Positions 1 through 64,000 of a stretch of DNA of 64,000 nucleotides are shown one piece after another. Location: positions 7,841,119-7,905,118 of the forward strand of contig CM020618.1 of the NCBI GenBank assembly GCA_009829735.1, given 5' to 3'. The translations under genes were made by a program, and so were the position numbers. The notes beneath the pieces were generated by a model. It did no database searches, was not told the origin of the DNA, and saw only the letters and a program-made list of their open reading frames with translations. The stretch is from Pyropia yezoensis. Lineage: Eukaryota; Rhodophyta; Bangiophyceae; Bangiales; Bangiaceae. Within the stretch, counting starts at the first letter, position 1. Every line of letters starts with the position of its first letter.

Positions 1-597
1 GTTGCTTTTTTTGGTCGGATGACGTGCGCTCGCGCTGTGTGTGAATCAAGCTGTAGAATAGAGTGCGTCCCCCACGATACGGTATTGATTGCACTTGGGG
101 CCGCTGTCCACGACTGCGGCAGCTATAGCTCTGCATAGTTGTTCTTTCCATCAGCTGCTGTGGCTCCCGTGAACTCTTCCTCAGCAGAGTGTCTCCAGAG
201 ACTTCGCCTCGGATCCCCCTAACCTGGGACTATGTAACGGATTCATTCGCACTCATCTCCCTACGTCGGTCGCAGTCCATGCTACGTTGTTTCCATCGGG
301 CTAGCGATGCCCGCTACGCGACGCGCGCTGTCTGATACGTCGTGCTCATGGGGAGTCGATGGTCAATGGAACAAAAAGGACAGGCAACAAGCGGATGAAT
401 GGCACCGCCGTCAGAGAACAAAATAAAAACGACTAAGCCACGCCAGCGGCGCGCACTTCTCACTTGCTGAGACGAAGCCCAATATAGACACCTCCTGTGG
501 TAGAAAAGAAAGCACAGTGCGGCAAGCGCAACCAATACAGAGAGTGTGAGCAGACAATACACTCGCAGAGTCAGAGGTGCAAACTCAAGAAACTACA
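1..597. other. Flanking DNA with no recognised gene
   Basis: No open frame here reads like a protein. The stretch is less GC-rich than the rest of the window. It would be the 3' flank of the minus-strand FUN14-domain gene that follows, but no clear polyadenylation signal was identified. Confidence 0.5.
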
Positions 598-1302
598 TCA
601 ACTACCCAGCCTCGGCAACGTATCGCGTCCTGACCGTAAGCAACGACACCATGCACTTCCCCCAAACGCACCCGTAAACGCGGTCGCAAACGGCATCTTG
701 TACGCCAGCAAACCAATCGAGTCGCGGAAGCGGCCACCATCGAGCGCAGGGCTCAAGTCCCGCGCCATCTTATCCCATCCCACGTGCGCCCAGCCCCGGT
801 GCGCCATGTACTGGAGCACGAGGACCTCCCCACCCACCACCACCATCAGCATCCGTCCCAATTTCCGCAGGCAAAACCCGGTGGCGATGCCCAGGACGCA
901 TCCAAACGAAAGCTGCTCACCAACCGGGCCCCAAAAAGACTTTCGCACCTCCGTTTGCAGCTCCACAGTGGGCGTGTACGTATCCTTTGGTGGGTATGCA
1001 TAGGTGGGATCCGTGCCAACCACCGCCGCATCCGCCGCGGCACCAGTGGCCCCACCGGCGGCGAGGGCGCCCAGAAAGGCTGCCGCCGTGCCGCTCCCAT
1101 AACGAACAGATACGCCTCGACCACAGTTGGAAACCCCTCCCGACGCCGTACGAGTGGAAGATGGGAGCGGTGGGGTGACAGTGCGGAGCATGGCCCGGAA
1201 GATGATGCCTGCGCGGGATGCCAGGCCGGCGGCGCCAATGCCTGACGCCGAGGGGGGCGGCATCATGATTGCCATGGCAATCCAAGAGGCCACGGGCGAC
1301 AC
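598..1302 (-). CDS. FUN14 domain-containing mitochondrial-type membrane protein
   Basis: This frame encodes 234 residues. FUN14 proteins (FUNDC1/2 relatives) are small proteins of the outer mitochondrial membrane, and of plastids in some algae and plants, linked to mitophagy and organelle quality control. The first ~90 residues are rich in Ala, Arg, Ser and Gly and look like an organelle-targeting extension. Residues ~128-170 carry the family signature: SFGCVLGIATGFCLRKLGR, then a Gly-rich hydrophobic segment (MLMVVVGGEVLVLQYMAHRG), then a WDKM motif. A second hydrophobic segment lies at ~195-215 (LLAYKMPFATAFTGAFGG). After this Gly pair the tail turns Cys/Arg-rich, unlike the family, so a short 3' exon may have been missed. 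The start could also be an internal Met near residue 38. The family call is by motif recognition. The organelle is inferred. Confidence 0.75.
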   Translation of the reverse strand: MSPVASWIAMAIMMPPPSASGIGAAGLASRAGIIFRAMLRTVTPPLPSSTRTASGGVSNCGRGVSVRYGSGTAAAFLGALAAGGATGAAADAAVVGTDPTYAYPPKDTYTPTVELQTEVRKSFWGPVGEQLSFGCVLGIATGFCLRKLGRMLMVVVGGEVLVLQYMAHRGWAHVGWDKMARDLSPALDGGRFRDSIGLLAYKMPFATAFTGAFGGSAWCRCLRSGRDTLPRLGS

Positions 1303-3626
1303 CGGAGGACAGATAGAGTCTGAGAAGTGAAGAAAGATGACAAGCTGCGCACCGGAGGTGATCGCGGAGAAAGACGGGTGTCGCGTTCAAGACGGTGAGT
1401 TGAGTTGCCCTGGAGGAAGGTGCACACCACACTGGAGCAACGTACAAGTCACAGATCATGGGCTGTCTGGCAGACCCACAAGGTAGGCTACTTTATCACA
1501 AGTGTAGGAGCCTCTGGCGGTTAATAGTAAAGAAGTCTGATTCGTTTCATGGCTCTGACTACTTTGGATGTCGCGATTCACTTCGGGGCTGAAGAGCTGC
1601 ACATGCCGCAAGTGTCAGTGGACACGAGGAGTCGAACCGCGCAGATCGCGGTGAAGCGCCTTCGCTCGGACGCCTGTCCAGGAATGGTATACTCACCACC
1701 GTGCGGTGTCCTGGCATAATTGAAAGACACCGAGCGCTCCTCGTGCCCCCCTGGCTGTGTGGTCGACAGGATGTCGGTGGAATCATGGGTAGACCAGGTG
1801 GGCGCCATCGGCTGTCCGCTGTCCGGAAGAGTCGCACCTCCGAAATACGAATCCCGCGCGGCTTCTTGCTGAGCTCGAGAGTGCCAGGTAATCTCAGCAC
1901 CCGCTCTTGTAGCTCGAGGGCGCTGCGGTGGCTGGCGATGGCGGGAACAAAGCAAGACGGCCCAACAAACTCTATGCGTTTTCTTCTGTCTCGTACTCGC
2001 GCGCCCTCACCAGCCTGTAGTCCTCAAGCACATCTGGAACTTGCTCTGATTGCATCGTGCTTGTTGGCCTGGAAAGGCCTCCGCGCTCGCCGTTGCAGCT
2101 CGAGGGCACCGTGGAGTGAAGAAAATTATGGGGCCTACAGCCTGCTCCTGCCGTCCCAGTGCGCCTTCCCGCGTGCTCCAAGCCCTCATGTCCCCAATTG
2201 GACTTACCAGCCTGTGCGCTTGTCATAAAGCTCGGCGTGATAGGTGTTGTGTGTTGGCGATGGTTCGAACAGAGGAGGACCCAGCTTTCGCCCCTGGAGA
2301 TCCGCCCTCGGAGCGCGAAGACGTGGAGGTCAACCGCGTGGATGTGGAAGTGGCCGTGGATGAAGCAAACAGGGAAAGGTCTAACCAGCGCTCTTGGCTT
2401 GATCTCCGGCGCTTTCCGAAGTCTATCGTCCCCGGGGTCAAAGGGAGGGGCTCACTCTGCCCTCGTGGTCGGTGCTGGCGGCGAAGGCCCAAGCTCTCTC
2501 CTGTGTCTTGGGGACGTGACAGAGCAAGGTCGGAGAGGCTCAGCCCCGGCTGCCTTTTGGCTTGTTCTTTGGCCCGCTTCTAAGCCTTTTGTTCCCGGGT
2601 TCGAAGAGAGAGGATTCCACTGCATTGGTGGCTGGTGCTGGCCGGGGGAGCCCCAGACCTGTCCCCTGCTTCTTGGGTGCTTGGTGGTGGCTGCGGAGCA
2701 ACCAAAAATGACGGACCACCGTGAAAGGCGTCATCGGACTGACCCTGTGGCGCACTCTCTTACCTGTTGGCCTGTTTCCTGGGGCTCATACTTCTCAAGC
2801 TCGTCCCGATCGGGTGGGGGTGTGTGTTGCTGGGGGGGACGAAACGCAAAGAGGCCAGCGCGCCCCGCGGGGCGCGCGGGCAGCCGCCCACCCTTGTTGT
2901 GTGCCACGACGTGTGGCAGTGGCAGTGGGGCAAGGCAAAGAGGGCGGACTAGCGCACGCCCGTGTCGTCCCATGCGGCAAGCCAGCGAGCGAATTTTGCG
3001 GCTACGGCGTGCGTCGGTGCACCACGCCAGATTGGGGGTGTTGGTGGGGGGAGTGAATCTGCAGGCGGCACAGGCCAGGCATGCATGGAGACGCAAATTG
3101 AATCACCCAGCTGGCAAAGCGCGAGAAAACTGTGAAGGTCCTCCAGCCTGGTCCACGCGGGCAGAGGTCCATCGGATGGACCTGTCCATCATGGACTCCA
3201 TCCTCAGACGCGCACACGGGCCCAGCCACCGCACCGTTCCGAGGACAGATAGGCGGCTTGCTCTCTGGGGGTGTTTGGTGGGGGGGGGGATGCGGGGGGG
3301 GGGGGTGCCGCTGCGGCACACACCCCGGCGGGCCCGCTGTAGAAACGTCCCAGCGCACACGCCATGGCCGCTGTTGTGCGGCGTGGCTGATGTTCCAGCA
3401 GTGACCGCCGGCGCACCGCATGGTGCCGCACAAAATGGGCCTGTGACGGCCGTATTTCTGCCCACGTTGCTGCCCTCCCGTCTCTGAGGGGCACACTTCT
3501 CGACGCAGCGCCCTCGTGCGCCGCGCTAGAGGACACAGGGCTCGGTTACCGCTCCATGATCCCGCACCAAGCGGTCACGCCGGTGTGCCAGTGCCCCAGT
3601 GCGCCAGCGTGCATGGACACAGCACA
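1303..3626. other. Intergenic stretch between FUN14 and cupin genes
   Basis: Several long open frames exist (for example 2159-3487, plus), but they are Arg/Pro/Ser-rich, overlap one another on both strands and resemble no family. The sequence contains a diverged internal duplication near 2.4-2.7 kb, annotated separately, and poly-G runs around 3282-3305. I see no RNA gene. Confidence 0.5.
2410..2700. repeat. Diverged direct duplication, period about 163 bp
   Basis: The segment from about 2415 to 2520 and the segment from about 2578 to 2683 share a series of words in the same order: a TTCC/TTCT start, CCCGGG, a GGTGCTGGC-type core, and a CTTGGG end. They look like an old imperfect tandem duplication. 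Identity was judged by eye only. Confidence 0.4.
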
Positions 3627-3633
3627 CTATAAG
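3627..3633 (+). promoter_or_regulatory. Candidate TATA box for the cupin gene
   Basis: CTATAAG lies about 235 bases upstream of the cupin ATG, inside a C-rich stretch that would form the 5' leader. A TATA-like element is rare in such GC-rich DNA, which makes it stand out, but its use is not shown. Confidence 0.35.
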
Positions 3634-3864
3634 AACCCTCTGGGTGCTCCCGCAGCGTTCATGGATCCCCTTGTTCCCACATCTCCGCACAGCAGTCGCA
3701 CACTCACCCGCCAACGCAAGTGCACACTCCCGCCTACCTGCCCACCCGCTCAAGGACGCCAGCGCCTTCTCCTTTTTCTTCTTTTCCAGTGATCCTCTCC
3801 ACTCAAGGCCCACTCCCCACGCTCACCCTCTCCACCCTCACCACCCAGGCTGCCACCCCTGACA

Positions 3865-4530
3865 ATGGCTCGCTCGTCTACCACCGTGGCTGCCGCCGCT
3901 TGCGTGGTAGTGGCCGTCCTGGCCAGCGCCGTGGCGGCGACGCCCCGCCCCGCTGACCTCTTCCCCACCGCCGTGCAGGTGCGGGCAAAGTTTGACGACG
4001 CCGCGTTTGTGATTGACACGACTAAGATTGAGGGGAACCCCAACCACGCGGGCAACATCCGGGGGATCAACCAGGGGGCCTTCCCGGTGCTGGGTCTCCC
4101 AGAGGTTGACTCCTCCCTGGCACTCATCTCCCTGGCGGAGAACGCGCACAACCTGCCGCACACCCACCCGCGGGCGTCCGAGACGCTCCTCCTCCTCAAG
4201 GGCAAACTTGAGGTGTTTATCGTGGAAGAGAACGGGCCGGGCGACGTGCGGGTGATTGAAAACACCATCCGCCCGGGCGGGGTGGCGGTCTTCCCCAAGG
4301 GCCTCCTCCACGGTCAGCGGTGCGTGGCGCGCGACGGCTGCAAGGGCGCGGCGGTGCTGGGCAGCGGCGACCCGGGGGTCATCACCGTCAGCGCCCGCCT
4401 GTGCGACGCGCCCGTCGAGGCGGTGGCGGCGGCGCTGGGCGTGCCAGAGGGGGTGGCCACGCGGGTGTGCGACCGGATCTCGGGCAATCCGGGGGCGGGG
4501 CAGCCGGCAAAGGACAAGCACCGCCGCTGA
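3865..4530 (+). CDS. Germin-like secreted cupin protein
   Basis: The product has 221 residues, the usual size for a germin-like protein, which is a one-domain metal-binding cupin of the cell wall or extracellular matrix. Residues 1-~25 form a signal peptide: a short basic start, an Ala/Val-rich core, and a cleavage-like AVAATPRP site. Germin box 1 is present as HNLPHTHPRASETLLLLKG, supplying the two His and one Glu that bind the metal. Box 2 is present as RPGGVAVFPKGLLHGQR, supplying the third His. Two Cys in the C-terminal half (RLCDAPVE, TRVCDRI) could pair. Family members include Mn-dependent oxalate oxidases and superoxide dismutases, and the sequence alone does not say which activity applies. 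The tail is basic (KDKHRR). There is no intron. The ATG was chosen because the signal peptide begins there and because a TATA-like element lies upstream. Confidence 0.88.
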   Translation: MARSSTTVAAAACVVVAVLASAVAATPRPADLFPTAVQVRAKFDDAAFVIDTTKIEGNPNHAGNIRGINQGAFPVLGLPEVDSSLALISLAENAHNLPHTHPRASETLLLLKGKLEVFIVEENGPGDVRVIENTIRPGGVAVFPKGLLHGQRCVARDGCKGAAVLGSGDPGVITVSARLCDAPVEAVAAALGVPEGVATRVCDRISGNPGAGQPAKDKHRR

Positions 4531-6640
4531 GGGGGGTGGCGGCAGCGGAGGCTGCCGGGCGGAGAAGCGCAACTGCCCGCTGGGCTGGGTGCGCTTGGAC
4601 ATTGGCCACGCCTGCATTGGACCCTGTGAATGAGAGTTCAGTGTCGGGATTGACGCCGGATCTGAAGTCAAGGCCAAATCGTTTACCTACAGATGAGTGT
4701 AGCCAAGGGAGAGGGACGGCGGGCAGGTAGGCTCGGTAGCATCAACATCACCCTCTCTCTCAGACCCCACGGCTGCTCATGAGTTTGGAGAGAGGGTGTA
4801 GCCATTACTTCTCGACCATAATATCCGCTTGACTCTCTCACTGTGGACACCGTCGCCCACCGCGGGGCCCACTGGGGTAGCTCCTTTGCTCTGCACCTGG
4901 TGGCGGAGCCCTGTCGGATGGGTCTCCAAAAATCCAACCGATTGTCATTGCGCAGACAAAGGCGCGTTACTCTCTTTACTCACGGACCATGCGGTCCCGC
5001 GCCGTGCACATAAAGGGCCCACCGGCCCGTCGGAAATCCCGACCCAATCGACCCACCCCAGCTGCACGGCGATCGAGCACATCCGCAATGTCACCCAGGA
5101 CACTCTGTCCTACCGCCGGGGCAACGAGGCCGTAAAGGCCGTATCTCAGGGTACTCTTCCCGCACCAACACCGATGGAGCCAAAGAGGCACTTTATCCCC
5201 GCCGGCGTCTGGCAGGCGCACGCAGGGTAGAGGAGGGTGGAGTATTAAATTTAACTATATGTAATCCACCTTTAGGCTCTACCCATACGCGGCCGCTGTC
5301 GTACTGTAACAAAGGCTCCCTGAAGATGGAGGGCCAGCTAGTGGGTCGACCGGACGTTGGCGCATGCGCAGGCCGCACGGTAGAGCTGCGCAACGCCGCC
5401 ATCAATGCGAAATCCGGAGGGCAAGGGAGGGGGGTGACTGGCGCTCTGCTGCGTGGCGCGGCGCGACATGGGCGGTACGGCGTTTTTGTAGCGATTCACG
5501 AAGGGGGATCTCAAGCGAGTGCGAGCAGCACCGCTCGCCGACGGGCCGGACCTCTGCAGGGCCGCCAAAGGGATGCTCGCCGTCGTGGCAACCGACGGGA
5601 ACAGGGCCCATGGGCAGGGGAACTGCTATGTAAGTAGGCGCCTTCCCAGCTCCTCTCTTCCCTCTTTCCTTTCCGACGCACTCAGCTCCAGCACAGGCAC
5701 ACAGTGTACTGTATGTATGTACCGTACTGTACCTACTCACATGTGCTGCCCTCGATGGGGGGAGAGGAGACGATTGACAGGGCAGAATAAAGGCACGCAA
5801 GCCCAGACACTTCTTCACAAATCTTGCATGCTCGCCTGCAAAGCAGTAAGTTTTGGTTGAGTGTGTCGCTACCGATCCTCTCGGAAATACGCTGCGGACC
5901 GCCAGCAATGCAAAAACACGTTCATACGTTGTGCCTGCTGTGCGGGTGGGGCGCCCAGTTATTGGCCCTCGTGCGCGTATACGTGAGTCACTACCCCGTG
6001 ACGTCACGCCACCCAGGAGGCTTTCGCCACAAATGCGTCCCCGCGCGGGGGCGCGCCAGGCACGGTGACTGACCAGCGCACGGCGGGAAAGCGCGGGCAA
6101 GTCCCGAACTGTTGAGCGGGTGGCTGGCCGGCTGTCCACGCGAACGCACGGCGGCAGGATTTGATTCGCCACGCCCCGTTTGCGGGGGGCTAAAAAAAAC
6201 CCAGGGGTGGTCGGACCTGACGGCATGAGGGGGAGGTCAGGCCGCCGTGGGGGCGCGCCGAGTGGGTGCGCGTCACCCCTGCAGGGCCCCACCAGCTGGT
6301 GGGTGGGCGGGCGGCGTGCCGCGGGGCGTGGGACGCAAGGCGCCTCGTCGACCTTCTCGGCGCGGCGACACTCCCGTGAGGGGGTGTTTGTTCCCTTGTG
6401 CCAGCTTCCCGGTGTCACCTGCTCTGGGCGCCACCGGGTCGGCGTGCTGGCCACTACCCCTGTGCCGCCGGGCACTTGACCGGCGTGCGAAGCGGTCGTC
6501 GGCCTTTCGCAGGCGCCCTGCTGTACCCTAGAGCGCTTTCGGTGGACAGCTTCCACGGGCGCCCCCTTTGGCCCTGCCCGTGCTCATCTTCTTCGCGGTC
6601 GGTCGTACGCGGGCGTGGTGCAGCACCGGTGCTTGGTCGT
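4531..6640. other. Intergenic stretch between cupin and kinase-like genes
   Basis: No recognisable gene is visible. The longest open frame (5402-6556, minus) is Arg/Pro-rich, spans regions of different composition and has no family character. The part at 5230-5320 is relatively AT-rich. The stretch presumably holds the 3' end of the cupin transcript and the promoter of the kinase-like gene. Confidence 0.5.
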
Positions 6641-6645
6641 GCATT

Positions 6646-6654
6646 GTATATATG
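6646..6654 (+). promoter_or_regulatory. Candidate TATA box for the kinase-like gene
   Basis: GTATATATG lies about 130 bases upstream of the chosen ATG at 6779 in otherwise GC-rich DNA. It supports that start over the far upstream in-frame start at 6398. Confidence 0.5.
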
Positions 6655-6778
6655 TGCACCGCGGTGGTTGCGTGAGTGCCGGCCTATCGAGAGTCTCGAC
6701 GTAGCCACAGAGTCCCCCGTTTCCACCGCGGCACACTTCCCCCTCGCACAGTCTTTCACCCCCCGCCGTCGCCGCGCC

Positions 6779-9700
6779 ATGGACCCGACACGATCCTTCT
6801 ACATGTCCATGCCGTCGGCCCCCCCACCGCCGCTCCCCCCCGCCACGGCGCCGACGGCTTTCCTTGGCCACGGGCCTTCGGCGCCGGCCGCCCCTGCCAG
6901 CCTCCCCCCCGCCCGCCGGCAGCGGCCGCCCAAGGCGCGCACGGCGCCCGCGCCGCACGACCTGGCGTGCCTTCCCCCGCTGCTGCCGCCCGACCGCCTT
7001 TCGTGGGCGCCCACCCCCTCAAGCCTCCTTGGCTCGGGCACCTATGGCGCCATTTACCGGGGCACCCTCGACGGGTCGACGCCGGTGGCGGTCAAGCTCA
7101 TCCGCAGGCGGTCGGTGCTGCCGACGGGTGGCGGCGGCGGCGGCAGCGGCGGTGGCGCTGACGGCGGCGCCACACCATCGACGGCGCCGCTCACCCCCGA
7201 GGCGCGCAAGGCGGTCCGCGCGGCGGGCCGCTTTGCCACAGAGGTGGCCACGTACGCGCGGCTGTCCCACCCATGTCTGGTCCAGTTTGTGGGCATCGCG
7301 TCGGCCTACCGGAGCGCACCAACGGTGCCGTCGCTGCTGGTGATGGAGTACATGGCGGGGGGGAGCCTGGCGGGGGGGCTGGCCACCGCGCGGGCGGCTG
7401 GAGTGACCGCAGGGGGGGTTCCCCTGCCGACGGTGGTTCGCGTGCTGGCCGACGTGGCAGCGGGAGTGGCGTACCTGCATGGCCAGACGACCCTGCACGG
7501 CCGGTTGAGTGCCTCCAACATCCTCTTGACAGAACCGCTTGATTGGGACGACGGCGGTGGCATCGACAATGATGATGGCAACAACGGCGGCGACGATGGC
7601 GGGGGCGGCGCGGCCAGCCGCCGGTGGGATGGCGCCGCCAAGGTAGCTGACTTTACGCTCGCCCGCTGCATGGATACCGACGCCGACGATGGGGGCGGCG
7701 CCGCCACCGCCCTCCACGGGAGCACCATGGCCCGCACCGGTGGTGCGCTGCGCACCGCGTACGTGCCGCCCGAGGCGTTTAGCCAGCGGGTGCCCCGGTG
7801 GGAGCGCGACCTCGCCGCCGACGTGTACGCGTGGGGGGTTCTCGCGCAAGAGATGCTGACGGTGCAGCCACCCTGGGCGGTGCTCATTGCCGAAAAGGGT
7901 GCCGACGGAAGTGCGGCGGCCATCGCCGCCGCCGTCCAGGCGGGGGAGCGCCCCCCCTGGGGGGGGACCCCCACCGACGGTCCCGCCGGGGAGGTGCGCG
8001 CGCTGGCCGACGCGGCCATGGGCCACGCCTGGCGGGGGCGGCCGCTTATTGGCGCCCTCGCGTCGGCCATCGAGGCTCTCGCGGGGCGGCTGGGGGTGGC
8101 GCGAACGGGCGCCGCGGCCGTGCCGTCGGCGCCGCCCGCAGCGCCGGCGGCGACGGGTGGCGGGGGGCTGGGCGCCAGCCGCAGCTGGACCGCATCGCAA
8201 TGGGATATGGCCACACGGCCGTCGGCCATCACCACGCGCCCGCCGTCGGCACCCACCATGTCACCAATGTCGACGCCTGGGAGGGACCACACCTCCCCAC
8301 CGCCGCCGTTGGCGCCATTGGCGGCCGCGGAAGCCGCGCCGCCGCTGACCCTGCCGGCGGCGTCGTCCCGGCCAGCGGCGTCGCAGGCTGCCACCGCCCC
8401 GTCGGCGCCGCCCGCCGTCGCGGCACGCGGCGCCAAGCAGGGCGGCGCAGCACGCGGCGGGCGCCCCCCCCGGGGCCCCACCGCCAGTGGCGGTGCGTGG
8501 CTCCACATGGACATCCACGGGAGCCTGGCCGAGGAGTATGCGCGCTTTGAGCAGGAGGAGACCACGGAGGATCGCCGCCGCGCGTCAGTGTTGCTGGGAC
8601 AGGACGAGGAGCGGGTGGCGCGCGGCGGCGACGGCCGCCGCCGCCACACCACGGGCGGCGCCACGCAACGCCTCCACGACGGCGATGGCGGCTCGAGCTT
8701 GCTGCCCGTGGTGAGCGCTGACGACATCCTGTCGGCCGTGTCGCTGGTGAATACCATATCAGAGGAGCACGCTGCTCTGACGGACTCGTCGTCCGCGGTG
8801 GGCGCAAGCCAGTGCGATGATGATGGTGCCGACAGCGACGGCAGCGGAGAGGCGGTCGGGTATGGCGGTAGTAGCTACGGCGGTGTCGCGCGCGGCTATG
8901 CCGGTAGCCCTAGGGGCGCGGTGTCGCCCACAGCCGCGGCTGCAACCGACACTCGCCCCCGCTTTTCTGGGCGTCGCGGCCTCCCGCGCGGGACGACCTG
9001 GGCCGCCCGCAGCGGTCCGGGCGGCGACAGTGATTTAGCCGACACGACCGCCCGCGGCATGCTCTGGGGTTGGCTGCAGGAGCGCGTGGATGGAAGGGAG
9101 GTGGGCGGAGGTGAGAGCGCCCACGTGGACGACTCCTCAGCTGCTGCCTCCCCCCCGCCGCAGGCCATCGAGGATGACGGAATTGTGTCCCCGTCGCCGC
9201 CCCCGTCACCGGTGGAGGTGGTCGCGCCCGCTGCACCAACGCCGCCACAGGTGGTGGTTGTGGCGTCGGCGTCGCCACCCCCAAAGGTGGTGGTCGTCAC
9301 GTCTTCGTCGTCAACGCCGCACAACAGTCGCGCGGCGGCGGCGGATGGGGGCTCGGCCTCCACGGCAACCCCGTCACCGTTTGGGGTCTCTCCGAGGTCC
9401 ACGGCACCCGCTATTGCCCCCCCTGCACGGGCGGGATCGTCTGCTGAGGACCTGGCGGCTGCGCCTTGGTGGACAGACCGCCCGTCAGGGCGACCGTGGC
9501 CGACGGACGGCAGCCCCGGACAGGGTGGCAGTGGCGCTCCTGGCGTCCCCGCCCGCCAGGGGACGCCTATGGTCATGGGGCCCCGCCGCCGCGGTGGTGC
9601 CGCCCCGTCGGCAGCGGCAGCGCCCTCGGAGCAGCCGCGGCTACAGCCCCTACCGTGTACGACGTACACGGCGGAGGCAGGTGCGGCCGCGGCAGCACCA

Positions 9701-10546
9701 GCGGCGGCAGCGCCGGCCGCCGCGGCAACGGCAAAGGCCAATCTCGGCTCATCACCGCCTGCTGCCACTGGCGATGCCGATGGGCCGACGACGGGCGACG
9801 AGGCCGTCGCCGCCGAGGCCTATGACAGCCGCGAGGACGACGATACCCTCTACGACGCATGCGATGAGGTGCTGGCTTCGGCGTCCGTCCAGGAGCTCAC
9901 CGCCCTCACTGCAGCAGCCGCCACCACCGCCGCCACGCGGGTGGCCTGGGCGGATGACGCGCGGCAGCGCGAGCCGGCGGGCCGGCCCGTCCGCCGCATC
10001 CCCGGGGGAATTGTCGACGCGGCGCCAGCGGCGGCCTCCCCCGCCGCGCCGTCGGGGGCGGTGGCGCCGCTGGTGCCTGTCGCCGCCACCCGCACGGCAG
10101 TGACGACGGCGGCAGCCACCCCGCCGCGGCCTGCCCGCGTGGTCGGCCCTGGAGGGGCCGCCCTGCCCGGCGATAAGCGGCTGAGCCCCCAGCTGCCCCT
10201 CCCCGACGGCGTCTACCGCGGTTGCAACATCACCGTCGTGCTACGCCCGACGGCGTCCGAGCCGCTCATGGACGGGTCCTCTGCGGCAGCAGCCGCGGCG
10301 GCGGCCGCCGCAGGCACAGAGGCGGCGACTGGGGACGACGCGGCCACCCCGGGCGCCCGCGGCGGGCGGCGGAGCTTGGATGCACCTCCCGCGACGGGCG
10401 GCGGCGGCGGCGGGGGCGGCAGCCGCCCCGGCGGGGCGGCTGCCGCCGACGCCCGCCGCAGCTGTCAGCTGCCCGACGGCGGCCGTCTCCGCCGCGTGCG
10501 GGTTGGTATCTCATCCAAGGTGTCGTCGCTACTGTGGAGAGAGTGA
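6779..10546 (+). CDS. Protein-kinase-like protein lacking the HRD aspartate (probable pseudokinase)
   Basis: The product has 1255 residues. The N terminus (~1-75) is Pro/Ala-rich and a kinase-like domain of tyrosine-kinase-like type follows (~78-400). Visible motifs are the glycine loop GSGTYGAIYRG (from residue 85), the VAVK lysine (106), a helix-C Glu in RFATEVATYARLSHP, the hinge LLVMEYMAGGSL, a PPE motif in YVPPEAF, and DVYAWGVL. The catalytic loop reads LHGRLSASNILL, so the HRD Asp is Arg (242). The DFG motif is DFT (291-293). The active-site base is therefore missing, although ATP- and Mg-binding residues remain. Gly/Asp-rich inserts sit after VAVK and before DFT. Residues ~430-1255 are low-complexity (Ala, Pro, Ser, Gly) with short acidic patches and look disordered. 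The frame has no intron. It opens further upstream (to 6398), but the TATA element and leader composition favour this ATG. Confidence 0.82.
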   Translation: MDPTRSFYMSMPSAPPPPLPPATAPTAFLGHGPSAPAAPASLPPARRQRPPKARTAPAPHDLACLPPLLPPDRLSWAPTPSSLLGSGTYGAIYRGTLDGSTPVAVKLIRRRSVLPTGGGGGGSGGGADGGATPSTAPLTPEARKAVRAAGRFATEVATYARLSHPCLVQFVGIASAYRSAPTVPSLLVMEYMAGGSLAGGLATARAAGVTAGGVPLPTVVRVLADVAAGVAYLHGQTTLHGRLSASNILLTEPLDWDDGGGIDNDDGNNGGDDGGGGAASRRWDGAAKVADFTLARCMDTDADDGGGAATALHGSTMARTGGALRTAYVPPEAFSQRVPRWERDLAADVYAWGVLAQEMLTVQPPWAVLIAEKGADGSAAAIAAAVQAGERPPWGGTPTDGPAGEVRALADAAMGHAWRGRPLIGALASAIEALAGRLGVARTGAAAVPSAPPAAPAATGGGGLGASRSWTASQWDMATRPSAITTRPPSAPTMSPMSTPGRDHTSPPPPLAPLAAAEAAPPLTLPAASSRPAASQAATAPSAPPAVAARGAKQGGAARGGRPPRGPTASGGAWLHMDIHGSLAEEYARFEQEETTEDRRRASVLLGQDEERVARGGDGRRRHTTGGATQRLHDGDGGSSLLPVVSADDILSAVSLVNTISEEHAALTDSSSAVGASQCDDDGADSDGSGEAVGYGGSSYGGVARGYAGSPRGAVSPTAAAATDTRPRFSGRRGLPRGTTWAARSGPGGDSDLADTTARGMLWGWLQERVDGREVGGGESAHVDDSSAAASPPPQAIEDDGIVSPSPPPSPVEVVAPAAPTPPQVVVVASASPPPKVVVVTSSSSTPHNSRAAAADGGSASTATPSPFGVSPRSTAPAIAPPARAGSSAEDLAAAPWWTDRPSGRPWPTDGSPGQGGSGAPGVPARQGTPMVMGPRRRGGAAPSAAAAPSEQPRLQPLPCTTYTAEAGAAAAAPAAAAPAAAATAKANLGSSPPAATGDADGPTTGDEAVAAEAYDSREDDDTLYDACDEVLASASVQELTALTAAAATTAATRVAWADDARQREPAGRPVRRIPGGIVDAAPAAASPAAPSGAVAPLVPVAATRTAVTTAAATPPRPARVVGPGGAALPGDKRLSPQLPLPDGVYRGCNITVVLRPTASEPLMDGSSAAAAAAAAAAGTEAATGDDAATPGARGGRRSLDAPPATGGGGGGGGSRPGGAAAADARRSCQLPDGGRLRRVRVGISSKVSSLLWRE

Positions 10547-11205
10547 CACGTCTGACAAGGGGGTGAGGAGGTAGGGTGGGGGTAGTTTTTTTCTTTGTAG
10601 GAGGGAGGGGAGCGATAGAGGAGAGGGAGCACAATACACCGACCACGTTAGCTCAGCACGCTGCCATCGCTGTCTACCCTCAGCTTCTCACTGCCATGCA
10701 GAAAAGAAACAGTGGCGTAGAGGCATACATACACACCTCCAACAGCCCAGACACAGCGTCGGCGTGGAGTCTGTTGAGCCCCATCATTGCCCGTCCACCT
10801 CACCGTCCGCTTACCAGGAGTCTGGCGCAGAGCACCAACATGCATACATACTTACCACCGGCGCGAACGCCGCTGCAGGATGAAGTGTCTGCGGCACGGA
10901 ATCTCCAGGGTGGGTGGCCTCCTCACTGGCCAATCTCAGAGCGTCTCAGCCACCAGATTGCCGACCATCGTCTGAGCGTCGCCGCGTGCCCACGTCTGAC
11001 GGGCGGGGGAGTCCCGCCCGTCAGAGGGGGCACCTCGGCCAGTGTCGGCGAGAGCCGTCTGCCCCGCGCGCGGCGGCCTTTCCGCCCCGTCTGGGCGCTC
11101 CCCCGCCACTGTCGTGGACGCTTGCGGCCGCCGCTGACGTGGCGTGACCTGTCCATCCTGCCCCCCCCACCCATTTGCCTCCATTTTGGGTTTGGTTGCG
11201 CGTCG
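10547..11205. other. Intergenic stretch between kinase-like and GH31 genes
   Basis: This should hold the 3' untranslated region of the kinase-like gene and the promoter of the glycosidase gene. The frame is open throughout on the plus strand, but residues encoded before 11206 look non-coding. A dyad around 11000-11025 (GACGGGCGGG, then CCCGCCCGTC) could form a hairpin. Confidence 0.4.
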
Positions 11206-13884
11206 ATGCGGGCGGCGTTCCTCTTTCCACCCCCGCTTTTCGCCACCACCGGCAGCGGCGCGTCCCGGACCGCTCCCCGCGCCCTTGACGGCCAGTGGGT
11301 GGCTGCTCCGCCGGCGCGTCGACGGCGTCGCCGCAGCGGCTGTGGCAGCGGCAGCGGCGGCGGGAGTGGCAGCGGCAGCAGTACCAGAGGCGGCAGCGGC
11401 GGCGGCGGCGGTGGCGACATTGTTGCCATGGCGCCCGACGCGCACCCCCCCACCCCCCCCCCCACCTGCCCGCCCGTGGCGGGGGTGGTGCCCGCCGCCG
11501 CCATTGCCGCAGGCGGCGTCGGCCTGGCCATTGACGCGGCCGGCACGGCCACGTTTGTGCGGGCCGCCGCGGCGGTTGCCACCGCCCGCCTCGTCGGCGC
11601 TGGCGTCAGCGGCGGCGTGACGCGGTCGCCCACCCCGGGGGGTCGAGGGGGGGGGATGACGTGGACGTGGGGGGGGGGGGCGGTGGTGACAGCCACCCCG
11701 GTGGGGGAGGTGGGGGGAGGGGGGGAGGGAGGGTGGCTGGAGGTGGCGTTTGCACCGGCGGCGCCTGCGGGCGGTGGGGGGGAAGATGGGGGGGAGGGCC
11801 CTGTCGCTGAGGTGCGCGTTGGGCTGTCGCCTGGCCGATGGTTTGGAGGCGGGTACGTTGCGCATTGCGCTAGGTGGGGGCTGCGGGGGAGGGGGGTGGG
11901 GGGACGCGTTGGCACCTCTGGGCGGTGCCTTGTGGGAGCTTGAGGATGATCGCCACTCACCATGCGCTGGCTGTTCATCGCCCTGTGATCGATCCTCACT
12001 CCCCCGCTGCGGCGCCCGGCGTATTTTGTGCTTTGCGTCCGTAGCCACCTGATGTACCAGCACTGGCCGCTGGACAAGGGCAACTGGGAGCTGGGCCCCT
12101 GTTATCCATTTGACAATGGCCCCACCGGCCTCTGCACGCTTGCGGAGCCGGCGTTTGTGTCCTCCTCGGGGCTGGCCCTGGCGGTGGAGGAGGCGGCCAG
12201 CCCGTGCCTGCACGTTGGCCTCAACGCGTCCTGGCCAGAGGCTGTCGCGGCGCACCCGCCGCTGGCGTGGGGGGTGGGCGTTGCCAACTTTGACCGCAAA
12301 CTCCTGCCGACGGTAGATGCGGGCGGGGGGGACGGTGCCCTGACGCTCCAGTCTCGGGGGGGGGGGTACGACTACCCCCACGTGGCTCACCCACTGCAGG
12401 GCTGGCGGCCGGGCGGTGCTGCCGCCAGGGGCGGCGACGCGACGGCCGCCGCTGCTGCCACGCCACGCCTGGTGTTTCGGGTGTCGGCCCGGGACGGCCT
12501 GCCCGCCGCCGCGCGATCGCTGCTGACCGCATTTCCCGTCCGCGGCGCGGCGGCCGCCCCTCCCGCTGGTCTGCTGGCCAACCCAATTTGGACCACCTGG
12601 GCGCGCTACAAGGACGGCGTCACGCAGGCGGATGTGCTGGCGTTTGCCTCGGAGATTGTCAGCCGTGGCCTGCCGCGGTCGGTGATGGAAATAGACGACC
12701 GCTGGTCTGTGGCGTATGGGGATATGGCCTTTGACCCGGTCAAGTTCCCCGACCCGGCGGGGATGGTGGAGCGCCTCCACGCCATGGGCTTTCTTGTCAC
12801 CCTATGGGTGCTCCCGTTTGCGTCGGCCACGTCGGCGGCGGTGCAGGCAGACGTGGCGACCCGTGCGCCCGCTGACGCCTACTTTTTCCGCGACCGCACC
12901 AACGGCAGGCGGGTGGCGACCTTTGACTGGTGGCAGCCGACGCCGGCGGCAGCAATTGACCTGACCAACCCCGCCGCGGCGGCCGACCTGCTGGCCCGCC
13001 TGCAGTCGCTGGCGGCCGCCACGGGGGTGGACGGCTTCAAGTTTGACGGCGGCGAGGCGTGCTTCCTGCCCCCGCACCCGGCGTTTCACGACCCGGCGGC
13101 GACCGCCACGGACTATACCCGCGCGTACGTGCAGCGGGTGGCGGCGGCGTTCCCTCTGTCGGAAATCCGCGCGGGCGTCCGGGGCTGCCAGGCTGCCCCG
13201 CCGCTGACCCGCCTGTTTGACCGCTTCTCCTCGTGGGGCACCGCGAATGGCCTCGCGTCGGTCATCCCCGCGGCCTTGACGGCGGGCCTCCTCGGCTACC
13301 CGTTTGTGCTGCCCGACATGGTGGGGGGCAACGACTATGGAGAGGGCCCCCCGTCGGCTGAGCTCCTCGTCCGCTGGGCGCAAGCGTCGGTGGCCATGCC
13401 CGCCGTGCAGCTGTCCATCGCGCCCTGGTCGTTTGGGGAGGCGGTGGGTGACTCGGTCGCGGCGGCACTGCGCTGGCGCACCCACTACTTTGGGCAGCGG
13501 GTGGCTGCCGCGGCGCCGGCGGCCGCGGCAGCGGGGGTGCCCATTGTGCGGCCCGTGTGGTGGGGCTCTGACGCCGTCGCGGGGGTCAGTGTAGACGACG
13601 GTACTGACGTCGGGGCGTCCCCTTCCCTGGCAGACGACATCTTATGCGTTGCCGACGCCTTTTTGCTCGGCCCCGACGTGCTGGTCGCGCCGGTAGTGGC
13701 GCACGGCGTCCGAGCCCGCGACGTTTGGCTGCCGCCGGGGACGTGGCGGCGGGTGGACCTAAAGCACCTCGCCCCTGGGGGGGGCGCCACACCCTGGGTG
13801 GGTGAAGACCTCCCTGGGGGTGGGTGGCTGCGGCAGGTGCCAGCGCTGCTGGACGACATGCCTGTCTTTGAACGCGTCGGCTGA
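11206..13884 (+). CDS. GH31 family glycosidase, MYORG-like (two exons)
   Basis: GH31 enzymes are retaining alpha-glycosidases. This one resembles the MYORG branch, for which alpha-galactosidase activity is known. I read two exons, 11206-11852 and 12045-13884, giving 828 residues. Exon 1 ends in RWFGGG and exon 2 continues HLMYQHWPL, which rebuilds the N-terminal beta-domain motif in frame. The barrel begins at PIWTTWARYKDG. EIDDRW, AYGDMAFDPVKFPD and LWVLPF follow. The nucleophile is Asp 550 in GFKFDGGEA and the acid/base is Asp 608 in LFDRFSSWG. GYPFVLPDMVGGNDYGEGP is typical of the family. A C-terminal beta domain is present (LLGPDVLVAPVV). The N terminus is low-complexity with a Gly/Ser tract. 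A hydrophobic start (MRAAFLFPPPLF) may be a signal peptide or anchor, so the exact start is uncertain. Confidence 0.82.
11853..12044 (+). other. Predicted intron in the GH31 gene
   Basis: The donor is GTACGT at 11853 and the acceptor is GTAG ending at 12044, giving 192 bases. The upstream frame hits a stop at 11941-11943 and the downstream frame is the same phase, so splicing is needed to join them. Splicing two bases of a Gly codon to the third base at 12045 gives WFGGGHLMYQHWPL, which matches the family. The choice of acceptor rests on this protein fit. Confidence 0.7.
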
Positions 13885-14420
13885 GGGGGGCGGATGGTGG
13901 TCCCTCTCGGCCGCAGCAGGCGACCGCCGGCGGACGCCACCATGACAGCAGTAGTCGTTTGTGCTTCCGTCACTGGATTTATGTCGCGCCTCTTGAGGTT
14001 TATGCAACCGGCTTTGGAGCGGTGGCCCTGTCATGCGCTTCCACATGGCCGCCACCGTCTTCGCCGTTGCTGTCGTACGAAGCGCCCCCTTTGAAGTGGG
14101 GAATAGAGATTGACCAGCGGCGTAGCGATGGCGAACTGCCGTTCCCACCCCCCCCCTTTGAGCCAGGCCAAGCAGGACTGTTTTTTCAGGGTGGTCCAAA
14201 GCAGGCCTGCAGGAGGTTCTGTACCGCCAAGTATAGCAGTGGCAACGCCCAAGGAAAACCCCGGCGGCAGCGGCGGCGCCAGGGGCGCCACACCCCACCT
14301 CCCTCCCCCCCCCCGCCCCCCGCCGGGCGCGTCCACGTCGCTGCTTTCGATCGTGCGATCGTGTTCCAAGTCGTTGACCGCGGGCATTTAAGAGTTCTTC
14401 CTGAGGGGAAAGGTGTCGCA

Positions 14421-14452
14421 TTAGGGGATCAGGGGCAGCTTATTAGGGGATC
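14421..14452. repeat. Two direct copies of TTAGGGGATC
   Basis: Copies lie at 14421-14430 and 14443-14452. They sit just upstream of the hairpin at 14531. Function is unknown. Confidence 0.5.
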
Positions 14453-14530
14453 GAGGACGCCTAATCTTCCCACTGCATCAAGCCCAGGAGGCGGGTCTCG
14501 CCAAGTACGGCGCCGGAAGGCCTATCCGGC

Positions 14531-14572
14531 TCCTCCCGGGAAAGGTTCTCCAACCTTTCCCCTGGGAGAGGA
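14531..14572. repeat. Strong inverted repeat (hairpin)
   Basis: The left arm TCCTCCCGGGAAAGGTT is followed by four loop bases (CTCC) and a near-complementary right arm (AACCTTTCCCCTGGGAGAGGA), with about 17 paired positions and small bulges. A related TCTCCCGGGAAAGG recurs at about 14632. It could be the end of a miniature element or an RNA hairpin. Confidence 0.5.
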
Positions 14573-14923
14573 ACTGAGTTGCCGGTTCCGGGCGTGTGTG
14601 CTCCTGCCTCAGCAGTAACCTGGTTCCTTTCTCCCGGGAAAGGTCCCCTGGGCAAGGTCGCTGAGGGGGGGGTCAGATGGATGCGGACATCGTCAACCGG
14701 ACAGCCTCCAGGGCCTGCGATATAAGGGGTGGCCTGGCCCCTTTGCCCAGACGGCGACGCCGGCGCCGCAGCGCGTTCGTGTGGCGATTGCCTGGTTTCC
14801 ATGACGACCCACGGGAGTTGCGCCCCGCGAGGGGGGGACGTGGGGCTCCCGTTGGGACTTCGCAGCCAGTCCTCCTTACTGCCCGGTCCCCCACGCCTGC
14901 GAATCCCTCGCCGACGGCCGCGT

Positions 14924-14924
<1 letters not shown>

Positions 14925-14962
<38 letters not shown>
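14925..14962. repeat. Poly-C tract of 38 bases
   Basis: This is an uninterrupted C run and the longest homopolymer in the window. A 25-base G run follows at 15159-15183. Such tracts can form i-motif or G-quadruplex structures and are prone to length error in sequencing. Confidence 0.9.
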
Positions 14963-15158
14963 ACTCACCGAAGCGACGAGGCCGTCGGGGGCGAGGTCCG
15001 CAGACGCGCTCGCCGCCGCTGCGTCTGCCCCCGCGTGCAGGGGGGGGGGAAGCCGCCCCGCCGCAGCCGGGAAAGGCGGGGGACCCGCCGTCGTCAGTGG
15101 GCGGGGGGGGGGGGGTCAGCGACGTTGGTGACGCCGTCGCGGCCGCTCCGCGGCTGCC

Positions 15159-15183
15159 GGGGGGGGGGGGGGGGGGGGGGGGG
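15159..15183. repeat. Poly-G tract of 25 bases
   Basis: This is an uninterrupted G run about 200 bases after the C38 run. A 13-base G run lies at 15103-15115 and a 20-base C run at 15538-15557. Confidence 0.9.
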
Positions 15184-17683
15184 CGCGTCCATGGCGGTGC
15201 GCACCCCCTTCCCTCCCGCCCCCCCCCCCTGCCCCCCCGCGCTGCCCGCCTCCTCACCCCGGGGCCACAGTAACCGCAGGAGGGCAGCGGCACAAGCGGA
15301 GGCGCCCGAATAGCGGGGGCACCCCAGACAGCGATGCCAGCGGTGGCGGCTGTGGCTGCAGCCCCGGTGGTGCCGGCAGCCTTGGTGGCGCCGGCGGGCC
15401 GCCGCCGCAATAGCGATGGCGTTGGCGGTGGTTGTGGGCGCTGCGGCGGTGGTGGCGGCGGTAGCGGTTATGAGGGGGGGGGTTGCGTCGATGTCGGCAG
15501 CCTCAGGCGACACCCCCCCACTCTCTGCTCCCCGCCACCCCCCCCCCCCCCCCCCCCGACGCGCTCCACCAGTCGTCGGGTAGCGCGCCGCGGCGGGGCG
15601 CGCCCTCCCAGCACCGGGTCGTCACGTCAACGCGCTCTCCCACCCCCACCCCCACCACCTATCCCCCCCCCCCCGCACGAATCCATGCCACCCATTTTCA
15701 TTTTCCAAGACGTGTGCTGTTCACACCCGTCGCCCATTCGCAACGAGAGTGGTGGCGGCGCGAGCGTCAATCGCGAGACTCGCAGAACCGCCTGCGGCGG
15801 TGGCGGGGGTGGCCCAGCAGCCGCCGCTTTGGCCAACGCAGCCGTCCGCCCAGGGCGGTGGGGGGGACGCCGGGCCGCCGCCCGCGACGCCGCCCGCGAC
15901 GCCGCCCGCCCCGCCGCCGTCTGCGGCGGCCGCGGCCGCGGCGTACACGCGCGCCGCCCCCGCAGCCCCCGCCGCCGCCGCCGCCTCCGCCCGGGAGTCG
16001 CCGGCGGCGGCACCGTGGGGAGAGGGGCAAGCGGGACCGGCGCGGCCGCCGCGCGGCCTCCCCCCGCCTCGCCGTGCCGGGTCGCGTCGGTAGTGGCGGC
16101 GGCGGCTGCGGCTGCGGTGGCGGTGGCGGTGGCGGTGGCGGTGGCTGCTGCACCACCGCCCCGCCCGTCACCCGCCGCCCACTGCGGCGGCCGCCGCGCC
16201 GCCTGCTGTGTGAGACAAACACGGGCGTGGCCGCTTCCACGCTCGCCTGGGCGTCGGGTGAGGGCGCACACTAAACGGGCGCACACTAAACGGTCTATCT
16301 TTCGTTTCCCCCGCGGCTATCCCGCGGGCCCTCTACATGTACTGTACACTCGGCCATGATCGGCACTTGGGTTTGCCCGCGACCGCCTAGTTCTGCCAGT
16401 TGCCCTCCCACGCGTCTCCCAGTGCGGCCACACTGCCCCCCGCCAGTACAGCGCGGCCACCCGGTCCCTCTCCTGTCTCTCTCGCCTCTCCTGTCTCTCT
16501 CGCCTCTGCTGTCCCTCTCGCCTGTCCTGTCTCGCTCACCACTTTGTCCTCTCAGTATCAGGCCCCCATCGGATGGCGGGTCCGTGGCCGCGGTACTCAT
16601 CAGTACCGCCGCTCGCCCGTACACATCCGGCCAGCCAGGAAAGTCCTCCTACCGGTCATGCACCTGCAGGCCAGCGGTGGGCGGCAGGGGCACCGCCGCC
16701 GTCGCCGGAACGGCGGCCGCCCGGGGTGGCCGCCGCGGACCCCCCTCCAGCGAGGCGACACGGCATACCCGCCGCGCGCGGTTCATGCCAGACAAGGTGG
16801 GCGAGTGGAGTAGGACCGCCCCCGCGCCGCCGCCGCAGGCGGTAGCCGCCCCCGCCCCGCGGGCGGCCGTCGGTGGGGATGCCGCGGTGGGCGCCGCGGC
16901 CACGACGGGTGGGGGCAGAGAAGGGCGGGAGGGGGGGTGGGGAGACCCTGACCACGGTGGCTGACCGCAGCGGCGGATGCGCCAACGTGCAGTCGTTCGA
17001 CTGCCGTGCCTGTGTCACCGAACAAAGCGGGCGGTCCACCAGTTGCGCGTAGTTGGCGTCCGCACGGGGCTCCTGGACAAGAAGGACACATAAAAAACGA
17101 CCCACCCCCCCCCCTCTGCGCACCAATCAGCACAGGGGGACAGGGACGAAACTCCCAGCGCACGGAAAAGCCCCGCCGACTTCCGCCGTACCGCCCCCCC
17201 GCCCCCACCCTCTCCCCCCAGCATCCACCCCTCCCGCCCCCGCACCGACTCCCCCCCCACCTACTTGAGCGTCACCACCGTCACGCCGCTCCCCCGCTCC
17301 GCGCTCTCGCGGCGAGCCGACGCGGCAGCCGCCTGCGCGCGAGGGGGGGGGGGGGGGACAAGCCGCCGCCGGCTGCGCCGGGGCGGGCCGGCGGCGGCGG
17401 CCGGCACCGTCTGGGGGCCCAAACCGGCGCGCCCGCCGGAGCGACGCGCAGACGGGGGGGGGGGAGCGGTCGCCGGCCCCCCGGTACCGTACGTGCCGTC
17501 TTCCGCGGGCTTGCTTTACCCCTCCCCGCTCCGAACCTTACCCAAGCTCCCCCTCGCCGAGCTGAGTCCCCTACGCCGGGAAGGGCACGAACACCTCCAG
17601 GGACGCCGTCTCAAGAGCCGTCTCGGCCGCCAGCGACGCCGTCGTGGCTGTCACGCTGGATCAAGCGGCCCCGCCCCCGCCAC

Positions 17684-18900
17684 CTACATCCCCGCCGCCA
17701 CGGCCTCCACGGGGAAGAACACCACCCCCGCCGCCACGCACACACCCCCGTCACCCATGGCCGCCCCGTCCATGGGAGCCAGCGGGAGCTCTGTCACCGC
17801 CGCCTCCGCCTCGAGTGCCACGCACACACGCCGCCGCGCCGTCCGTAAGGTCGTCCCGCCGCCCGCGCGGCAGCCGGCGCAACAGCGTCTGCACCAGCGC
17901 CGCCGCCGCCATTGCCCGCCGACGACGCGGTGGTCGCGCGGCTCTCGGCACCCGTGAGCAGGGCGTGGCCGAGGCGGCGGGCCAGGTCGACCCCAAGACC
18001 CCACACTCCGCCATCCCAGTCGCCCGCCGTCGTCCCTGCAGAGGGCACAAGGAAGCGGCGTGAGTCCACCGGCCGCGTCGGTTGGCCAGTGCCGCTCGCC
18101 GAGGCCGAAAACTAGGGCCGCCGTACCTGCGGCGACGGTAGCGGTTGCGGCAGCGCCTCCGCCCCCCTCCAACTCTGAGGGGTGTAGCTACCCCTATCGG
18201 GCCAACGGGGGGGGGGGGGGGGGGGGCGGGCGGGTTGATTTGAGGCGTCGGTGGGACGGGGCAAGGCACGCGAGTGGGGAGGCAAAAGGATCGCTGTCGA
18301 GGACGGCACGGCTCGGTGGCCCTTCTAAACCGTATCTTTAGTACACACACGCAAACAAACCCCGCGATTGACAAACGCTACAACGAGAAATCCGTCACCC
18401 TTGGCACTCGTTGGCGGCAAATGCAGCACGCCTGTGCATCAGAGCACTAGCAGGTGTGCGAAGAGGCGGCGGCGGTACTCATTGACGACCATCCAGTGCT
18501 ACTCACTGCGGCCGTCTCCGTCGCCGTCGCGTGCTGCGTCGTTGGGGTGTCCACGCCCCACGTGCCGACGGCGGAGAGCCACCTCCGAAAGTGCACGTGC
18601 GCCTGCCGTGGCAGGCAGAGGCCCACGACGACGACCACTACCACTCCCAGGGGCGATACCGTACGGCCCCCACACGACGCTGCTGCTTGTGGCGGCGGCG
18701 TCCATGTCGAGCACCACGCGCACGGAGCGCGGATGCCAACAGTAGCTCGGCTGGTGGAACTGGTCGTGGTAGGTTGGGTCGGCGGGCTGCCTGGCGGTAG
18801 CATCCGCATGAATGGTGATCGGCAACGTCCGCAGCGTAACGTAATGGAGCACCAGCGACGAGCGCGCCAGGTGATGAGCCGTCAGTGCTGGATTGTGGAG
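17684..18900 (-). pseudogene. Possible spliced or broken minus-strand gene, unidentified
   Basis: Three separate minus-strand patches read like protein but in different frames. The first (18880-18650) contains LVLHYVTLRTLPITIHADA and DQFHQPSYCWHPRSVRVVLD. The second (~18120-18060) contains LVFGLGERHWPTDAAGG. The third (~18040-17690) contains GGVWGLGVDLARRLGHALL in one frame and ELPLAPMDGAAMGDGGVCVA in another. A consensus donor (GTGAGT, minus strand, at 18506-18501) lies between the first two. This could be a multi-exon gene or a frameshifted relic. I do not recognise the family and the joins are not determined. Confidence 0.25.
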
Positions 18901-19529
18901 TCACTGCCGCGTTCTTACATCAGAGATGCTCCCGAGGACAGCATACCTCATGTTCTCTGCGCTGGTGCACTCTCTGCGGCGTTCCGTTATCGATTCGTTG
19001 TCTCATTGAGAGGGTTTCATGGGCGTTTCCTGGCCTGCAATGTGTATTTCCTGGGCCAAATAACCAGCATAAAAACCGGGTTATTGTCCACAGGAAACGG
19101 TCCGCGGCCGACGCCGCCGACGCGGTGCCGACCGCGATCGCGAGCCCAGGCTTCAAGTCGCGCACCAGCTGGCACTGCGTGGCGGCGTGGCGGCGTGGCG
19201 GCGTGGCGGCAGCCGTAGCTGTGGAGGCGGCAACGGAGTCGGCTGGCCTCTGGCCCCGACAGCCACCACCGCCACCACCAACCCCACTCTCGACACACAC
19301 CAACAATGCGCGGCTCACAAGCCACCCCCTACCCCCCACCCCCCCCCCCCCCCCCCCCAGTCACCCACCCCCTACCCCCCACCCCCACCTCCGCCCCCCA
19401 CTCACGCGGATCCACAGAGGTGAAGTGATCTGGTAGAAAAAACTCCTAGACATACTTACATCTTAATTCACGAAGTAATTACAGAACTCATACTGCACTC
19501 ATGCGGACCGACCACAGCGACGGGGTCGC

Positions 19530-19543
19530 GTTATGTACATAAC
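19530..19543. repeat. Palindrome GTTATGTACATAAC
   Basis: This perfect 14-base palindrome is preceded by GTCGC, the same left flank seen in copies of the array at 32.9-33.2 kb. It lies in an AT-richer island (about 19.4-20.0 kb). Confidence 0.7.
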
Positions 19544-19866
19544 ATGATGCCAAGAGATCTCACAGGGCCGCGACTATTTTCATGTGGTTTCCCGAGGATC
19601 GCGAACGGTACACACTGAAACAGTTGGACAGAAATGTGGTTTATCTGTCAACTAAAGAAGTGGTCCTCGCCATCAGTTGAAAAAGTAACCTGAACACTAT
19701 CATATGATATGGTGGCGTGATTCATCAAAAATCGGATCACGTCATCGATCGCACGATTTCGTACGTGGGAATGGCACGCATGAACAAAGTGTGTGTTTTT
19801 GTCTATCACGATCTCATTGGTTACCGACATGCCCCGACAGCGGTCGAGGTCACACGCACCCGTCTT

Positions 19867-19880
19867 GTTATGTACATAAC
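19867..19880. repeat. Palindrome GTTATGTACATAAC, second copy
   Basis: This perfect copy lies 337 bases after the previous one in the same AT-richer island. Flanks differ. Confidence 0.7.
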
Positions 19881-20818
19881 GGAGCGCTGCGCGGCACCCG
19901 CAGGAAATATATTCCAAAGTACACGCACAACTGATAAAATAGACGGTGTTGGTCACTTGAATGTTGGCAACTCCTCTCAAATACTGTGCAATGGGTTTGT
20001 CAAGGTGGTGTATCGCGGTTTCACTAGACGGTTTCCTTTGCCCTTGCCATGGCGGGGTGGCTGCGCCGCACGCCAGTCGGGCGTACCGGTGCCGCTGTCG
20101 ACTGGCGTTGGACGTACGTACCGGTGCTGTTGTCGACCGCCGAAGTCGCGACGGCCGCCCGCCTAGACATGCCCAGTCCTTCCACCTCCCCCACCCCTTT
20201 TTGCCACTTCCCCCACCATCGCCGCCGCCTCGGTAGTGACGGGCGCGAGCACGTGCCCGCGCCAAGTGGGTGGTTGCCGATCCCCATCCGCGTGCTGTCC
20301 CATTTGGAGACGGTCGGCCCAGCTCATTCCGACACGTTTGCGCTGTCCATTTCCCCTGTCTCTGGTATACAGGCCGCCTCAGTGTTCGGTCACCCTTTTC
20401 GCCGGTACGGCCGTTGGGGCGGTGACAGTGGCGACGGGACAACAGGTGCTCCACCCACTCGCATCGGAGGGGCCATATAGTGTGGCACTGTGGCTGATGT
20501 TCTGGCCGGCCGTTGGTATGCGAGTATGCTCGTTTTCTCACGACCACAATGACCCCTTTTTCTAAATCTACACACGAAAAACCGGCATGGCAGGGGACCA
20601 CAGAGAACATCTAGACACGCAAACACAAGGCCACCCGACCCACAGGACAAGCAAACGTTGACGCACAGGCGGTGCCAGCCCACCTACTCACGAACCCCCC
20701 CCCCTGCTGTCAGGGCACGCACTCGGCTACCACATGCCCGCCTCGTGTACACGAGGCGAGCCAGCCACTGCTGCCACCACCTCCGCCACCACTCGACTAC
20801 ATGCTGGCGGGGAAGCCC

Positions 20819-21848
20819 TCACCAATGCTCATGGGGGGGGGGCGGAAAGATAGGCACCGGCGCCACGCTAGGCATCACGACGTGCGCCAGCACGTCCGAG
20901 GTGCAGGGCAGGCCCGGGAGATCCACGCTTTCCCGCAGGTACACACGGCCAGCGCCGCCCTCTGGGCGGTACTCGCAGCGCAAGGCGCGCCGCTCGTCTA
21001 GGGTTTCCCCGAGGAATGCCTCCACCGCGTACTGATCGATCCACAGCACGCGTAGTAGCTCGAGGGCTGCCCCCAAGACGTGGCGCAGCGTGTCGTCCCC
21101 GTTGCACAGCACCGCATAGTCGGCGTCGGCGAGGATGTCCACCAAGGCTTGAGGGATGAGCCACAGAATGTTTTTTTGATTCGACGGACCCCGCCAGCAC
21201 GACGGCAACGCTCGGCAGCCACGAACTGGACAAGGCGGCTGCGGCCCCATTTTCAGGCCGGTCGGACTGTAGCAGACTACCGCGGAGGGAGACGACGTTG
21301 TGGAGTGCCACGGGCATGCCGTACGGAACCTCCACCTGGTACCACCACAAGGGAAGCGCCGGACACAGGTCAGTGAGGTTGTCGTGCGACATGGACACAC
21401 ACTCGACCTGGGAGGCACACACCAGTACCCGGTTCTTGCGACGGAAGAAGCGCTCGAGGTGGGCGGCACTCTCCTTGTACTCGAGCGCCTCGCGGGCCGC
21501 CGTCGGGATGTCGCCCGGGTAATTGTCCGGGTCAAAGGACGGCAGGCTACCTACCGGCAGGTCCGCCTTGTCGCAGACGTGCTGCATGACCATCAACTCC
21601 ACCCGCTCTAACGCAGTGTGCAAGAACAGCCCGTCGGTCGCCACGCCATTAGACGGTACCGGCGCGGCCAAAGGGAAGAGGGACGTGAATAGCGACCACG
21701 CAAAAAAGGCGACGTGCGTCGGCAGAGTCGCCCAGCGGTCCCGAGCACGGCAGTCGCGCAGGGTCGCGGTCCACGACGGGCCGCGAGCGGCGGTGGGGGC
21801 GGCCACCAAGGGCATAGCAGGGGAGTTGGGCGCGTCTTGGTTCTCCAT
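20819..21848 (-). pseudogene. Stand-alone relative of the retrotransposon antisense accessory protein, frameshifted
   Basis: Starting at Met 21848 (MENQDAPNSP) one frame reads to a run of seven A (minus strand, about 21180). The homologous reading then continues one base over, ending at 20819, about 340 residues in all. Matches to the accessory ORFs of E1/E3 run along the whole length: GSLPSFDPDN against GDLPTFTWDA, FFRRKNRVLVCASQVE against DFRRGSYLVTSAQLE, WWYQVEVPYGMP against WWPQVEVPYGFP, KNILWLIP against RGMLWHLP, and GRVYLRES against GRVVLREG. No gag, pol or LTR is visible nearby, so it is either an orphan relic or a host-held copy. The shift sits in a homopolymer and could be a sequencing error. 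The function is unknown. Confidence 0.6.
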
Positions 21849-24339
21849 CAGGGCCGGGTGCCGGGCGGCAGGCACCGGCGATGTGGGGGGGAGGGGGGGG
21901 GCAGGCGGGGAAACAATCGAGGGGCGGGGGTCGCGGTGAGGCGGGACTGGGGAACGGGCAAGAGGTGCCTGGACGACAGGGGTGGAGCACACCCGTGAGG
22001 CCCGCCTGTCGCTTTGCCTTAAGGGCGTGTGCGGGGCGGGCGGTGTGTGGGGGAGCCTGCGACGACCCCGTCCCGAGGCACACCCGCGGCAGGGCTTGAA
22101 TAGCCCGCGGGGATAGAAGGGGGTGGGGCAGGATTGTGATGGGGGCGCGGCGGCCCTGGCGGGTGGGCGCGGGTCAGGGCGCAACCACCAACAGTGTGGG
22201 TGCGGGTTTGGTTGAGTTGGAGGCTGCCTGTGCACAGGCGTGTGTCACAGATAGCGCGTCCGTAAGGGCGGATCGGCTACACTAGCGCCCCTCCAGGAGC
22301 ACGTTCCTCGACCACGCACAGCACCCTCCCGTGCGTGACCATTTTTTTCACGCCACGCGTTTGTCCACCTTGCCCGCGGGCCCCGCCCATGGTACAGGGA
22401 GGAGGGGAGCTGCAGGGCCCGGGCACGCCCGCCCGCACCATGCGCTGCAGGGTGCTGGCCGCGGCCGCCCCCAATACTAGTCAAGTCCCCTCTTCACCCG
22501 CCATGGGCGGCTGGGGATTAGTGCGAAGCCGCGCGCCCCCGGCGCCGCCAGGCACATACCTGGGCCGTCCGCAGTGCTCGACAAGCGCACCCGTCATCCG
22601 TCACGGGCAAGAAGTCGGGGACGGGGTGCGCCTCCAATGACGGTTGAGAGAGAAGGGCCGGGCGGGGCGCTCTCCGGGAAGCGTCTAACCCCGGCGGCGA
22701 GTTGTGTGTGGGTGGGGGTGGGGACCAGGCCGCCCCAGGCGGCTGAGGCGACATGCTCTATGTGTGTGCAACGGCCCCCACGCGACAAAGGCCAGTACTG
22801 TATGCCCCCCACTGCAGCCGGGCCCCACATTGGTTGGCAGTATCGGCGAACGTGACCGTGTCGCCGCTGAGGTGGAAAGAGATGCGATTTGTGGCCGTGT
22901 GCTCGTTTTTACTGTGCGCATCGCGACGCGCGCTCGAGCCGCGCGCATGTGGACCGATTGACGATCCACGTACAGTGTGCGTGTGGGGCCTGTCCACAGC
23001 CTCCCAGGACGCGGGTGCGCGGGTGGCCTGTGAAGCCGCGTTTTTGGACGGTGCATGGGAGAGCGGGTTCCAGAGCTCCATTGACAACAGACTCACGCGA
23101 GACCAGCACGGACGCGCGCCCGATGATGTGGAAGCAAGCGCTGCTTTCTCGGACACCCATACGCGACCCCCCCCCCCCCCCCCCCCCCCGTGTCAGTCGG
23201 AGGCGGGCGTGGGAGCGTGCCCCGGACGCCCCTTTGCCCTCTCCAGGGGCACCGTCCCACAGAGACGGGTAATTATGTACCATCCAATCAGGGTGTAGCT
23301 TTGCTTTTCACGTGGCGCGTCTCGTCGCCCGCTGTGGTGCACCAGGGCCAACGGGGGGGTACAATTTCGACGCGGGTGCCACACCAAGCCGTTGTGGTAA
23401 CAGGCCTCGGACAATGCACACTGGTGGTACCACCTGCCGATGGACACGTGGGGCACGGGGAATCGCGGTTTGTAGATACGACCCTCACCCACCCATCAGC
23501 CGCTGCGAAGGACACGTGGGGCACGGGGAATCGCGGTTTGTACATACGACCCTCACCCACCCATCAGCCGCGGCTGTGGTCCCCGGGGATGGGGGGCGGG
23601 CACCCCCCCCCCCCCCCCCCCCCCCCCTCCCGCTCCCCCACGCTTCCCGCCCAGTCCCGCCCGAGGGCCGCCTTGCTTTGCCATCATGGCATGATGTCGT
23701 CGAGGTCATTTACACACGGTGCGGACGCACGGCCCACACAACCCCCCACTCCACCCCACTCGTCGGCCCTGCGCGTGTGCCCAGCCGATGACATTTAATC
23801 AGGAACGGGCCAACTTTTTCGCTAGAAGACGCCGTGTCCGGCTGGGCCCCTCCACCCCGCCCCGCCTCAACCCCCCCCCACCAACGTCGCCGCCCCGCGC
23901 ACTCCCTCCCACAGACCTAACCGCCCCGTCTGTGCAGCCACAACCCGGCCCCGCCACCGCCATCACAGCCCGACTCCGCACCTCGGAGGGTCCCCCGTGG
24001 CGGTGCGCACGTCCTTGACCGAGGGCGAGACACGGCTGGCCATTTGCGATCACGATAACTCTCGACTACAACGCGCTCTCGCGATGAGCGGCAGGCTGTT
24101 GCGCGGTCGTCGCCGCCTGTGGAACGGCTGGCAGCGGAACGGCCTCATGCAGGGGAGCATCAGTGTAGGGATGGTAAATCTGGTCCGGACAACGTCACGG
24201 AATGAATTCCCATTGGCTGAGAGACTGGGCAGGTGGCGCCCAGCTGGGCCCTCGCCCGCCCCAGTCGGCTGATATTCTACCGCTGTGCTGCAGCATATCC
24301 CAAACCAGGGCACCGCATTGGCCGCTGAGGAGGCCATGA
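21849..24339. other. Stretch without a recognised gene between the orphan ORF and E1
   Basis: Open frames here are short, overlap on both strands and lack family motifs. The stretch holds C23 (23167-23189) and C25 (23603-23627) homopolymers and a two-copy tandem repeat. The first 300 bases should contain the promoter of the minus-strand orphan ORF. Confidence 0.45.
23443..23571. repeat. Tandem duplication, 68-bp period, two copies
   Basis: The unit begins GACACGTGGGGCACGGGG at 23443 and again at 23511. The two copies match over about 61 bases with one visible mismatch (TAGATACG against TACATACG). Each contains the E-box-like palindrome CACGTG. Confidence 0.8.
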
Positions 24340-24358
24340 CGTACAGCGGGCCAAGGCC

Positions 24359-25900
24359 ATGGTGGACCGCGGGGGAACTATCCCGGGTCCCGGCGACTTT
24401 CCGACCTTTACTTGGGACGCGGTGGCAACTCGCCCCCCGTACCTTCACGAGGCCGATCTGCACACTCATCACTTTGATGTGCGGATGGAGAAGGACTTCC
24501 GGCGAGGTCCCTACTTGGTGACCTCGGCTCAACTTGAGTTTCCTCAGCAGTCTGCTGCCAGTAAGGAGCAGTACTATCCGAAGAAGCCCCAGTGGTGGCC
24601 TCAAGTTGAGGTCCCGTACGGGTTCCCGGCGTTGCTGCCACGGTTGCTTGACCACTTCGGCTCCGTCATGTTGACGGCTGGCCCTGATCACCTGGTGTGG
24701 GCCATGTTGGCCACCCAGTGGCTCCTCGAGGTCATGTCGACCTGGGTGTCTTGTGTTCAGCGGCGGGGGATGCTCTGGCATCTCCCCCTCAGGCTTATCC
24801 AAGGTTTGGAACAGCTCACCCCTCAGCTAGTTGCTGAGGGGTGCTCATCAGGACAACTCACTCTACTTGAGGAGATGCTCCGGCTCCATAAGTTTATCGA
24901 GTGGGAGAGCATTGAGCACAAGTTGCGCCGCCCCACTCGTGGGCCCAAGGACGATGGCGCACTTCGCCAGTTCGTGTGGGTCGCTCGTGAACTTCACGAC
25001 GGCCGTGTGGTCCTACGAGAGGGGTTGGGCATCGGGGACTACCCGTATGCCCCGGGGGTGGATCGCCACACTGCGCCACCCCCGGACAAGCCCATAGTTA
25101 TGGCTGTGCCCTCATATGATGACCATATGACTCAACCTACTGCGGGGGCCCCAAGTCGGGGTCGCAGTTATACCCGGGTACCGCCACCTCGGCGGGCCCC
25201 TCCGCTTCCTCCTGTTCCTTTCCAGCCTCACGGGAACATCCCGATCAGCGTGGCCGTGGAGTCATCCACCCCGGTGTCCCCCAACTTGGGGGCCACCCTC
25301 CTGACGGTATACCCCAAGTTGGTGTTACCGCCCACGCCTCTAACCTCAGAGATGAGGATCACCACGTTGGTGCGCACCATTTCCTGGTTGGCCGCGTCGA
25401 CCGCAACCCTACAGAGCTCCGAGACTCCTCAACTTGAGGAGCGCGTTCGTACTGCAGTAGCGACCGCGAGTTGCGAGTCGGTGGCGGAGTTTATGACAGC
25501 CGAGTTGGCTCGCATTGAGGCTATTATGCCCCAGCCATCCCCACTTGGGCGTGGCAAACGTCGCGCGAGCCGGGCATACTCGCCTCCTCGCCGTCGTCGC
25601 CGTCACTCGCGGCGCTCTCCCTCCGTGTCGGAAGACGAGTTGTCTTACTCCGTTTCGGAGTCCTCTACCCCGTCGGAGACGGAGTCTGTCCAGCGTCTGC
25701 GTCGCAAACTTGCGCGCAAGACCAGGCAGAAGAGTAGCCACGGTAGGCGCCACTTGCGCGACCGTGAAGGGCGCGACGGTTCCGACTTGGAGCCGCCGCC
25801 CCTTCCAACGAGTGGAGACCGTTATCGGCGTGGGTCTCGCCGCTCGCCTCCACGTGAGAGCGAGGGCCGTGGAGTGGGAGAGTCTAGCATGCGTGCCTAG
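24359..25900 (+). CDS. E1 antisense accessory ORF, N-terminally truncated
   Basis: The frame gives 513 residues that match residues from MVDRGG onward of the full 647-residue E3 protein with few changes. The middle holds the family core WWPQVEVPYGFP, HFGSV and RRGMLWHLP, followed by a Leu-rich helical stretch. The C-terminal ~120 residues are rich in Ser, Arg and Glu (RRRRRHSRRSPSVSEDE), like an RS domain. The ORF runs opposite to gag-pol and converges on the end of pol with only 111 bases between. Because the promoter side is lost, this copy is probably not expressed from its own start. No catalytic motif was recognised. Confidence 0.75.
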   Translation: MVDRGGTIPGPGDFPTFTWDAVATRPPYLHEADLHTHHFDVRMEKDFRRGPYLVTSAQLEFPQQSAASKEQYYPKKPQWWPQVEVPYGFPALLPRLLDHFGSVMLTAGPDHLVWAMLATQWLLEVMSTWVSCVQRRGMLWHLPLRLIQGLEQLTPQLVAEGCSSGQLTLLEEMLRLHKFIEWESIEHKLRRPTRGPKDDGALRQFVWVARELHDGRVVLREGLGIGDYPYAPGVDRHTAPPPDKPIVMAVPSYDDHMTQPTAGAPSRGRSYTRVPPPRRAPPLPPVPFQPHGNIPISVAVESSTPVSPNLGATLLTVYPKLVLPPTPLTSEMRITTLVRTISWLAASTATLQSSETPQLEERVRTAVATASCESVAEFMTAELARIEAIMPQPSPLGRGKRRASRAYSPPRRRRRHSRRSPSVSEDELSYSVSESSTPSETESVQRLRRKLARKTRQKSSHGRRHLRDREGRDGSDLEPPPLPTSGDRYRRGSRRSPPRESEGRGVGESSMRA

Positions 25901-26011
25901 TTGCCAGCTGCCTTTGTTGTGAGAGTGTGAGGGTTAGGGCTGTAGTTAAAAGCCACTCTGCGTACCACTTCGACTTGAAGCACTCTCTTGGCACTGTTGC
26001 TCGGCCTTCCC

Positions 26012-29000
26012 TCACGTTGAGGGAGGGCTGTTAGGGTCTATCTCATTCCGGGCACAGTACGCCCGGACCTTCTCAGCGGGAAGGTCCTCCACATACTCCC
26101 ACGTATCGTCCTTGGCTTTGTAGCCAAACCAACGCACCCTCAACATGAGGCGGTCAGTGTCTTCATCCCATCCGTGGTCGATGAACTTATCGAACACGTA
26201 CTCCTGCGGGCCCTGTTTGGCCGCAGGCAGTGAGGGGAGGCGCCACGCTTCCAAAGCACGCGCCCAAGCTGGGTCGCCTGCAGGCGGTGGTGCAACTTTG
26301 ACCACGTCCTGTCCGTTCACTGTGCGGACCCCATCGTCACTTTCGATGGTGAAGCGCCGCCCATCAGTACGAAGGACCTGGTACGGCCCCTTCGTCTGGA
26401 ATACCAGCTTACCCCCAGTTGGGGTGTGCGAGCGTACCAGCACCCAGTCACCCTGCTCGGAGACGTGCTTAGCATTGCGCACCTTTTTGTCAAAGGTACG
26501 CTTGTAGCGCTTTTGTGCTTTGTCCATCTCAGCCCTGACTTTAGGGATGAGGTTTTCAAGCCTAGCAGCGAACTCCGCCTTACTCTCAGTAGGAGTGGGC
26601 GTACTGCCACCATCCTCCCTAGTTGGGAGCGACCGCCGCAGAGCAATAGACCGCACATGACGGGGGGTCACAAAAGCGAGGGGTACTTCCCCGGTAGATG
26701 AGTGAACCTGCGAATTGTAGGCGGTAGTAAGAATAGAAATGTATTGGTCCCACGTCTTCACGTGCTCACTCACATAGTGGCGCAGCTGCCTAACAATAGT
26801 TTTGTTGAAGCGCTCCACCTGCCCATTAGTTTGTGGGTGGTAGGGGGTGGCATAGTTTGCCTTAACCCCCAACATACCCGGCACTCCCTGAAACAGTACA
26901 GACGCAAATTGCGGTCCATTGTCCGATAGTGTACTATCCGGGATGCCATACGCGGCAACCCAGTGATCTAGGAAGGCTGACACGACCGACATGGCCGTGA
27001 TCTCTGCCAGTGGGATCGCTCGCGTTAGTTTCGTGAAGCGGTCACAGATCACCAGGAGGTACTGGTTGCCTTCCTCGGTCACTGGCAGTGGCCCAAGGAT
27101 GTCCATCGCCAACGCGGCGAAGGGCTCCTTGGCCGGGAACAATAGCATAGCCGTACTAGGCCGCCGTTCCATCAGACGGTTCTGTGCACAACTTGTGCAG
27201 GCAGCCACCCACCTGTAGATGTCCACCACCATGGACGGCCAGTAGTACCTGGTCCTCAGGGTCTGGTACAGTTTACTAGACCCCAGGCGTTCACCCGTGG
27301 GAGCGTTGTGCTCCCTCTCAAGGATACTGTCCTTGAGGGATGCGGGGACGACAAGTTGTTCAGCGCCTTGGAATACCCCCCTCCTCATGAGGAGGCCATC
27401 GTCTCCCAGAAAGAAGCGCGTCTCCACCACTGTATCCAGTGCATCCCTCTGCGACTTGCAGAAGGGATCCTCGGCCTGGGCCTTCACCACCTCGTCCAGG
27501 GACAGGGGCAAGTACTTCTTTTTCCCTGGCGCCTCGGGGTTCAATGCCTGACCCGAGCGCGTGACTACCCCCCCGATGGGGGTGTCCTCATCGACTGGGT
27601 TAGTGTCCAGCCCCTCGGTAGGTACCCGAGAGAGGCCGTCGGCAAGGGCATGTTGCCTGCCAGGTCGGTACTCAATGTCAAAGTTGAAGGGTGCCAGTCG
27701 CACCCTCCACCGATTGAGACCAGTGTTCGTACAGTCCGTCTTGAAGATGAACTGCTACGCGCGGTGTTCACAGCGGATGAGGAGCTTCTCACCCTCCAGG
27801 TAGTGACGAAGTGACGTCACCGCCCATACCACTGCGAGTCCTTCCAACTCGGTGACTCCGTAGTTCTTCTCGGCCGAGTTCAGCCCCTTACTGAAGTATC
27901 CCACCGGCAAGTACTCCTTGTCCGGCTGCTGCTGAAGCAACACACAACCAAGTTGGTCGTAGCTAGCGTCCACATCCAGGATGTAGTGGCCTCCCAACCT
28001 GGGAATAGCCAAGATGGGGGGCTTCAGCAGAAGGTCCCGAAGAGCCTCAAAGGATTCCTGCTCCACCCGACTTGGGGGAGGCAGGTTCTTCGGTAGCGTT
28101 GAGCTCACTAGCTCATTCAACGGCTTCGCCACCTTGGCGAAGCCCTTGGTGAAACGTCGGTACACGTTACACATCCCGAGGAAGCTCCTCATCTGGGTCT
28201 GGGTCCGGGGGTACTGAGCCTTACGAATGGCCCTCAAGTTCTTCTCGTTAACACTGAGACGCCCCGGACGGAAAACATGTCCCAAGTACTCCACCTCTTG
28301 AGTGAAGAGGTGGCACTTACTCGCCTTCAGGGACACACCGGCGTCAGCAAGTAGCTTGAACACCTGGCCAAGATGGCCAATGTGTTCCTCCGGACTTCGG
28401 GAGAACACAATGATATCGTCTAGGAACACAAGACAGATCTGCCACCGTACTCCGGCCAGAATCATGTCCATAGCGCGCTGGAAAGTTGCCGGCGCGTTAC
28501 ACAGACCAAACGGTAGGCGCTTGCACTGGTAGGTACCACAGTGACAGGTAAAGGTAGTTTTATGCCTGTCCTCCGGGGCAATGGGATTTTGCCAGTACCC
28601 CGCGTTACAGTCCAGGGTAGAGAACACGTTTGCCTCCCCCAGAGAGTCCAGACAGTCGTCCATCCTAGGTAGAGGATAACTGTCCTTCACCGTGCTCTCG
28701 TTGAGCTTACGGTAGTCGATACAAAACCGGGGGGTCCCATCAACTTTGGGGACGATGACCACCGGACTCGCCCACTCGGCGTTGCTGGCCTCGATCACAT
28801 CGAGGGCTTCCATGCGAGCAGCTTGCTCCTTAACGAGGGCCCTTGAACGAGGTCCTCCCCTATACGGTTGTTGGCGTATAGGGGGTGCACCGGGCTTCAA
28901 CTCGATCCGGTGTTGGGTGGCTCTCATGAGTCCCAATTGACCATCCCACAACTTGTGATATTGGTCCAAGAGGCGTTCAACTTGAACCCTCAACCTGGGG

Positions 29001-29994
29001 GGGACACCCTCCATGTTCACATGGGGCCGAGGAGAGGCGGCCGACTTGGCTTGATGCTTCTCCTTTCCGGACTTCGGGTCGCTACTTGCGCCCGCGTTGA
29101 GGGTGACCGCTACTACCGGTCCCTCGTGTTGGTCGATATAGCCGAACTTGGCTCCCGACTTGAAGTACTGGGGCGACGAGCTCAGGTTCATCACCTGTAT
29201 CCTCCACGGGACTCCGGCTTTGGAGTCCATCGTGCCAAGGGCAACATGCACTTGGTGCTTGCGAGAAAGACGGGGGTGAGGGTGCACCAACCCGTTCCCC
29301 GTATAATCAGTTACAACGTCAACGTGCGCCACCGAGTGGGGGGGCAACGTGACTTTACGGGCTAAACGCAGGGTAGCAGTAAACCCTTCCCTCACAGAGC
29401 AAACAGGCTTCGACTGTGAAACTGTCACAGGAGCCACGACTTTCCCTTACCAAGGACGGGGATAGTCTCCCCATTCATCAACTTGACCCAGTACTCAGGG
29501 CCACAAATCAAAGGCACTTGTGTAACAACATAAGGGGTACCCAGAAGCAGGGGTACCGATATATTCTCAACTACACCATAGGTCACGTCGACCTCATGGG
29601 TCCCCAACCTAGTTGGTAGGGTCACGGCACCAACGATGGGAAGTACCCCACCATTGATGTCAATCATATGGTCAGCTTTGGACCTCCAGCGTTGGAGCTA
29701 CACCTCCTTTGGTAATAGCGACTTGCGTATCAAGGAGGCTCCTGACCCGGTATCAAGTACGATACGGGCACAACAGGCGCGGCCGGGGGCAAGTTGCACC
29801 CGTCCAGCCACCTGGAAGTTCTCACCCGTCAGCACCGCGATGACCCGACGTGGGTTTACGTTCTTGGGGAGTCCTACCCGAGGTGGGCGGACTCCCTTAG
29901 GTCGCTGCAGTATCCGGCACGGTTGGTTCGTCCTCCTGGCCCACTTGGCCGAGGCTGCCGTTGTGAGCTTCGGACGACCAGCCCCAACGGTCAT
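26012..29994 (-). pseudogene. pol: E1 pol: protease, RT, RNase H, integrase, chromodomain (broken)
   Basis: The frame begins at ATG 29994, overlapping the gag stop (ATGA). Compared with E3 it has three lesions. A TAG at 29700-29698 replaces a Lys codon just after the protease motif. One base is lost near 29438, in the protease-RT linker. A TAG at 27757-27755 replaces a Leu codon in RNase H. The protease has DTGSG. The RT box reads FLDD where E3 has YLDD. The integrase HHCC and DD35E residues are present. A C-terminal chromodomain-like segment (EYVFDKFIDHGWD through WFGYKAKDDTWEYVEDLPAE) is intact here and in frame with integrase, unlike in E3. Confidence 0.88.
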
Positions 29995-31961
29995 TCGTTT
30001 CCCGCCGACTTGGCGTCCGAATCTGAGGGCGGGGAGGAAGACGACGAGTCCGAGGACGACGTGTCCGCCTCCTCCGCCGAGGGTGTGGCGACCGCGACAA
30101 CCGGTCGAGACCCACCCTCGCGGCGTGAACGTACTGCGTTCGTAGCCGACTTCTTACTCGCATTCCTAACAAGTTGTTGGATGCGTTTACTCAACTTGGG
30201 GCAATCATATGCCCAGTGTCCATCGGAGTTGCAGTTCCAACACCGATGGTCTGTTTCGGGAGGGGTGTTCCCAACTGGGGAAGACGAAGAGATACCCTGG
30301 GAAGTTCCCACGGCAGCTACCACCCTCTCCTTGCGGATTCGGCGTGCCTCTCTCAACTCTCTGGCCTGGCGCGCCTCCTCCCGTTCCTTGGCCAACTCGG
30401 CCTGACGCTCCTGGCGTTGTTCCTGCCGCAACTTGCGGTAGGCCTCGCCTCTGCGATAGGCGAACCTGGCCAACTCGGCCAGGGTCGCCCGGGCAGTGTT
30501 ATGCTCCCGGGTCTCCATCCGGACTGACCAATGGAGTCCCTCCACAAACCGACTCTTCACCACAGCTTGTGGATGAAGAAACCCACAAAGATTGTTGAGC
30601 TTACGGACTCGCTCCGCAAAGGACAACTCGTCCTCCGCCTCTTCCTGATGGGCTTGCGTAAACTCCTCGACTTGAGAAGCCAACGCTGCCTCATCAACCA
30701 TGGCTCTCAACAACCAGTTGACGAGCTCCAAATAGGACGTCACCTCCCCAGCGCCTCCACTTGAGGAGCTGGGCATGACGGACATAAGTTCTGTCCGCTG
30801 GTCGCCCTTCGTAAACTCCTGTAGCATGTAAAAAGCCATGCCTTCACTTGTGGCATTGTCGTCACAGGCTTTTGTGAAACGACGTAGGAACTCAAAGACA
30901 CGGAGGGGGGGGGTTCCATCCCACTCCGCTTTGTGCCCAAAAGAATGAAGTGCATTCTTCTTGGCACGGCCCATGGCTCGGGCCTGGTCAGGACCATGCA
31001 CCACCGACTTGTTGTGGAGGGCGTAGGTCTCACAGTCAAAGATCCTCTGGTAGACCGGGTTGGCTACCTGGATCTTTGGCGGCACCTCACGTTGAGGGAA
31101 CAGCCGCTGTGGCACTGGGGCAAGTTCACCCTCAGTGCCTGTAGTCCGGCGCGGCGCGCTTGGTGTAGCCGCCGGCGTTTCCGGGGGGAACTCCCCCGTG
31201 AAGGGCGTACGCCCCACCGAGTATGGTGTGGCTCCCTCATTGGGAGTCACAGGTGTCGCCCCCAGTTCGGGGCGACCAGAGATAGGCGTAAGGGGGGATT
31301 CCCCCTGTGCCTGCGGGCTCGAAAGCCCCAATCCGGTTTGGACATTGAGGCCATCTGGCAAACTCGCCACAATCTGATTCAGAATCGTATTCGTCATCGT
31401 GACCACCAGGTCCGGCAAAGTCTGCCGCAACACATTGGTCGCCTTCCGACGGACAGTTTCCGCGAGGAGTGGATTGACGACTCCAGTTGAGTCTCGGTCC
31501 GCCTCCGGGAGTCCACCTGAGGGGTAACCACGTTCCTCAGGGGTCTCAACCGGGGGCATGGGCGCGAGCCCATCGCCGACCAACGGAGGTCCGCCGTCCT
31601 CCGAAAGCCTAGTTGGCGACGGCTCCGAGCCAAATTTGGCTCCAACCCGAGTGGAACCCGCGGGGACAGTCCTCACCCCTTGGGACGTTCCCGTTGAGTA
31701 TACCACACGGTGGCCAGACTTCGGCCCACCCACATCAGAAGTGTCACCCGAGTGAACTCCCGACTGAGTCGGGGTGGCCTGTTGCCCGCCCGCACTTCCA
31801 GTCCTGCTGCCTTGAGGGACCTCTAGTCCCTCTGCGACCCCAGGTAAACCCACCTGTGTCTCACCAGTATTCAAAGGCACTGAAGTACGTGCGTCACCCG
31901 TGTACTCCCCGGACGACGGGGGGTCCGAGCTAGCTATGCTGGCTGACGATCCGTATGACAC
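29991..31961 (-). CDS. gag: E1 gag polyprotein
   Basis: The open frame has 656 residues. It encodes the structural protein that packages the element RNA. The N-terminal ~290 residues are Gly/Pro/Thr/Ser-rich. A capsid-like helical region follows (about 300-500, with FEFLRRFTKACDD and EDELSFAERVRKLNNLCGF). Next is a charged Arg/Glu-rich coiled stretch (KLRQEQRQERQAELAKERE). One zinc knuckle CWNCNSDGHWAYDC starts near residue 574, and the tail is acidic and Ser-rich, ending in SAGNE. The stop codon overlaps the pol ATG as ATGA. The start lies about 95 bases inside the 5' LTR. Confidence 0.85.
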   Translation of the reverse strand: MSYGSSASIASSDPPSSGEYTGDARTSVPLNTGETQVGLPGVAEGLEVPQGSRTGSAGGQQATPTQSGVHSGDTSDVGGPKSGHRVVYSTGTSQGVRTVPAGSTRVGAKFGSEPSPTRLSEDGGPPLVGDGLAPMPPVETPEERGYPSGGLPEADRDSTGVVNPLLAETVRRKATNVLRQTLPDLVVTMTNTILNQIVASLPDGLNVQTGLGLSSPQAQGESPLTPISGRPELGATPVTPNEGATPYSVGRTPFTGEFPPETPAATPSAPRRTTGTEGELAPVPQRLFPQREVPPKIQVANPVYQRIFDCETYALHNKSVVHGPDQARAMGRAKKNALHSFGHKAEWDGTPPLRVFEFLRRFTKACDDNATSEGMAFYMLQEFTKGDQRTELMSVMPSSSSGGAGEVTSYLELVNWLLRAMVDEAALASQVEEFTQAHQEEAEDELSFAERVRKLNNLCGFLHPQAVVKSRFVEGLHWSVRMETREHNTARATLAELARFAYRRGEAYRKLRQEQRQERQAELAKEREEARQARELREARRIRKERVVAAVGTSQGISSSSPVGNTPPETDHRCWNCNSDGHWAYDCPKLSKRIQQLVRNASKKSATNAVRSRREGGSRPVVAVATPSAEEADTSSSDSSSSSPPSDSDAKSAGNE

Positions 31962-32056
31962 GGTCCAAGTCCACCGTTCCTCTGAGACAGAGGGCCCCCT
32001 ACACCCGGGTGCACCCGGAGGTAAAGTTTACCTCTGTCCCCTGCTGCTCCACCAAA

Positions 32057-32525
32057 TGTGGCAAAAACCACATGCACACACGGCACCCAAGTTGGGGCGG
32101 TGTGCAAGGGCTGCCTCCCGTGTCGGGGGAACCGGAAGAAAGGCATGTCGCACACACTCTGTCCCTGTTGTGGGGCAAACCCCCCACGGACAAACAAGAG
32201 GATGGTGTGTGGTCCAACAGTTTCTTGGTCGGGACGGGGACGCAGGGCCAAGCCCCGCTGTCCCTCCCCTTACCCCCCCAGGGTCCACTCAGAATCTCGC
32301 CACTCAGAATCTCCCACCCCAGCACCTGCCCACCGGGCCACACGAAAATTCAAGACGATAAATGCAGAAAACCCTCAAATCCAAGTTGGATTTACTACTA
32401 AGCTAACTATCCCAAACTTAGGGAATATGGACCCAAATGCAGGGGGAGGAACGGATCAGGCTAGTGGCCTGCCGCCCCTTGCATGGCACGTGTTGCCCCC
32501 CTACCTGGGGGTCAATACTGCCACA
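32057..32525 (-). repeat. E1 5' LTR, 469 bp
   Basis: On the plus strand it starts TGTGGCAAAAACCAC and ends GTCAATACTGCCACA, with inverted ends TGTGGCA and TGCCACA. It has the same length as both E3 LTRs, with only scattered differences. The primer-binding site TGGTGGAGCAGCAGGGGA lies immediately inside (minus strand, 32054-32037). Confidence 0.92.
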
Positions 32526-32831
32526 CCGACAGGGTGTTCTAGTCGGGAGTATGTGGGGGGGGGGGGGGGGCGGGGCGGGTGGGAGGGGGGGTGGGACTGT
32601 ACGGCACCCCCTCTTTTTTTTGCTTTGAAGTTGTCGCTGGTCATGTGGTGGCCGGTTGTTCCCCAGTGTAGGTGACAACTGGTATAGTTGACTTTTTGAG
32701 TTGCGTGACATGTTGGTGGAGGTTCACATGGCAAGGCACTCGTGTTGGGCGATGGGGAAGGGAAGGGGGGGTGTGGGGGGGGGAGGGGGCGTGTGTGGCC
32801 CATGGTACCACCATCAGTCTTGAGTCACGCC

Positions 32832-33205
32832 ATATTGTGTGCATAACCCACAGATGGGTACGTTCTATGGTGGGATGTTGGCCGGGACTTGGCCAAGACA
32901 GACCGAGTCGCGTTATGTGCATAACGCGTCTGGCGAGCACTTGGCATCGTCACGACTGATTGCCGAGGCTGACCGTGTGGCGTTATGTACATAACGTGTG
33001 AGGTGGGCCTTTATGAGAATCTGGTAGGTGTGGTATGGTAGACAGATCGTGGCGCGTTATGTACATAACGCTCTTCTGATGTTTGTCGAGATAGTTCGCC
33101 AGATCTGACCGTGTCGCGTTATGTACATAACGCGGCAGGTGAGCCATTGGAGAATCTGAAGGTCGTGACTTGTCAGATGGACCGTAGGGCGATATGTACA
33201 TAACG
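32832..33205. repeat. Array of palindrome CGTTATGTACATAACG
   Basis: Copies lie at 32911-32926 (one G in place of A), 32981-32996, 33055-33070, 33117-33132 and 33190-33205 (one change), plus a weaker copy at about 32832-32848. Spacing is 62-75 bases. Flanks are also partly repeated: a GACCGTGTCGC-type left flank, and a CTCTTC right flank with a GTCGAGAT word before the next copy. The unit is therefore a diverged tandem repeat with a strongly conserved palindromic core. Two more copies lie at 19.5 and 19.9 kb. Confidence 0.85.
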
Positions 33206-33470
33206 CTCTTCGGCTTTTTGTCGAGATTGCTATGTGTTGACGCGTGAATAAGTGTTTTCCGATTGCGGCATGAATTTGATGCTTTGGTGTTTGTTAATTT
33301 CTTTTCGGCAAATTGACTACTGTCATGAGGGAAGGGGGGGTCGTGGGAAGCGAGAAGTTGAACTTGCCTGTTCACCATTTACGAGTCGGGTGCGGTGCCG
33401 TTGCCAGACATGTGATGGCCTCGTCGTCTAGTCGATTCGATCGTTTGACCTCGTCGGCGATGGTGTGGGC

Positions 33471-33605
33471 TGCCGCCAAGCGACTTGGCCCCCCCCCCCC
33501 CGCACCCTCCTGCCGCCAAGGGACTTGGCCCCCCCCCCCCGCACCCTCCTTTCGCCAAGGGACTTGGCACCCCCCCCCGCACCCTTCTGCCGCCAATAGA
33601 CTTGC
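33471..33605. repeat. Tandem repeat, about 40-bp unit, four copies
   Basis: Units start at 33471, 33511, 33550 and 33588 with TGCCGCCAAG or a close variant, followed by GACTTGGC, a C run and GCACCCTCC. The last unit is partial. Small length changes lie in the C run. Confidence 0.85.
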
Positions 33606-34632
33606 ACTCACGCCTCACTCACGCCTCACTGCCCCTCAAACACTCACACACGCACTCGTGCGTCACTGCCTCTCAAACAGCCCACAAGGCGCACATCACC
33701 AGGGCGGTGACGCGCCACTGCTCAGCAGGTGGTGGCTTGGTCTGCGATGAAAATTAGGGTCGTTAAACCCACCACTCAGTGTCACAAAAATGACTCGGGC
33801 ACACGCAGGACCCACCATTCGCTTATTAAAAGCTCCATAGGTCATTAGACATCTCATCGACCCCTCAATGGGCGCGCGCACCTCTAGTGATGAACGCCAC
33901 GCGCTCTAGCCCGGGTATGGGCATTTCGCACGGTTCACATGATTTTCTTGCATAGCTACCCTTTGATGGGCAGGAGGACATCCCTGGGGGCAGGCTCGAA
34001 TGCGCTCGAGCACTCTCACAGAAGAAAGTCAGGTGGGAGTGGCGGGGAAACCATAAAGAGAGGGCGACGGGCGTGGGAGGGGGGGCGAATTGAGTTTCGA
34101 ATTCCGAGGAGCCCGATCACCGGCTGACACCGACGCGGATCAAACGGGAGGGGATGGGATTTGGGCGGCGGCGCGAGATGATGTTGAATTGGACGGTGAC
34201 GTGGGTGTCCGGGGATGGGTGCTCTCATCTGTCGGCCGCACGTTCAACCACAGGCAGGTCAGGTCAGTCGCTTCCCTCGGCGCCCCCCGGGTCTGACGAG
34301 AGCCGTAGGTCCACGTGGCCCGCGCGGTGTCGTGTGCTGGTGACAGGCCCTTTGGATGCACCGCGCGGTGAGCTCGCAGCATGGCAATGCCGTCTGTGGC
34401 GGTGGGTTTGAGGTACACGACTGCCCCCCCTCCCCCCCCACCAAGACGTCCAGGATGACATTTTTCCCAAACGGTGCTCGTAGTGCATTGCAAACGGACG
34501 GGGCCTACCGGAAGCACCAAACGGCTGGGTGCCCGCGTCCCGGCACGCCACTCCGCATGCACCGTGGCGGGCAGGCAGTGCCGAGGGTGGGTTCAATTGC
34601 AGTGTTGCTACTGCCCCACAGCACGGTGGCGG

Positions 34633-34637
34633 TCACT
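34633..34637. repeat. E2 target-site duplication, left copy (TCACT)
   Basis: TCACT directly precedes the left LTR and recurs at 45054-45058 after the right LTR. The 5-bp duplication is typical of Ty3-type integration and fixes the element ends. Confidence 0.95.
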
Positions 34638-35001
34638 TGTAGCAATATGGTTGGCCGTATTGTGACCCTAGTATTAGGGGGGGCTACTTCTAATCCTTGA
34701 CTTTCAATTTGAGAGTCCGTACTGGTCACGGTATCTATATGTTATGTATGACCAGAGCGATTTGCATCTTGGGGTGGAGGGTAGTTAGTAGTGTCTCCGA
34801 GGGTTTATAACGAGGGGGCCGGCGGCGAATCCACCGCCGGCCAAGGTAGAACAACAAACCCCTCCCATTTGGGCTCTCATCTTGGTCCCGTGGCTTGCGC
34901 TGCAAGGACAGCAACCTTGGCCTCCCGGTGACGTTGGTGCCGATCCCCCCTGGCGAGTGTTCCCTGAGAGTGGACGTGCAGCGGATACCTATTGTGCTAC
35001 A
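34638..35001 (+). repeat. E2 5' LTR, 364 bp
   Basis: It begins TGTAGCAATATGG and ends CTATTGTGCTACA, with inverted ends TGTAGCA and TGCTACA. TTTATAA at 34804-34810 is a candidate TATA box for element transcription. Confidence 0.93.
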
Positions 35002-35002
35002 T

Positions 35003-35020
35003 TGGTGGAGCAGCAGGGGA
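35003..35020 (+). promoter_or_regulatory. E2 primer-binding site
   Basis: TGGTGGAGCAGCAGGGGA starts two bases inside the 5' LTR. Its TGG start would pair with the CCA end of a tRNA. The same 18 bases occur at the same place in E1 and E3. Confidence 0.8.
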
Positions 35021-35226
35021 CGGGTTTACGTCATCCTTGTGGTGACGCCGTCCTCGGCCATGGCACACGGATAGGGATCCAGTCCTTTTCTTGTACTCAT
35101 GGTGCTGCGATCTGTTCGATTGTTTTGAGTGGTTGCGTTTGACTCTGATCTACGGTTACTCTCCCCCAACTACCTCCCCGCTCTCTTATTCGTGGTGACT
35201 GTTACGTCGGTTGACTGATTGTGACT

Positions 35227-37404
35227 ATGTCTACCCAAGAGACGGGGAACGTTCAAGATGACGGATCGGCGTCGACGCCGACCCCGGAGTTGAACCCGGG
35301 AACCGGGATCGGTAACCCGATCGACAACATTGAGACGCCGATGCTCTCCGGTGCCGGATCGACGTTTGGTACGGCACGGACGGCCGGGGGCGGCGGACCG
35401 CCGCAACTGTCCTCTGCCGACCTCACGCCGCCGCCACCTTCACCAGGGGACTTTCTGATGGCATCATTGGCTCGCATCGAGGCCCGGTTCACCGGGCTCG
35501 ACGCCCGTCAAGAGCGTACGGAGGACGCAATGCCTGTGCTGATGTCAGCACGCCATACGACGGTACCCCGTCGGGTCCCTCCCACACCGGTACGGTTCGA
35601 ACCGGCCGGACTACTTTCGGAGTCCACCAGGGTCAACCCCGGTATTGCTACGCCTGGACAACCCCCGGACACGGCGGGCTATGGATCCGACTCGTCGGCT
35701 GAGTTGGAACGTAGCCATACGGAGCGCTACGCTCGGAGCACCCAGAGCGGGCTCCGCGGGCATGATCCGGCGGATACTAACGCCGGAACAGAGTCGGCAA
35801 TGGGGGGAGGCGGTACCGTCTCGCATTACCCCATCAACAAAGGGAGCCAGGCAACTCGGGTACCCGACGCGCCGACGCCGGAAGTTCCAGCGTGACTGGG
35901 TTAAGCGATGACAGCGCAGGTTACTGCGAGCTTACTGAAGCGGATGGAGTCCGATGAGTTTACTCATCAACTGGCCAAGCGACTGAATATCCAGGACGCG
36001 GATACGGAGATTGTAAACGAAGTCTTCAGGTCGGTACTGACTCCGGAACGTTATCGTTTGGAGGACCGATCCACTACCGTATCGGAATCGATGCGTACGA
36101 CCTCGCACCGAGCGATCCGCTCTGCGCAGACCCTTATGAAGGGAGTCCCTATGTTCGGGGGCCCTAATGGACGCCCGTTGGCAGTCATTGGCTTCTTGAC
36201 TAGCTTCAAGGCAGCCGCGGACAAGGCGCTCGTCAACGAGGGGCTGGCGCTGGAGATCCTCCCGTTCTTTGTTGACGAACGGGTCCGAGGCATCCCCCGC
36301 CAGGCATCCCCGATGCCGGGAATGAGGTTCGCAGCCACCCCCATGGATTACCGTGGGATTTTGAAGGAGCTGCTTAGCAGCTACCTCAGTGAGGACAAGT
36401 GCGAAGACCACTATCGAGCCCTTCGCACTGCCACCGCCCAGTCCTAGGAGGATGAAGAGATGTTTGGACGCCGGATCCAAGAGCTCGACTACGAGCTGGG
36501 GAAGCTCCTCGGTGACGGGGAACTACGGGCCATCCTGTTCGCAGGAGTGCCCAACTATGTGCCGATATCCGCACGGGGAGCCAATACGGCTCGGACGAAC
36601 TTCAGTCGACTGATGCATATGCGCAAGTCCCTAGGGGACGCCTGCCGGGCGCTACACCCGGAATGCGCCTTGGCCCCGAAGCCCAAGGGTGAGGGAGGAA
36701 AGCCCAGTCTTACGCCGGTATCGAGGCAAGAGAAGGGGGAACGTAAGGCCGCACCAGTACTGGTGGCGACCGAGCATAACCCTACGGGTGAGGATGAACC
36801 TCTAGTCGACCAACAGGGCCACCTGTTGCTACCGGCGACGCCGGTGATTGATGAGCATGGTACGGTAGCCTACATCGCCCCGGCTGGGACCCAGTTCCAG
36901 GTTAACGAGGGAGCGGGACGGCGCGTCCCGTAGGTGCGGACTACGGGGTATGCCCCGGTTACGGGTAACCCCCACCAACCCCTGCCGACATGGGCAGTAC
37001 GTACGGAGGCACCTCCGCACATCGCTGGTCGAGCCAACCGGTTGGGGGAGTCCATGTTCCGGCGGGCACCGGGACCCAAGGCTTACCAAGGGGCGGGCAC
37101 TCGGGCGCCAGAGGCAGGCAACCGGACCTATGGAGCCAACCCGACGCGGACGCCCGGGACGGCCGGCACGTCCGGATGTATGTTGTGCGGAGACCCCCAA
37201 CACTGGGTGTCCTCGTGTCTGCTCATCCCGGAGGAGTCTCGACGGGCGGCGGCGCAACGCAAGGCATCCAATTGGGGTTATCCCGAAAGAGGTTCGGCAC
37301 CGGGTAGGCAGCAAGCCCCAGGAGGAGTGCTGGCAGTCGTGGAGGCTCCTCCTCCCCCGGATATCCCGGAAGATAGTACCCGGCCGAGCACGGGAAACGA
37401 GTAA
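35227..37404 (+). pseudogene. gag: E2 gag frame with four in-frame stops
   Basis: One continuous reading frame is divided by TGA (35893-35895), TAA (35902-35904), TAG (36445-36447) and TAG (36931-36933). Segment 1 (222 codons) is Pro/Thr/Gly-rich. Segment 2 (from ATG 35908) and segment 3 (from ATG 36460) together form the capsid-like region. FLTSFKAAADKALVNEG lies before the stop, and EDEEMFGRRIQELDYELG after it aligns to EDELSFAERVRKLNNLCG of E1 gag, so the stop falls inside the capsid. Segment 4 holds a zinc knuckle, CMLCGDPQHWVSSC (from 37177), and ends TGNE, like E1 gag. No base is lost, so only stops separate the pieces. Either the frame is decayed or the stops are read through or reinitiated. 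Confidence 0.75.
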
Positions 37405-37487
37405 GAGGAAGGACGACACGGGGTCGCTGGGGTAACCCTAGCAAGCCACCCCGGACTGCCGCGGGGAGAGCCCCACGGAGAGCGCGG

Positions 37488-38258
37488 TTGAGCCGACGCC
37501 GCATCAACCCCCGGGTACACGTTCCGGCCCCGACGACACGGCGTCAGGGGATTGATGACCAACCACCAAGGTTGGAAGGAGAGGGCGGGAAGCCCCGTCA
37601 CATGGAACCGGACAATGGCCCTGTTCAGGATGCCCGAGCTACACCGGTTATCGGTGTAGGCCACGTACTGTTCACCTTGGAGAACTTCAAGGTATCAGCC
37701 ACACTGGAGGTTGACCCCAAGTCGACCCGGTCGTATTACCCCGTACTGGAGACAGGGGCTGGACCTAACTTGATCCGGAAGAATACCCTCCCGGACAAGT
37801 GGCTCCCGCGAGTCAGAGCTGCTCGGGGACCCACGATCAAGGATGCGAATGGTCGTCTCATTCGTACGACCGCAGCGATGTCGCTGCAGGTCACCATCGG
37901 GGAGCTCACTACGGAAGTTGACTTCCTGTTGTGTGAGACTCTATCTGTGCCCTGCATACTGGGGTGCACCTTCATCAACGTTCACGTGCATGCAATCCGG
38001 CCGAGCCGGAGGACCGTCGAGCTGCAAGAGGCCGACGGGACGAAGAGAGGACAGATAGCTATCGTCAGGGACCTGACATTACAAGGGAGCCGTGTTGGCG
38101 TGGCCGAAGTATACGCCAACGTAGAACCGAAGACACTCCGGCTGGCCAAGCGGACTCGCTTTGAGCCGCTATCGGAGACCGTCCTCCCGGTTAACTGTGA
38201 CCACGCAGGCATCTGCAGAGTCCAGTTAACCTACGAACCTACAAGCGCCATGGGTTGA
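37488..38258 (+). CDS. E2 protease-region ORF with altered active site
   Basis: The ORF has 256 codons and its true start is unknown. The pepsin-like retroviral protease motif reads LETGAGPNLIRK where E1/E3 have LDTGSGASLIRK, so the catalytic Asp is Glu (GAG at 37749-37751). The region after it (VTIGELTTEVDFLLCETLSVP) matches the second half of the protease fold. It ends SAMG and its TGA is followed two bases later by the ATG of the RT ORF (38261), so the next ORF may be reached by reinitiation or frameshift. A Glu in this position is expected to weaken or abolish cleavage. Confidence 0.75.
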   Translation: MSRRRINPRVHVPAPTTRRQGIDDQPPRLEGEGGKPRHMEPDNGPVQDARATPVIGVGHVLFTLENFKVSATLEVDPKSTRSYYPVLETGAGPNLIRKNTLPDKWLPRVRAARGPTIKDANGRLIRTTAAMSLQVTIGELTTEVDFLLCETLSVPCILGCTFINVHVHAIRPSRRTVELQEADGTKRGQIAIVRDLTLQGSRVGVAEVYANVEPKTLRLAKRTRFEPLSETVLPVNCDHAGICRVQLTYEPTSAMG

Positions 38259-38260
38259 CC

Positions 38261-41200
38261 ATGGCCAATGGTATCGTAGACCTCGCAGCGGGGGGGTCAT
38301 CACTGCTGGTGGTGGCGAACTATCGCCGTAAGGCAGTCACCCTCCCGAAGGGAACTATCCTTGGGATTGCCGAGCTCTACGAAGGAGATATCCTTACCCC
38401 TGACAAGGAAGGTCAAGTGAAACCACTTGAGGTGCTCGCGGTCGCCGAGACCTCCGAGCGGCAGCAACCCGATGACGGGAAGCCTGACCCATCGGCGGCT
38501 CCGGCGGACAAACCGCCAAAGGACCAAGAAGCCTTGCAGGCACTGGCCGAGGCTGACCTCGACCACCTTCCTCCTTCGGTAGCTGAAGGGGCACGACGGA
38601 TTATAAGAAGGCATGACGTCATGTCGACCGGCGGGGCGCTGGGCACCATTGGGGCAACCCAACACCGTATAGACCTGGTACCAGGTGCGCGACCAGCGCG
38701 GTCGCAACCGCATCGTGCGGGACCTATGCAACGAGAGATCGTTGATGGAGAAGTGAAGAGGATGAGCGAAGCAAAGGTAATCCGACCTTCGATGTCGGAG
38801 TGGGGCGCCCCAGTCGTTATCGTACCGAAGAAGGATCAGACCCCTCGGTTTTGCATCGATTATCGACGCCTCAACTTGTTTACCAAGACAGACTCATACC
38901 CTTTACCAAGGATGGACGAGTGCATCGACTCGCTGGGGGAGGCCACAGTGTTTACCACTATCGACTGCAATGCCGGGTACTGGCAGATCCCAGTTGCGGA
39001 AGAGGATATCCCCAAGACGGCGTTCGTCTGTCACAGTGGCGTGTACGAGTTCCGAAGGATGCCCTTCGGATTGTCCAACGCCCCCACCACATTCCAACGG
39101 GCCATCGACATTATACTGTCGGGAGTCAAGTGGCGTAACTGCCTGGTGTACTTGGACGACGTCATCGTCTTCTCACGTAACATGGATGACGATGTGCAGC
39201 ATGTCGACGAGGTACTCACCCTCTTGCGGAACGCCAGGGTAACCCTGCGCCTCAAGAAGTGCGCCTTCTTCCAGCAGACAGTCGAGTATCTAGGTCACCA
39301 GATCACACCAGGTAAACTGGAAGTGCTCGAAGCTAATACCCGGGCACTCCGGGATGCGCGATACCCAACCACCCAGACACAGATAAAAAGCTTCCTGGGG
39401 ATGTGCAATGTATACCGACGGTTCGTCAAGGACTTTGCTCGTATAGCCAAACCGTTAACGGTTCTGACGAGCAGTGCCTTGCCAAAGGTACTCCAACCTC
39501 CCTCGCCCAGCGAGGGAGAGGCATTCGAGCTGCTCAAGAAAGCCCTGCTAGCCCCACCCGTGCTTGCGTTGCCGCATAGACGCGGGACCTTCGTCATCGA
39601 CGTGGATGCCTGCGACACCCAAGTGGGATGCACCCTGCTACAGGTAGAGACCATCATCGGTACCGAAAATGCTATCCCGGCCCTATATCCGGTAGGGTAC
39701 TTCATCCGGACACTCAACCCGGCTGAATGTAACTATAGTGCCACCGAGCGCGAGTGCCTCGAAGTCATATGGGCAGTGCAACTGCTCCGGCCATACCTGG
39801 AAGGTTCCAGATTCATCGTAAGGTCCGACCACGAACATTCACGATGGCTTCTCAACCTTGGTGACAAGGATTCCGACAGCCACGGTCGGCTAGCCCGGTG
39901 GAGGCTGAAGATGGCCGAGCACGACTACCGGACCATATATGAGGCCGGCTCCACTCATCATCTGGGGGACGCGCTGTCGCGACTCGATACCCCAAGCGGG
40001 GATACCCGACAGGTGGACGAAGACATCCCGGTGGTACCGGTGTGCATGGTGGGTAATGCTACACAAGGTATGGTTGACCATACCATGGCACACCTTGCGT
40101 GCCCATTGACCCTCGCGGACTTCCGCGAGGCACAGGCCAATGACGATGACTGCAAACGCCATCGTGCTAACCTCCTGGCCGGCACGGCCGGCATCTTCTC
40201 CGAGAACGAGGACGGACTCATATATCGGCGGGCACCCGCCGATGGACGGCATCAGGTCGTGGTTCCCGTGTCCTTACGGCTGGCCGTCATGGAACGAGAA
40301 CACGAGAACCCCACAGCCGGACACCCGGGGGGTTCACGCATGTTCGCAGCAATGCGAAGGTTCTTCTACTGGCCAGCTATGGCCATCGACGTAATCGACC
40401 ACGTGCGGGGATGCCACCCGTGTGCACGGAATCGCATGAGTCTTCATAGGCGATCATCCGCTATGAAACTGTTCCCCCCAGACGGGCCCAACGAGCAAGT
40501 CGCTATCGACATACTCGGACCGCTTCCGGTAACGGAAGAAGGGAACAGGTACATCCTGGTCATGTCGGACCGCTTTACTAAGCTGTCACGGGCAGTAGCA
40601 ATCCCGAACGATACGGCCTACACGATCATGAACGCAGTGGTTGACCACTGGATCAGTGCTTACGGAGTTATGAAGCAACTCCTCTCCGATAACGGAGCAA
40701 ACCTTACGTCAGCATTCTGCACTAAGGTCCTGGGCATTTTCGGCATCGAACCCCGTCGGGCATCCGACTACCACCCGCAATCCAACGGGCAAGTGGAGCG
40801 GTTCAACCGCACCATGGTGAAGATGCTCCAATGCTACGTGGCGGAGCACACGAAGACGTGGGACAGGCTTGTGTCCGTCTTGACCCTGGCATACAATGCC
40901 AGGCCCCACCGAAGTACCAGCATTGGACCGTACCAGATCTTACACAGAGATGATCACTCTGTAATCCTGCACTCCGATACGGAGATACAACGCATCAACC
41001 TCAATCATGTGACACCTGCTCCGAAGCCGGAACAGCCTCAGCCGGTACCGGCTGGGTTGCTACACGAAGCTCTTACAACCCACCGGTCAGGTGACCCGAT
41101 GGGACCGGATGGGATTCCATACCAAGTAAAGCGCTTGGTCGGACACACCGACCCGGACCTACCAGGACCCTGGTACGTCAAGGTTATGTGGGTCGGATAC

Positions 41201-41281
41201 GACTCACCCACCTGGGGACAGGCGGCGAATCTACCCCGCCAACTCCTCATGCCTTACATGAGGCGACGACGCCTACTGTAA
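38261..41281 (+). CDS. pol: E2 pol: reverse transcriptase, RNase H, integrase, chromodomain-like end
   Basis: About 1006 residues are open throughout. RT (about 110-310) has PRFCIDYRRLN, FTTIDCNAGYWQIP, MPFGLSNAPTTFQ and the YLDD box (299-302, counting from the codon at 38255). RNase H (~445-580) has FVIDVDACDTQVG, the ATEREC Glu region and HHLGDALSR. Integrase has the zinc-binding H683/H690/C720/C723 set and D752, D812 and E848 in exact DD35E spacing. The last 60 residues (WYVKVMWVGYDSPTW) look like a weak chromodomain, which in chromoviruses guides integration into chromatin. Frame phase differs from the protease ORF. All catalytic residues I can place are present. Confidence 0.9.
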   Translation: MANGIVDLAAGGSSLLVVANYRRKAVTLPKGTILGIAELYEGDILTPDKEGQVKPLEVLAVAETSERQQPDDGKPDPSAAPADKPPKDQEALQALAEADLDHLPPSVAEGARRIIRRHDVMSTGGALGTIGATQHRIDLVPGARPARSQPHRAGPMQREIVDGEVKRMSEAKVIRPSMSEWGAPVVIVPKKDQTPRFCIDYRRLNLFTKTDSYPLPRMDECIDSLGEATVFTTIDCNAGYWQIPVAEEDIPKTAFVCHSGVYEFRRMPFGLSNAPTTFQRAIDIILSGVKWRNCLVYLDDVIVFSRNMDDDVQHVDEVLTLLRNARVTLRLKKCAFFQQTVEYLGHQITPGKLEVLEANTRALRDARYPTTQTQIKSFLGMCNVYRRFVKDFARIAKPLTVLTSSALPKVLQPPSPSEGEAFELLKKALLAPPVLALPHRRGTFVIDVDACDTQVGCTLLQVETIIGTENAIPALYPVGYFIRTLNPAECNYSATERECLEVIWAVQLLRPYLEGSRFIVRSDHEHSRWLLNLGDKDSDSHGRLARWRLKMAEHDYRTIYEAGSTHHLGDALSRLDTPSGDTRQVDEDIPVVPVCMVGNATQGMVDHTMAHLACPLTLADFREAQANDDDCKRHRANLLAGTAGIFSENEDGLIYRRAPADGRHQVVVPVSLRLAVMEREHENPTAGHPGGSRMFAAMRRFFYWPAMAIDVIDHVRGCHPCARNRMSLHRRSSAMKLFPPDGPNEQVAIDILGPLPVTEEGNRYILVMSDRFTKLSRAVAIPNDTAYTIMNAVVDHWISAYGVMKQLLSDNGANLTSAFCTKVLGIFGIEPRRASDYHPQSNGQVERFNRTMVKMLQCYVAEHTKTWDRLVSVLTLAYNARPHRSTSIGPYQILHRDDHSVILHSDTEIQRINLNHVTPAPKPEQPQPVPAGLLHEALTTHRSGDPMGPDGIPYQVKRLVGHTDPDLPGPWYVKVMWVGYDSPTWGQAANLPRQLLMPYMRRRRLL

Positions 41282-41731
41282 CAACCCAACCGACACCGAC
41301 TTCGGCTGTTGGGGGGTGAGGCTCATACGTACTAAGTAGGGTGTCACATGGACTCGTCAAGACTTAGGTTCACTAAGTTGGAGCGGACTCAGGCAACCTC
41401 AGTAAGCTACTGACTTTTACAAGTTTACTTGAAGGAGATGACTAACTCCGGTAATCTCAAAGTAACCTGAGCCTTACACCAAGGTAAACCTTCAGCCAGG
41501 AGGCAAGTGACGGACCGAGAAGGTTGACCTTCATGAGTATTAACCAACCAGGATGGGTTGGGGGAGGCGGGAAAGATCCAAGGCAAGCCACGACTAAGTC
41601 AGACGGGGTACTCCCCAATGGCAGGCATTGGTATCATGCAAACGCCCCAGCGGGGGATGAGTTTATACTCACTACTACCCGGCCACCATAAGGGTCACCG
41701 GGGCCCTCTCCCTCACAAACAATAGCACTCC

Positions 41732-44101
41732 TCAGTGGGTAGACCCACTGCCCGAGGGAGGCCACTTACGCGTAAGCGCGTACACCTCCATGCTCCACCG
41801 GTCGGCAATCTCACGACGGTCAATCACCCGAGTTACCTCGGTGCATAGCTGAACGAGGGTGCTGCGGCCGGCCTCCGCATCCGCCAGAGCGGACTGGAGG
41901 CGGTCCAGCACGCCACCGAAGCAACGCGCGGACCCAACCAGCGCAGCACCTGGGGGGATATCCCCCCAGCTAACAGAGAGACCCTCCCGCATTGCGCGGG
42001 CAACAAGGGCGTCAACGCCCTCATACCAGAGACGGGGACCCCCGTCATGCATGACAGGGGCGGGAGGTGACACTGGCGCAGCCAGAGGAGCCACAGGAGC
42101 CGACACGGCTACCACCGGAGCCGGTGGCACCTGATACGAGGCCCGGTAGGAACATACTGAAGGGGCCTCACCGTAAACCCGGCGGGGCTCGGCCCGACGA
42201 CGGGACACCTCACGCCCCCCACCTGCAGAGCCCCACTCTCGGGGACGACGGCCAACCGCGACCGGTATCGGGTTACCGAACCACGGGGCGAGGACCTGAA
42301 GAGGGTCATGGATAACCATGGGAATACCCAGGTCAGCAACAGCCTCGGTGGACGCCCACCCATGGCAATTGGGCTCACCCGGCGGAGTACGGCGGATACG
42401 CAACGAATGACGAGGCAAGGGGGAAGCCCCAGCCGGCGGGTCCCGGTACGAGGGAAGGGCCAACACCCCAGCCCAGCTCACGGCATCGTGAACAGCCAGC
42501 AGAGCCTCGAACTCCCGGGCCAACCCGGTCTTGGCGGCTATCATGTCCACGCCCAACTGCTCGATGTGCCGACGGACACCCGTCGGAAGATGTAACAGGC
42601 GCCCCTGCCGGCGGACGGACAGCAAGAAGGAGGAAGCCTGCCCGAGGATAACCTCAAGGGTGAAGGTACCCTGCAACGGGTGGACCGGCCGGGAGGCCAA
42701 CACACTCCCGAAGTATCGGAGGCAGGAGCCGGTGTCAAATCGGAAAGCAGGGGCGGGTTCCCACCCCTCCTGCCACAGAGGCGGGCGCACAGCAGTGTAC
42801 ACCGGCGCGCGACCGTTACCGGTCTGCAACGCACACGTTATATCGGTGCGGAACGCATCCGCCATGACACCATGGTTGCGTCGCCAGCTCAGCGCTGACT
42901 TCAACCCCGCCATAGGCGGGTACGAAGCCGTCAACGTCCGGTACGGGGATACCCCCGGGAAGCACTCGAACCCGGGATACCGGCCGGTATCACCCACCGT
43001 CTCCCCAAACGCAACCGGCTCCGCCGCCGCCGCAATCCCCCGGGCACTAGCCGGGTAGTCAACCTCCCGCGGCAACGCGGGGGCAATCAAGTCGCATATC
43101 CCGAAGGCGGAGTCGAGGAACACCTCACCCCGCCCAATCCGGGTGCGCCGGAGCTGCGCATGCCGGTCGTCCGGCTGGCTCAGGATCCAATGATGCTCCA
43201 CCCGGACCGCGTTCGGCTGGTTGACCAGCCGCACCAACTCCCGCTCCCAACTTGGGTCCACCTTGACGCGCCGGGAGGTTTCTTCAGGAAGACGCGGCTG
43301 ATGGAAGTCCACCCGCATCCGCCCAGCGGACTCCATCGACTCCTGCACCGTCAGGCCTCGAACCCGAGCCACCTAGTCGGACATCGACATGGCGGGTTGA
43401 CCCGCCGCCAAGGCGACACCGCCACCTAAAGGGGCAACCCGGGCAGGACCAGGGAAAATAGGGGGCGCCGGGGGAAGCCCCACTGGCAGCTGGGCCGGCC
43501 CCGGCCGAGCACGGGGCCGAGGAGGAAGAAGAAGGGAGGGCGCCCGCCCGGAGTATCTCCCGGAGTCCACTGCCATCGGGGAAGATACTTCTTGACCACC
43601 CATCGTCCGCGGCACCGCAGGCAGAGCATCGCCGCCACCCGGGCCCGACGTGGGCACCACGGGAGCGGCAGGGGTAGACCCGTTACCCGCCGCCGCGGAC
43701 ACACCAACCGGGCGGGCACCCGCGACGTCTTGACCCGACGGCTCGGCCGGGGTGCGGCCACGACCATCCGCCACGCCGGCGACGCCGTCTTGAGGTAGAG
43801 CCGCGCCGGCACCGGCGACAGAAGCCATCCGGGCCGCCGGAGGAGTAGCGGTAGAGGCCACCGCTGCACGCGGTTGTCCGCCACCCGACAGAGCCGTCGT
43901 GACGCTGCACACGGACGACAATCCGCCCGGCGCACCTTCCGGGGCCACACGAACGGTCACCCGGTCGTCCTCGTCCTCCGACGAGCTCGCTAAGAAGCAC
44001 TCGGCGGCGGTGGCAGAGGCGGGGGCGTCGTCCACCATCACCTCTTCCTCCTCCTCAAGCAGGAGGTCGTCCTCGCCCCCGGGTACCTGGGGGTCCGACA
44101 T
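41732..44101 (-). pseudogene. E2 antisense accessory ORF, one in-frame TAG
   Basis: The minus-strand frame runs from ATG 44101 to 41732, about 788 codons, with one TAG at 43375-43373 after roughly 242 codons. The N-terminal part starts MSDPQVPGGEDDLLLEEEEE, is strongly acidic, then Ala/Pro/Gly-rich. The longer C-terminal part contains the region homologous to the E1/E3 accessory protein: LRYFGSV against LDHFGSV, and RQGRLLHLP against RRGMLWHLP, followed by a Leu-rich helical stretch. A second Pro-rich linker (VSAPVAPLAAPVSPPAP) leads to a helical C terminus. It lies between pol and the 3' LTR, transcribed against the element. Function is unknown. No enzyme motif was recognised. Confidence 0.65.
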
Positions 44102-44676
44102 GGTGAAACCGGGGTAGTAGGGGCGTCCCGTGCCAGAAAGCCGCAACCGGCTCGACCCGGTACGGGGACCGCTCGTCAGACAAGCCAGGGAAGCGCGGGC
44201 TCCCGCGCTTATGACCACACAGCGCGGCACGAGCGATACGGTAGCGCGAGACGACCTGCGCCAGCCGAGCTACGAGGGCGCTCCACCCAGGCACCTGGAT
44301 CGGGGCCACGCGCCCCCCACACGGGGTAACCAAGGGGGGTCACCCCCAACCGCCCCCCACGCAACGCGGGCAACCCCCGCCACCCACTCAATCGTCTCAC
44401 GAGAGGGGCCCCCCTACCACCAGACGCCTGGTGGCGGATCCGCTTGCGCCATCCCTCGGAAAGGGGGGTCGTGAACAGAATCCCGCATCGGGAATTCAAC
44501 GGTCCGGAAAACGGATCGTGTGTGTACCACACAAAGGGGGGCACCCCCATCAGACAACCTCGAATAGGGGTGTCTGTCGCGACAGGGCGCAAAGCCCCAC
44601 CCGACTGGTAAACGGTCACGCGACCCACTTACATTCGGTAACCCGAATGCAACTCGACCCGAGGACGGGCCGAATC

Positions 44677-44689
44677 TAAGGGGGGGATA
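44677..44689 (+). promoter_or_regulatory. E2 polypurine tract
   Basis: A purine-rich run (AAGGGGGGGATA) ends immediately before the 3' LTR at 44690, the normal position for plus-strand DNA priming. Confidence 0.75.
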
Positions 44690-45053
44690 TGTAGCAATAT
44701 GGTTGGCCGTATTGTGACCCTAGTATTAGGGGGGGCTACTTCTAATCCTTGACTTTCAATTTGAGAGTCCGTACTGGTCACGGTATCTATATGTTATGTA
44801 TGACCAGAGCGATTTGCATCTTGGGGTGGAGGGTAGTTAGTAGTGTCTCCGAGGGTTTATAACGAGGGGGCTGGCGGCGAATCCACCGCCGGCCAAGGTA
44901 GAACAACAAACCCCTCCCATTTGGGCTCTCATCTTGGTCCCGTGGCTTGCGCTCCAAGGACAGCAACCTTGGCCTCCCGGTGACGTTGGTGCCGATCCCC
45001 CCTGGCGAGTGTTCCCTGAGAGTGGACGTGCAGCATATACCTATTGTGCTACA
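44690..45053 (+). repeat. E2 3' LTR, 364 bp
   Basis: It has the same length and ends as the 5' LTR. Differences seen by eye are GGCCGG/GGCTGG, CTGCAAG/CTCCAAG and GCGGATA/GCATATA. Confidence 0.93.
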
Positions 45054-45058
45054 TCACT
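45054..45058. repeat. E2 target-site duplication, right copy (TCACT)
   Basis: It matches 34633-34637. Only 45 bases separate it from the left target duplication of E3. Confidence 0.95.
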
Positions 45059-45103
45059 CTCCCAGTACGTGCCGTCGGGAGGGGGAGGAGGGGGGGGGGG
45101 GGG

Positions 45104-45108
45104 GGGGC
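45104..45108. repeat. E3 target-site duplication, left copy (GGGGC)
   Basis: GGGGC precedes the left LTR and recurs at 54486-54490. The left copy is the end of an 18-base G run (45090-45107), so the insertion hit or extended a poly-G tract. Confidence 0.85.
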
Positions 45109-45577
45109 TGTAGCAAAAACCACAAGCACACACGGCACCCAAGTTGGGGCGGTGTGCTAGGGCTGCCTCCTGTGTCGGGGGAACCGGAAGAAGTGCAAGT
45201 CGCACACACTCTGTTCCTGTTGTGGGGCAAACCCCCCACGGACAAACAAGAGGATGGTGTGTGGTCCAACAGTTTCTTGGTCGGGACGGGGACGCAGGGC
45301 CAAGCCCCGCTGTCCCTCCCCTTATCCCCCCAGGGTCCACTCAGAATCTCGCCACTCAGAATCTCCCACCCCAGCACCTGCCCACCGGGCCACACGAAAA
45401 TTCAAGAGGATAAATGCAGAAAACCCTCAAATCCAAGTTGGATTTACTACTAAGCTAACTATCCCAAACTTAGGGAATATGGACCCAAATGCAGGGGGAG
45501 GAACGGATCAGGCTAGTGGCCTGCCGCCCCTTGCATGGCACGTGTTGCCCCCCTACCTGGGGGTCAATACTGCCACA
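45109..45577 (-). repeat. E3 3' LTR, 469 bp
   Basis: On the plus strand it begins TGTAGCAAAAACCAC and ends GTCAATACTGCCACA. The fourth base is A where the other LTRs have G, which slightly damages the terminal inverted repeat. Confidence 0.93.
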
Positions 45578-45591
45578 CTCCCCTCTCCTCA
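45578..45591 (-). promoter_or_regulatory. E3 polypurine tract
   Basis: On the minus strand GAGGAGAGGGGAG lies directly before the 3' LTR, the expected priming site for plus-strand DNA. Confidence 0.75.
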
Positions 45592-45915
45592 GTTCCGACC
45601 GACCCGGTCGGCCCTGGGAGGGGGTGCGTAAACGCACGTCTCGGCGTTGGGGGCGCGACTTGCTGTCCCCCAGTGTGTACGTAACGCGGATGTGGAGGCG
45701 GTCACGCTGACCGCCCCTCTCCTCAAGCTTGCCCACTCGGCAGCTTGCTTTCTTCAGTTCACACTTCACCTTCACCACCACCTCCCTTTCACTTTCCACG
45801 GGGCCGCCCCACGCTGGGGAGGCCACCCGTATACCCACGATCCGAGTCCCCCTCAACTCGAGGCGGGTCTCGTGCTGCGATAGCCAGAGCGTCTCTCCCC
45901 AACTTGGGGAGAGTC

Positions 45916-47859
45916 ATGGCGACTCCGGGAGTGGAGACGGACTCTCTTGACGAGCGCATGGAGGACACCTCCTACGGTGCAACACCCGCCGGGACTTCCG
46001 GCGGGGGCTCCGCGATCGCTCCGGGGGATGGGACTCCCGCGTCACCCGGCTTTGGGTTGACAGCGGGATCTCCCCCGGAGGCGGGACAAGTTGTCCCACG
46101 TGAGGCCTTGGGGCGGTGGTTTTACCCCGCTTGGCCTCTCTATGAGGAGGGGCTGACTGTTCTTCGCTGTGGCCGACTTGGCGCAGCGATGGGCCGGGTA
46201 TGGGACCGCCTACGGGAGAAGTATCCCCGTAGGGTCGGGTTCCCTGCCGGCTTAAGGACGGACCAGTTTGCCTTCCTGGACGATGAGGAGGTTGAGGACG
46301 TTCAGCGTGCCAAGGCCATGGTGGACCGCGGGGGAACTATTCCGGGTCCCGGCGACTTGCCGACCTTCACGTGGGACGCTGTGGCAACTCGCCCACCGTA
46401 CCTCCACGAGGCCGATCCGCACACTCATCACTTTGATGTGCGGATGGAGAAAGACTTCCGGCGAGGTTCCTACTTGGTGACCTCGGCTCAACTTGAGTTT
46501 CCTCAACAGTCTGCTGCCAGTAAGGAGCAGTACTATCCGAAGAAGCCCCAGTGGTGGCCTCAAGTTGAGGTCCCCTACGGGTTCCCGGCGTTGCTGCCAC
46601 GGTTGCTTGACCACTTCGGCTCCGTCATGTTGACGGCTGGCCCTGATCACCTGGTGTGGGCCATGTTGGCCACCCAGTGGCTCCTCGAGGTCATGTCGAC
46701 CTGGGTGTCCTGTGTTCAGCGGCGGGGGATGCTCTGGCATCTCCCCCTCCGGCTCCTCCAAGGTTTGGAACAGCTCACCCCTCAGCTAGTTGCTGAGGGG
46801 TGCTCATCAGGACAACTCACTCTACTTGAGGAGATGCTCCGGCTCCATAAGTTTATCGAGTGGGAGAGCATTGAGCACAAGTTGCGCCGCCCCACTCGTG
46901 GGCCCAAGGACGATGGCGCACTTCGCCAGTTCGTGTGGGTCGCTCGTGAACTTCACGACGGCCGTGTGGTCCTACGAGAGGGGTTGGGCATCGGGGACTA
47001 CCCGTATGCCCCGGGGGTGGATCGCCACACTGCGCCACCCCCGGACAAGCCCATAGTTATGGCCGTGCCGTCCTATGATGACCACATGACTCAACCCACT
47101 GCGGGAGCCCCAAGTCGGGGTCGCAGTTACACCCGGGTACCGCCACCTCGGCGGGCCCCTCCGCTTCCTCCTGTTCCTTTCCAACCTCACGGGAACATCC
47201 CGATCAGCGTGGCCGTGGAGTCTTCCACCCCGGTGTCCCCCAACTTGGGGGCCACCCTCCTGGCGGTATACCCCAAGTTGGTGTTGCCGCCCACGCCTCT
47301 AACCTCAGAGATGAGGATCACCACGTTGGTGCGCACCATTTCCTGGTTGGCCGCGTCGACCACAACCCTACAGAGCTCCGAGACTCCTCAACTTGAGGAG
47401 CGCGTTCGTACTGCAGTAGCGACCGCGAGTTGCGAGTCGGTGGCGGAGTTTATGACAGCCGAGTTGGCTCGTATTTGGGCTATTATGCCCCAGCCAGCCC
47501 CACTTGGGCGTGGCAAACGTCGCGCGAGCCGGGCATACTCGCCTCCTCGCCGTCGTCGCCGACACTCGCGGCGCTCTCCCTCCGTGTCGGAAGACGAGTT
47601 GTCTTACTCCGTCTCGGAGTCCTCTACCCCGTCGGAGACGGAGTCTGTCCAGCGTCTGCGTCGCAAACTTGCGCGCAAGACCAGGCAGAAGAGTGGCCAC
47701 GGTCGGCGCCACTTGCGCGACCGTGAGGGGCGCGACGGTTCCGACTTGGAGCCGCCGCCCCCTCCAACGAGTGCAGACCGTTATCGGCGTGGGTCTCGCC
47801 GCTCGCCTCCACGGGAGGGCGAGGGCCGTGGAGTGGGAGAGTCTAGCATGCGTGCCTAG
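45916..47859 (+). CDS. E3 antisense accessory protein with RS-like tail
   Basis: The product has 647 residues from ATG 45916, chosen because composition changes there, though the frame opens further upstream. Residues 1-60 are Gly/Pro/Ser-rich. About 60-330 is a folded-looking core with many aromatic residues and family motifs GRWFYPAWPLYEEG, EDVQRAKAM, DFRRGSYLVTSAQLE, WWPQVEVPYGFP, LDHFGSV, RRGMLWHLP and GRVVLREG. About 360-510 is a Pro-rich linker and a helical segment (MRITTLVRTISWLAAST). The last ~120 residues are Arg/Ser/Glu-rich with RRRRRHSRRSP, RKLARKTRQK and a Ser/Glu patch, resembling an RS or nuclear RNA-binding tail. It is transcribed against gag-pol from the 3' LTR side and converges on the pol end with a 111-base gap. 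I do not recognise the fold. Nuclear localisation is inferred from the basic tail. Confidence 0.78.
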   Translation: MATPGVETDSLDERMEDTSYGATPAGTSGGGSAIAPGDGTPASPGFGLTAGSPPEAGQVVPREALGRWFYPAWPLYEEGLTVLRCGRLGAAMGRVWDRLREKYPRRVGFPAGLRTDQFAFLDDEEVEDVQRAKAMVDRGGTIPGPGDLPTFTWDAVATRPPYLHEADPHTHHFDVRMEKDFRRGSYLVTSAQLEFPQQSAASKEQYYPKKPQWWPQVEVPYGFPALLPRLLDHFGSVMLTAGPDHLVWAMLATQWLLEVMSTWVSCVQRRGMLWHLPLRLLQGLEQLTPQLVAEGCSSGQLTLLEEMLRLHKFIEWESIEHKLRRPTRGPKDDGALRQFVWVARELHDGRVVLREGLGIGDYPYAPGVDRHTAPPPDKPIVMAVPSYDDHMTQPTAGAPSRGRSYTRVPPPRRAPPLPPVPFQPHGNIPISVAVESSTPVSPNLGATLLAVYPKLVLPPTPLTSEMRITTLVRTISWLAASTTTLQSSETPQLEERVRTAVATASCESVAEFMTAELARIWAIMPQPAPLGRGKRRASRAYSPPRRRRRHSRRSPSVSEDELSYSVSESSTPSETESVQRLRRKLARKTRQKSGHGRRHLRDREGRDGSDLEPPPPPTSADRYRRGSRRSPPREGEGRGVGESSMRA

Positions 47860-47970
47860 TTGCCAGCTGCCTTTGTTGTGAGAGTGTGAGGGTTAGGGCT
47901 GTAGTTAAAAGCCACTCTGCGTACCACTTCGACTTGAAGCACTCTCGTGGCACTGTTGCTCGGCCTTCCC

Positions 47971-48402
47971 TCACGTTGAGGGAGGGCTGTTAGGGTCTAT
48001 CTCATTCCGGGCACAGTACGCCCGGACCTTCTCAGCAGGAAGGTCCTCCACATACTCCCATGTATCGTCCTTGGCTTTGTAGCCAAACCAACGCACCCTC
48101 AACATGAGGCGGTCAGTGTCTTCATCCCATCCGTGGTCGATGAACTTATCGAACACGTACTCCTGCGGGCCCTGTTTGGCCGCAGGCAGTGAGGGGAGGC
48201 GCCACGACTCCAACGCACGTGCCCAAGCTGGGTCGCCTGCAGGCGGTGGTGCAACTTTGACGACGTCCTGTCCGTTCACTGTGCGGACCCCATCGTCACT
48301 TTCGATGGTGAAGCGCCGCCCATCAGTACGAAGGACCTGGTACGGTCCCTTCGTCTGGAATACCAGCTTACCCCCAGTTGGGGTGTGCGAGTGTACCAGC
48401 AC
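47971..48402 (-). CDS. E3 chromodomain-containing end of pol, cut off by a stop
   Basis: This is the continuation of the pol frame after the TGA at 48405-48403, which replaces the TGG (Trp) codon still present in E1. The 143 codons include a basic linker and a chromodomain-like segment (EYVFDKFIDHGWD, LMLRVRWFGYKAKDDTW, EYVEDLPAEKVRAY). In chromoviruses this domain directs integration to modified histones. As sequenced, integrase would be made without it unless the stop is read through. Confidence 0.8.
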   Translation of the reverse strand: MLVHSHTPTGGKLVFQTKGPYQVLRTDGRRFTIESDDGVRTVNGQDVVKVAPPPAGDPAWARALESWRLPSLPAAKQGPQEYVFDKFIDHGWDEDTDRLMLRVRWFGYKAKDDTWEYVEDLPAEKVRAYCARNEIDPNSPPST

Positions 48403-51400
48403 TCAGTCACCCTGCTCGGGGACGTGCTTAGCATTGCGCACCTTTTTGTCAAAGGTACGCTTGTAGCGCTTTTGTGCTTTGTCCATCTCAGCCCTGACTT
48501 TAGGGATGAGGTGCTCCAGCCTAGCAGCGAACTCCGCCTTACTCTCAGTAGGAGTAGGCGTACTGCCACTACCCTCCCCAGTTGGGAGCGACCGCCGCAC
48601 GGCAATAGACCGCACACGACGGGGGGTCACAAAAGCGAGGGGTACTTCCCCGGTAGATGAGTGAACCTGCGAATTGTAGGCGGTAGTAAGAATAGAAATG
48701 TATTGGTCCCACGTCTTCACGTGCTCACTCACATAGTGGCGCAGCTGCCTAACAATAGTTTTGTTGAAGCGCTCCACCTGCCCATTAGTTTGTGGGTGGT
48801 AGGGGGTGGCATAGTTTGCCTTAACCCCCAACATATCCAGCACTCCCTGAAACAGTACAGACGCAAATTGCGGTCCATTGTCCGATAGTGTACTATCTGG
48901 GATGCCATACGCGGCAACCCAGTGATCTAGGAAGGCTGACACGACCGACATGGCCGTGATCTCTGCCAGTGGGATCGCTCGCGTAAGTTTCGTGAAGCGG
49001 TCACAGATGACCAGGAGGTACTGGTTGCCTTCCTCGGTCACTGGCAGTGGCCCAAGGATGTCCATCGCCAACGCGGCGAAGGGCTCCTTGGCCGGGAACA
49101 ATAGCATAGCCGTACTAGGCCGCCGTTCCATCAGACGGTTCTGTGCACAACTTGTGCAGGCAGCCACCCAACTGTAGATGTCCACCACCATGGACGGCCA
49201 GTAGTACCTGGTGCTCAGGGTCCGGTACAGTTCACTAGACCCAAGGTGTCCACCCGTGGGAGCGTTGTGCTCCCTCTCAAGGATACTGTCCTTGAGGGAT
49301 GCGGGGACGACAAGTTGTTCAGTCCCCTGGAATACCCCCCTCCTCATGAGGAGGCCATCATCTCCCAGAAAGAAGCGCGTCTCAACCATCGTATCCAATG
49401 TATCCCTCTGCGACTTGCAGAAGGGATCCTCGGCCTGGGCCTTCACCACCTCGTCCAGGGACAGGGGCAAGTACTTCTTGTTCCCTGGCGCCTCGGGGTT
49501 CAACGCCTGACCCGAGCGCGTGACTACCCCCACGATGGGGATGTCCTCATCGACTGGGTTAGTGTCCAGCCCCTCGGTGGGTACCCGAGAGAGGCCATCG
49601 GCAAGGGCATGTTGCCTGCCAGGTCGGTACTCAATGTCAAAGTTGAAGGGTGCCAGTCGCACCCTCCACCGATTGAGACCAGTGTTCGTACAGTCCGTCT
49701 TGAAGATAAACTGCAACGCGCGGTGGTCACAGCGGATGAGGAGCTTCTCACCCTCTAGGTAGTGACGAAGTGACGTCACCGCCCATACCACTGCGAGTCC
49801 TTCCAACTCGGTGTCTCCGTAGTTCTTCTCGGCCGAGTTCAGCCCCTTCCTGAAGTATCCCACCGGCAAGTACTCCTTGTCCGGCTGCTGCTGAAGCAAC
49901 ACACAACCAAGTTGGTCGTAGCTAGCGTCCACATCCAGGATGTAGTGGCCTCCCAACCTGGGAATTGCCAAGATGGGGGGCTTCAGCAGAAGGTCCCGAA
50001 GAGCCTCAAAGGATTCCTGCTCCACCCGACTTGGGGGAGGCAGGTTCTTCGGTAGCGTTGAGCTCACTAGCTCATTCAACGGCTTCGCCACCTTGGCGAA
50101 GCCCTTGGTGAAACGTCGGTACACGTTACACATCCCGAGGAAGCTCCTCATCTGGGTCTGGGTCCGGGGGTACTGAGCCTTACGTATGGCCCTCAAGTTC
50201 TTCTCGTTAACACTGAGACGCCCCGGACGGACAACATGTCCCAAGTACTCCACCTCTTGAGTGAAGAGGTGGCACTTACTCGCCTTCAGGGACACACCGG
50301 CGTCAGCAAGTAGCTTGAACACCTGGCCAAGATGGCCAATGTGTTCCTCCGGACTTCGGGAGAACACAATGATGTCGTCTAGGTACACAAGACAGATCTG
50401 CCACCGTACTCCGGCCAGAATCATGTCCATAGCGCGCTGGAAAGTTGCCGGCGCGTTACACAGACCAAACGGTAGGCGCTTGCACTGGTAGGTACCACAG
50501 TGACAGGTAAAGGTAGTTTTATGCCTGTCCTCCGGGGCAATGGGATTTTGCCAGTACCCCGCGTTACAGTCCAGGGTAGAGAACACGTTCGCCTCCCCCA
50601 GAGAGTCCAGACAGTCATCCATCCTAGGTAGGGGATAACTATCCTTCACCGTGCTCTCGTTGAGCTTACGGTAGTCGATACAAAACCGGGGGGTCCCATC
50701 AACTTTGGGGACGATGACCACCGGACTCGCCCACTCGGCGTTGCTGGCCTCGATCACATCGAGGGCCTCCATGCGAGCAACTTGCTCCTTAACGAGGGCC
50801 CTTGAACGGGGTCCTCCCCTATACGGTTGTTGGCGTATAGGGGGTGCACCGGGCTTCAACTCGATCCGGTGTTGGGTAGCTCTCATGAGTCCCAATTGAC
50901 CATCCCACAACTTGTGATATTGGTCCAAGAGGCGTTCAACTTGAACCCTCAACCTGGGGGGAACACCCTCCATGTTCACATGGGGCCGAGGAGAGGTGGC
51001 CGACTTGGCTTGATGCTTCTCCTTTCCGGACTTCGGGTCGCTACTTGCGCCCGCGTTGAGGGTGACCGCTACTACCGGTCCCTCATGTTGGTCGATATAG
51101 CCGAACTTGGCTCCCGACTTGAAGTACTTGGGCGTCGGACTCAGGTTCATCACCTGGATCCTCCACGGGACTCCGGCTTTGGAGTCCATCGTGCCAAGGG
51201 CAACATGCACTTGGTGCTTGCGAGCAAGACGGGGGTTAGGGTGCACCAACCCGTTCCCCGAAAAATCAGTTACAACGTCAACGTGCGCCACCGAGTTGGG
51301 GGGCAACGTCACTTTGCGGGCTAAACGCAGGGTAGCAGTAAACCCTTCCCTCACAGAGCAAACAGGCTTCGACTGTGAGACTGTCACAGGAGCCACAGAC

Positions 51401-51954
51401 TTTCCCTTACCAAGGATGGGGATAGTCTCCCCATTCATCAACTTGACCCAGTACTCGGGGCCACAGATCAAAGGCACTTGTGTTACGACATAAGGGGTAC
51501 CCAGAAGCAGGGGTACCGATATATTCTCAGCTACACCATAGGTCACGTCGACCTCATGGGTCCCCAACCTAGTTGGTAGGGTCACGGCACCAACGATGGG
51601 AAGTACCCCTCCATTGATGTCAATCATATGGTCAGCCTTGGACCTCCAGCGTTGGAGCTTCACCTCCTTCGGTAATAGCGACTTGCGTATCAAGGAGGCT
51701 CCTGACCCGGTATCAAGCACGATACGGGCACAACAGGCGCGGCCGGGGGCAAGTTGCACCCGTCCAGCCACCTGGAAGTTCTCACCCGTCAGCACCGCGA
51801 TGACCCGACGTGGGTCTACGTTCTTGGGGAGTCCTACCCGAGGTGGGCGGACTCCCTTAGGTCGCCGCAGTATCCGGCACGGTTGGTTCGTCCTCCTGGC
51901 CCACTTGGCCGAGGCTGCCGTTGTGAGCTTCGGACGGCCAGCTCCAACGGTCAT
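48403..51954 (-). CDS. pol: E3 pol: protease, reverse transcriptase, RNase H, integrase
   Basis: The frame encodes 1183 residues. Protease has DTGSG at 81-85. RT (~370-560) has PRFCIDYRKLN, FSTLDCNAGYWQ, LPFGLCNAPATFQ and YLDD at 524-527. RNase H (~672-790) has YILDVDASYDQLG, the TELEGL Glu and HALADGLSR. Integrase has H896/H903/C933/C936 and D965, D1025 and E1061 with exact DD35E spacing, including HPQTNGQVERFN. The ATG at 51954 overlaps the gag stop (ATGA), placing pol in another phase, so expression probably uses stop-restart coupling or frameshifting. The frame ends at a TGA where E1 has Trp. All catalytic residues I can place are present. Confidence 0.93.
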   Translation of the reverse strand: MTVGAGRPKLTTAASAKWARRTNQPCRILRRPKGVRPPRVGLPKNVDPRRVIAVLTGENFQVAGRVQLAPGRACCARIVLDTGSGASLIRKSLLPKEVKLQRWRSKADHMIDINGGVLPIVGAVTLPTRLGTHEVDVTYGVAENISVPLLLGTPYVVTQVPLICGPEYWVKLMNGETIPILGKGKSVAPVTVSQSKPVCSVREGFTATLRLARKVTLPPNSVAHVDVVTDFSGNGLVHPNPRLARKHQVHVALGTMDSKAGVPWRIQVMNLSPTPKYFKSGAKFGYIDQHEGPVVAVTLNAGASSDPKSGKEKHQAKSATSPRPHVNMEGVPPRLRVQVERLLDQYHKLWDGQLGLMRATQHRIELKPGAPPIRQQPYRGGPRSRALVKEQVARMEALDVIEASNAEWASPVVIVPKVDGTPRFCIDYRKLNESTVKDSYPLPRMDDCLDSLGEANVFSTLDCNAGYWQNPIAPEDRHKTTFTCHCGTYQCKRLPFGLCNAPATFQRAMDMILAGVRWQICLVYLDDIIVFSRSPEEHIGHLGQVFKLLADAGVSLKASKCHLFTQEVEYLGHVVRPGRLSVNEKNLRAIRKAQYPRTQTQMRSFLGMCNVYRRFTKGFAKVAKPLNELVSSTLPKNLPPPSRVEQESFEALRDLLLKPPILAIPRLGGHYILDVDASYDQLGCVLLQQQPDKEYLPVGYFRKGLNSAEKNYGDTELEGLAVVWAVTSLRHYLEGEKLLIRCDHRALQFIFKTDCTNTGLNRWRVRLAPFNFDIEYRPGRQHALADGLSRVPTEGLDTNPVDEDIPIVGVVTRSGQALNPEAPGNKKYLPLSLDEVVKAQAEDPFCKSQRDTLDTMVETRFFLGDDGLLMRRGVFQGTEQLVVPASLKDSILEREHNAPTGGHLGSSELYRTLSTRYYWPSMVVDIYSWVAACTSCAQNRLMERRPSTAMLLFPAKEPFAALAMDILGPLPVTEEGNQYLLVICDRFTKLTRAIPLAEITAMSVVSAFLDHWVAAYGIPDSTLSDNGPQFASVLFQGVLDMLGVKANYATPYHPQTNGQVERFNKTIVRQLRHYVSEHVKTWDQYISILTTAYNSQVHSSTGEVPLAFVTPRRVRSIAVRRSLPTGEGSGSTPTPTESKAEFAARLEHLIPKVRAEMDKAQKRYKRTFDKKVRNAKHVPEQGD

Positions 51955-53921
51955 TCGTTTCCCGCCGACTTGGCGTCCGAATCTGAGGGCGGGGAGGAAG
52001 ACGACGAGTCCGAGGACGACGTGTCCGCCTCCTCCGCCAAGGGTGTTGCGACCGCGACAACCGGTCGAGACCCACCCTCGCGGCGTGAACGTACTGCGTT
52101 CGTAGCCGACTTCTTACTCGCATTCCTAACAAGTTGTTGGATGCGTTTACTCAACTTGGGGCAGTCATATACCCAGTGTCCATCGGAGTTGCAGTTCCAA
52201 CACCGATGGTCAGTTCCCGGAGGGGTCTTCCCAACTGGGGAAGACGAAGAGGTACCCTGGGAAGTTCCCACGGCAGCTACCACCCTCTCCTTGCGGATTC
52301 GGCGTGCCTCTCTCAACTCTCTGGCCTGGCGCGCCTCCTCCCGTTCCTTGGCCAACTCGGCCTGACGCTCCTGGCGTTGTTCCTGCCGCAACTTGCGGTA
52401 GGCCTCGCCTCTGCGATAGGCGAACCTGGCCAACTCGGCCAGGGTCGCCCGGGCAGTGATATGCTCCCGGGTTTCCATCCGGACTGACCAATGGAGTCCC
52501 TCCACAAACCGACTCTTCACCACAGCTTGTGGATGAAGAAACCCACAAAGATTGTTGAGCTTACGGACTCGCTCCGCAAAGGACAACTCGTCCTCCGCCT
52601 CTTCCTGATGGGCTTGCGTAAACTCCTCGACTTGAGAAGCCAACGCTGCCTCATCAACCATGGCTCTCAACAACCAGTTGACGAGCTCCAAATAGGACGT
52701 CACCTCCCCAGCGCCTCCACTTGAGGAGCTGGGCATGACGGACATAAGTTCTGTCCGCTGGTCGCCCTTCGTAAACTCCTGTAGCATGTAAAAAGCCATG
52801 CCTTCACTTATGGCATTGTCGTCACAGGCTTTTGTGAAACGACGTAGGAACTCAAAGACACGGAGGGGGGGAGTTCCGTCCCACTCCGCTCTGTGCCCAA
52901 AAGAATGAAGTGCATTCTTCTTGGCACGGCCCATAGCTCGGGCCTGGTCAGGACCATACGCCACCGACTTGTTGTGGAGGGCGTAGGTCTCACAGTCAAA
53001 GATCCTCTGGTAGACCGGGTTGGCTACCTGAATCTTGGGCGGCACCTCACGTTGAGGGAACAGCCGCTGTGGCACTGGGGTAAGTCCACCCTCAGTGCCT
53101 GAAGTCTGGTACGGCGAGCTTGGTGTAGCCGCCGGCGTTTCCGGGGGGAACTCCCCCGTGAAGGGCGTACGCCCCACCGAGTATGGTGTGGCTCCCTCAT
53201 TGGGAGTCACAGGTGTCGCCCCCAGTTCGGGGCGACCAGAGATAGGCGTAAGGGGGGATTCCCCCTGCGCCTGTGGGCTCGAAAGCCCCAATCCGGTCTG
53301 GACATTAAGGCCATCTGGCAAACTCGCCACAATCTGATTCAGAATAGTATTCGTCATCGTGACCACCAGGTCTGGCAAAGTCTGCCGCAACACATTGGTC
53401 GCCTCCCGACGGACAGTTTCCGCGAGGAGGGGATTGACGACTCCAGTTGAGTCTCGGTCCGCCTCCGGGAGTCCACCTGAGGGGTAACCACGTTCCTCAG
53501 GGGTCTCAACCGGGGGCATGGGCGCGAGCCCATCGCCGACCAACGGAGGTCCGCCGTCCTCCGAAAGCCTAGTTGGCGACGGCTCCAAGCCAAATTTGGC
53601 TCCAACCCGAGTGGAACCCGCGGGGACAGTCCTCACCCCTTGGGACGTTCCCGTTGAGTATACCACACGGTGGCCAGACTTCGGCCCACCCACATCAGAA
53701 GTGTCACCGGAGTGAACTCCCGACTGAGTCGGGGTGGCCTGTTGCCCGCCCGCACTTCCAGTCCTGCTGCCTTGAGGGACCTCTAGTCCCTCTGCGACCC
53801 CAGGTAAACCCACCTGTGTCTCACCAGTATTCAAAGGCACTGAAGTACGTGCGTCACCCGTGTACTCCCCGGACGACGGGGGGTCCGAGCTAGCCATGTT
53901 GGCTGACGATCCGTATGACAC
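51951..53921 (-). CDS. gag: E3 gag polyprotein
   Basis: The open frame has 656 residues, the same length as E1 gag and near-identical. It has a Pro/Ser/Thr-rich N-terminal third, a capsid-like helical region (about 300-500), and a long Arg/Glu coiled stretch (RRGEAYRKLRQEQRQERQAE). The zinc knuckle is CWNCNSDGHWVYDC (from 574). The Ser/Asp-rich tail ends SAGNE. The start is about 95 bases inside the 5' LTR, after the primer-binding site. Confidence 0.9.
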   Translation of the reverse strand: MSYGSSANMASSDPPSSGEYTGDARTSVPLNTGETQVGLPGVAEGLEVPQGSRTGSAGGQQATPTQSGVHSGDTSDVGGPKSGHRVVYSTGTSQGVRTVPAGSTRVGAKFGLEPSPTRLSEDGGPPLVGDGLAPMPPVETPEERGYPSGGLPEADRDSTGVVNPLLAETVRREATNVLRQTLPDLVVTMTNTILNQIVASLPDGLNVQTGLGLSSPQAQGESPLTPISGRPELGATPVTPNEGATPYSVGRTPFTGEFPPETPAATPSSPYQTSGTEGGLTPVPQRLFPQREVPPKIQVANPVYQRIFDCETYALHNKSVAYGPDQARAMGRAKKNALHSFGHRAEWDGTPPLRVFEFLRRFTKACDDNAISEGMAFYMLQEFTKGDQRTELMSVMPSSSSGGAGEVTSYLELVNWLLRAMVDEAALASQVEEFTQAHQEEAEDELSFAERVRKLNNLCGFLHPQAVVKSRFVEGLHWSVRMETREHITARATLAELARFAYRRGEAYRKLRQEQRQERQAELAKEREEARQARELREARRIRKERVVAAVGTSQGTSSSSPVGKTPPGTDHRCWNCNSDGHWVYDCPKLSKRIQQLVRNASKKSATNAVRSRREGGSRPVVAVATPLAEEADTSSSDSSSSSPPSDSDAKSAGNE

Positions 53922-53996
53922 GGTCCAAGACCACCGTTCCTCTGAGACAGAGGGCCCCCTACACCCGGGTGCACCCGGAGGTAAAGTTTACCTCTG

Positions 53997-54014
53997 TCCC
54001 CTGCTGCTCCACCA
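53997..54014 (-). promoter_or_regulatory. E3 primer-binding site
   Basis: On the minus strand TGGTGGAGCAGCAGGGGA begins two bases after the 5' LTR end. It is identical to the E2 site although the two families differ elsewhere. Confidence 0.8.
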
Positions 54015-54016
54015 AA

Positions 54017-54485
54017 TGTGGCAAAAACCACAAGCACACACGGCACCCAAGTTGGGGCGGTGTGCTAGGGCTGCCTCCCGTGTCGGGGGAACCGGAAGAA
54101 GTGCAAGTCGCACACACTCTGTCCCTGTTGTGGGGCAAACCCCCCACGGACAAACACGAGGATGGTGTGTGGTCCAACAGTTTCTTGGTCGGGACGGGGA
54201 CGCAGGGCCAAGCCCCGCTGTCCCTCCCCTTACCCCCCCAGGGTCCACTCAGAATCTCGCCACTCAGAATCTCCCACCCCAGCACCTGCCCACCGGGCCA
54301 CACGAAAATTCAAGAGGATAAATGCAGAAAACCCTCAAATCCAAGTTGGATTTACTACTAAGCTAACTATCCCAAACTTAGGGAATATGGACCCAAATGC
54401 AGGGGGAGGAACGGATCAGGCTAGTGGCCTGCCGCCCCTTGCATGGCACGTGTTGCCCCCCTACCTGGGGGTCAATACTGCCACA
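54017..54485 (-). repeat. E3 5' LTR, 469 bp
   Basis: It begins TGTGGCAAAAACCAC and ends GTCAATACTGCCACA on the plus strand. It is followed by the right target duplication GGGGC (54486-54490). Confidence 0.93.
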
Positions 54486-54490
54486 GGGGC
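54486..54490. repeat. E3 target-site duplication, right copy (GGGGC)
   Basis: It matches 45104-45108 and fixes the right end of E3. Confidence 0.85.
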
Positions 54491-55098
54491 GCTCGCTCGC
54501 CATGGTTGGGCGAGCCGCACGGATGCTGGCGCGTCAGTCGGCTCAAATGCCACAGTGCATGCGGTGCACTCATTCCCACACCCACCGTCGTGCTACTGGC
54601 GGCTGCCATGAGCACAGCGTCTGTGCGCGGTCTGCAATTGGGCCGCCAACCCCATCACCACCACCGCCGCCGCCACACCACCACCGCCAGCCCCACCACC
54701 GCCACCGCGAGCCCCTCCACCACCACCGCCGCCGCGCCACAGGACACTCTCACGGCAGCCACCGTCGGCCACGGGTGCCGTGGAGATGAGAAGGATCTTT
54801 CATTTCCGGGGCGGCGAGCTGAGGCCACGTGACAGCCCACAGGGGCACGTGGCGGTGCGAGCGTCCTCCGCTCAGTCCCCTGCCCGAGAGGTAGCGTCGG
54901 TTAGGGGGTGGCGGGGGGCGGGCGGCGGGGGGGGGAGGGGGGGGGCGGGGGGGTGAGGCGGGGGTGGGGGTGGGGGGCGGGGGGTTGGGAGGACCTGGAC
55001 CGCCATCCTCCTGACGGCCCGTGCAGCCCATCGCCAGCGTCTACAGCGCGCGTACGGCATCGAGTGAGGACCCCGGCCCGGATGGTGCCTTGCCAGGC
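54491..55098. other. Stretch upstream of the Fanzor-like gene
   Basis: No gene is recognised. It holds a CCACCACCGCC simple repeat (about 54655-54735) and a G-rich simple sequence (54900-54985), then a leader-like region. Terminal inverted repeats for a Fanzor-bearing transposon were looked for by eye and not found. Confidence 0.45.
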
Positions 55099-55107
55099 GA
55101 TAAATAG
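55099..55107 (+). promoter_or_regulatory. Candidate TATA box for the Fanzor-like gene
   Basis: GATAAATAG lies about 160 bases upstream of the ATG at 55265. This is similar to the spacing of the TATA-like elements before the kinase-like and cupin genes. Confidence 0.45.
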
Positions 55108-55229
55108 GGCGGTAGGTCGTGCCCCGAGGTTCCCCATCTTTGCCAACCCCGTCAGCCACCGTCGACAATCCCACCCACCCACCCTCCTCACAGTCGTTCC
55201 CACACACACAACCCGCTCATCCGCCTCCA

Positions 55230-55255
55230 CCCCCCCCCCCCCCCCCCCCCCCCCC
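55230..55255. repeat. Poly-C tract of 26 bases in the leader
   Basis: An uninterrupted C run ends nine bases before the ATG of the Fanzor-like frame. Its length may vary between copies or reads. Confidence 0.9.
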
Positions 55256-55264
55256 GGATTCACG

Positions 55265-58200
55265 ATGATCGATGATGACGACGGCAGCGACCAAGACATC
55301 GGCGTCGATGGGCTGGACGGCGACACCACCTCAGACGAGGAGTGGGACCCGACACAAGAGCAGGCGTACGTTCAAGACGCACGCAACGTGGTGACGCTCA
55401 AGCGGGCGGTACTCGCCGCCAACCTGAGCCGCCTGCAGGGCGTGTCTGCACCCCCAGGGGGCGACGCGGCCTCGTCGGCCGACTGGTCTGCCGCCGTCGC
55501 GCGGTTGCAGCAGGCGGCCAAGGATGAGGAGGCGGCGGGCCCCCTCGACGGCGCCGGCGAGGACCTCGTCGCGGCCATCACAGACGCGGCACAGGCGGTC
55601 AGCGTGTACTGTGGTGGCCGGGCGGCGGCAAGCGAGGCCGAGGTGGAGCTCGCCGCATGCGCCAAGACGGCCGCTGGTTTGATTGGCGCGGCCGCCGCGG
55701 GCTTGCCCCGGCGCGAGGCTGCCACTGACGCACCGCCCGCCCGCAAGGGGCGGACGCAAAAGTGTGGCGGATGTGGCCAGCCCGGGCACAAGGTCACCTC
55801 TTGCAAGGCCCCGGCTGGTGCAGGGCCGGCAGCCGCTGCCGCCGCCGTCCCGGCGGCGGCGGCGGCGGCGGCGGCCGCGTCCAAGTGTCGCGACTGCCTG
55901 GGAGGGGGCCACAGCAGCGGGGACGCCGCCTGCCCGGTGCATCGGCACTGTGGGGGCGTGTCAGCGGCCTACGACCGCGGCGTCAACCCCGACAGCAAGG
56001 ATCCGCTTCAGAGCACTGGACGGCAGATGCGGGCGTGTACCGTGCCGGTGGGCGACCTCGCGAGGGAGGTGTTTGGGGACGACAAGGACGACGCCGACAC
56101 GCGCGCGGCGGTAGAGACGGCGCTGCAAGCCGAGCTGGAGGACCTCTCTGGGGCTGCTACCAAGCTCCGCTTCCTCATGCTCCGTGTCCTCGGCGTGGCA
56201 TTGCGGCGCCTGGCGTCGGCCGTCGCGGACGCAGCCGCCGACGACGCCGACTGGGCGGGGGCCGTGCCCGCAAACTGGGCGCCCGTCTGGCTGTGGTTGG
56301 CCCACGCCTGCGGCTGCGAGGGTGTGTTTGGCAGTCCCCTGCAGGCGGGCACCGTGTGGGCGGGGTGTGGCAAGGGGCGGGCCAACACGCGGATGGCGCG
56401 CGCCCGCTCTGTGGTGACAACGAGCCACCCGCTGCTGGCAGAGGCGCTCTCCTACGCCCTGACGCAGGTGATGGCCGTCACGGCAGCTGCGTGCGACCGG
56501 TATCTTCCGGCGAGCAACAACACGGCAAGATGGGAGACCGCCGCCACCATCGTGGCCACCCACGCCGGGCGGTGTGTGGACGCGGCGTGTCGCAAGCTGG
56601 GCGCCAAGGCGGCCAAGGACGTGCTGGCCACCCCCCCCGCTGCCACGGCTGCTCCAGTGGGCAGCTCTGCCTGGGACATGGAGCGGCGGCTAGCGCGGTG
56701 GGCGGTCGCGCGCTTCCGCGCGGGTACCGCGGACAAGGCAACGCCGGTCCAGCGGGGCCTCGACGGCGTCCCCCAGCACCTGGTCCAGGCGCTGACGCAA
56801 CGAATGGCCGTCATGCGGGCGGCCATGCCACCCTCTGTGGCGGGCCTCTTTCCAGCAACGCCAGCAAAGAAGCGCCGCTGGTGGGCGTACGTGCCGTATC
56901 TCCTTTACGTCCTGAATGTGGGTGTGGAGAGCCCGTAAGCCCTCATCCCTGGCGCCCGAGCGGTTCTCCACGTTCACGGCACGCTGGTGCCGGACAGGAT
57001 GCTCGCCCTGTTGCGGGCAGTTTCGGCCGCCACTGGCGGGGGGGTGCGTGGCCACCCCAGTCTCCGGGGATGGCCAGAGCTGCGAACGGGCGGTGCAGCG
57101 GTGCTGGCCGCCATGGCTGGTGTCGGCGGCCGCGCCAACCGGGCCGCCTCCCAGCTGTCTACCGACGGCGTGGCGGTGACGTTTTCTCTGTCTCGACCCG
57201 ACACGGCCGCAGAGGCCGAGGCGCGGGCGGTGGCCTGGGCCAAGAAGCTGGACGGCGGTGGACGCGCACGGGACCGCGGCGGCAAAGGCTTTGCGTCCCG
57301 GGTGGGGATACTGACGCAGCTCGAGCGGGCTTGCCTGCCGTTGGCGCGCGTCCGGTGGCTCCAGATGGTCGGCGGAGACCCGGGACGGTCTGCCGTGCTG
57401 TCGGCAGCACCGGGTGAGCGCGTGGCGACGGCAGACCTCCCCGCCCGCCCCGCTGTAGACGCGATGCGCGCCGCGTGGTCCCGCCACATGGGCTTGGACG
57501 AACTCAACCTGGCGGCCGTGGCGCTCCTGCGTGGGGCGGGCGTCCAAGACGGGGTGGCGGCAGCCGCAAGCACGCCCGAGGGCCACCCACCAGGGGGGTC
57601 TAGGAAGCGGGCGGCGGCGGGCGCCCCGGCTGCAGGGGCGGGGACAGGGGGGGGCCGCTCCAAGCGACAAGCGCGGCGCTCGTCACCCGACGGGAGCGAC
57701 GATGATGCGGCGGCGGTGGCCCCGGCGGCGGCGGGTGCGACGACGCCCCCCGAGGCAAAGACCTACCAGACGGCGAGCCCCGGTGGTGGCCACGGGCCCG
57801 TGCGGCGTGGGCCACAGGCGTCCATCCGACGGGCCCGCCGCACCCAGCTCGCCACTTCGGTGCGGCGTGTGCTGCGTCGCACGCGCCTGTCCCGGTGGAC
57901 TGTGCCCCGTCACGAGGCGGAAAAGGTGGCACGGTGCCTGGTGGACCCCACTGCCGCGGCGGGCGACAGTGCTAGCGGCATCACCCCAGCAGCGCCGCTG
58001 CAGGACCGGGTGGACGCGCTGCCCCGGCGCAAGGGGTGTCGTCGACTGGCACCCGTCCCCGGCCTTCGCTACAGCCTGAGTGCCGCCCACTCTCGCGAGG
58101 TCAGCGGCGGTAGCTTTTTGGCCCGTGCGTGGAAGCAGTGGCGGGCATGCAGCGGTACTGGGGCGGGACCGGTGGCAGCGGCCGTGGCGGGACTGGTGGC

Positions 58201-59482
58201 GGCGGCGGGTGACGGAGGCGGCGTCGCTGGCCACCTACCGCCCGTCGACTTGGCAGCAGTACACGGCACGATGCGTACCGGCGACGACGGCAAGCACCTG
58301 CAGGCAGCGCTCGAGTGGGCCGCCCATCGCGACACGGCCGCGTGCGGCCAGCGATTTGGCGCCCAAGCCACGCGACACCTGCGGGTGGCGCGCGTGTGCA
58401 AGGCCATCCAACGCGGCCGCTTTGCTGCCTCGGTGGCGCGGGACTTGCCCGGCGGCCTCCTTCGCCAGGTCCGTGGCGGCGCTGCGGTCGTCGTGGCCAT
58501 GGGCACCGCGCGCGTGCGCGGGGGGGGCGCCTGGCTCCGCCGCCACCTCCGACGGCTGTGCTGGTTTGTCGACCAGGACGAGTTCAACACGAGCAAGGCG
58601 TGCTCCGAGTGTCACGACAAGATGGTGCTCATCTACTCGACGGGCAACTCCCCCCCCAAGATTTCAAGAGAGCTGTATGGGCCGCCGGCCGGCCCTCTGC
58701 CGTCGACACGGCGTGTGCGGATGGCGGCTGGCTCGCGTCGGGGGCGGCCAAAGCAAGCCCTCCCCTCTGCTACCCACGTGACGCGCCGAGGGCCAGACCC
58801 CGACGCCTACCAGGCGGCCGTCCGAGCCACTGCCCGTGCTGCTGCTGTAGCGCGGCGCGCGGCCGCGCTGGCCGCCTGTGCCGTCGAGGACCGCGCCGTC
58901 TATGCCGACCCGAGGCGGCTGAGCGAGTGGGCGGCCAAGGGCTGCTACACGTGCTCTCTCGCGGCCCCACAAGGCCCCGGTCACCCAGCGCCACACCCGC
59001 CCGTGATTCGCAATCGGGACGACGTTGCGGCCCGCAACATGGCGTGGGTGGCCGCTCGTCGTCTACCGGGTACCAACGTGTGGCCTTTCGATCGCCCGAT
59101 TGGTATGAGGTGGGCCTGGACGACCAAGCGTCCTCCCAGTGGTGTTCCCGTCCCGCCTGTACGTCGCACCCGTGCGACTACGCGGGTCGATGTATGGCCC
59201 GCACTGGCTGCAGTGGACACTGTCGTCGACGGTGGTGGTGGTGGTGGTGGTGGTGGTGGTGGTGGCGGTGGCGGTAGGGGGGTTGTCGACGGCGGAGGCG
59301 GTGGCGGTGGCGGTAGGGGGGTTGGCGACGGCGACGCGACGGCGGCGGCCTGTACGACGCGACGCGGTGCTCCTGGTGGGGAACGGGTGGCGGCCGCCGG
59401 CAGTGCCATGGACGGGGTACGTCGGGCGGAGACGGGGGCGACAGACGCGCCCCGTGGTCTGGTGGACACTGCAAGACGCTAA
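55265..59482 (+). pseudogene. Fanzor/TnpB-like RuvC nuclease with N-terminal zinc knuckles, one in-frame stop
   Basis: One frame of 1406 codons runs from ATG 55265 (MIDDDDGSDQD), broken by a single TAA at 56936-56938 (codon 558). Fanzors are eukaryotic RNA-guided DNA nucleases related to TnpB. RuvC-I is MVGGDPGRSAVL (Asp at codon 705). DEFNTSKACSECHDKM gives the first zinc-ribbon Cys pair (1113, 1116) and CYTC the second (1227, 1230). RuvC-III is NRDDVAARNM (Asp 1252). The middle RuvC-II acidic residue is not obvious. The likely strand is VVVAMG near 1075. Codons 1-557 add an acidic start, a CCHC knuckle (CGGCGQPGHKVTSC, from 167), a second Cys/His cluster (CRDCLGGGHSSGDAAC, from 208) and a helical region that reads on past the TAA. 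A poly-Gly tract from a GGT repeat precedes the C terminus. Decay is likelier than readthrough. Confidence 0.72.
59231..59263 (+). repeat. GGT microsatellite, 11 perfect units
   Basis: It lies in the 3' part of the Fanzor-like frame and encodes poly-Gly. Related GGT/GGC repeats continue to about 59330. The C-terminal 85 or so residues are thus low-complexity and not part of the nuclease fold. Confidence 0.9.
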
Positions 59483-59651
59483 GACAGCGCACATCTTGCC
59501 CGTGACCCTCACCTACCACGGGGTGCGTCACCCGCCCCCTTTTTCGCCGACGAGCCAATTATGGGTAATTGTCGGCCGTTCACTAGCAGGTCTTTTATTG
59601 GATCTTCAGAGAAGCAACTCCTCATTACAGTAGCCAGGGGAGCCACGCCCC
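59483..59651. other. Gap between the convergent Fanzor-like and non-LTR frames
   Basis: This short AT-richer segment would contain the 3' ends of both elements. In known Fanzor loci the guide RNA is made from just downstream of the nuclease frame, so this is where one would lie. No structure or boundary is evident by eye. Confidence 0.35.
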
Positions 59652-61376
59652 CTACTCACCAATGCGGGCCACAAGGGCCCCCACATCCCCTCGACCGGTT
59701 GCCGACCCACCGGCCTGTCCACCAACAGAAAAACAGTTCTTGTAGCCAAGGGCTACACGCCTCGCGTTGGCCCGCCAGATGGCGACGGACACGTCTCGCT
59801 GCAGCGCCGCCCGCACAGCCCGCTCAGCAGGACCGGCGAACGACGCGCGGAGAAAGGCCCCCGTCATGGGCCCCACCCTCCCAAACGTCTCCCACACCAG
59901 CGGGGAGAAGAAAGACGGGGGCACGGCGCGAGGGAGGGAAGGCACGTACTTTTTCACCTTCTTGTCCTTGCGCGCAATGGCGGCCACCGGCGTCAGCGGC
60001 TCCCCCGCGACGCGGGACAGCGGCCGCGCCGCAAAGGGCGACGCGACAGACACGTCGGCCCACGCGCAGGCGCCCGTGCTGACCCGCTTGGCCCGCACGT
60101 CGGGCCGGAGTCCATACGTGTCCTCCGGCTCGAACTTGGCCTCCAGCACCACCTCCATCCACGACGTGGAGCAGGTGAAGGCGCCCGCCACCAGGTGCGC
60201 AATGCGCAGGTGGAGGGCACAGCGACGGCCGTGCAGTTCCTCACAGACACCCAAGAAGTGGCGCCCCTCGGGGTCGGCGTCCGCCCCACACCGGCACCGC
60301 GCCGCCGGAGGGTCAGACCGCGGCGGGGCGCCGAGCCACAGCCGCACGGCCACACGCATGGCGTCGCCAGTTAAGGCGGTTCCATAAGGCCCTGGAGTAG
60401 GCAAAGCCGACAGCCACAGGGCCGCCATGTGCCCCTGGCACGCCGCCATGCGCGCCCGCTGATGCATCGACAATGTGTCGTACACCCGCGCACGCGCCGC
60501 AGCCAGGGCGGGCCGAGATAGGTCCCGTTGCGACGGGGCATCCGCCAACGACAGGAGGTCCTTCCAGGTGAGGGGGGTGGGGGGTGGCGTCTCCCGATCC
60601 GCTCCTAATGGGCCAGAGGCCAGTTGGGGGGTGGTGCGGAGGCCAGACAGGTCAACGGGGGCGGGCAAGGAAGGGGGTCGGCCGGCGGCGGCCGGGCGTC
60701 CGGGCTGCCGTCCCGCGGAGGCCCAGAGGCCAGCAGAGGCGGGCGACTGCACGTGCGCCGTGTGCGCGTCGAGCAGCTCCTCGAGCTCCCGGCATAGTCC
60801 CGCGAGAGGGCTGTCGTCGGAAGGCGGCATGGTCGGCCCAGCCCGCAGCCCGGGCAGACCCGGCACCACCGGCGGCGCCGCCGCCCGCCGGGCAGCGAGG
60901 GCGTGCCTGTACCTCATGGACACTTCTTTGGAGGCGCCCTCCTCCAGACCCAGCTCGGCCGCGGTTGCCCGCCGCAGCTGTATCACACCAGGGGGCGGGG
61001 CGGCGTCGGGCGCCGCCACCGCGGGGGCGGCAGGTGGCGGGCGGCGAGGGGCCGCGACGGCCACGGCGGGGCGTTGCTCCCCTGGCGCCCCACTGCGGGC
61101 ACGGTCGGCGCGCGCCACGAGCGCATCACCGAGCTCTCGAAGCGCAGGCGACGAGGCGCGGCAGCGTAGCACGGCGTCCAGCCGCGACGCCAGGGCTGCA
61201 GCCGTCACCACCTTGGTGCGGCCGCCAATCCCAACCCCGCCCATAGAGACTGGGAGCGGCATGCGCTCCCGCACCGCCTGACGCACCGAGGTGCTGTCCC
61301 GGGCGTCACAGAGTAGCCCCTCTACGAGCTCTACCGCCTCCCGGTCCAGTGCGGCCGCCAGCTGCGCCGCTGGCAC
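59652..61376 (-). CDS. R2-like element: RT thumb, CCHC motif and restriction-like endonuclease
   Basis: The open stretch has 574 residues. Residues ~35-55 contain LPVSMGGVGIGGRT, the sequence that follows the palm in RTs of this group. A long Ala/Pro-rich linker follows, with KDLLSLADAPSQRDLSRPAL. The Cys/His motif CRCGADADPEGRHFLGVC leads into a nuclease domain of the PD-(D/E)XK type: LEAKFEPEDTYGLRPDV, then CAWADVSVASPF, and a Lys-rich KDKKVKKYVPSLPR. In R2-type elements this endonuclease nicks the genomic target. It is in the same frame as the RT piece upstream, separated only by TAA at 61400-61398 and TGA at 61676-61674. Confidence 0.75.
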   Translation of the reverse strand: MPAAQLAAALDREAVELVEGLLCDARDSTSVRQAVRERMPLPVSMGGVGIGGRTKVVTAAALASRLDAVLRCRASSPALRELGDALVARADRARSGAPGEQRPAVAVAAPRRPPPAAPAVAAPDAAPPPGVIQLRRATAAELGLEEGASKEVSMRYRHALAARRAAAPPVVPGLPGLRAGPTMPPSDDSPLAGLCRELEELLDAHTAHVQSPASAGLWASAGRQPGRPAAAGRPPSLPAPVDLSGLRTTPQLASGPLGADRETPPPTPLTWKDLLSLADAPSQRDLSRPALAAARARVYDTLSMHQRARMAACQGHMAALWLSALPTPGPYGTALTGDAMRVAVRLWLGAPPRSDPPAARCRCGADADPEGRHFLGVCEELHGRRCALHLRIAHLVAGAFTCSTSWMEVVLEAKFEPEDTYGLRPDVRAKRVSTGACAWADVSVASPFAARPLSRVAGEPLTPVAAIARKDKKVKKYVPSLPRAVPPSFFSPLVWETFGRVGPMTGAFLRASFAGPAERAVRAALQRDVSVAIWRANARRVALGYKNCFSVGGQAGGSATGRGDVGALVARIGE

Positions 61377-61400
61377 CAGAGGGAGGGCGCGCAGAAATTA

Positions 61401-62036
61401 GCTCGCCCGTGGGCCAAGGTTGTAGCGCAGCAGCAGCAGCTGCGTCTGCAGCTCTGACCGCGGCAGGTCTGCAACCGCTCGTGCGAGCCGCCGCTCCTCC
61501 GCCACCAGGTCCGTCAGCGAGTCGCTCACGAACTCGGCTCTGCCGACCGGCACCGAGAATTGGGTCACCCCGCCCGGCCGCCAGTTGGCTACGAAGCCAG
61601 CAGGAGGGGGCTGGGGGGTGGGGCACCACGCTGCACACTTGGTGGGCGCCAGCTCGGCGTCAATTGCCGCCCCTCACGCGCTGGCGTCCCGCATGACAGC
61701 GGCCAATGCCTCCGGCGGTGCGGCCACGACCACATCGTCGTGGACACTTTTGACAAGGCGCTCGGAGCGCGCCGTGGCCAGGCGGGTCAGCACTAGGTGG
61801 ATGGCCAGGGCGTGCAACAGAGGGCCAAGGGGGTCCCCCTGCTGCGTCCCCCGAGCCGACGGCAGGCAAAGGCGGGCCAGCAACCCCCCCACGTGGTCCC
61901 CTCCAGCTGGGTCCGCCCACCCGTATACGTTGGGGGCGTCCCCGCCGTACACCCACCGGAAGTAGGGGGAGAGGAGGGGGAAGGCGCGCTCGACCACGGC
62001 ACGCATGGCCGACCGCGACACCAGGTTGAACGCCAA
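61401..62036 (-). pseudogene. R2-like element: reverse transcriptase palm fragment
   Basis: It begins AFNLVSRSAMRAVVERAF (the part after the RT motif A aspartate), then SARGTQQGDPLGPLLHALAI (motif B) and SVHDDVVVAAPPEAL (motif C, with HDD where YADD is usual). After the TGA at 61676-61674 the frame continues with AELAPTKCAAWCP and LPRSELQTQLLLLRYNLGP, as expected for this RT group. The block holding the first catalytic Asp is absent, because the pre-RT domain joins directly to AFN. No active enzyme could be made. Confidence 0.75.
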
Positions 62037-62607
62037 ACTCGGCTGCCGCGGCCAGCTCTGCGGGGAACGCCGCCTCGACGCTGGCGGTCGTCGCCTTGGC
62101 CGACGACGCCGACGGGTGGAGGGCGAGGGCCTTGGCCCAGATGGCCGCCGTCTGCGGCGCCAGCGGTGCGTTCTGCAGCGTGCGTAGCGCCGCGCTGAGG
62201 CGGCCCTTGCGCACTTGTCGCAGCGCGCGACTCTGCGCCCGGGTCAGGCGCCGCGTGTCAGCCCGGTCGAGACGGGGAGGGGGGAGGGGGGGAGGGGGAG
62301 CCGGTGCGGCGGCCGATGGAAATGGTGCAGGCGGTGGGGGAGCGCGTGCAGCCGGCCTCCAGATGCCCGCATTGCGGGCGTCGAGTGCGGCAGAGAAGGA
62401 GCCGTCCAGCATGAGGGCGGCGCGCTCCGCGCGCGTAGGCTGTGGGGCGGGGGGGGCGCCCGGGTGGGGCGGGCAGGGCTCGTGCAGCAGCAGGCTAGGC
62501 AAGAGCAGAAGCCAAAGCCAAGCCTGCGGCCGGGCCGGGTCCGTCCGGAACCACTCCAGAGCCTCGGCCCCCAGCAGGCGCCACGCGCGTAGCAGGACGG
62601 CGGGCAC
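62035..62607 (-). pseudogene. R2-like element: pre-RT domain
   Basis: From Met 62607 the frame reads LLRAWRLLGAEALEWFRTDP, a hydrophobic LLLLPSLLLHEP stretch, a Pro-rich linker, and RALRQVRKGRLSAALRTLQ followed by a PLAPQTAAIWAKALALHP segment. This Arg-rich helix and LHP ending precede the RT in related elements. The frame then shifts and jumps into the palm fragment near 62,035. Confidence 0.6.
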
Positions 62608-62699
62608 GTGCTGCAGAGTCCGCGCCCCAGAAGCAACGAGGGAGGGCCACGATGCCTCGTCAGGGGCGACGCGGGAAAGGAAGGCCTCGCGGGCAGTCA

Positions 62700-63988
62700 G
62701 CCACTCGGCGGGGGTAGTGAGGTAGCGCTCCGTGCCCTAGGTGGGGGCGGAAGCCAACGCCGCGCCCGCGGGCGCGGCCGCCCCGGCGGGGCGCGGTGCG
62801 GGTGTCGGCAATAGACGCGCCGCTCGCGCACGGCGGCGCCGTGGGATCTGGCGGCACTGGGCCGCGTGGGCCACCAGGGCGGTCAGGCCACGGCGGCCGC
62901 GCACATGGCGGTACCCCCGACCGCTGTGGGGTCACGGCACCAGATTCAGGTCGGCCACCACTGCGGCCGGCACCTTCGACAGGAGGTGCTTCGCCTGCAG
63001 GTCAGCCACTACCGTGGCGGGGCCCTCCTCAAAGCGGCGTACGCCCTCGCCGCACGAGGGGACGGGGCAGACGGCGTACGTCCGTGGGGCGCCTGCGGCA
63101 GGCGCCAGGGGTGGCGGCCGCGGGGGTAGGGGGGGAGCCGCAGCCGAGGACGGGGGGCCAGTGGTGGTTCTGTCACCAGCCAGGGCGCCATGAGTGTCGC
63201 TCATGGCGCCTTGCGTCGCTAACGGTGGGTGGCATGGGCTCGGCGTGCGCAGCCAGCGCCCCGCCGGTCCCCGCGCGGTGGTCGGTCCCTGCCGGCGGCG
63301 GGCCAGGCGCGGGGGCAGGCACCACCTCCATCGGCGTGGGGGCAGAGGCGGCCGCCAGAGCACCAGCAGGCGGCGGGGCGCCCGCCTTGCCAGCATCGCC
63401 CCGGCGCCGCGCCGGCGGCAGGGCCTGGGGGGGGGGGCTGTCCCGGCCGTCCACTGGCCGCAGCCGCTTGTGGCCCCGGGCAGCGGGCCGCAGCACCGCG
63501 CTGACACCACCCGTGTCGGAGTCCGGGGTGGGCGCCAGGTCGGCGGCGGCGGCCGCCCGCGCATGCGCACGGTCGGGGTCGCCCCCGCTCGGACTCGGGC
63601 CGGGCGTCCGCGGGGGCAGCCCGACGGAGAGAGCCTCACCGGCAGGCCATGCTGTCGTGGGCACGGTGACGGTCGGGCTCGGCGGGAGCGGTACCCGCTC
63701 CCCACCAGCGGTCTTCCCGGCTCCACCGGCCCGGCCGGCCACAACAGGCATCTGCCCATTGCGGGCGTTCCCGCTTGCCGCCCGCTCGACCGCAGCCTTG
63801 CTGCCCATGCTCGCCGCCGCCGCCGCAGTTTCTCCCGCTACTGCTGCGGCTGTCGGTGCCGCCGGTGAGGAGACGTTGCTGAGTTGCGCGCCGCGGTCGT
63901 CGCCGGGCACTGGCGGCGCCACGACGACGTCCACGGCAGCCCCCGCGCCGCCGCTCGCGAGCGGCGAGGACACCACGTCCCCCCCCAC
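62700..63988 (-). pseudogene. R2-like element: N-terminal region with decayed zinc fingers
   Basis: The first ~190 codons are Ala/Pro/Gly/Thr-rich and low-complexity. After a frame change the sequence reads VCPVPSCGEGVRRFEEG and VADLQAKHLLSKVP, a Cys/His finger-like unit. A second finger follows, PHSGRGYRHVRGRRGLT with LVAHAAQC, in which a TGA and an AGC (Ser) codon stand where the two zinc-binding Cys should be. R2-type elements use such fingers to bind target DNA. The frame is broken in several places. Confidence 0.5.
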
Positions 63989-64000
63989 CGTGTCCTCCTC

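What the first reader, a model, noticed from the sequence alone, without database searches (positions are those of the whole stretch)
41732..47859. Antisense accessory-protein family shared by two distinct Ty3 retrotransposon families
E2 and E3 (and the E1 copy) each carry a long ORF between pol and the 3' LTR, on the strand opposite to gag-pol. Although the elements differ in LTRs, gag and pol, these antisense proteins share ordered motifs: FGSV, RRGMLWHLP against RQGRLLHLP, then a Leu-rich stretch. E3 adds an RS-like tail (SRRSPSVSEDE) and E2 an acidic N terminus. Antisense extra ORFs are known in some plant LTR elements, but I do not recognise this family. Its retention across two families suggests a role, for example in RNA transport or nuclear entry. 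The role is inference.
Basis: partly seen in the sequence, partly recalled or inferred. Interest (0 to 1): 0.88.

Follow-up and report, generated by a model that had tools for sequence, protein, structure and literature searches.

The report
Antisense third gene in seaweed retrotransposons
Jumping genes in the genome of the nori seaweed carry, besides their two usual genes, a third gene written on the opposite DNA strand; relatives of it sit in four families of the elements, its protein is kept by selection where that could be measured, and it resembles no protein of known function that the searches reached.

Summary
The window lies in the genome of the red alga Pyropia yezoensis (nori). In detail: E2, E3 and the truncated copy E1 carry an antisense ORF (aORF) between pol and the 3' LTR, and the E2 and E3 proteins are homologous (BLASTP E 4e-8; profile E 6.7e-8 with relatives added; above all 500 shuffles). 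One correction: the window's E2 aORF is cut by one in-frame TAG; other copies are open there. The feature is larger than reported. Two more Ty3 families (F3, F4), reached through their pol alone, carry homologous aORFs in the same place: four of four families examined. Layout holds in 58 of 59 loci read. Selection acts on the protein: dN/dS 0.17 (E1/E3), median 0.25 (E2 type), pN/pS 0.28 (F3); F4 not measured. Relatives exist in Pyropia vietnamensis; no convincing match in Pfam, PDB or PHROGs. The layout is that of plant antisense aORFs (Grande, RIRE2, Retand), but the Retand domain TRP28 (PF04195) was not found, so this looks like an unrelated protein in the same kind of place. Best mechanism (inferred): an accessory regulator made from its own antisense transcript. 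No expression or structure evidence; both AlphaFold models failed.

The parts
45916..47859 (+). E3 antisense accessory ORF (aORF), 647 aa, open
   Evidence: 117 genome matches of its core listed, 116 without a stop
46603..46872 (+). best-conserved core of the E3 aORF (residues 230-319: FGSV ... RRGMLWHLP ... L-rich), shared with E2 type, F4 and F3
47500..47859 (+). basic RS-like C-terminal tail of the E3 type
41732..44101 (-). E2 antisense aORF (242 + 546 aa), interrupted by one in-frame TAG in this copy
43373..43375 (-). in-frame TAG of the window's E2 copy
   Evidence: stop-free copies with 825-aa frames
42464..42724 (-). core of the E2 aORF (residues 217-303 of the 546-aa piece: FGSV ... 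RRQGRLLHLP)
24359..25900 (+). E1 copy of the E3-type aORF (513 aa, 5'-truncated)
48403..51954 (-). E3 pol
51951..53921 (-). E3 gag (zinc knuckle)
38255..41281 (+). E2 pol (RT, RNase H, integrase)
37488..38258 (+). E2 protease region (weak match, below the curated cut-off)
34638..35001 (+). E2 5' LTR (TSD TCACT)
44690..45053 (+). E2 3' LTR
54017..54485 (-). E3 5' LTR (TSD GGGGC)
45109..45577 (-). E3 3' LTR
45578..45915 (+). E3 spacer between 3' LTR and aORF ATG: PPT and presumed antisense promoter / 5' UTR (inferred)
   Evidence: no TATA-like word found
44102..44689 (-). E2 spacer between 3' LTR and aORF ATG: PPT and presumed antisense promoter / 5' UTR (inferred); 44573-44672 is 99.1% conserved over 8 copies

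Best explanation
Shown: a protein-coding accessory gene on the strand opposite to gag-pol, between pol and the 3' LTR, found with pol in four of four Ty3 families examined in this alga and under purifying selection at the protein level in the three types measured. Inferred: it is transcribed from its own promoter in the spacer between the 3' LTR and its ATG (or in the 3' LTR), convergent to the gag-pol transcript. Its product, a soluble protein with a conserved core of roughly 100 residues between low-complexity, variable ends, acts in the nucleus in trans on the element's own DNA or RNA, as a regulator of transcription or of silencing, comparable in role to what is proposed for Grande GENE23 and the Retand ORF proteins. 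Confidence about 0.93 for the shown part; the figure given is for the whole statement including nuclear regulation.
For: Homology of aORFs across E2, E3, F3, F4, F3 being linked to E2 only through E3 and F4. Co-inheritance: by pol, E3 and F4 are the closest pair (61-64% identity, the other pairs 42-50%), and so are their aORFs (36.5%, E 1.6e-44; E2-E3, E2-F4, E3-F3 and F3-F4 22-29%). Selection: E1/E3 31 synonymous and 16 nonsynonymous changes, dN/dS 0.168, Fisher p 3e-9, against 0.271 for pol and 0.39 for gag; E2 type 13 copies, 56 pairs, median 0.253; E3 type 28 copies, pN/pS 0.097; F3 12 copies, 66 pairs, pooled pN/pS 0.275. Layout: pol on the opposite strand next to the aORF in 16 of 16 E2-type and 29 of 30 E3-type loci, 12 of 12 F3, 1 of 1 F4. 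Changes sit in third codon positions (30 of 47), so the protein, not just an antisense RNA, is kept. No long hydrophobic segment in E2, E3 or F3 (19-residue Kyte-Doolittle maxima 1.1-1.4; F4 not computed); E3 tail is NLS-like by a simple pattern. The E2 spacer just inside the 3' LTR is 99% conserved, the aORF-pol spacer only 86-91%.
Against: No transcript, start site, peptide or localisation was seen. No TATA-like word in either upstream spacer; the E2 3' LTR has such words on both strands, the E3 LTR on neither. Basic RS-like tail and acidic N terminus are not shared by the families, and the NLS-like pattern was found in E3 only of E2, E3 and F3, so nuclear location rests on analogy. Both AlphaFold2 models have mean pLDDT 32-33 and say nothing reliable on the fold. 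The window's own E2 copy is broken, and 23 of 79 listed E2-type, 16 of 58 F3 and 21 of 126 F4 matches hold stops in the searched part. Listed copies are the best matches, so intactness is overestimated, and frameshifts were not counted. Layout was read from aORF to pol; how many pol copies lack the gene was not measured.
Confidence: 0.45

Rival explanations
1. Structural or transport role: the aORF product is part of the particle or of the pre-integration complex (for example an assembly partner, RNA transporter or nuclear-entry factor), not a regulator of expression.
For: Selection comparable to that on gag and pol; conserved core; E3 has a basic RS-like tail that could bind RNA.
Against: No similarity to the E3 gag by profile comparison; antisense expression is an odd way to make a particle protein in stoichiometric amounts (inference); the RS-like tail is not shared by the other families.
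Confidence: 0.25
2. Anti-silencing factor: the protein counteracts host silencing of the element's own copies. This is a sub-case of nuclear regulation.
For: Would explain retention across families and high copy number (lower bounds 79, 117, 58 and 126 listed matches).
Against: No domain for methylation, demethylation or chromatin was found by Pfam; no functional data.
Confidence: 0.15
3. Only the antisense RNA matters (dsRNA or transcript interference); the ORF is incidental.
For: Antisense transcripts without coding role are known in micropia (PMC7264820, parts 1 and 2 of 3 read).
Against: dN/dS or pN/pS well below 1 in E3, E2 and F3 types and protein-level homology at 22-36% identity across families.
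Confidence: 0.03
4. Host gene captured once and carried passively.
For: No relative in the domain libraries searched, so the origin is unknown.
Against: 58 of 59 loci whose flanks were read lie beside pol (the exception, L015, matches only residues 1-442); four families share it, with selection in the three types measured. A host copy outside elements could have been missed, since element copies fill the match lists.
Confidence: 0.05
5. Artefact of high G+C content: long chance ORFs, and motif resemblance by chance.
For: Window G+C is 65% and ORFs over 200 aa are common in it (67 listed); the E2 546-aa piece is reached by 1 of 500 shuffles.
Against: Homology, selection, copy number and layout.
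Confidence: 0.01

Closest known systems
Antisense additional ORFs between pol and 3' LTR (aORF-3R) of plant Ty3 elements: maize Grande gene23, rice RIRE2, Silene Retand
   Same: Position, antisense orientation, presence in several families, conservation comparable to gag-pol, no known function (PMC7264820 parts 1-2 of 3; PMC11963269 passages).
   Different: Retand aORFs carry TRP28 (PF04195), reported there as present only in flowering plants; a PF04195 scan of the nori genome gave no candidate and the aORFs match no Pfam family at a meaningful E. Retand is a non-chromovirus lineage; the nori elements E1 and F3 show a weak chromodomain match at the end of pol.
HBZ / APH-2 of HTLV and other retroviral antisense genes
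   Same: Antisense to gag-pol, 3' part of the element.
   Different: No Pfam domain here, and nothing known of a transcript from the 3' LTR. Named from PMC11963269 passages.
Boty antisense ORF (Botrytis, fungus) and PvRetro13 ORF2 (bean, SMC-like)
   Same: Antisense ORF between pol and 3' LTR (PMC7264820).
   Different: Their sequences were not compared here.
Opposite-strand accessory genes of algal DNA transposons (Ectocarpus Sola1-1: ParB-like and DNA methyltransferase domains; [quoted passage not shown]
   Same: Accessory gene on the strand opposite to the mobility gene in algal mobile elements (PMC12477816 passages).
   Different: DNA transposons, not LTR elements; those proteins have recognisable domains, the nori aORFs none.
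Env-like ORFs of plant and insect LTR elements
   Different: Env-like ORFs are in sense and have membrane segments (PMC7264820); here antisense, no membrane-like segment in E2, E3, F3.

Membership tests
Antisense aORF-3R class of LTR elements | ORF between pol and 3' LTR, antisense to gag-pol | tested here: met
   for E2 and E3 with both LTRs; pol-side layout in 16/16, 29/30, 12/12 and 1/1 loci; the LTR side was not checked in those loci
Antisense aORF-3R class of LTR elements | conserved like other proteins of the element | tested here: met
   dN/dS 0.168 against 0.271 (pol) and 0.39 (gag) for E1/E3; 0.253 for E2 type, where the end of pol has 0.157
Antisense aORF-3R class of LTR elements | present in most copies of the family | tested here: inconclusive
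   many copies, but counted from the aORF; pol copies lacking it were not sought
Antisense aORF-3R class of LTR elements | antisense transcript from an own promoter (reported for Grande gene23) | not testable with these tools
   no RNA data
Retand lineage aORF (TRP28, PF04195) | TRP28 domain in the antisense protein | tested here: not met
   genome scan with PF04195: 0 candidates (its 14 control genomes gave none over the cut-off, so there was no positive control); hmmscan of aORF members: none. A very remote relation is not excluded
Retand lineage aORF (TRP28, PF04195) | non-chromovirus pol | tested here: inconclusive
   chromodomain PF00385 E 4e-4 and 5e-4 at the end of E1 and F3 pol, below the curated cut-off; none seen in the E2 or E3 window copies; no RT tree with reference elements
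[quoted passage not shown]
   no dedicated tandem-repeat scan was run
Env-like ORF | sense orientation and transmembrane segment | tested here: not met
   antisense; max 19-residue hydropathy 1.1-1.4 in E2, E3, F3
HBZ-like retroviral antisense protein | bZIP domain (recalled as its feature) | tested here: not met
   no Pfam match
Gag-like protein in reverse (nested element) | similarity to gag, zinc knuckle | tested here: not met
   (E3 gag; zinc-knuckle pattern sought in E2, E3, F3)

The most novel reading that the evidence does not exclude
Red-algal Ty3 elements are ambisense: besides gag and pol they have an obligate third gene, different in origin from the plant TRP28 genes but in the same place and orientation, so antisense accessory genes arose at least twice in retrotransposons of distant hosts, pointing to a common need (for example an early, separately controlled regulator) that the opposite strand serves.
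Probability: 0.4. Interest if true: 0.78.

Novelty: new variant of a known kind. Interest (0 to 1): 0.62.

Why it matters
Antisense accessory genes between pol and the 3' LTR are described mostly from plants (with a fungal case) and have no established function (PMC7264820, PMC11963269). A second, apparently unrelated protein family in the same position, in a red alga, shared by at least four element families and under selection in each type measured, is independent evidence that such genes do something for the element, and supplies hundreds of natural variants for testing what. In this genome LTR elements dominate the 48% repeat content (PMC7423979 passages), so the family is also a large protein class without any named domain in a crop seaweed; four Pyropia vietnamensis relatives are filed as hypothetical proteins.

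Tried and rejected
Gag origin: rejected for the E3 gag. TRP28 membership: not supported. Viral and prokaryote contigs, scanned with the E2-type profile only: 22 and 166 pattern matches, no relative. PDB profile searches: one hit at E 0.038, one at 0.98, none for the third profile, all taken as chance. Pfam at E up to 10: DUF6214 at 0.014 in one of ten E2-type members, Acetyltransf_6 at 0.031 and Fer4_19 at 0.17 in one each of eight E3-type members, taken as chance. PHROGs: none. Rfam on the window: none. Structure: both AlphaFold2 models failed, mean pLDDT 32.1 and 33.1; no fold search was made on them. A second shared domain at the C terminus (helical in both models, block means up to 84 in E2) was tested with profiles against 300 shuffles per target: of 11 comparisons only one exceeded all its shuffles (F3 against the joint profile, 10.8 against 5.1 bits), so it is not claimed. 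F3 against E2 directly is not above shuffles (28.1 against 33.1 bits; hhalign E 0.25). TATA-like words upstream of the aORFs: none. Literature: ten searches in an open-access library listed no report of this gene family in red algae; of the papers listed or cited, only PMC7264820 (parts 1-2 of 3) and passages of PMC11963269, PMC8752119, PMC7423979 and PMC12477816 were read. The three protein searches scored only the best 8,000 or so candidates each, so distant relatives may be missed.


Full report
Setting. The window maps to G000:C1:7841119-7905118 of a 107.5-Mb assembly in 11 contigs whose three large contigs (43.6, 34.3, 29.4 Mb) match the scaffold sizes printed for Pyropia yezoensis (PMC7423979, passages seen). 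Self-comparison and reading of the ends give E2 (LTRs 34638-35001 and 44690-45053, TSD TCACT), E3 (LTRs 45109-45577 and 54017-54485, TSD GGGGC) and E1, an E3-type copy (97.6% identical) cut off at 24319. E2 and E3 share the PBS word TGGTGGAGCAGCAGGGGAC, which occurs 1,786 times in the genome and 0 times read backwards as a control.

Observation. E3 has an open antisense frame 45916-47859 (647 aa from ATG). E2 has the frame 44101-41732 with one TAG at 43375-43373. No Pfam domain is found in either. Pol shows RT, RNase H and integrase in both; pol is 46% identical over 891 aa, and gag gave no match at E 0.1, with the caveat that one of the two E2 gag pieces was in a broken frame.

Homology of the two proteins. 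BLASTP E 4e-8, 26 of 90 identical. Among 6 x 6 frame pairs of the two regions only the two antisense coding frames match at E 1 or better. The protein search with E3 found one near-identical relative; with E2 eight, four of them Pyropia vietnamensis hypothetical proteins at 41-48% identity; the joint profile listed eight, of which six were new: five at 69-79% identity to E3 and one of E2 type. Each search scored only the best 8,000 or so candidates. E3 against seven E2-type proteins gives E 5e-9 to 5e-5, best 47.4 bits; the best of 500 block-shuffled E3 sequences is 30.8. The E2-type profile scores E3 20.0, E1 20.7 and P0001 15.8 bits against 6.4 for the best shuffle. Profile-profile E is 1.2e-5 and 6.7e-8 after adding F3 and F4, aligned over the same core; F4 alone against the E2 type gives E 0.003, F3 alone 0.25, F3 against the E3 type 5e-5.

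Two more families. Flanks of E3 copies showed pol of other families. Following three of these, chosen by pol alone, I found F3 (L047; pol 47% to E2 and E3) with a 769-aa antisense ORF, F3 again (L060/L061) and F4 (L062; pol 61-64% to E3, 42-47% to E2) with a 667-codon open antisense frame. E3-F4 aORFs are 36.5% identical (E 1.6e-44), F3-F4 E 7e-9, E3-F3 E 2e-7, E2-F4 E 6e-4 (31.2 bits; 200 F4 shuffles reach 23.9 against E2); E2-F3 directly has no core match above shuffles. So four of four families looked at carry the gene, and the closest pair by pol is the closest by aORF, as expected for joint inheritance. This is a small sample; families without the gene may exist.

Copies and layout. Listed best matches in the genome, all lower bounds: E2 type 79 (56 without a stop in the 546-aa query), E3 core 117 (116 without a stop), F3 58 (42 without), F4 126 including pieces (105 without). 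A search with P0007 gave 130 matches: one at 97%, two at 64-65%, the rest at 58-59% identity. Ranking by score favours intact copies, and frameshifts are not counted. Pol lies on the opposite strand beside the aORF in 16 of 16 E2-type and 29 of 30 E3-type loci (L015 matches only residues 1-442 and has no pol hit), 12 of 12 F3 loci and the one F4 locus: 58 of 59. Of these, L001 and L009 are the window's own copies and L048 is the F3 copy first found in L047. The LTR side was checked only in the window.

Selection. E1 against E3: aORF 31 synonymous and 16 nonsynonymous changes, dN/dS 0.168, codon positions 10/7/30, no stop codon; one one-base indel lies 16 bases from E1's cut end (E1 24335, E3 46294), so E1's frame is intact from 24359 on. 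Pol 0.271 (two stop codons and a one-base indel in E1), gag 0.39 (Fisher p 3e-9, 4e-9 and 0.005). Shifted and sense-strand readings of the same stretch give ratios of 0.40 to 3.2 and 10 to 23 codons with stops. E2 type: 13 of 16 loci used (L039, L042, L043 left out because their matches were in pieces); 56 of 78 pairs with dS below 0.35 (55 among 11 close copies, plus L040-L041), median 0.253, range 0.129-0.390; residues 157-234 have pN/pS 0.056; the end of pol, 10 copies, 0.157. Three of the 13 hold one stop each, skipped in the count. E3 type: 28 of 30 loci (L015 and L028 left out), 92 synonymous and 26 nonsynonymous codon variants, pN/pS 0.097. F3: 12 copies, 66 pairs, pooled pN/pS 0.275, range 0.11-1.24 with few changes per pair. 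The pairs are not independent. F4 was not measured.

What the protein is like. Ends are low-complexity and differ: acidic N terminus in E2, strongly basic RS-like tail in E3. No membrane-like segment in E2, E3 or F3. AlphaFold2 gave nothing usable. No convincing relative in PDB, Pfam or PHROGs, nor, for the E2-type profile, in viral or prokaryote contigs.

How it most likely works. Shown: coding, homology, selection, place. Inferred: own antisense transcript; nuclear, trans-acting regulator. In eight E2-type copies the 100 bases just inside the 3' LTR are 99% identical while the aORF-pol spacer falls to 86-91%; this fits a promoter or PPT-linked signal there but does not prove it. A particle or pre-integration role is the main rival.

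Known relatives. Plant aORF-3R genes share position and orientation; Grande GENE23 is nuclear and has its own promoter, Retand ORFs carry TRP28 (PMC7264820 parts 1 and 2 of 3; PMC11963269 passages). PF04195 has no candidate in this genome, in a scan without a positive control. The nori family therefore sits in a like place but is not shown to be a member; convergence is the simplest reading, very remote kinship is not excluded. [quoted passage not shown] Ten literature searches of an open-access library listed no report of this family; the genome paper's main text does not contain the word antisense.

Noticed in passing
L047 2476-4785 (-) and L062 2392-4392 (+); C1:23843700-23851700 and C1:14588500-14597500: Third and fourth Ty3 families (F3, F4) with homologous antisense ORFs; 58 and 126 matches listed in the genome.
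   Followed up: yes
G000 C1:1498625-1507238, C1:602949-611532, C1:833536-837611, C1:1581587-1585663: The PBS word recurs in regular arrays (8 sites about 1.23 kb apart, 6 about 1.71 kb apart, 3 and 3 about 2.03 kb apart), which suggests tandem arrays of short LTR-PBS units.
   Followed up: no
window 40235-41281: The window's E2 pol lacks about 285 bases near residues 891-894 that other E2-type copies have, so this copy is defective in pol as well as in the aORF.
   Followed up: partly
window 26015-27703 (-) and L047 pol: Pol of E1 (E3 type) and F3 ends in a weak chromodomain match (PF00385, E 4e-4 and 5e-4, below cut-off); none was found in the E3 copy's pol frame.
   Followed up: partly
window 24319: E1 is cut off inside its antisense gene and has no 3' LTR; the junction was not studied.
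   Followed up: no
C2:13950805-13951725 and C1:3608809-3609738: Further F4-like aORF copies at 66% and 51% identity, possibly more families.
   Followed up: no
window 41735-43372 (-), residues 470-535: The only fairly confident part of the E2 AlphaFold model is a C-terminal helical stretch (block means 59-84, falling to 55 at its end); helices are also drawn in E3 at low confidence, but profile tests did not establish homology.
   Followed up: partly
window 6398-10546 (+) and 12028-13884 (+): Likely host genes: a protein kinase domain and a glycoside hydrolase family 31 domain.
   Followed up: no
window 23438-23573: A 68-base unit tandemly duplicated (96% identical), near the cut end of E1.
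   Followed up: no
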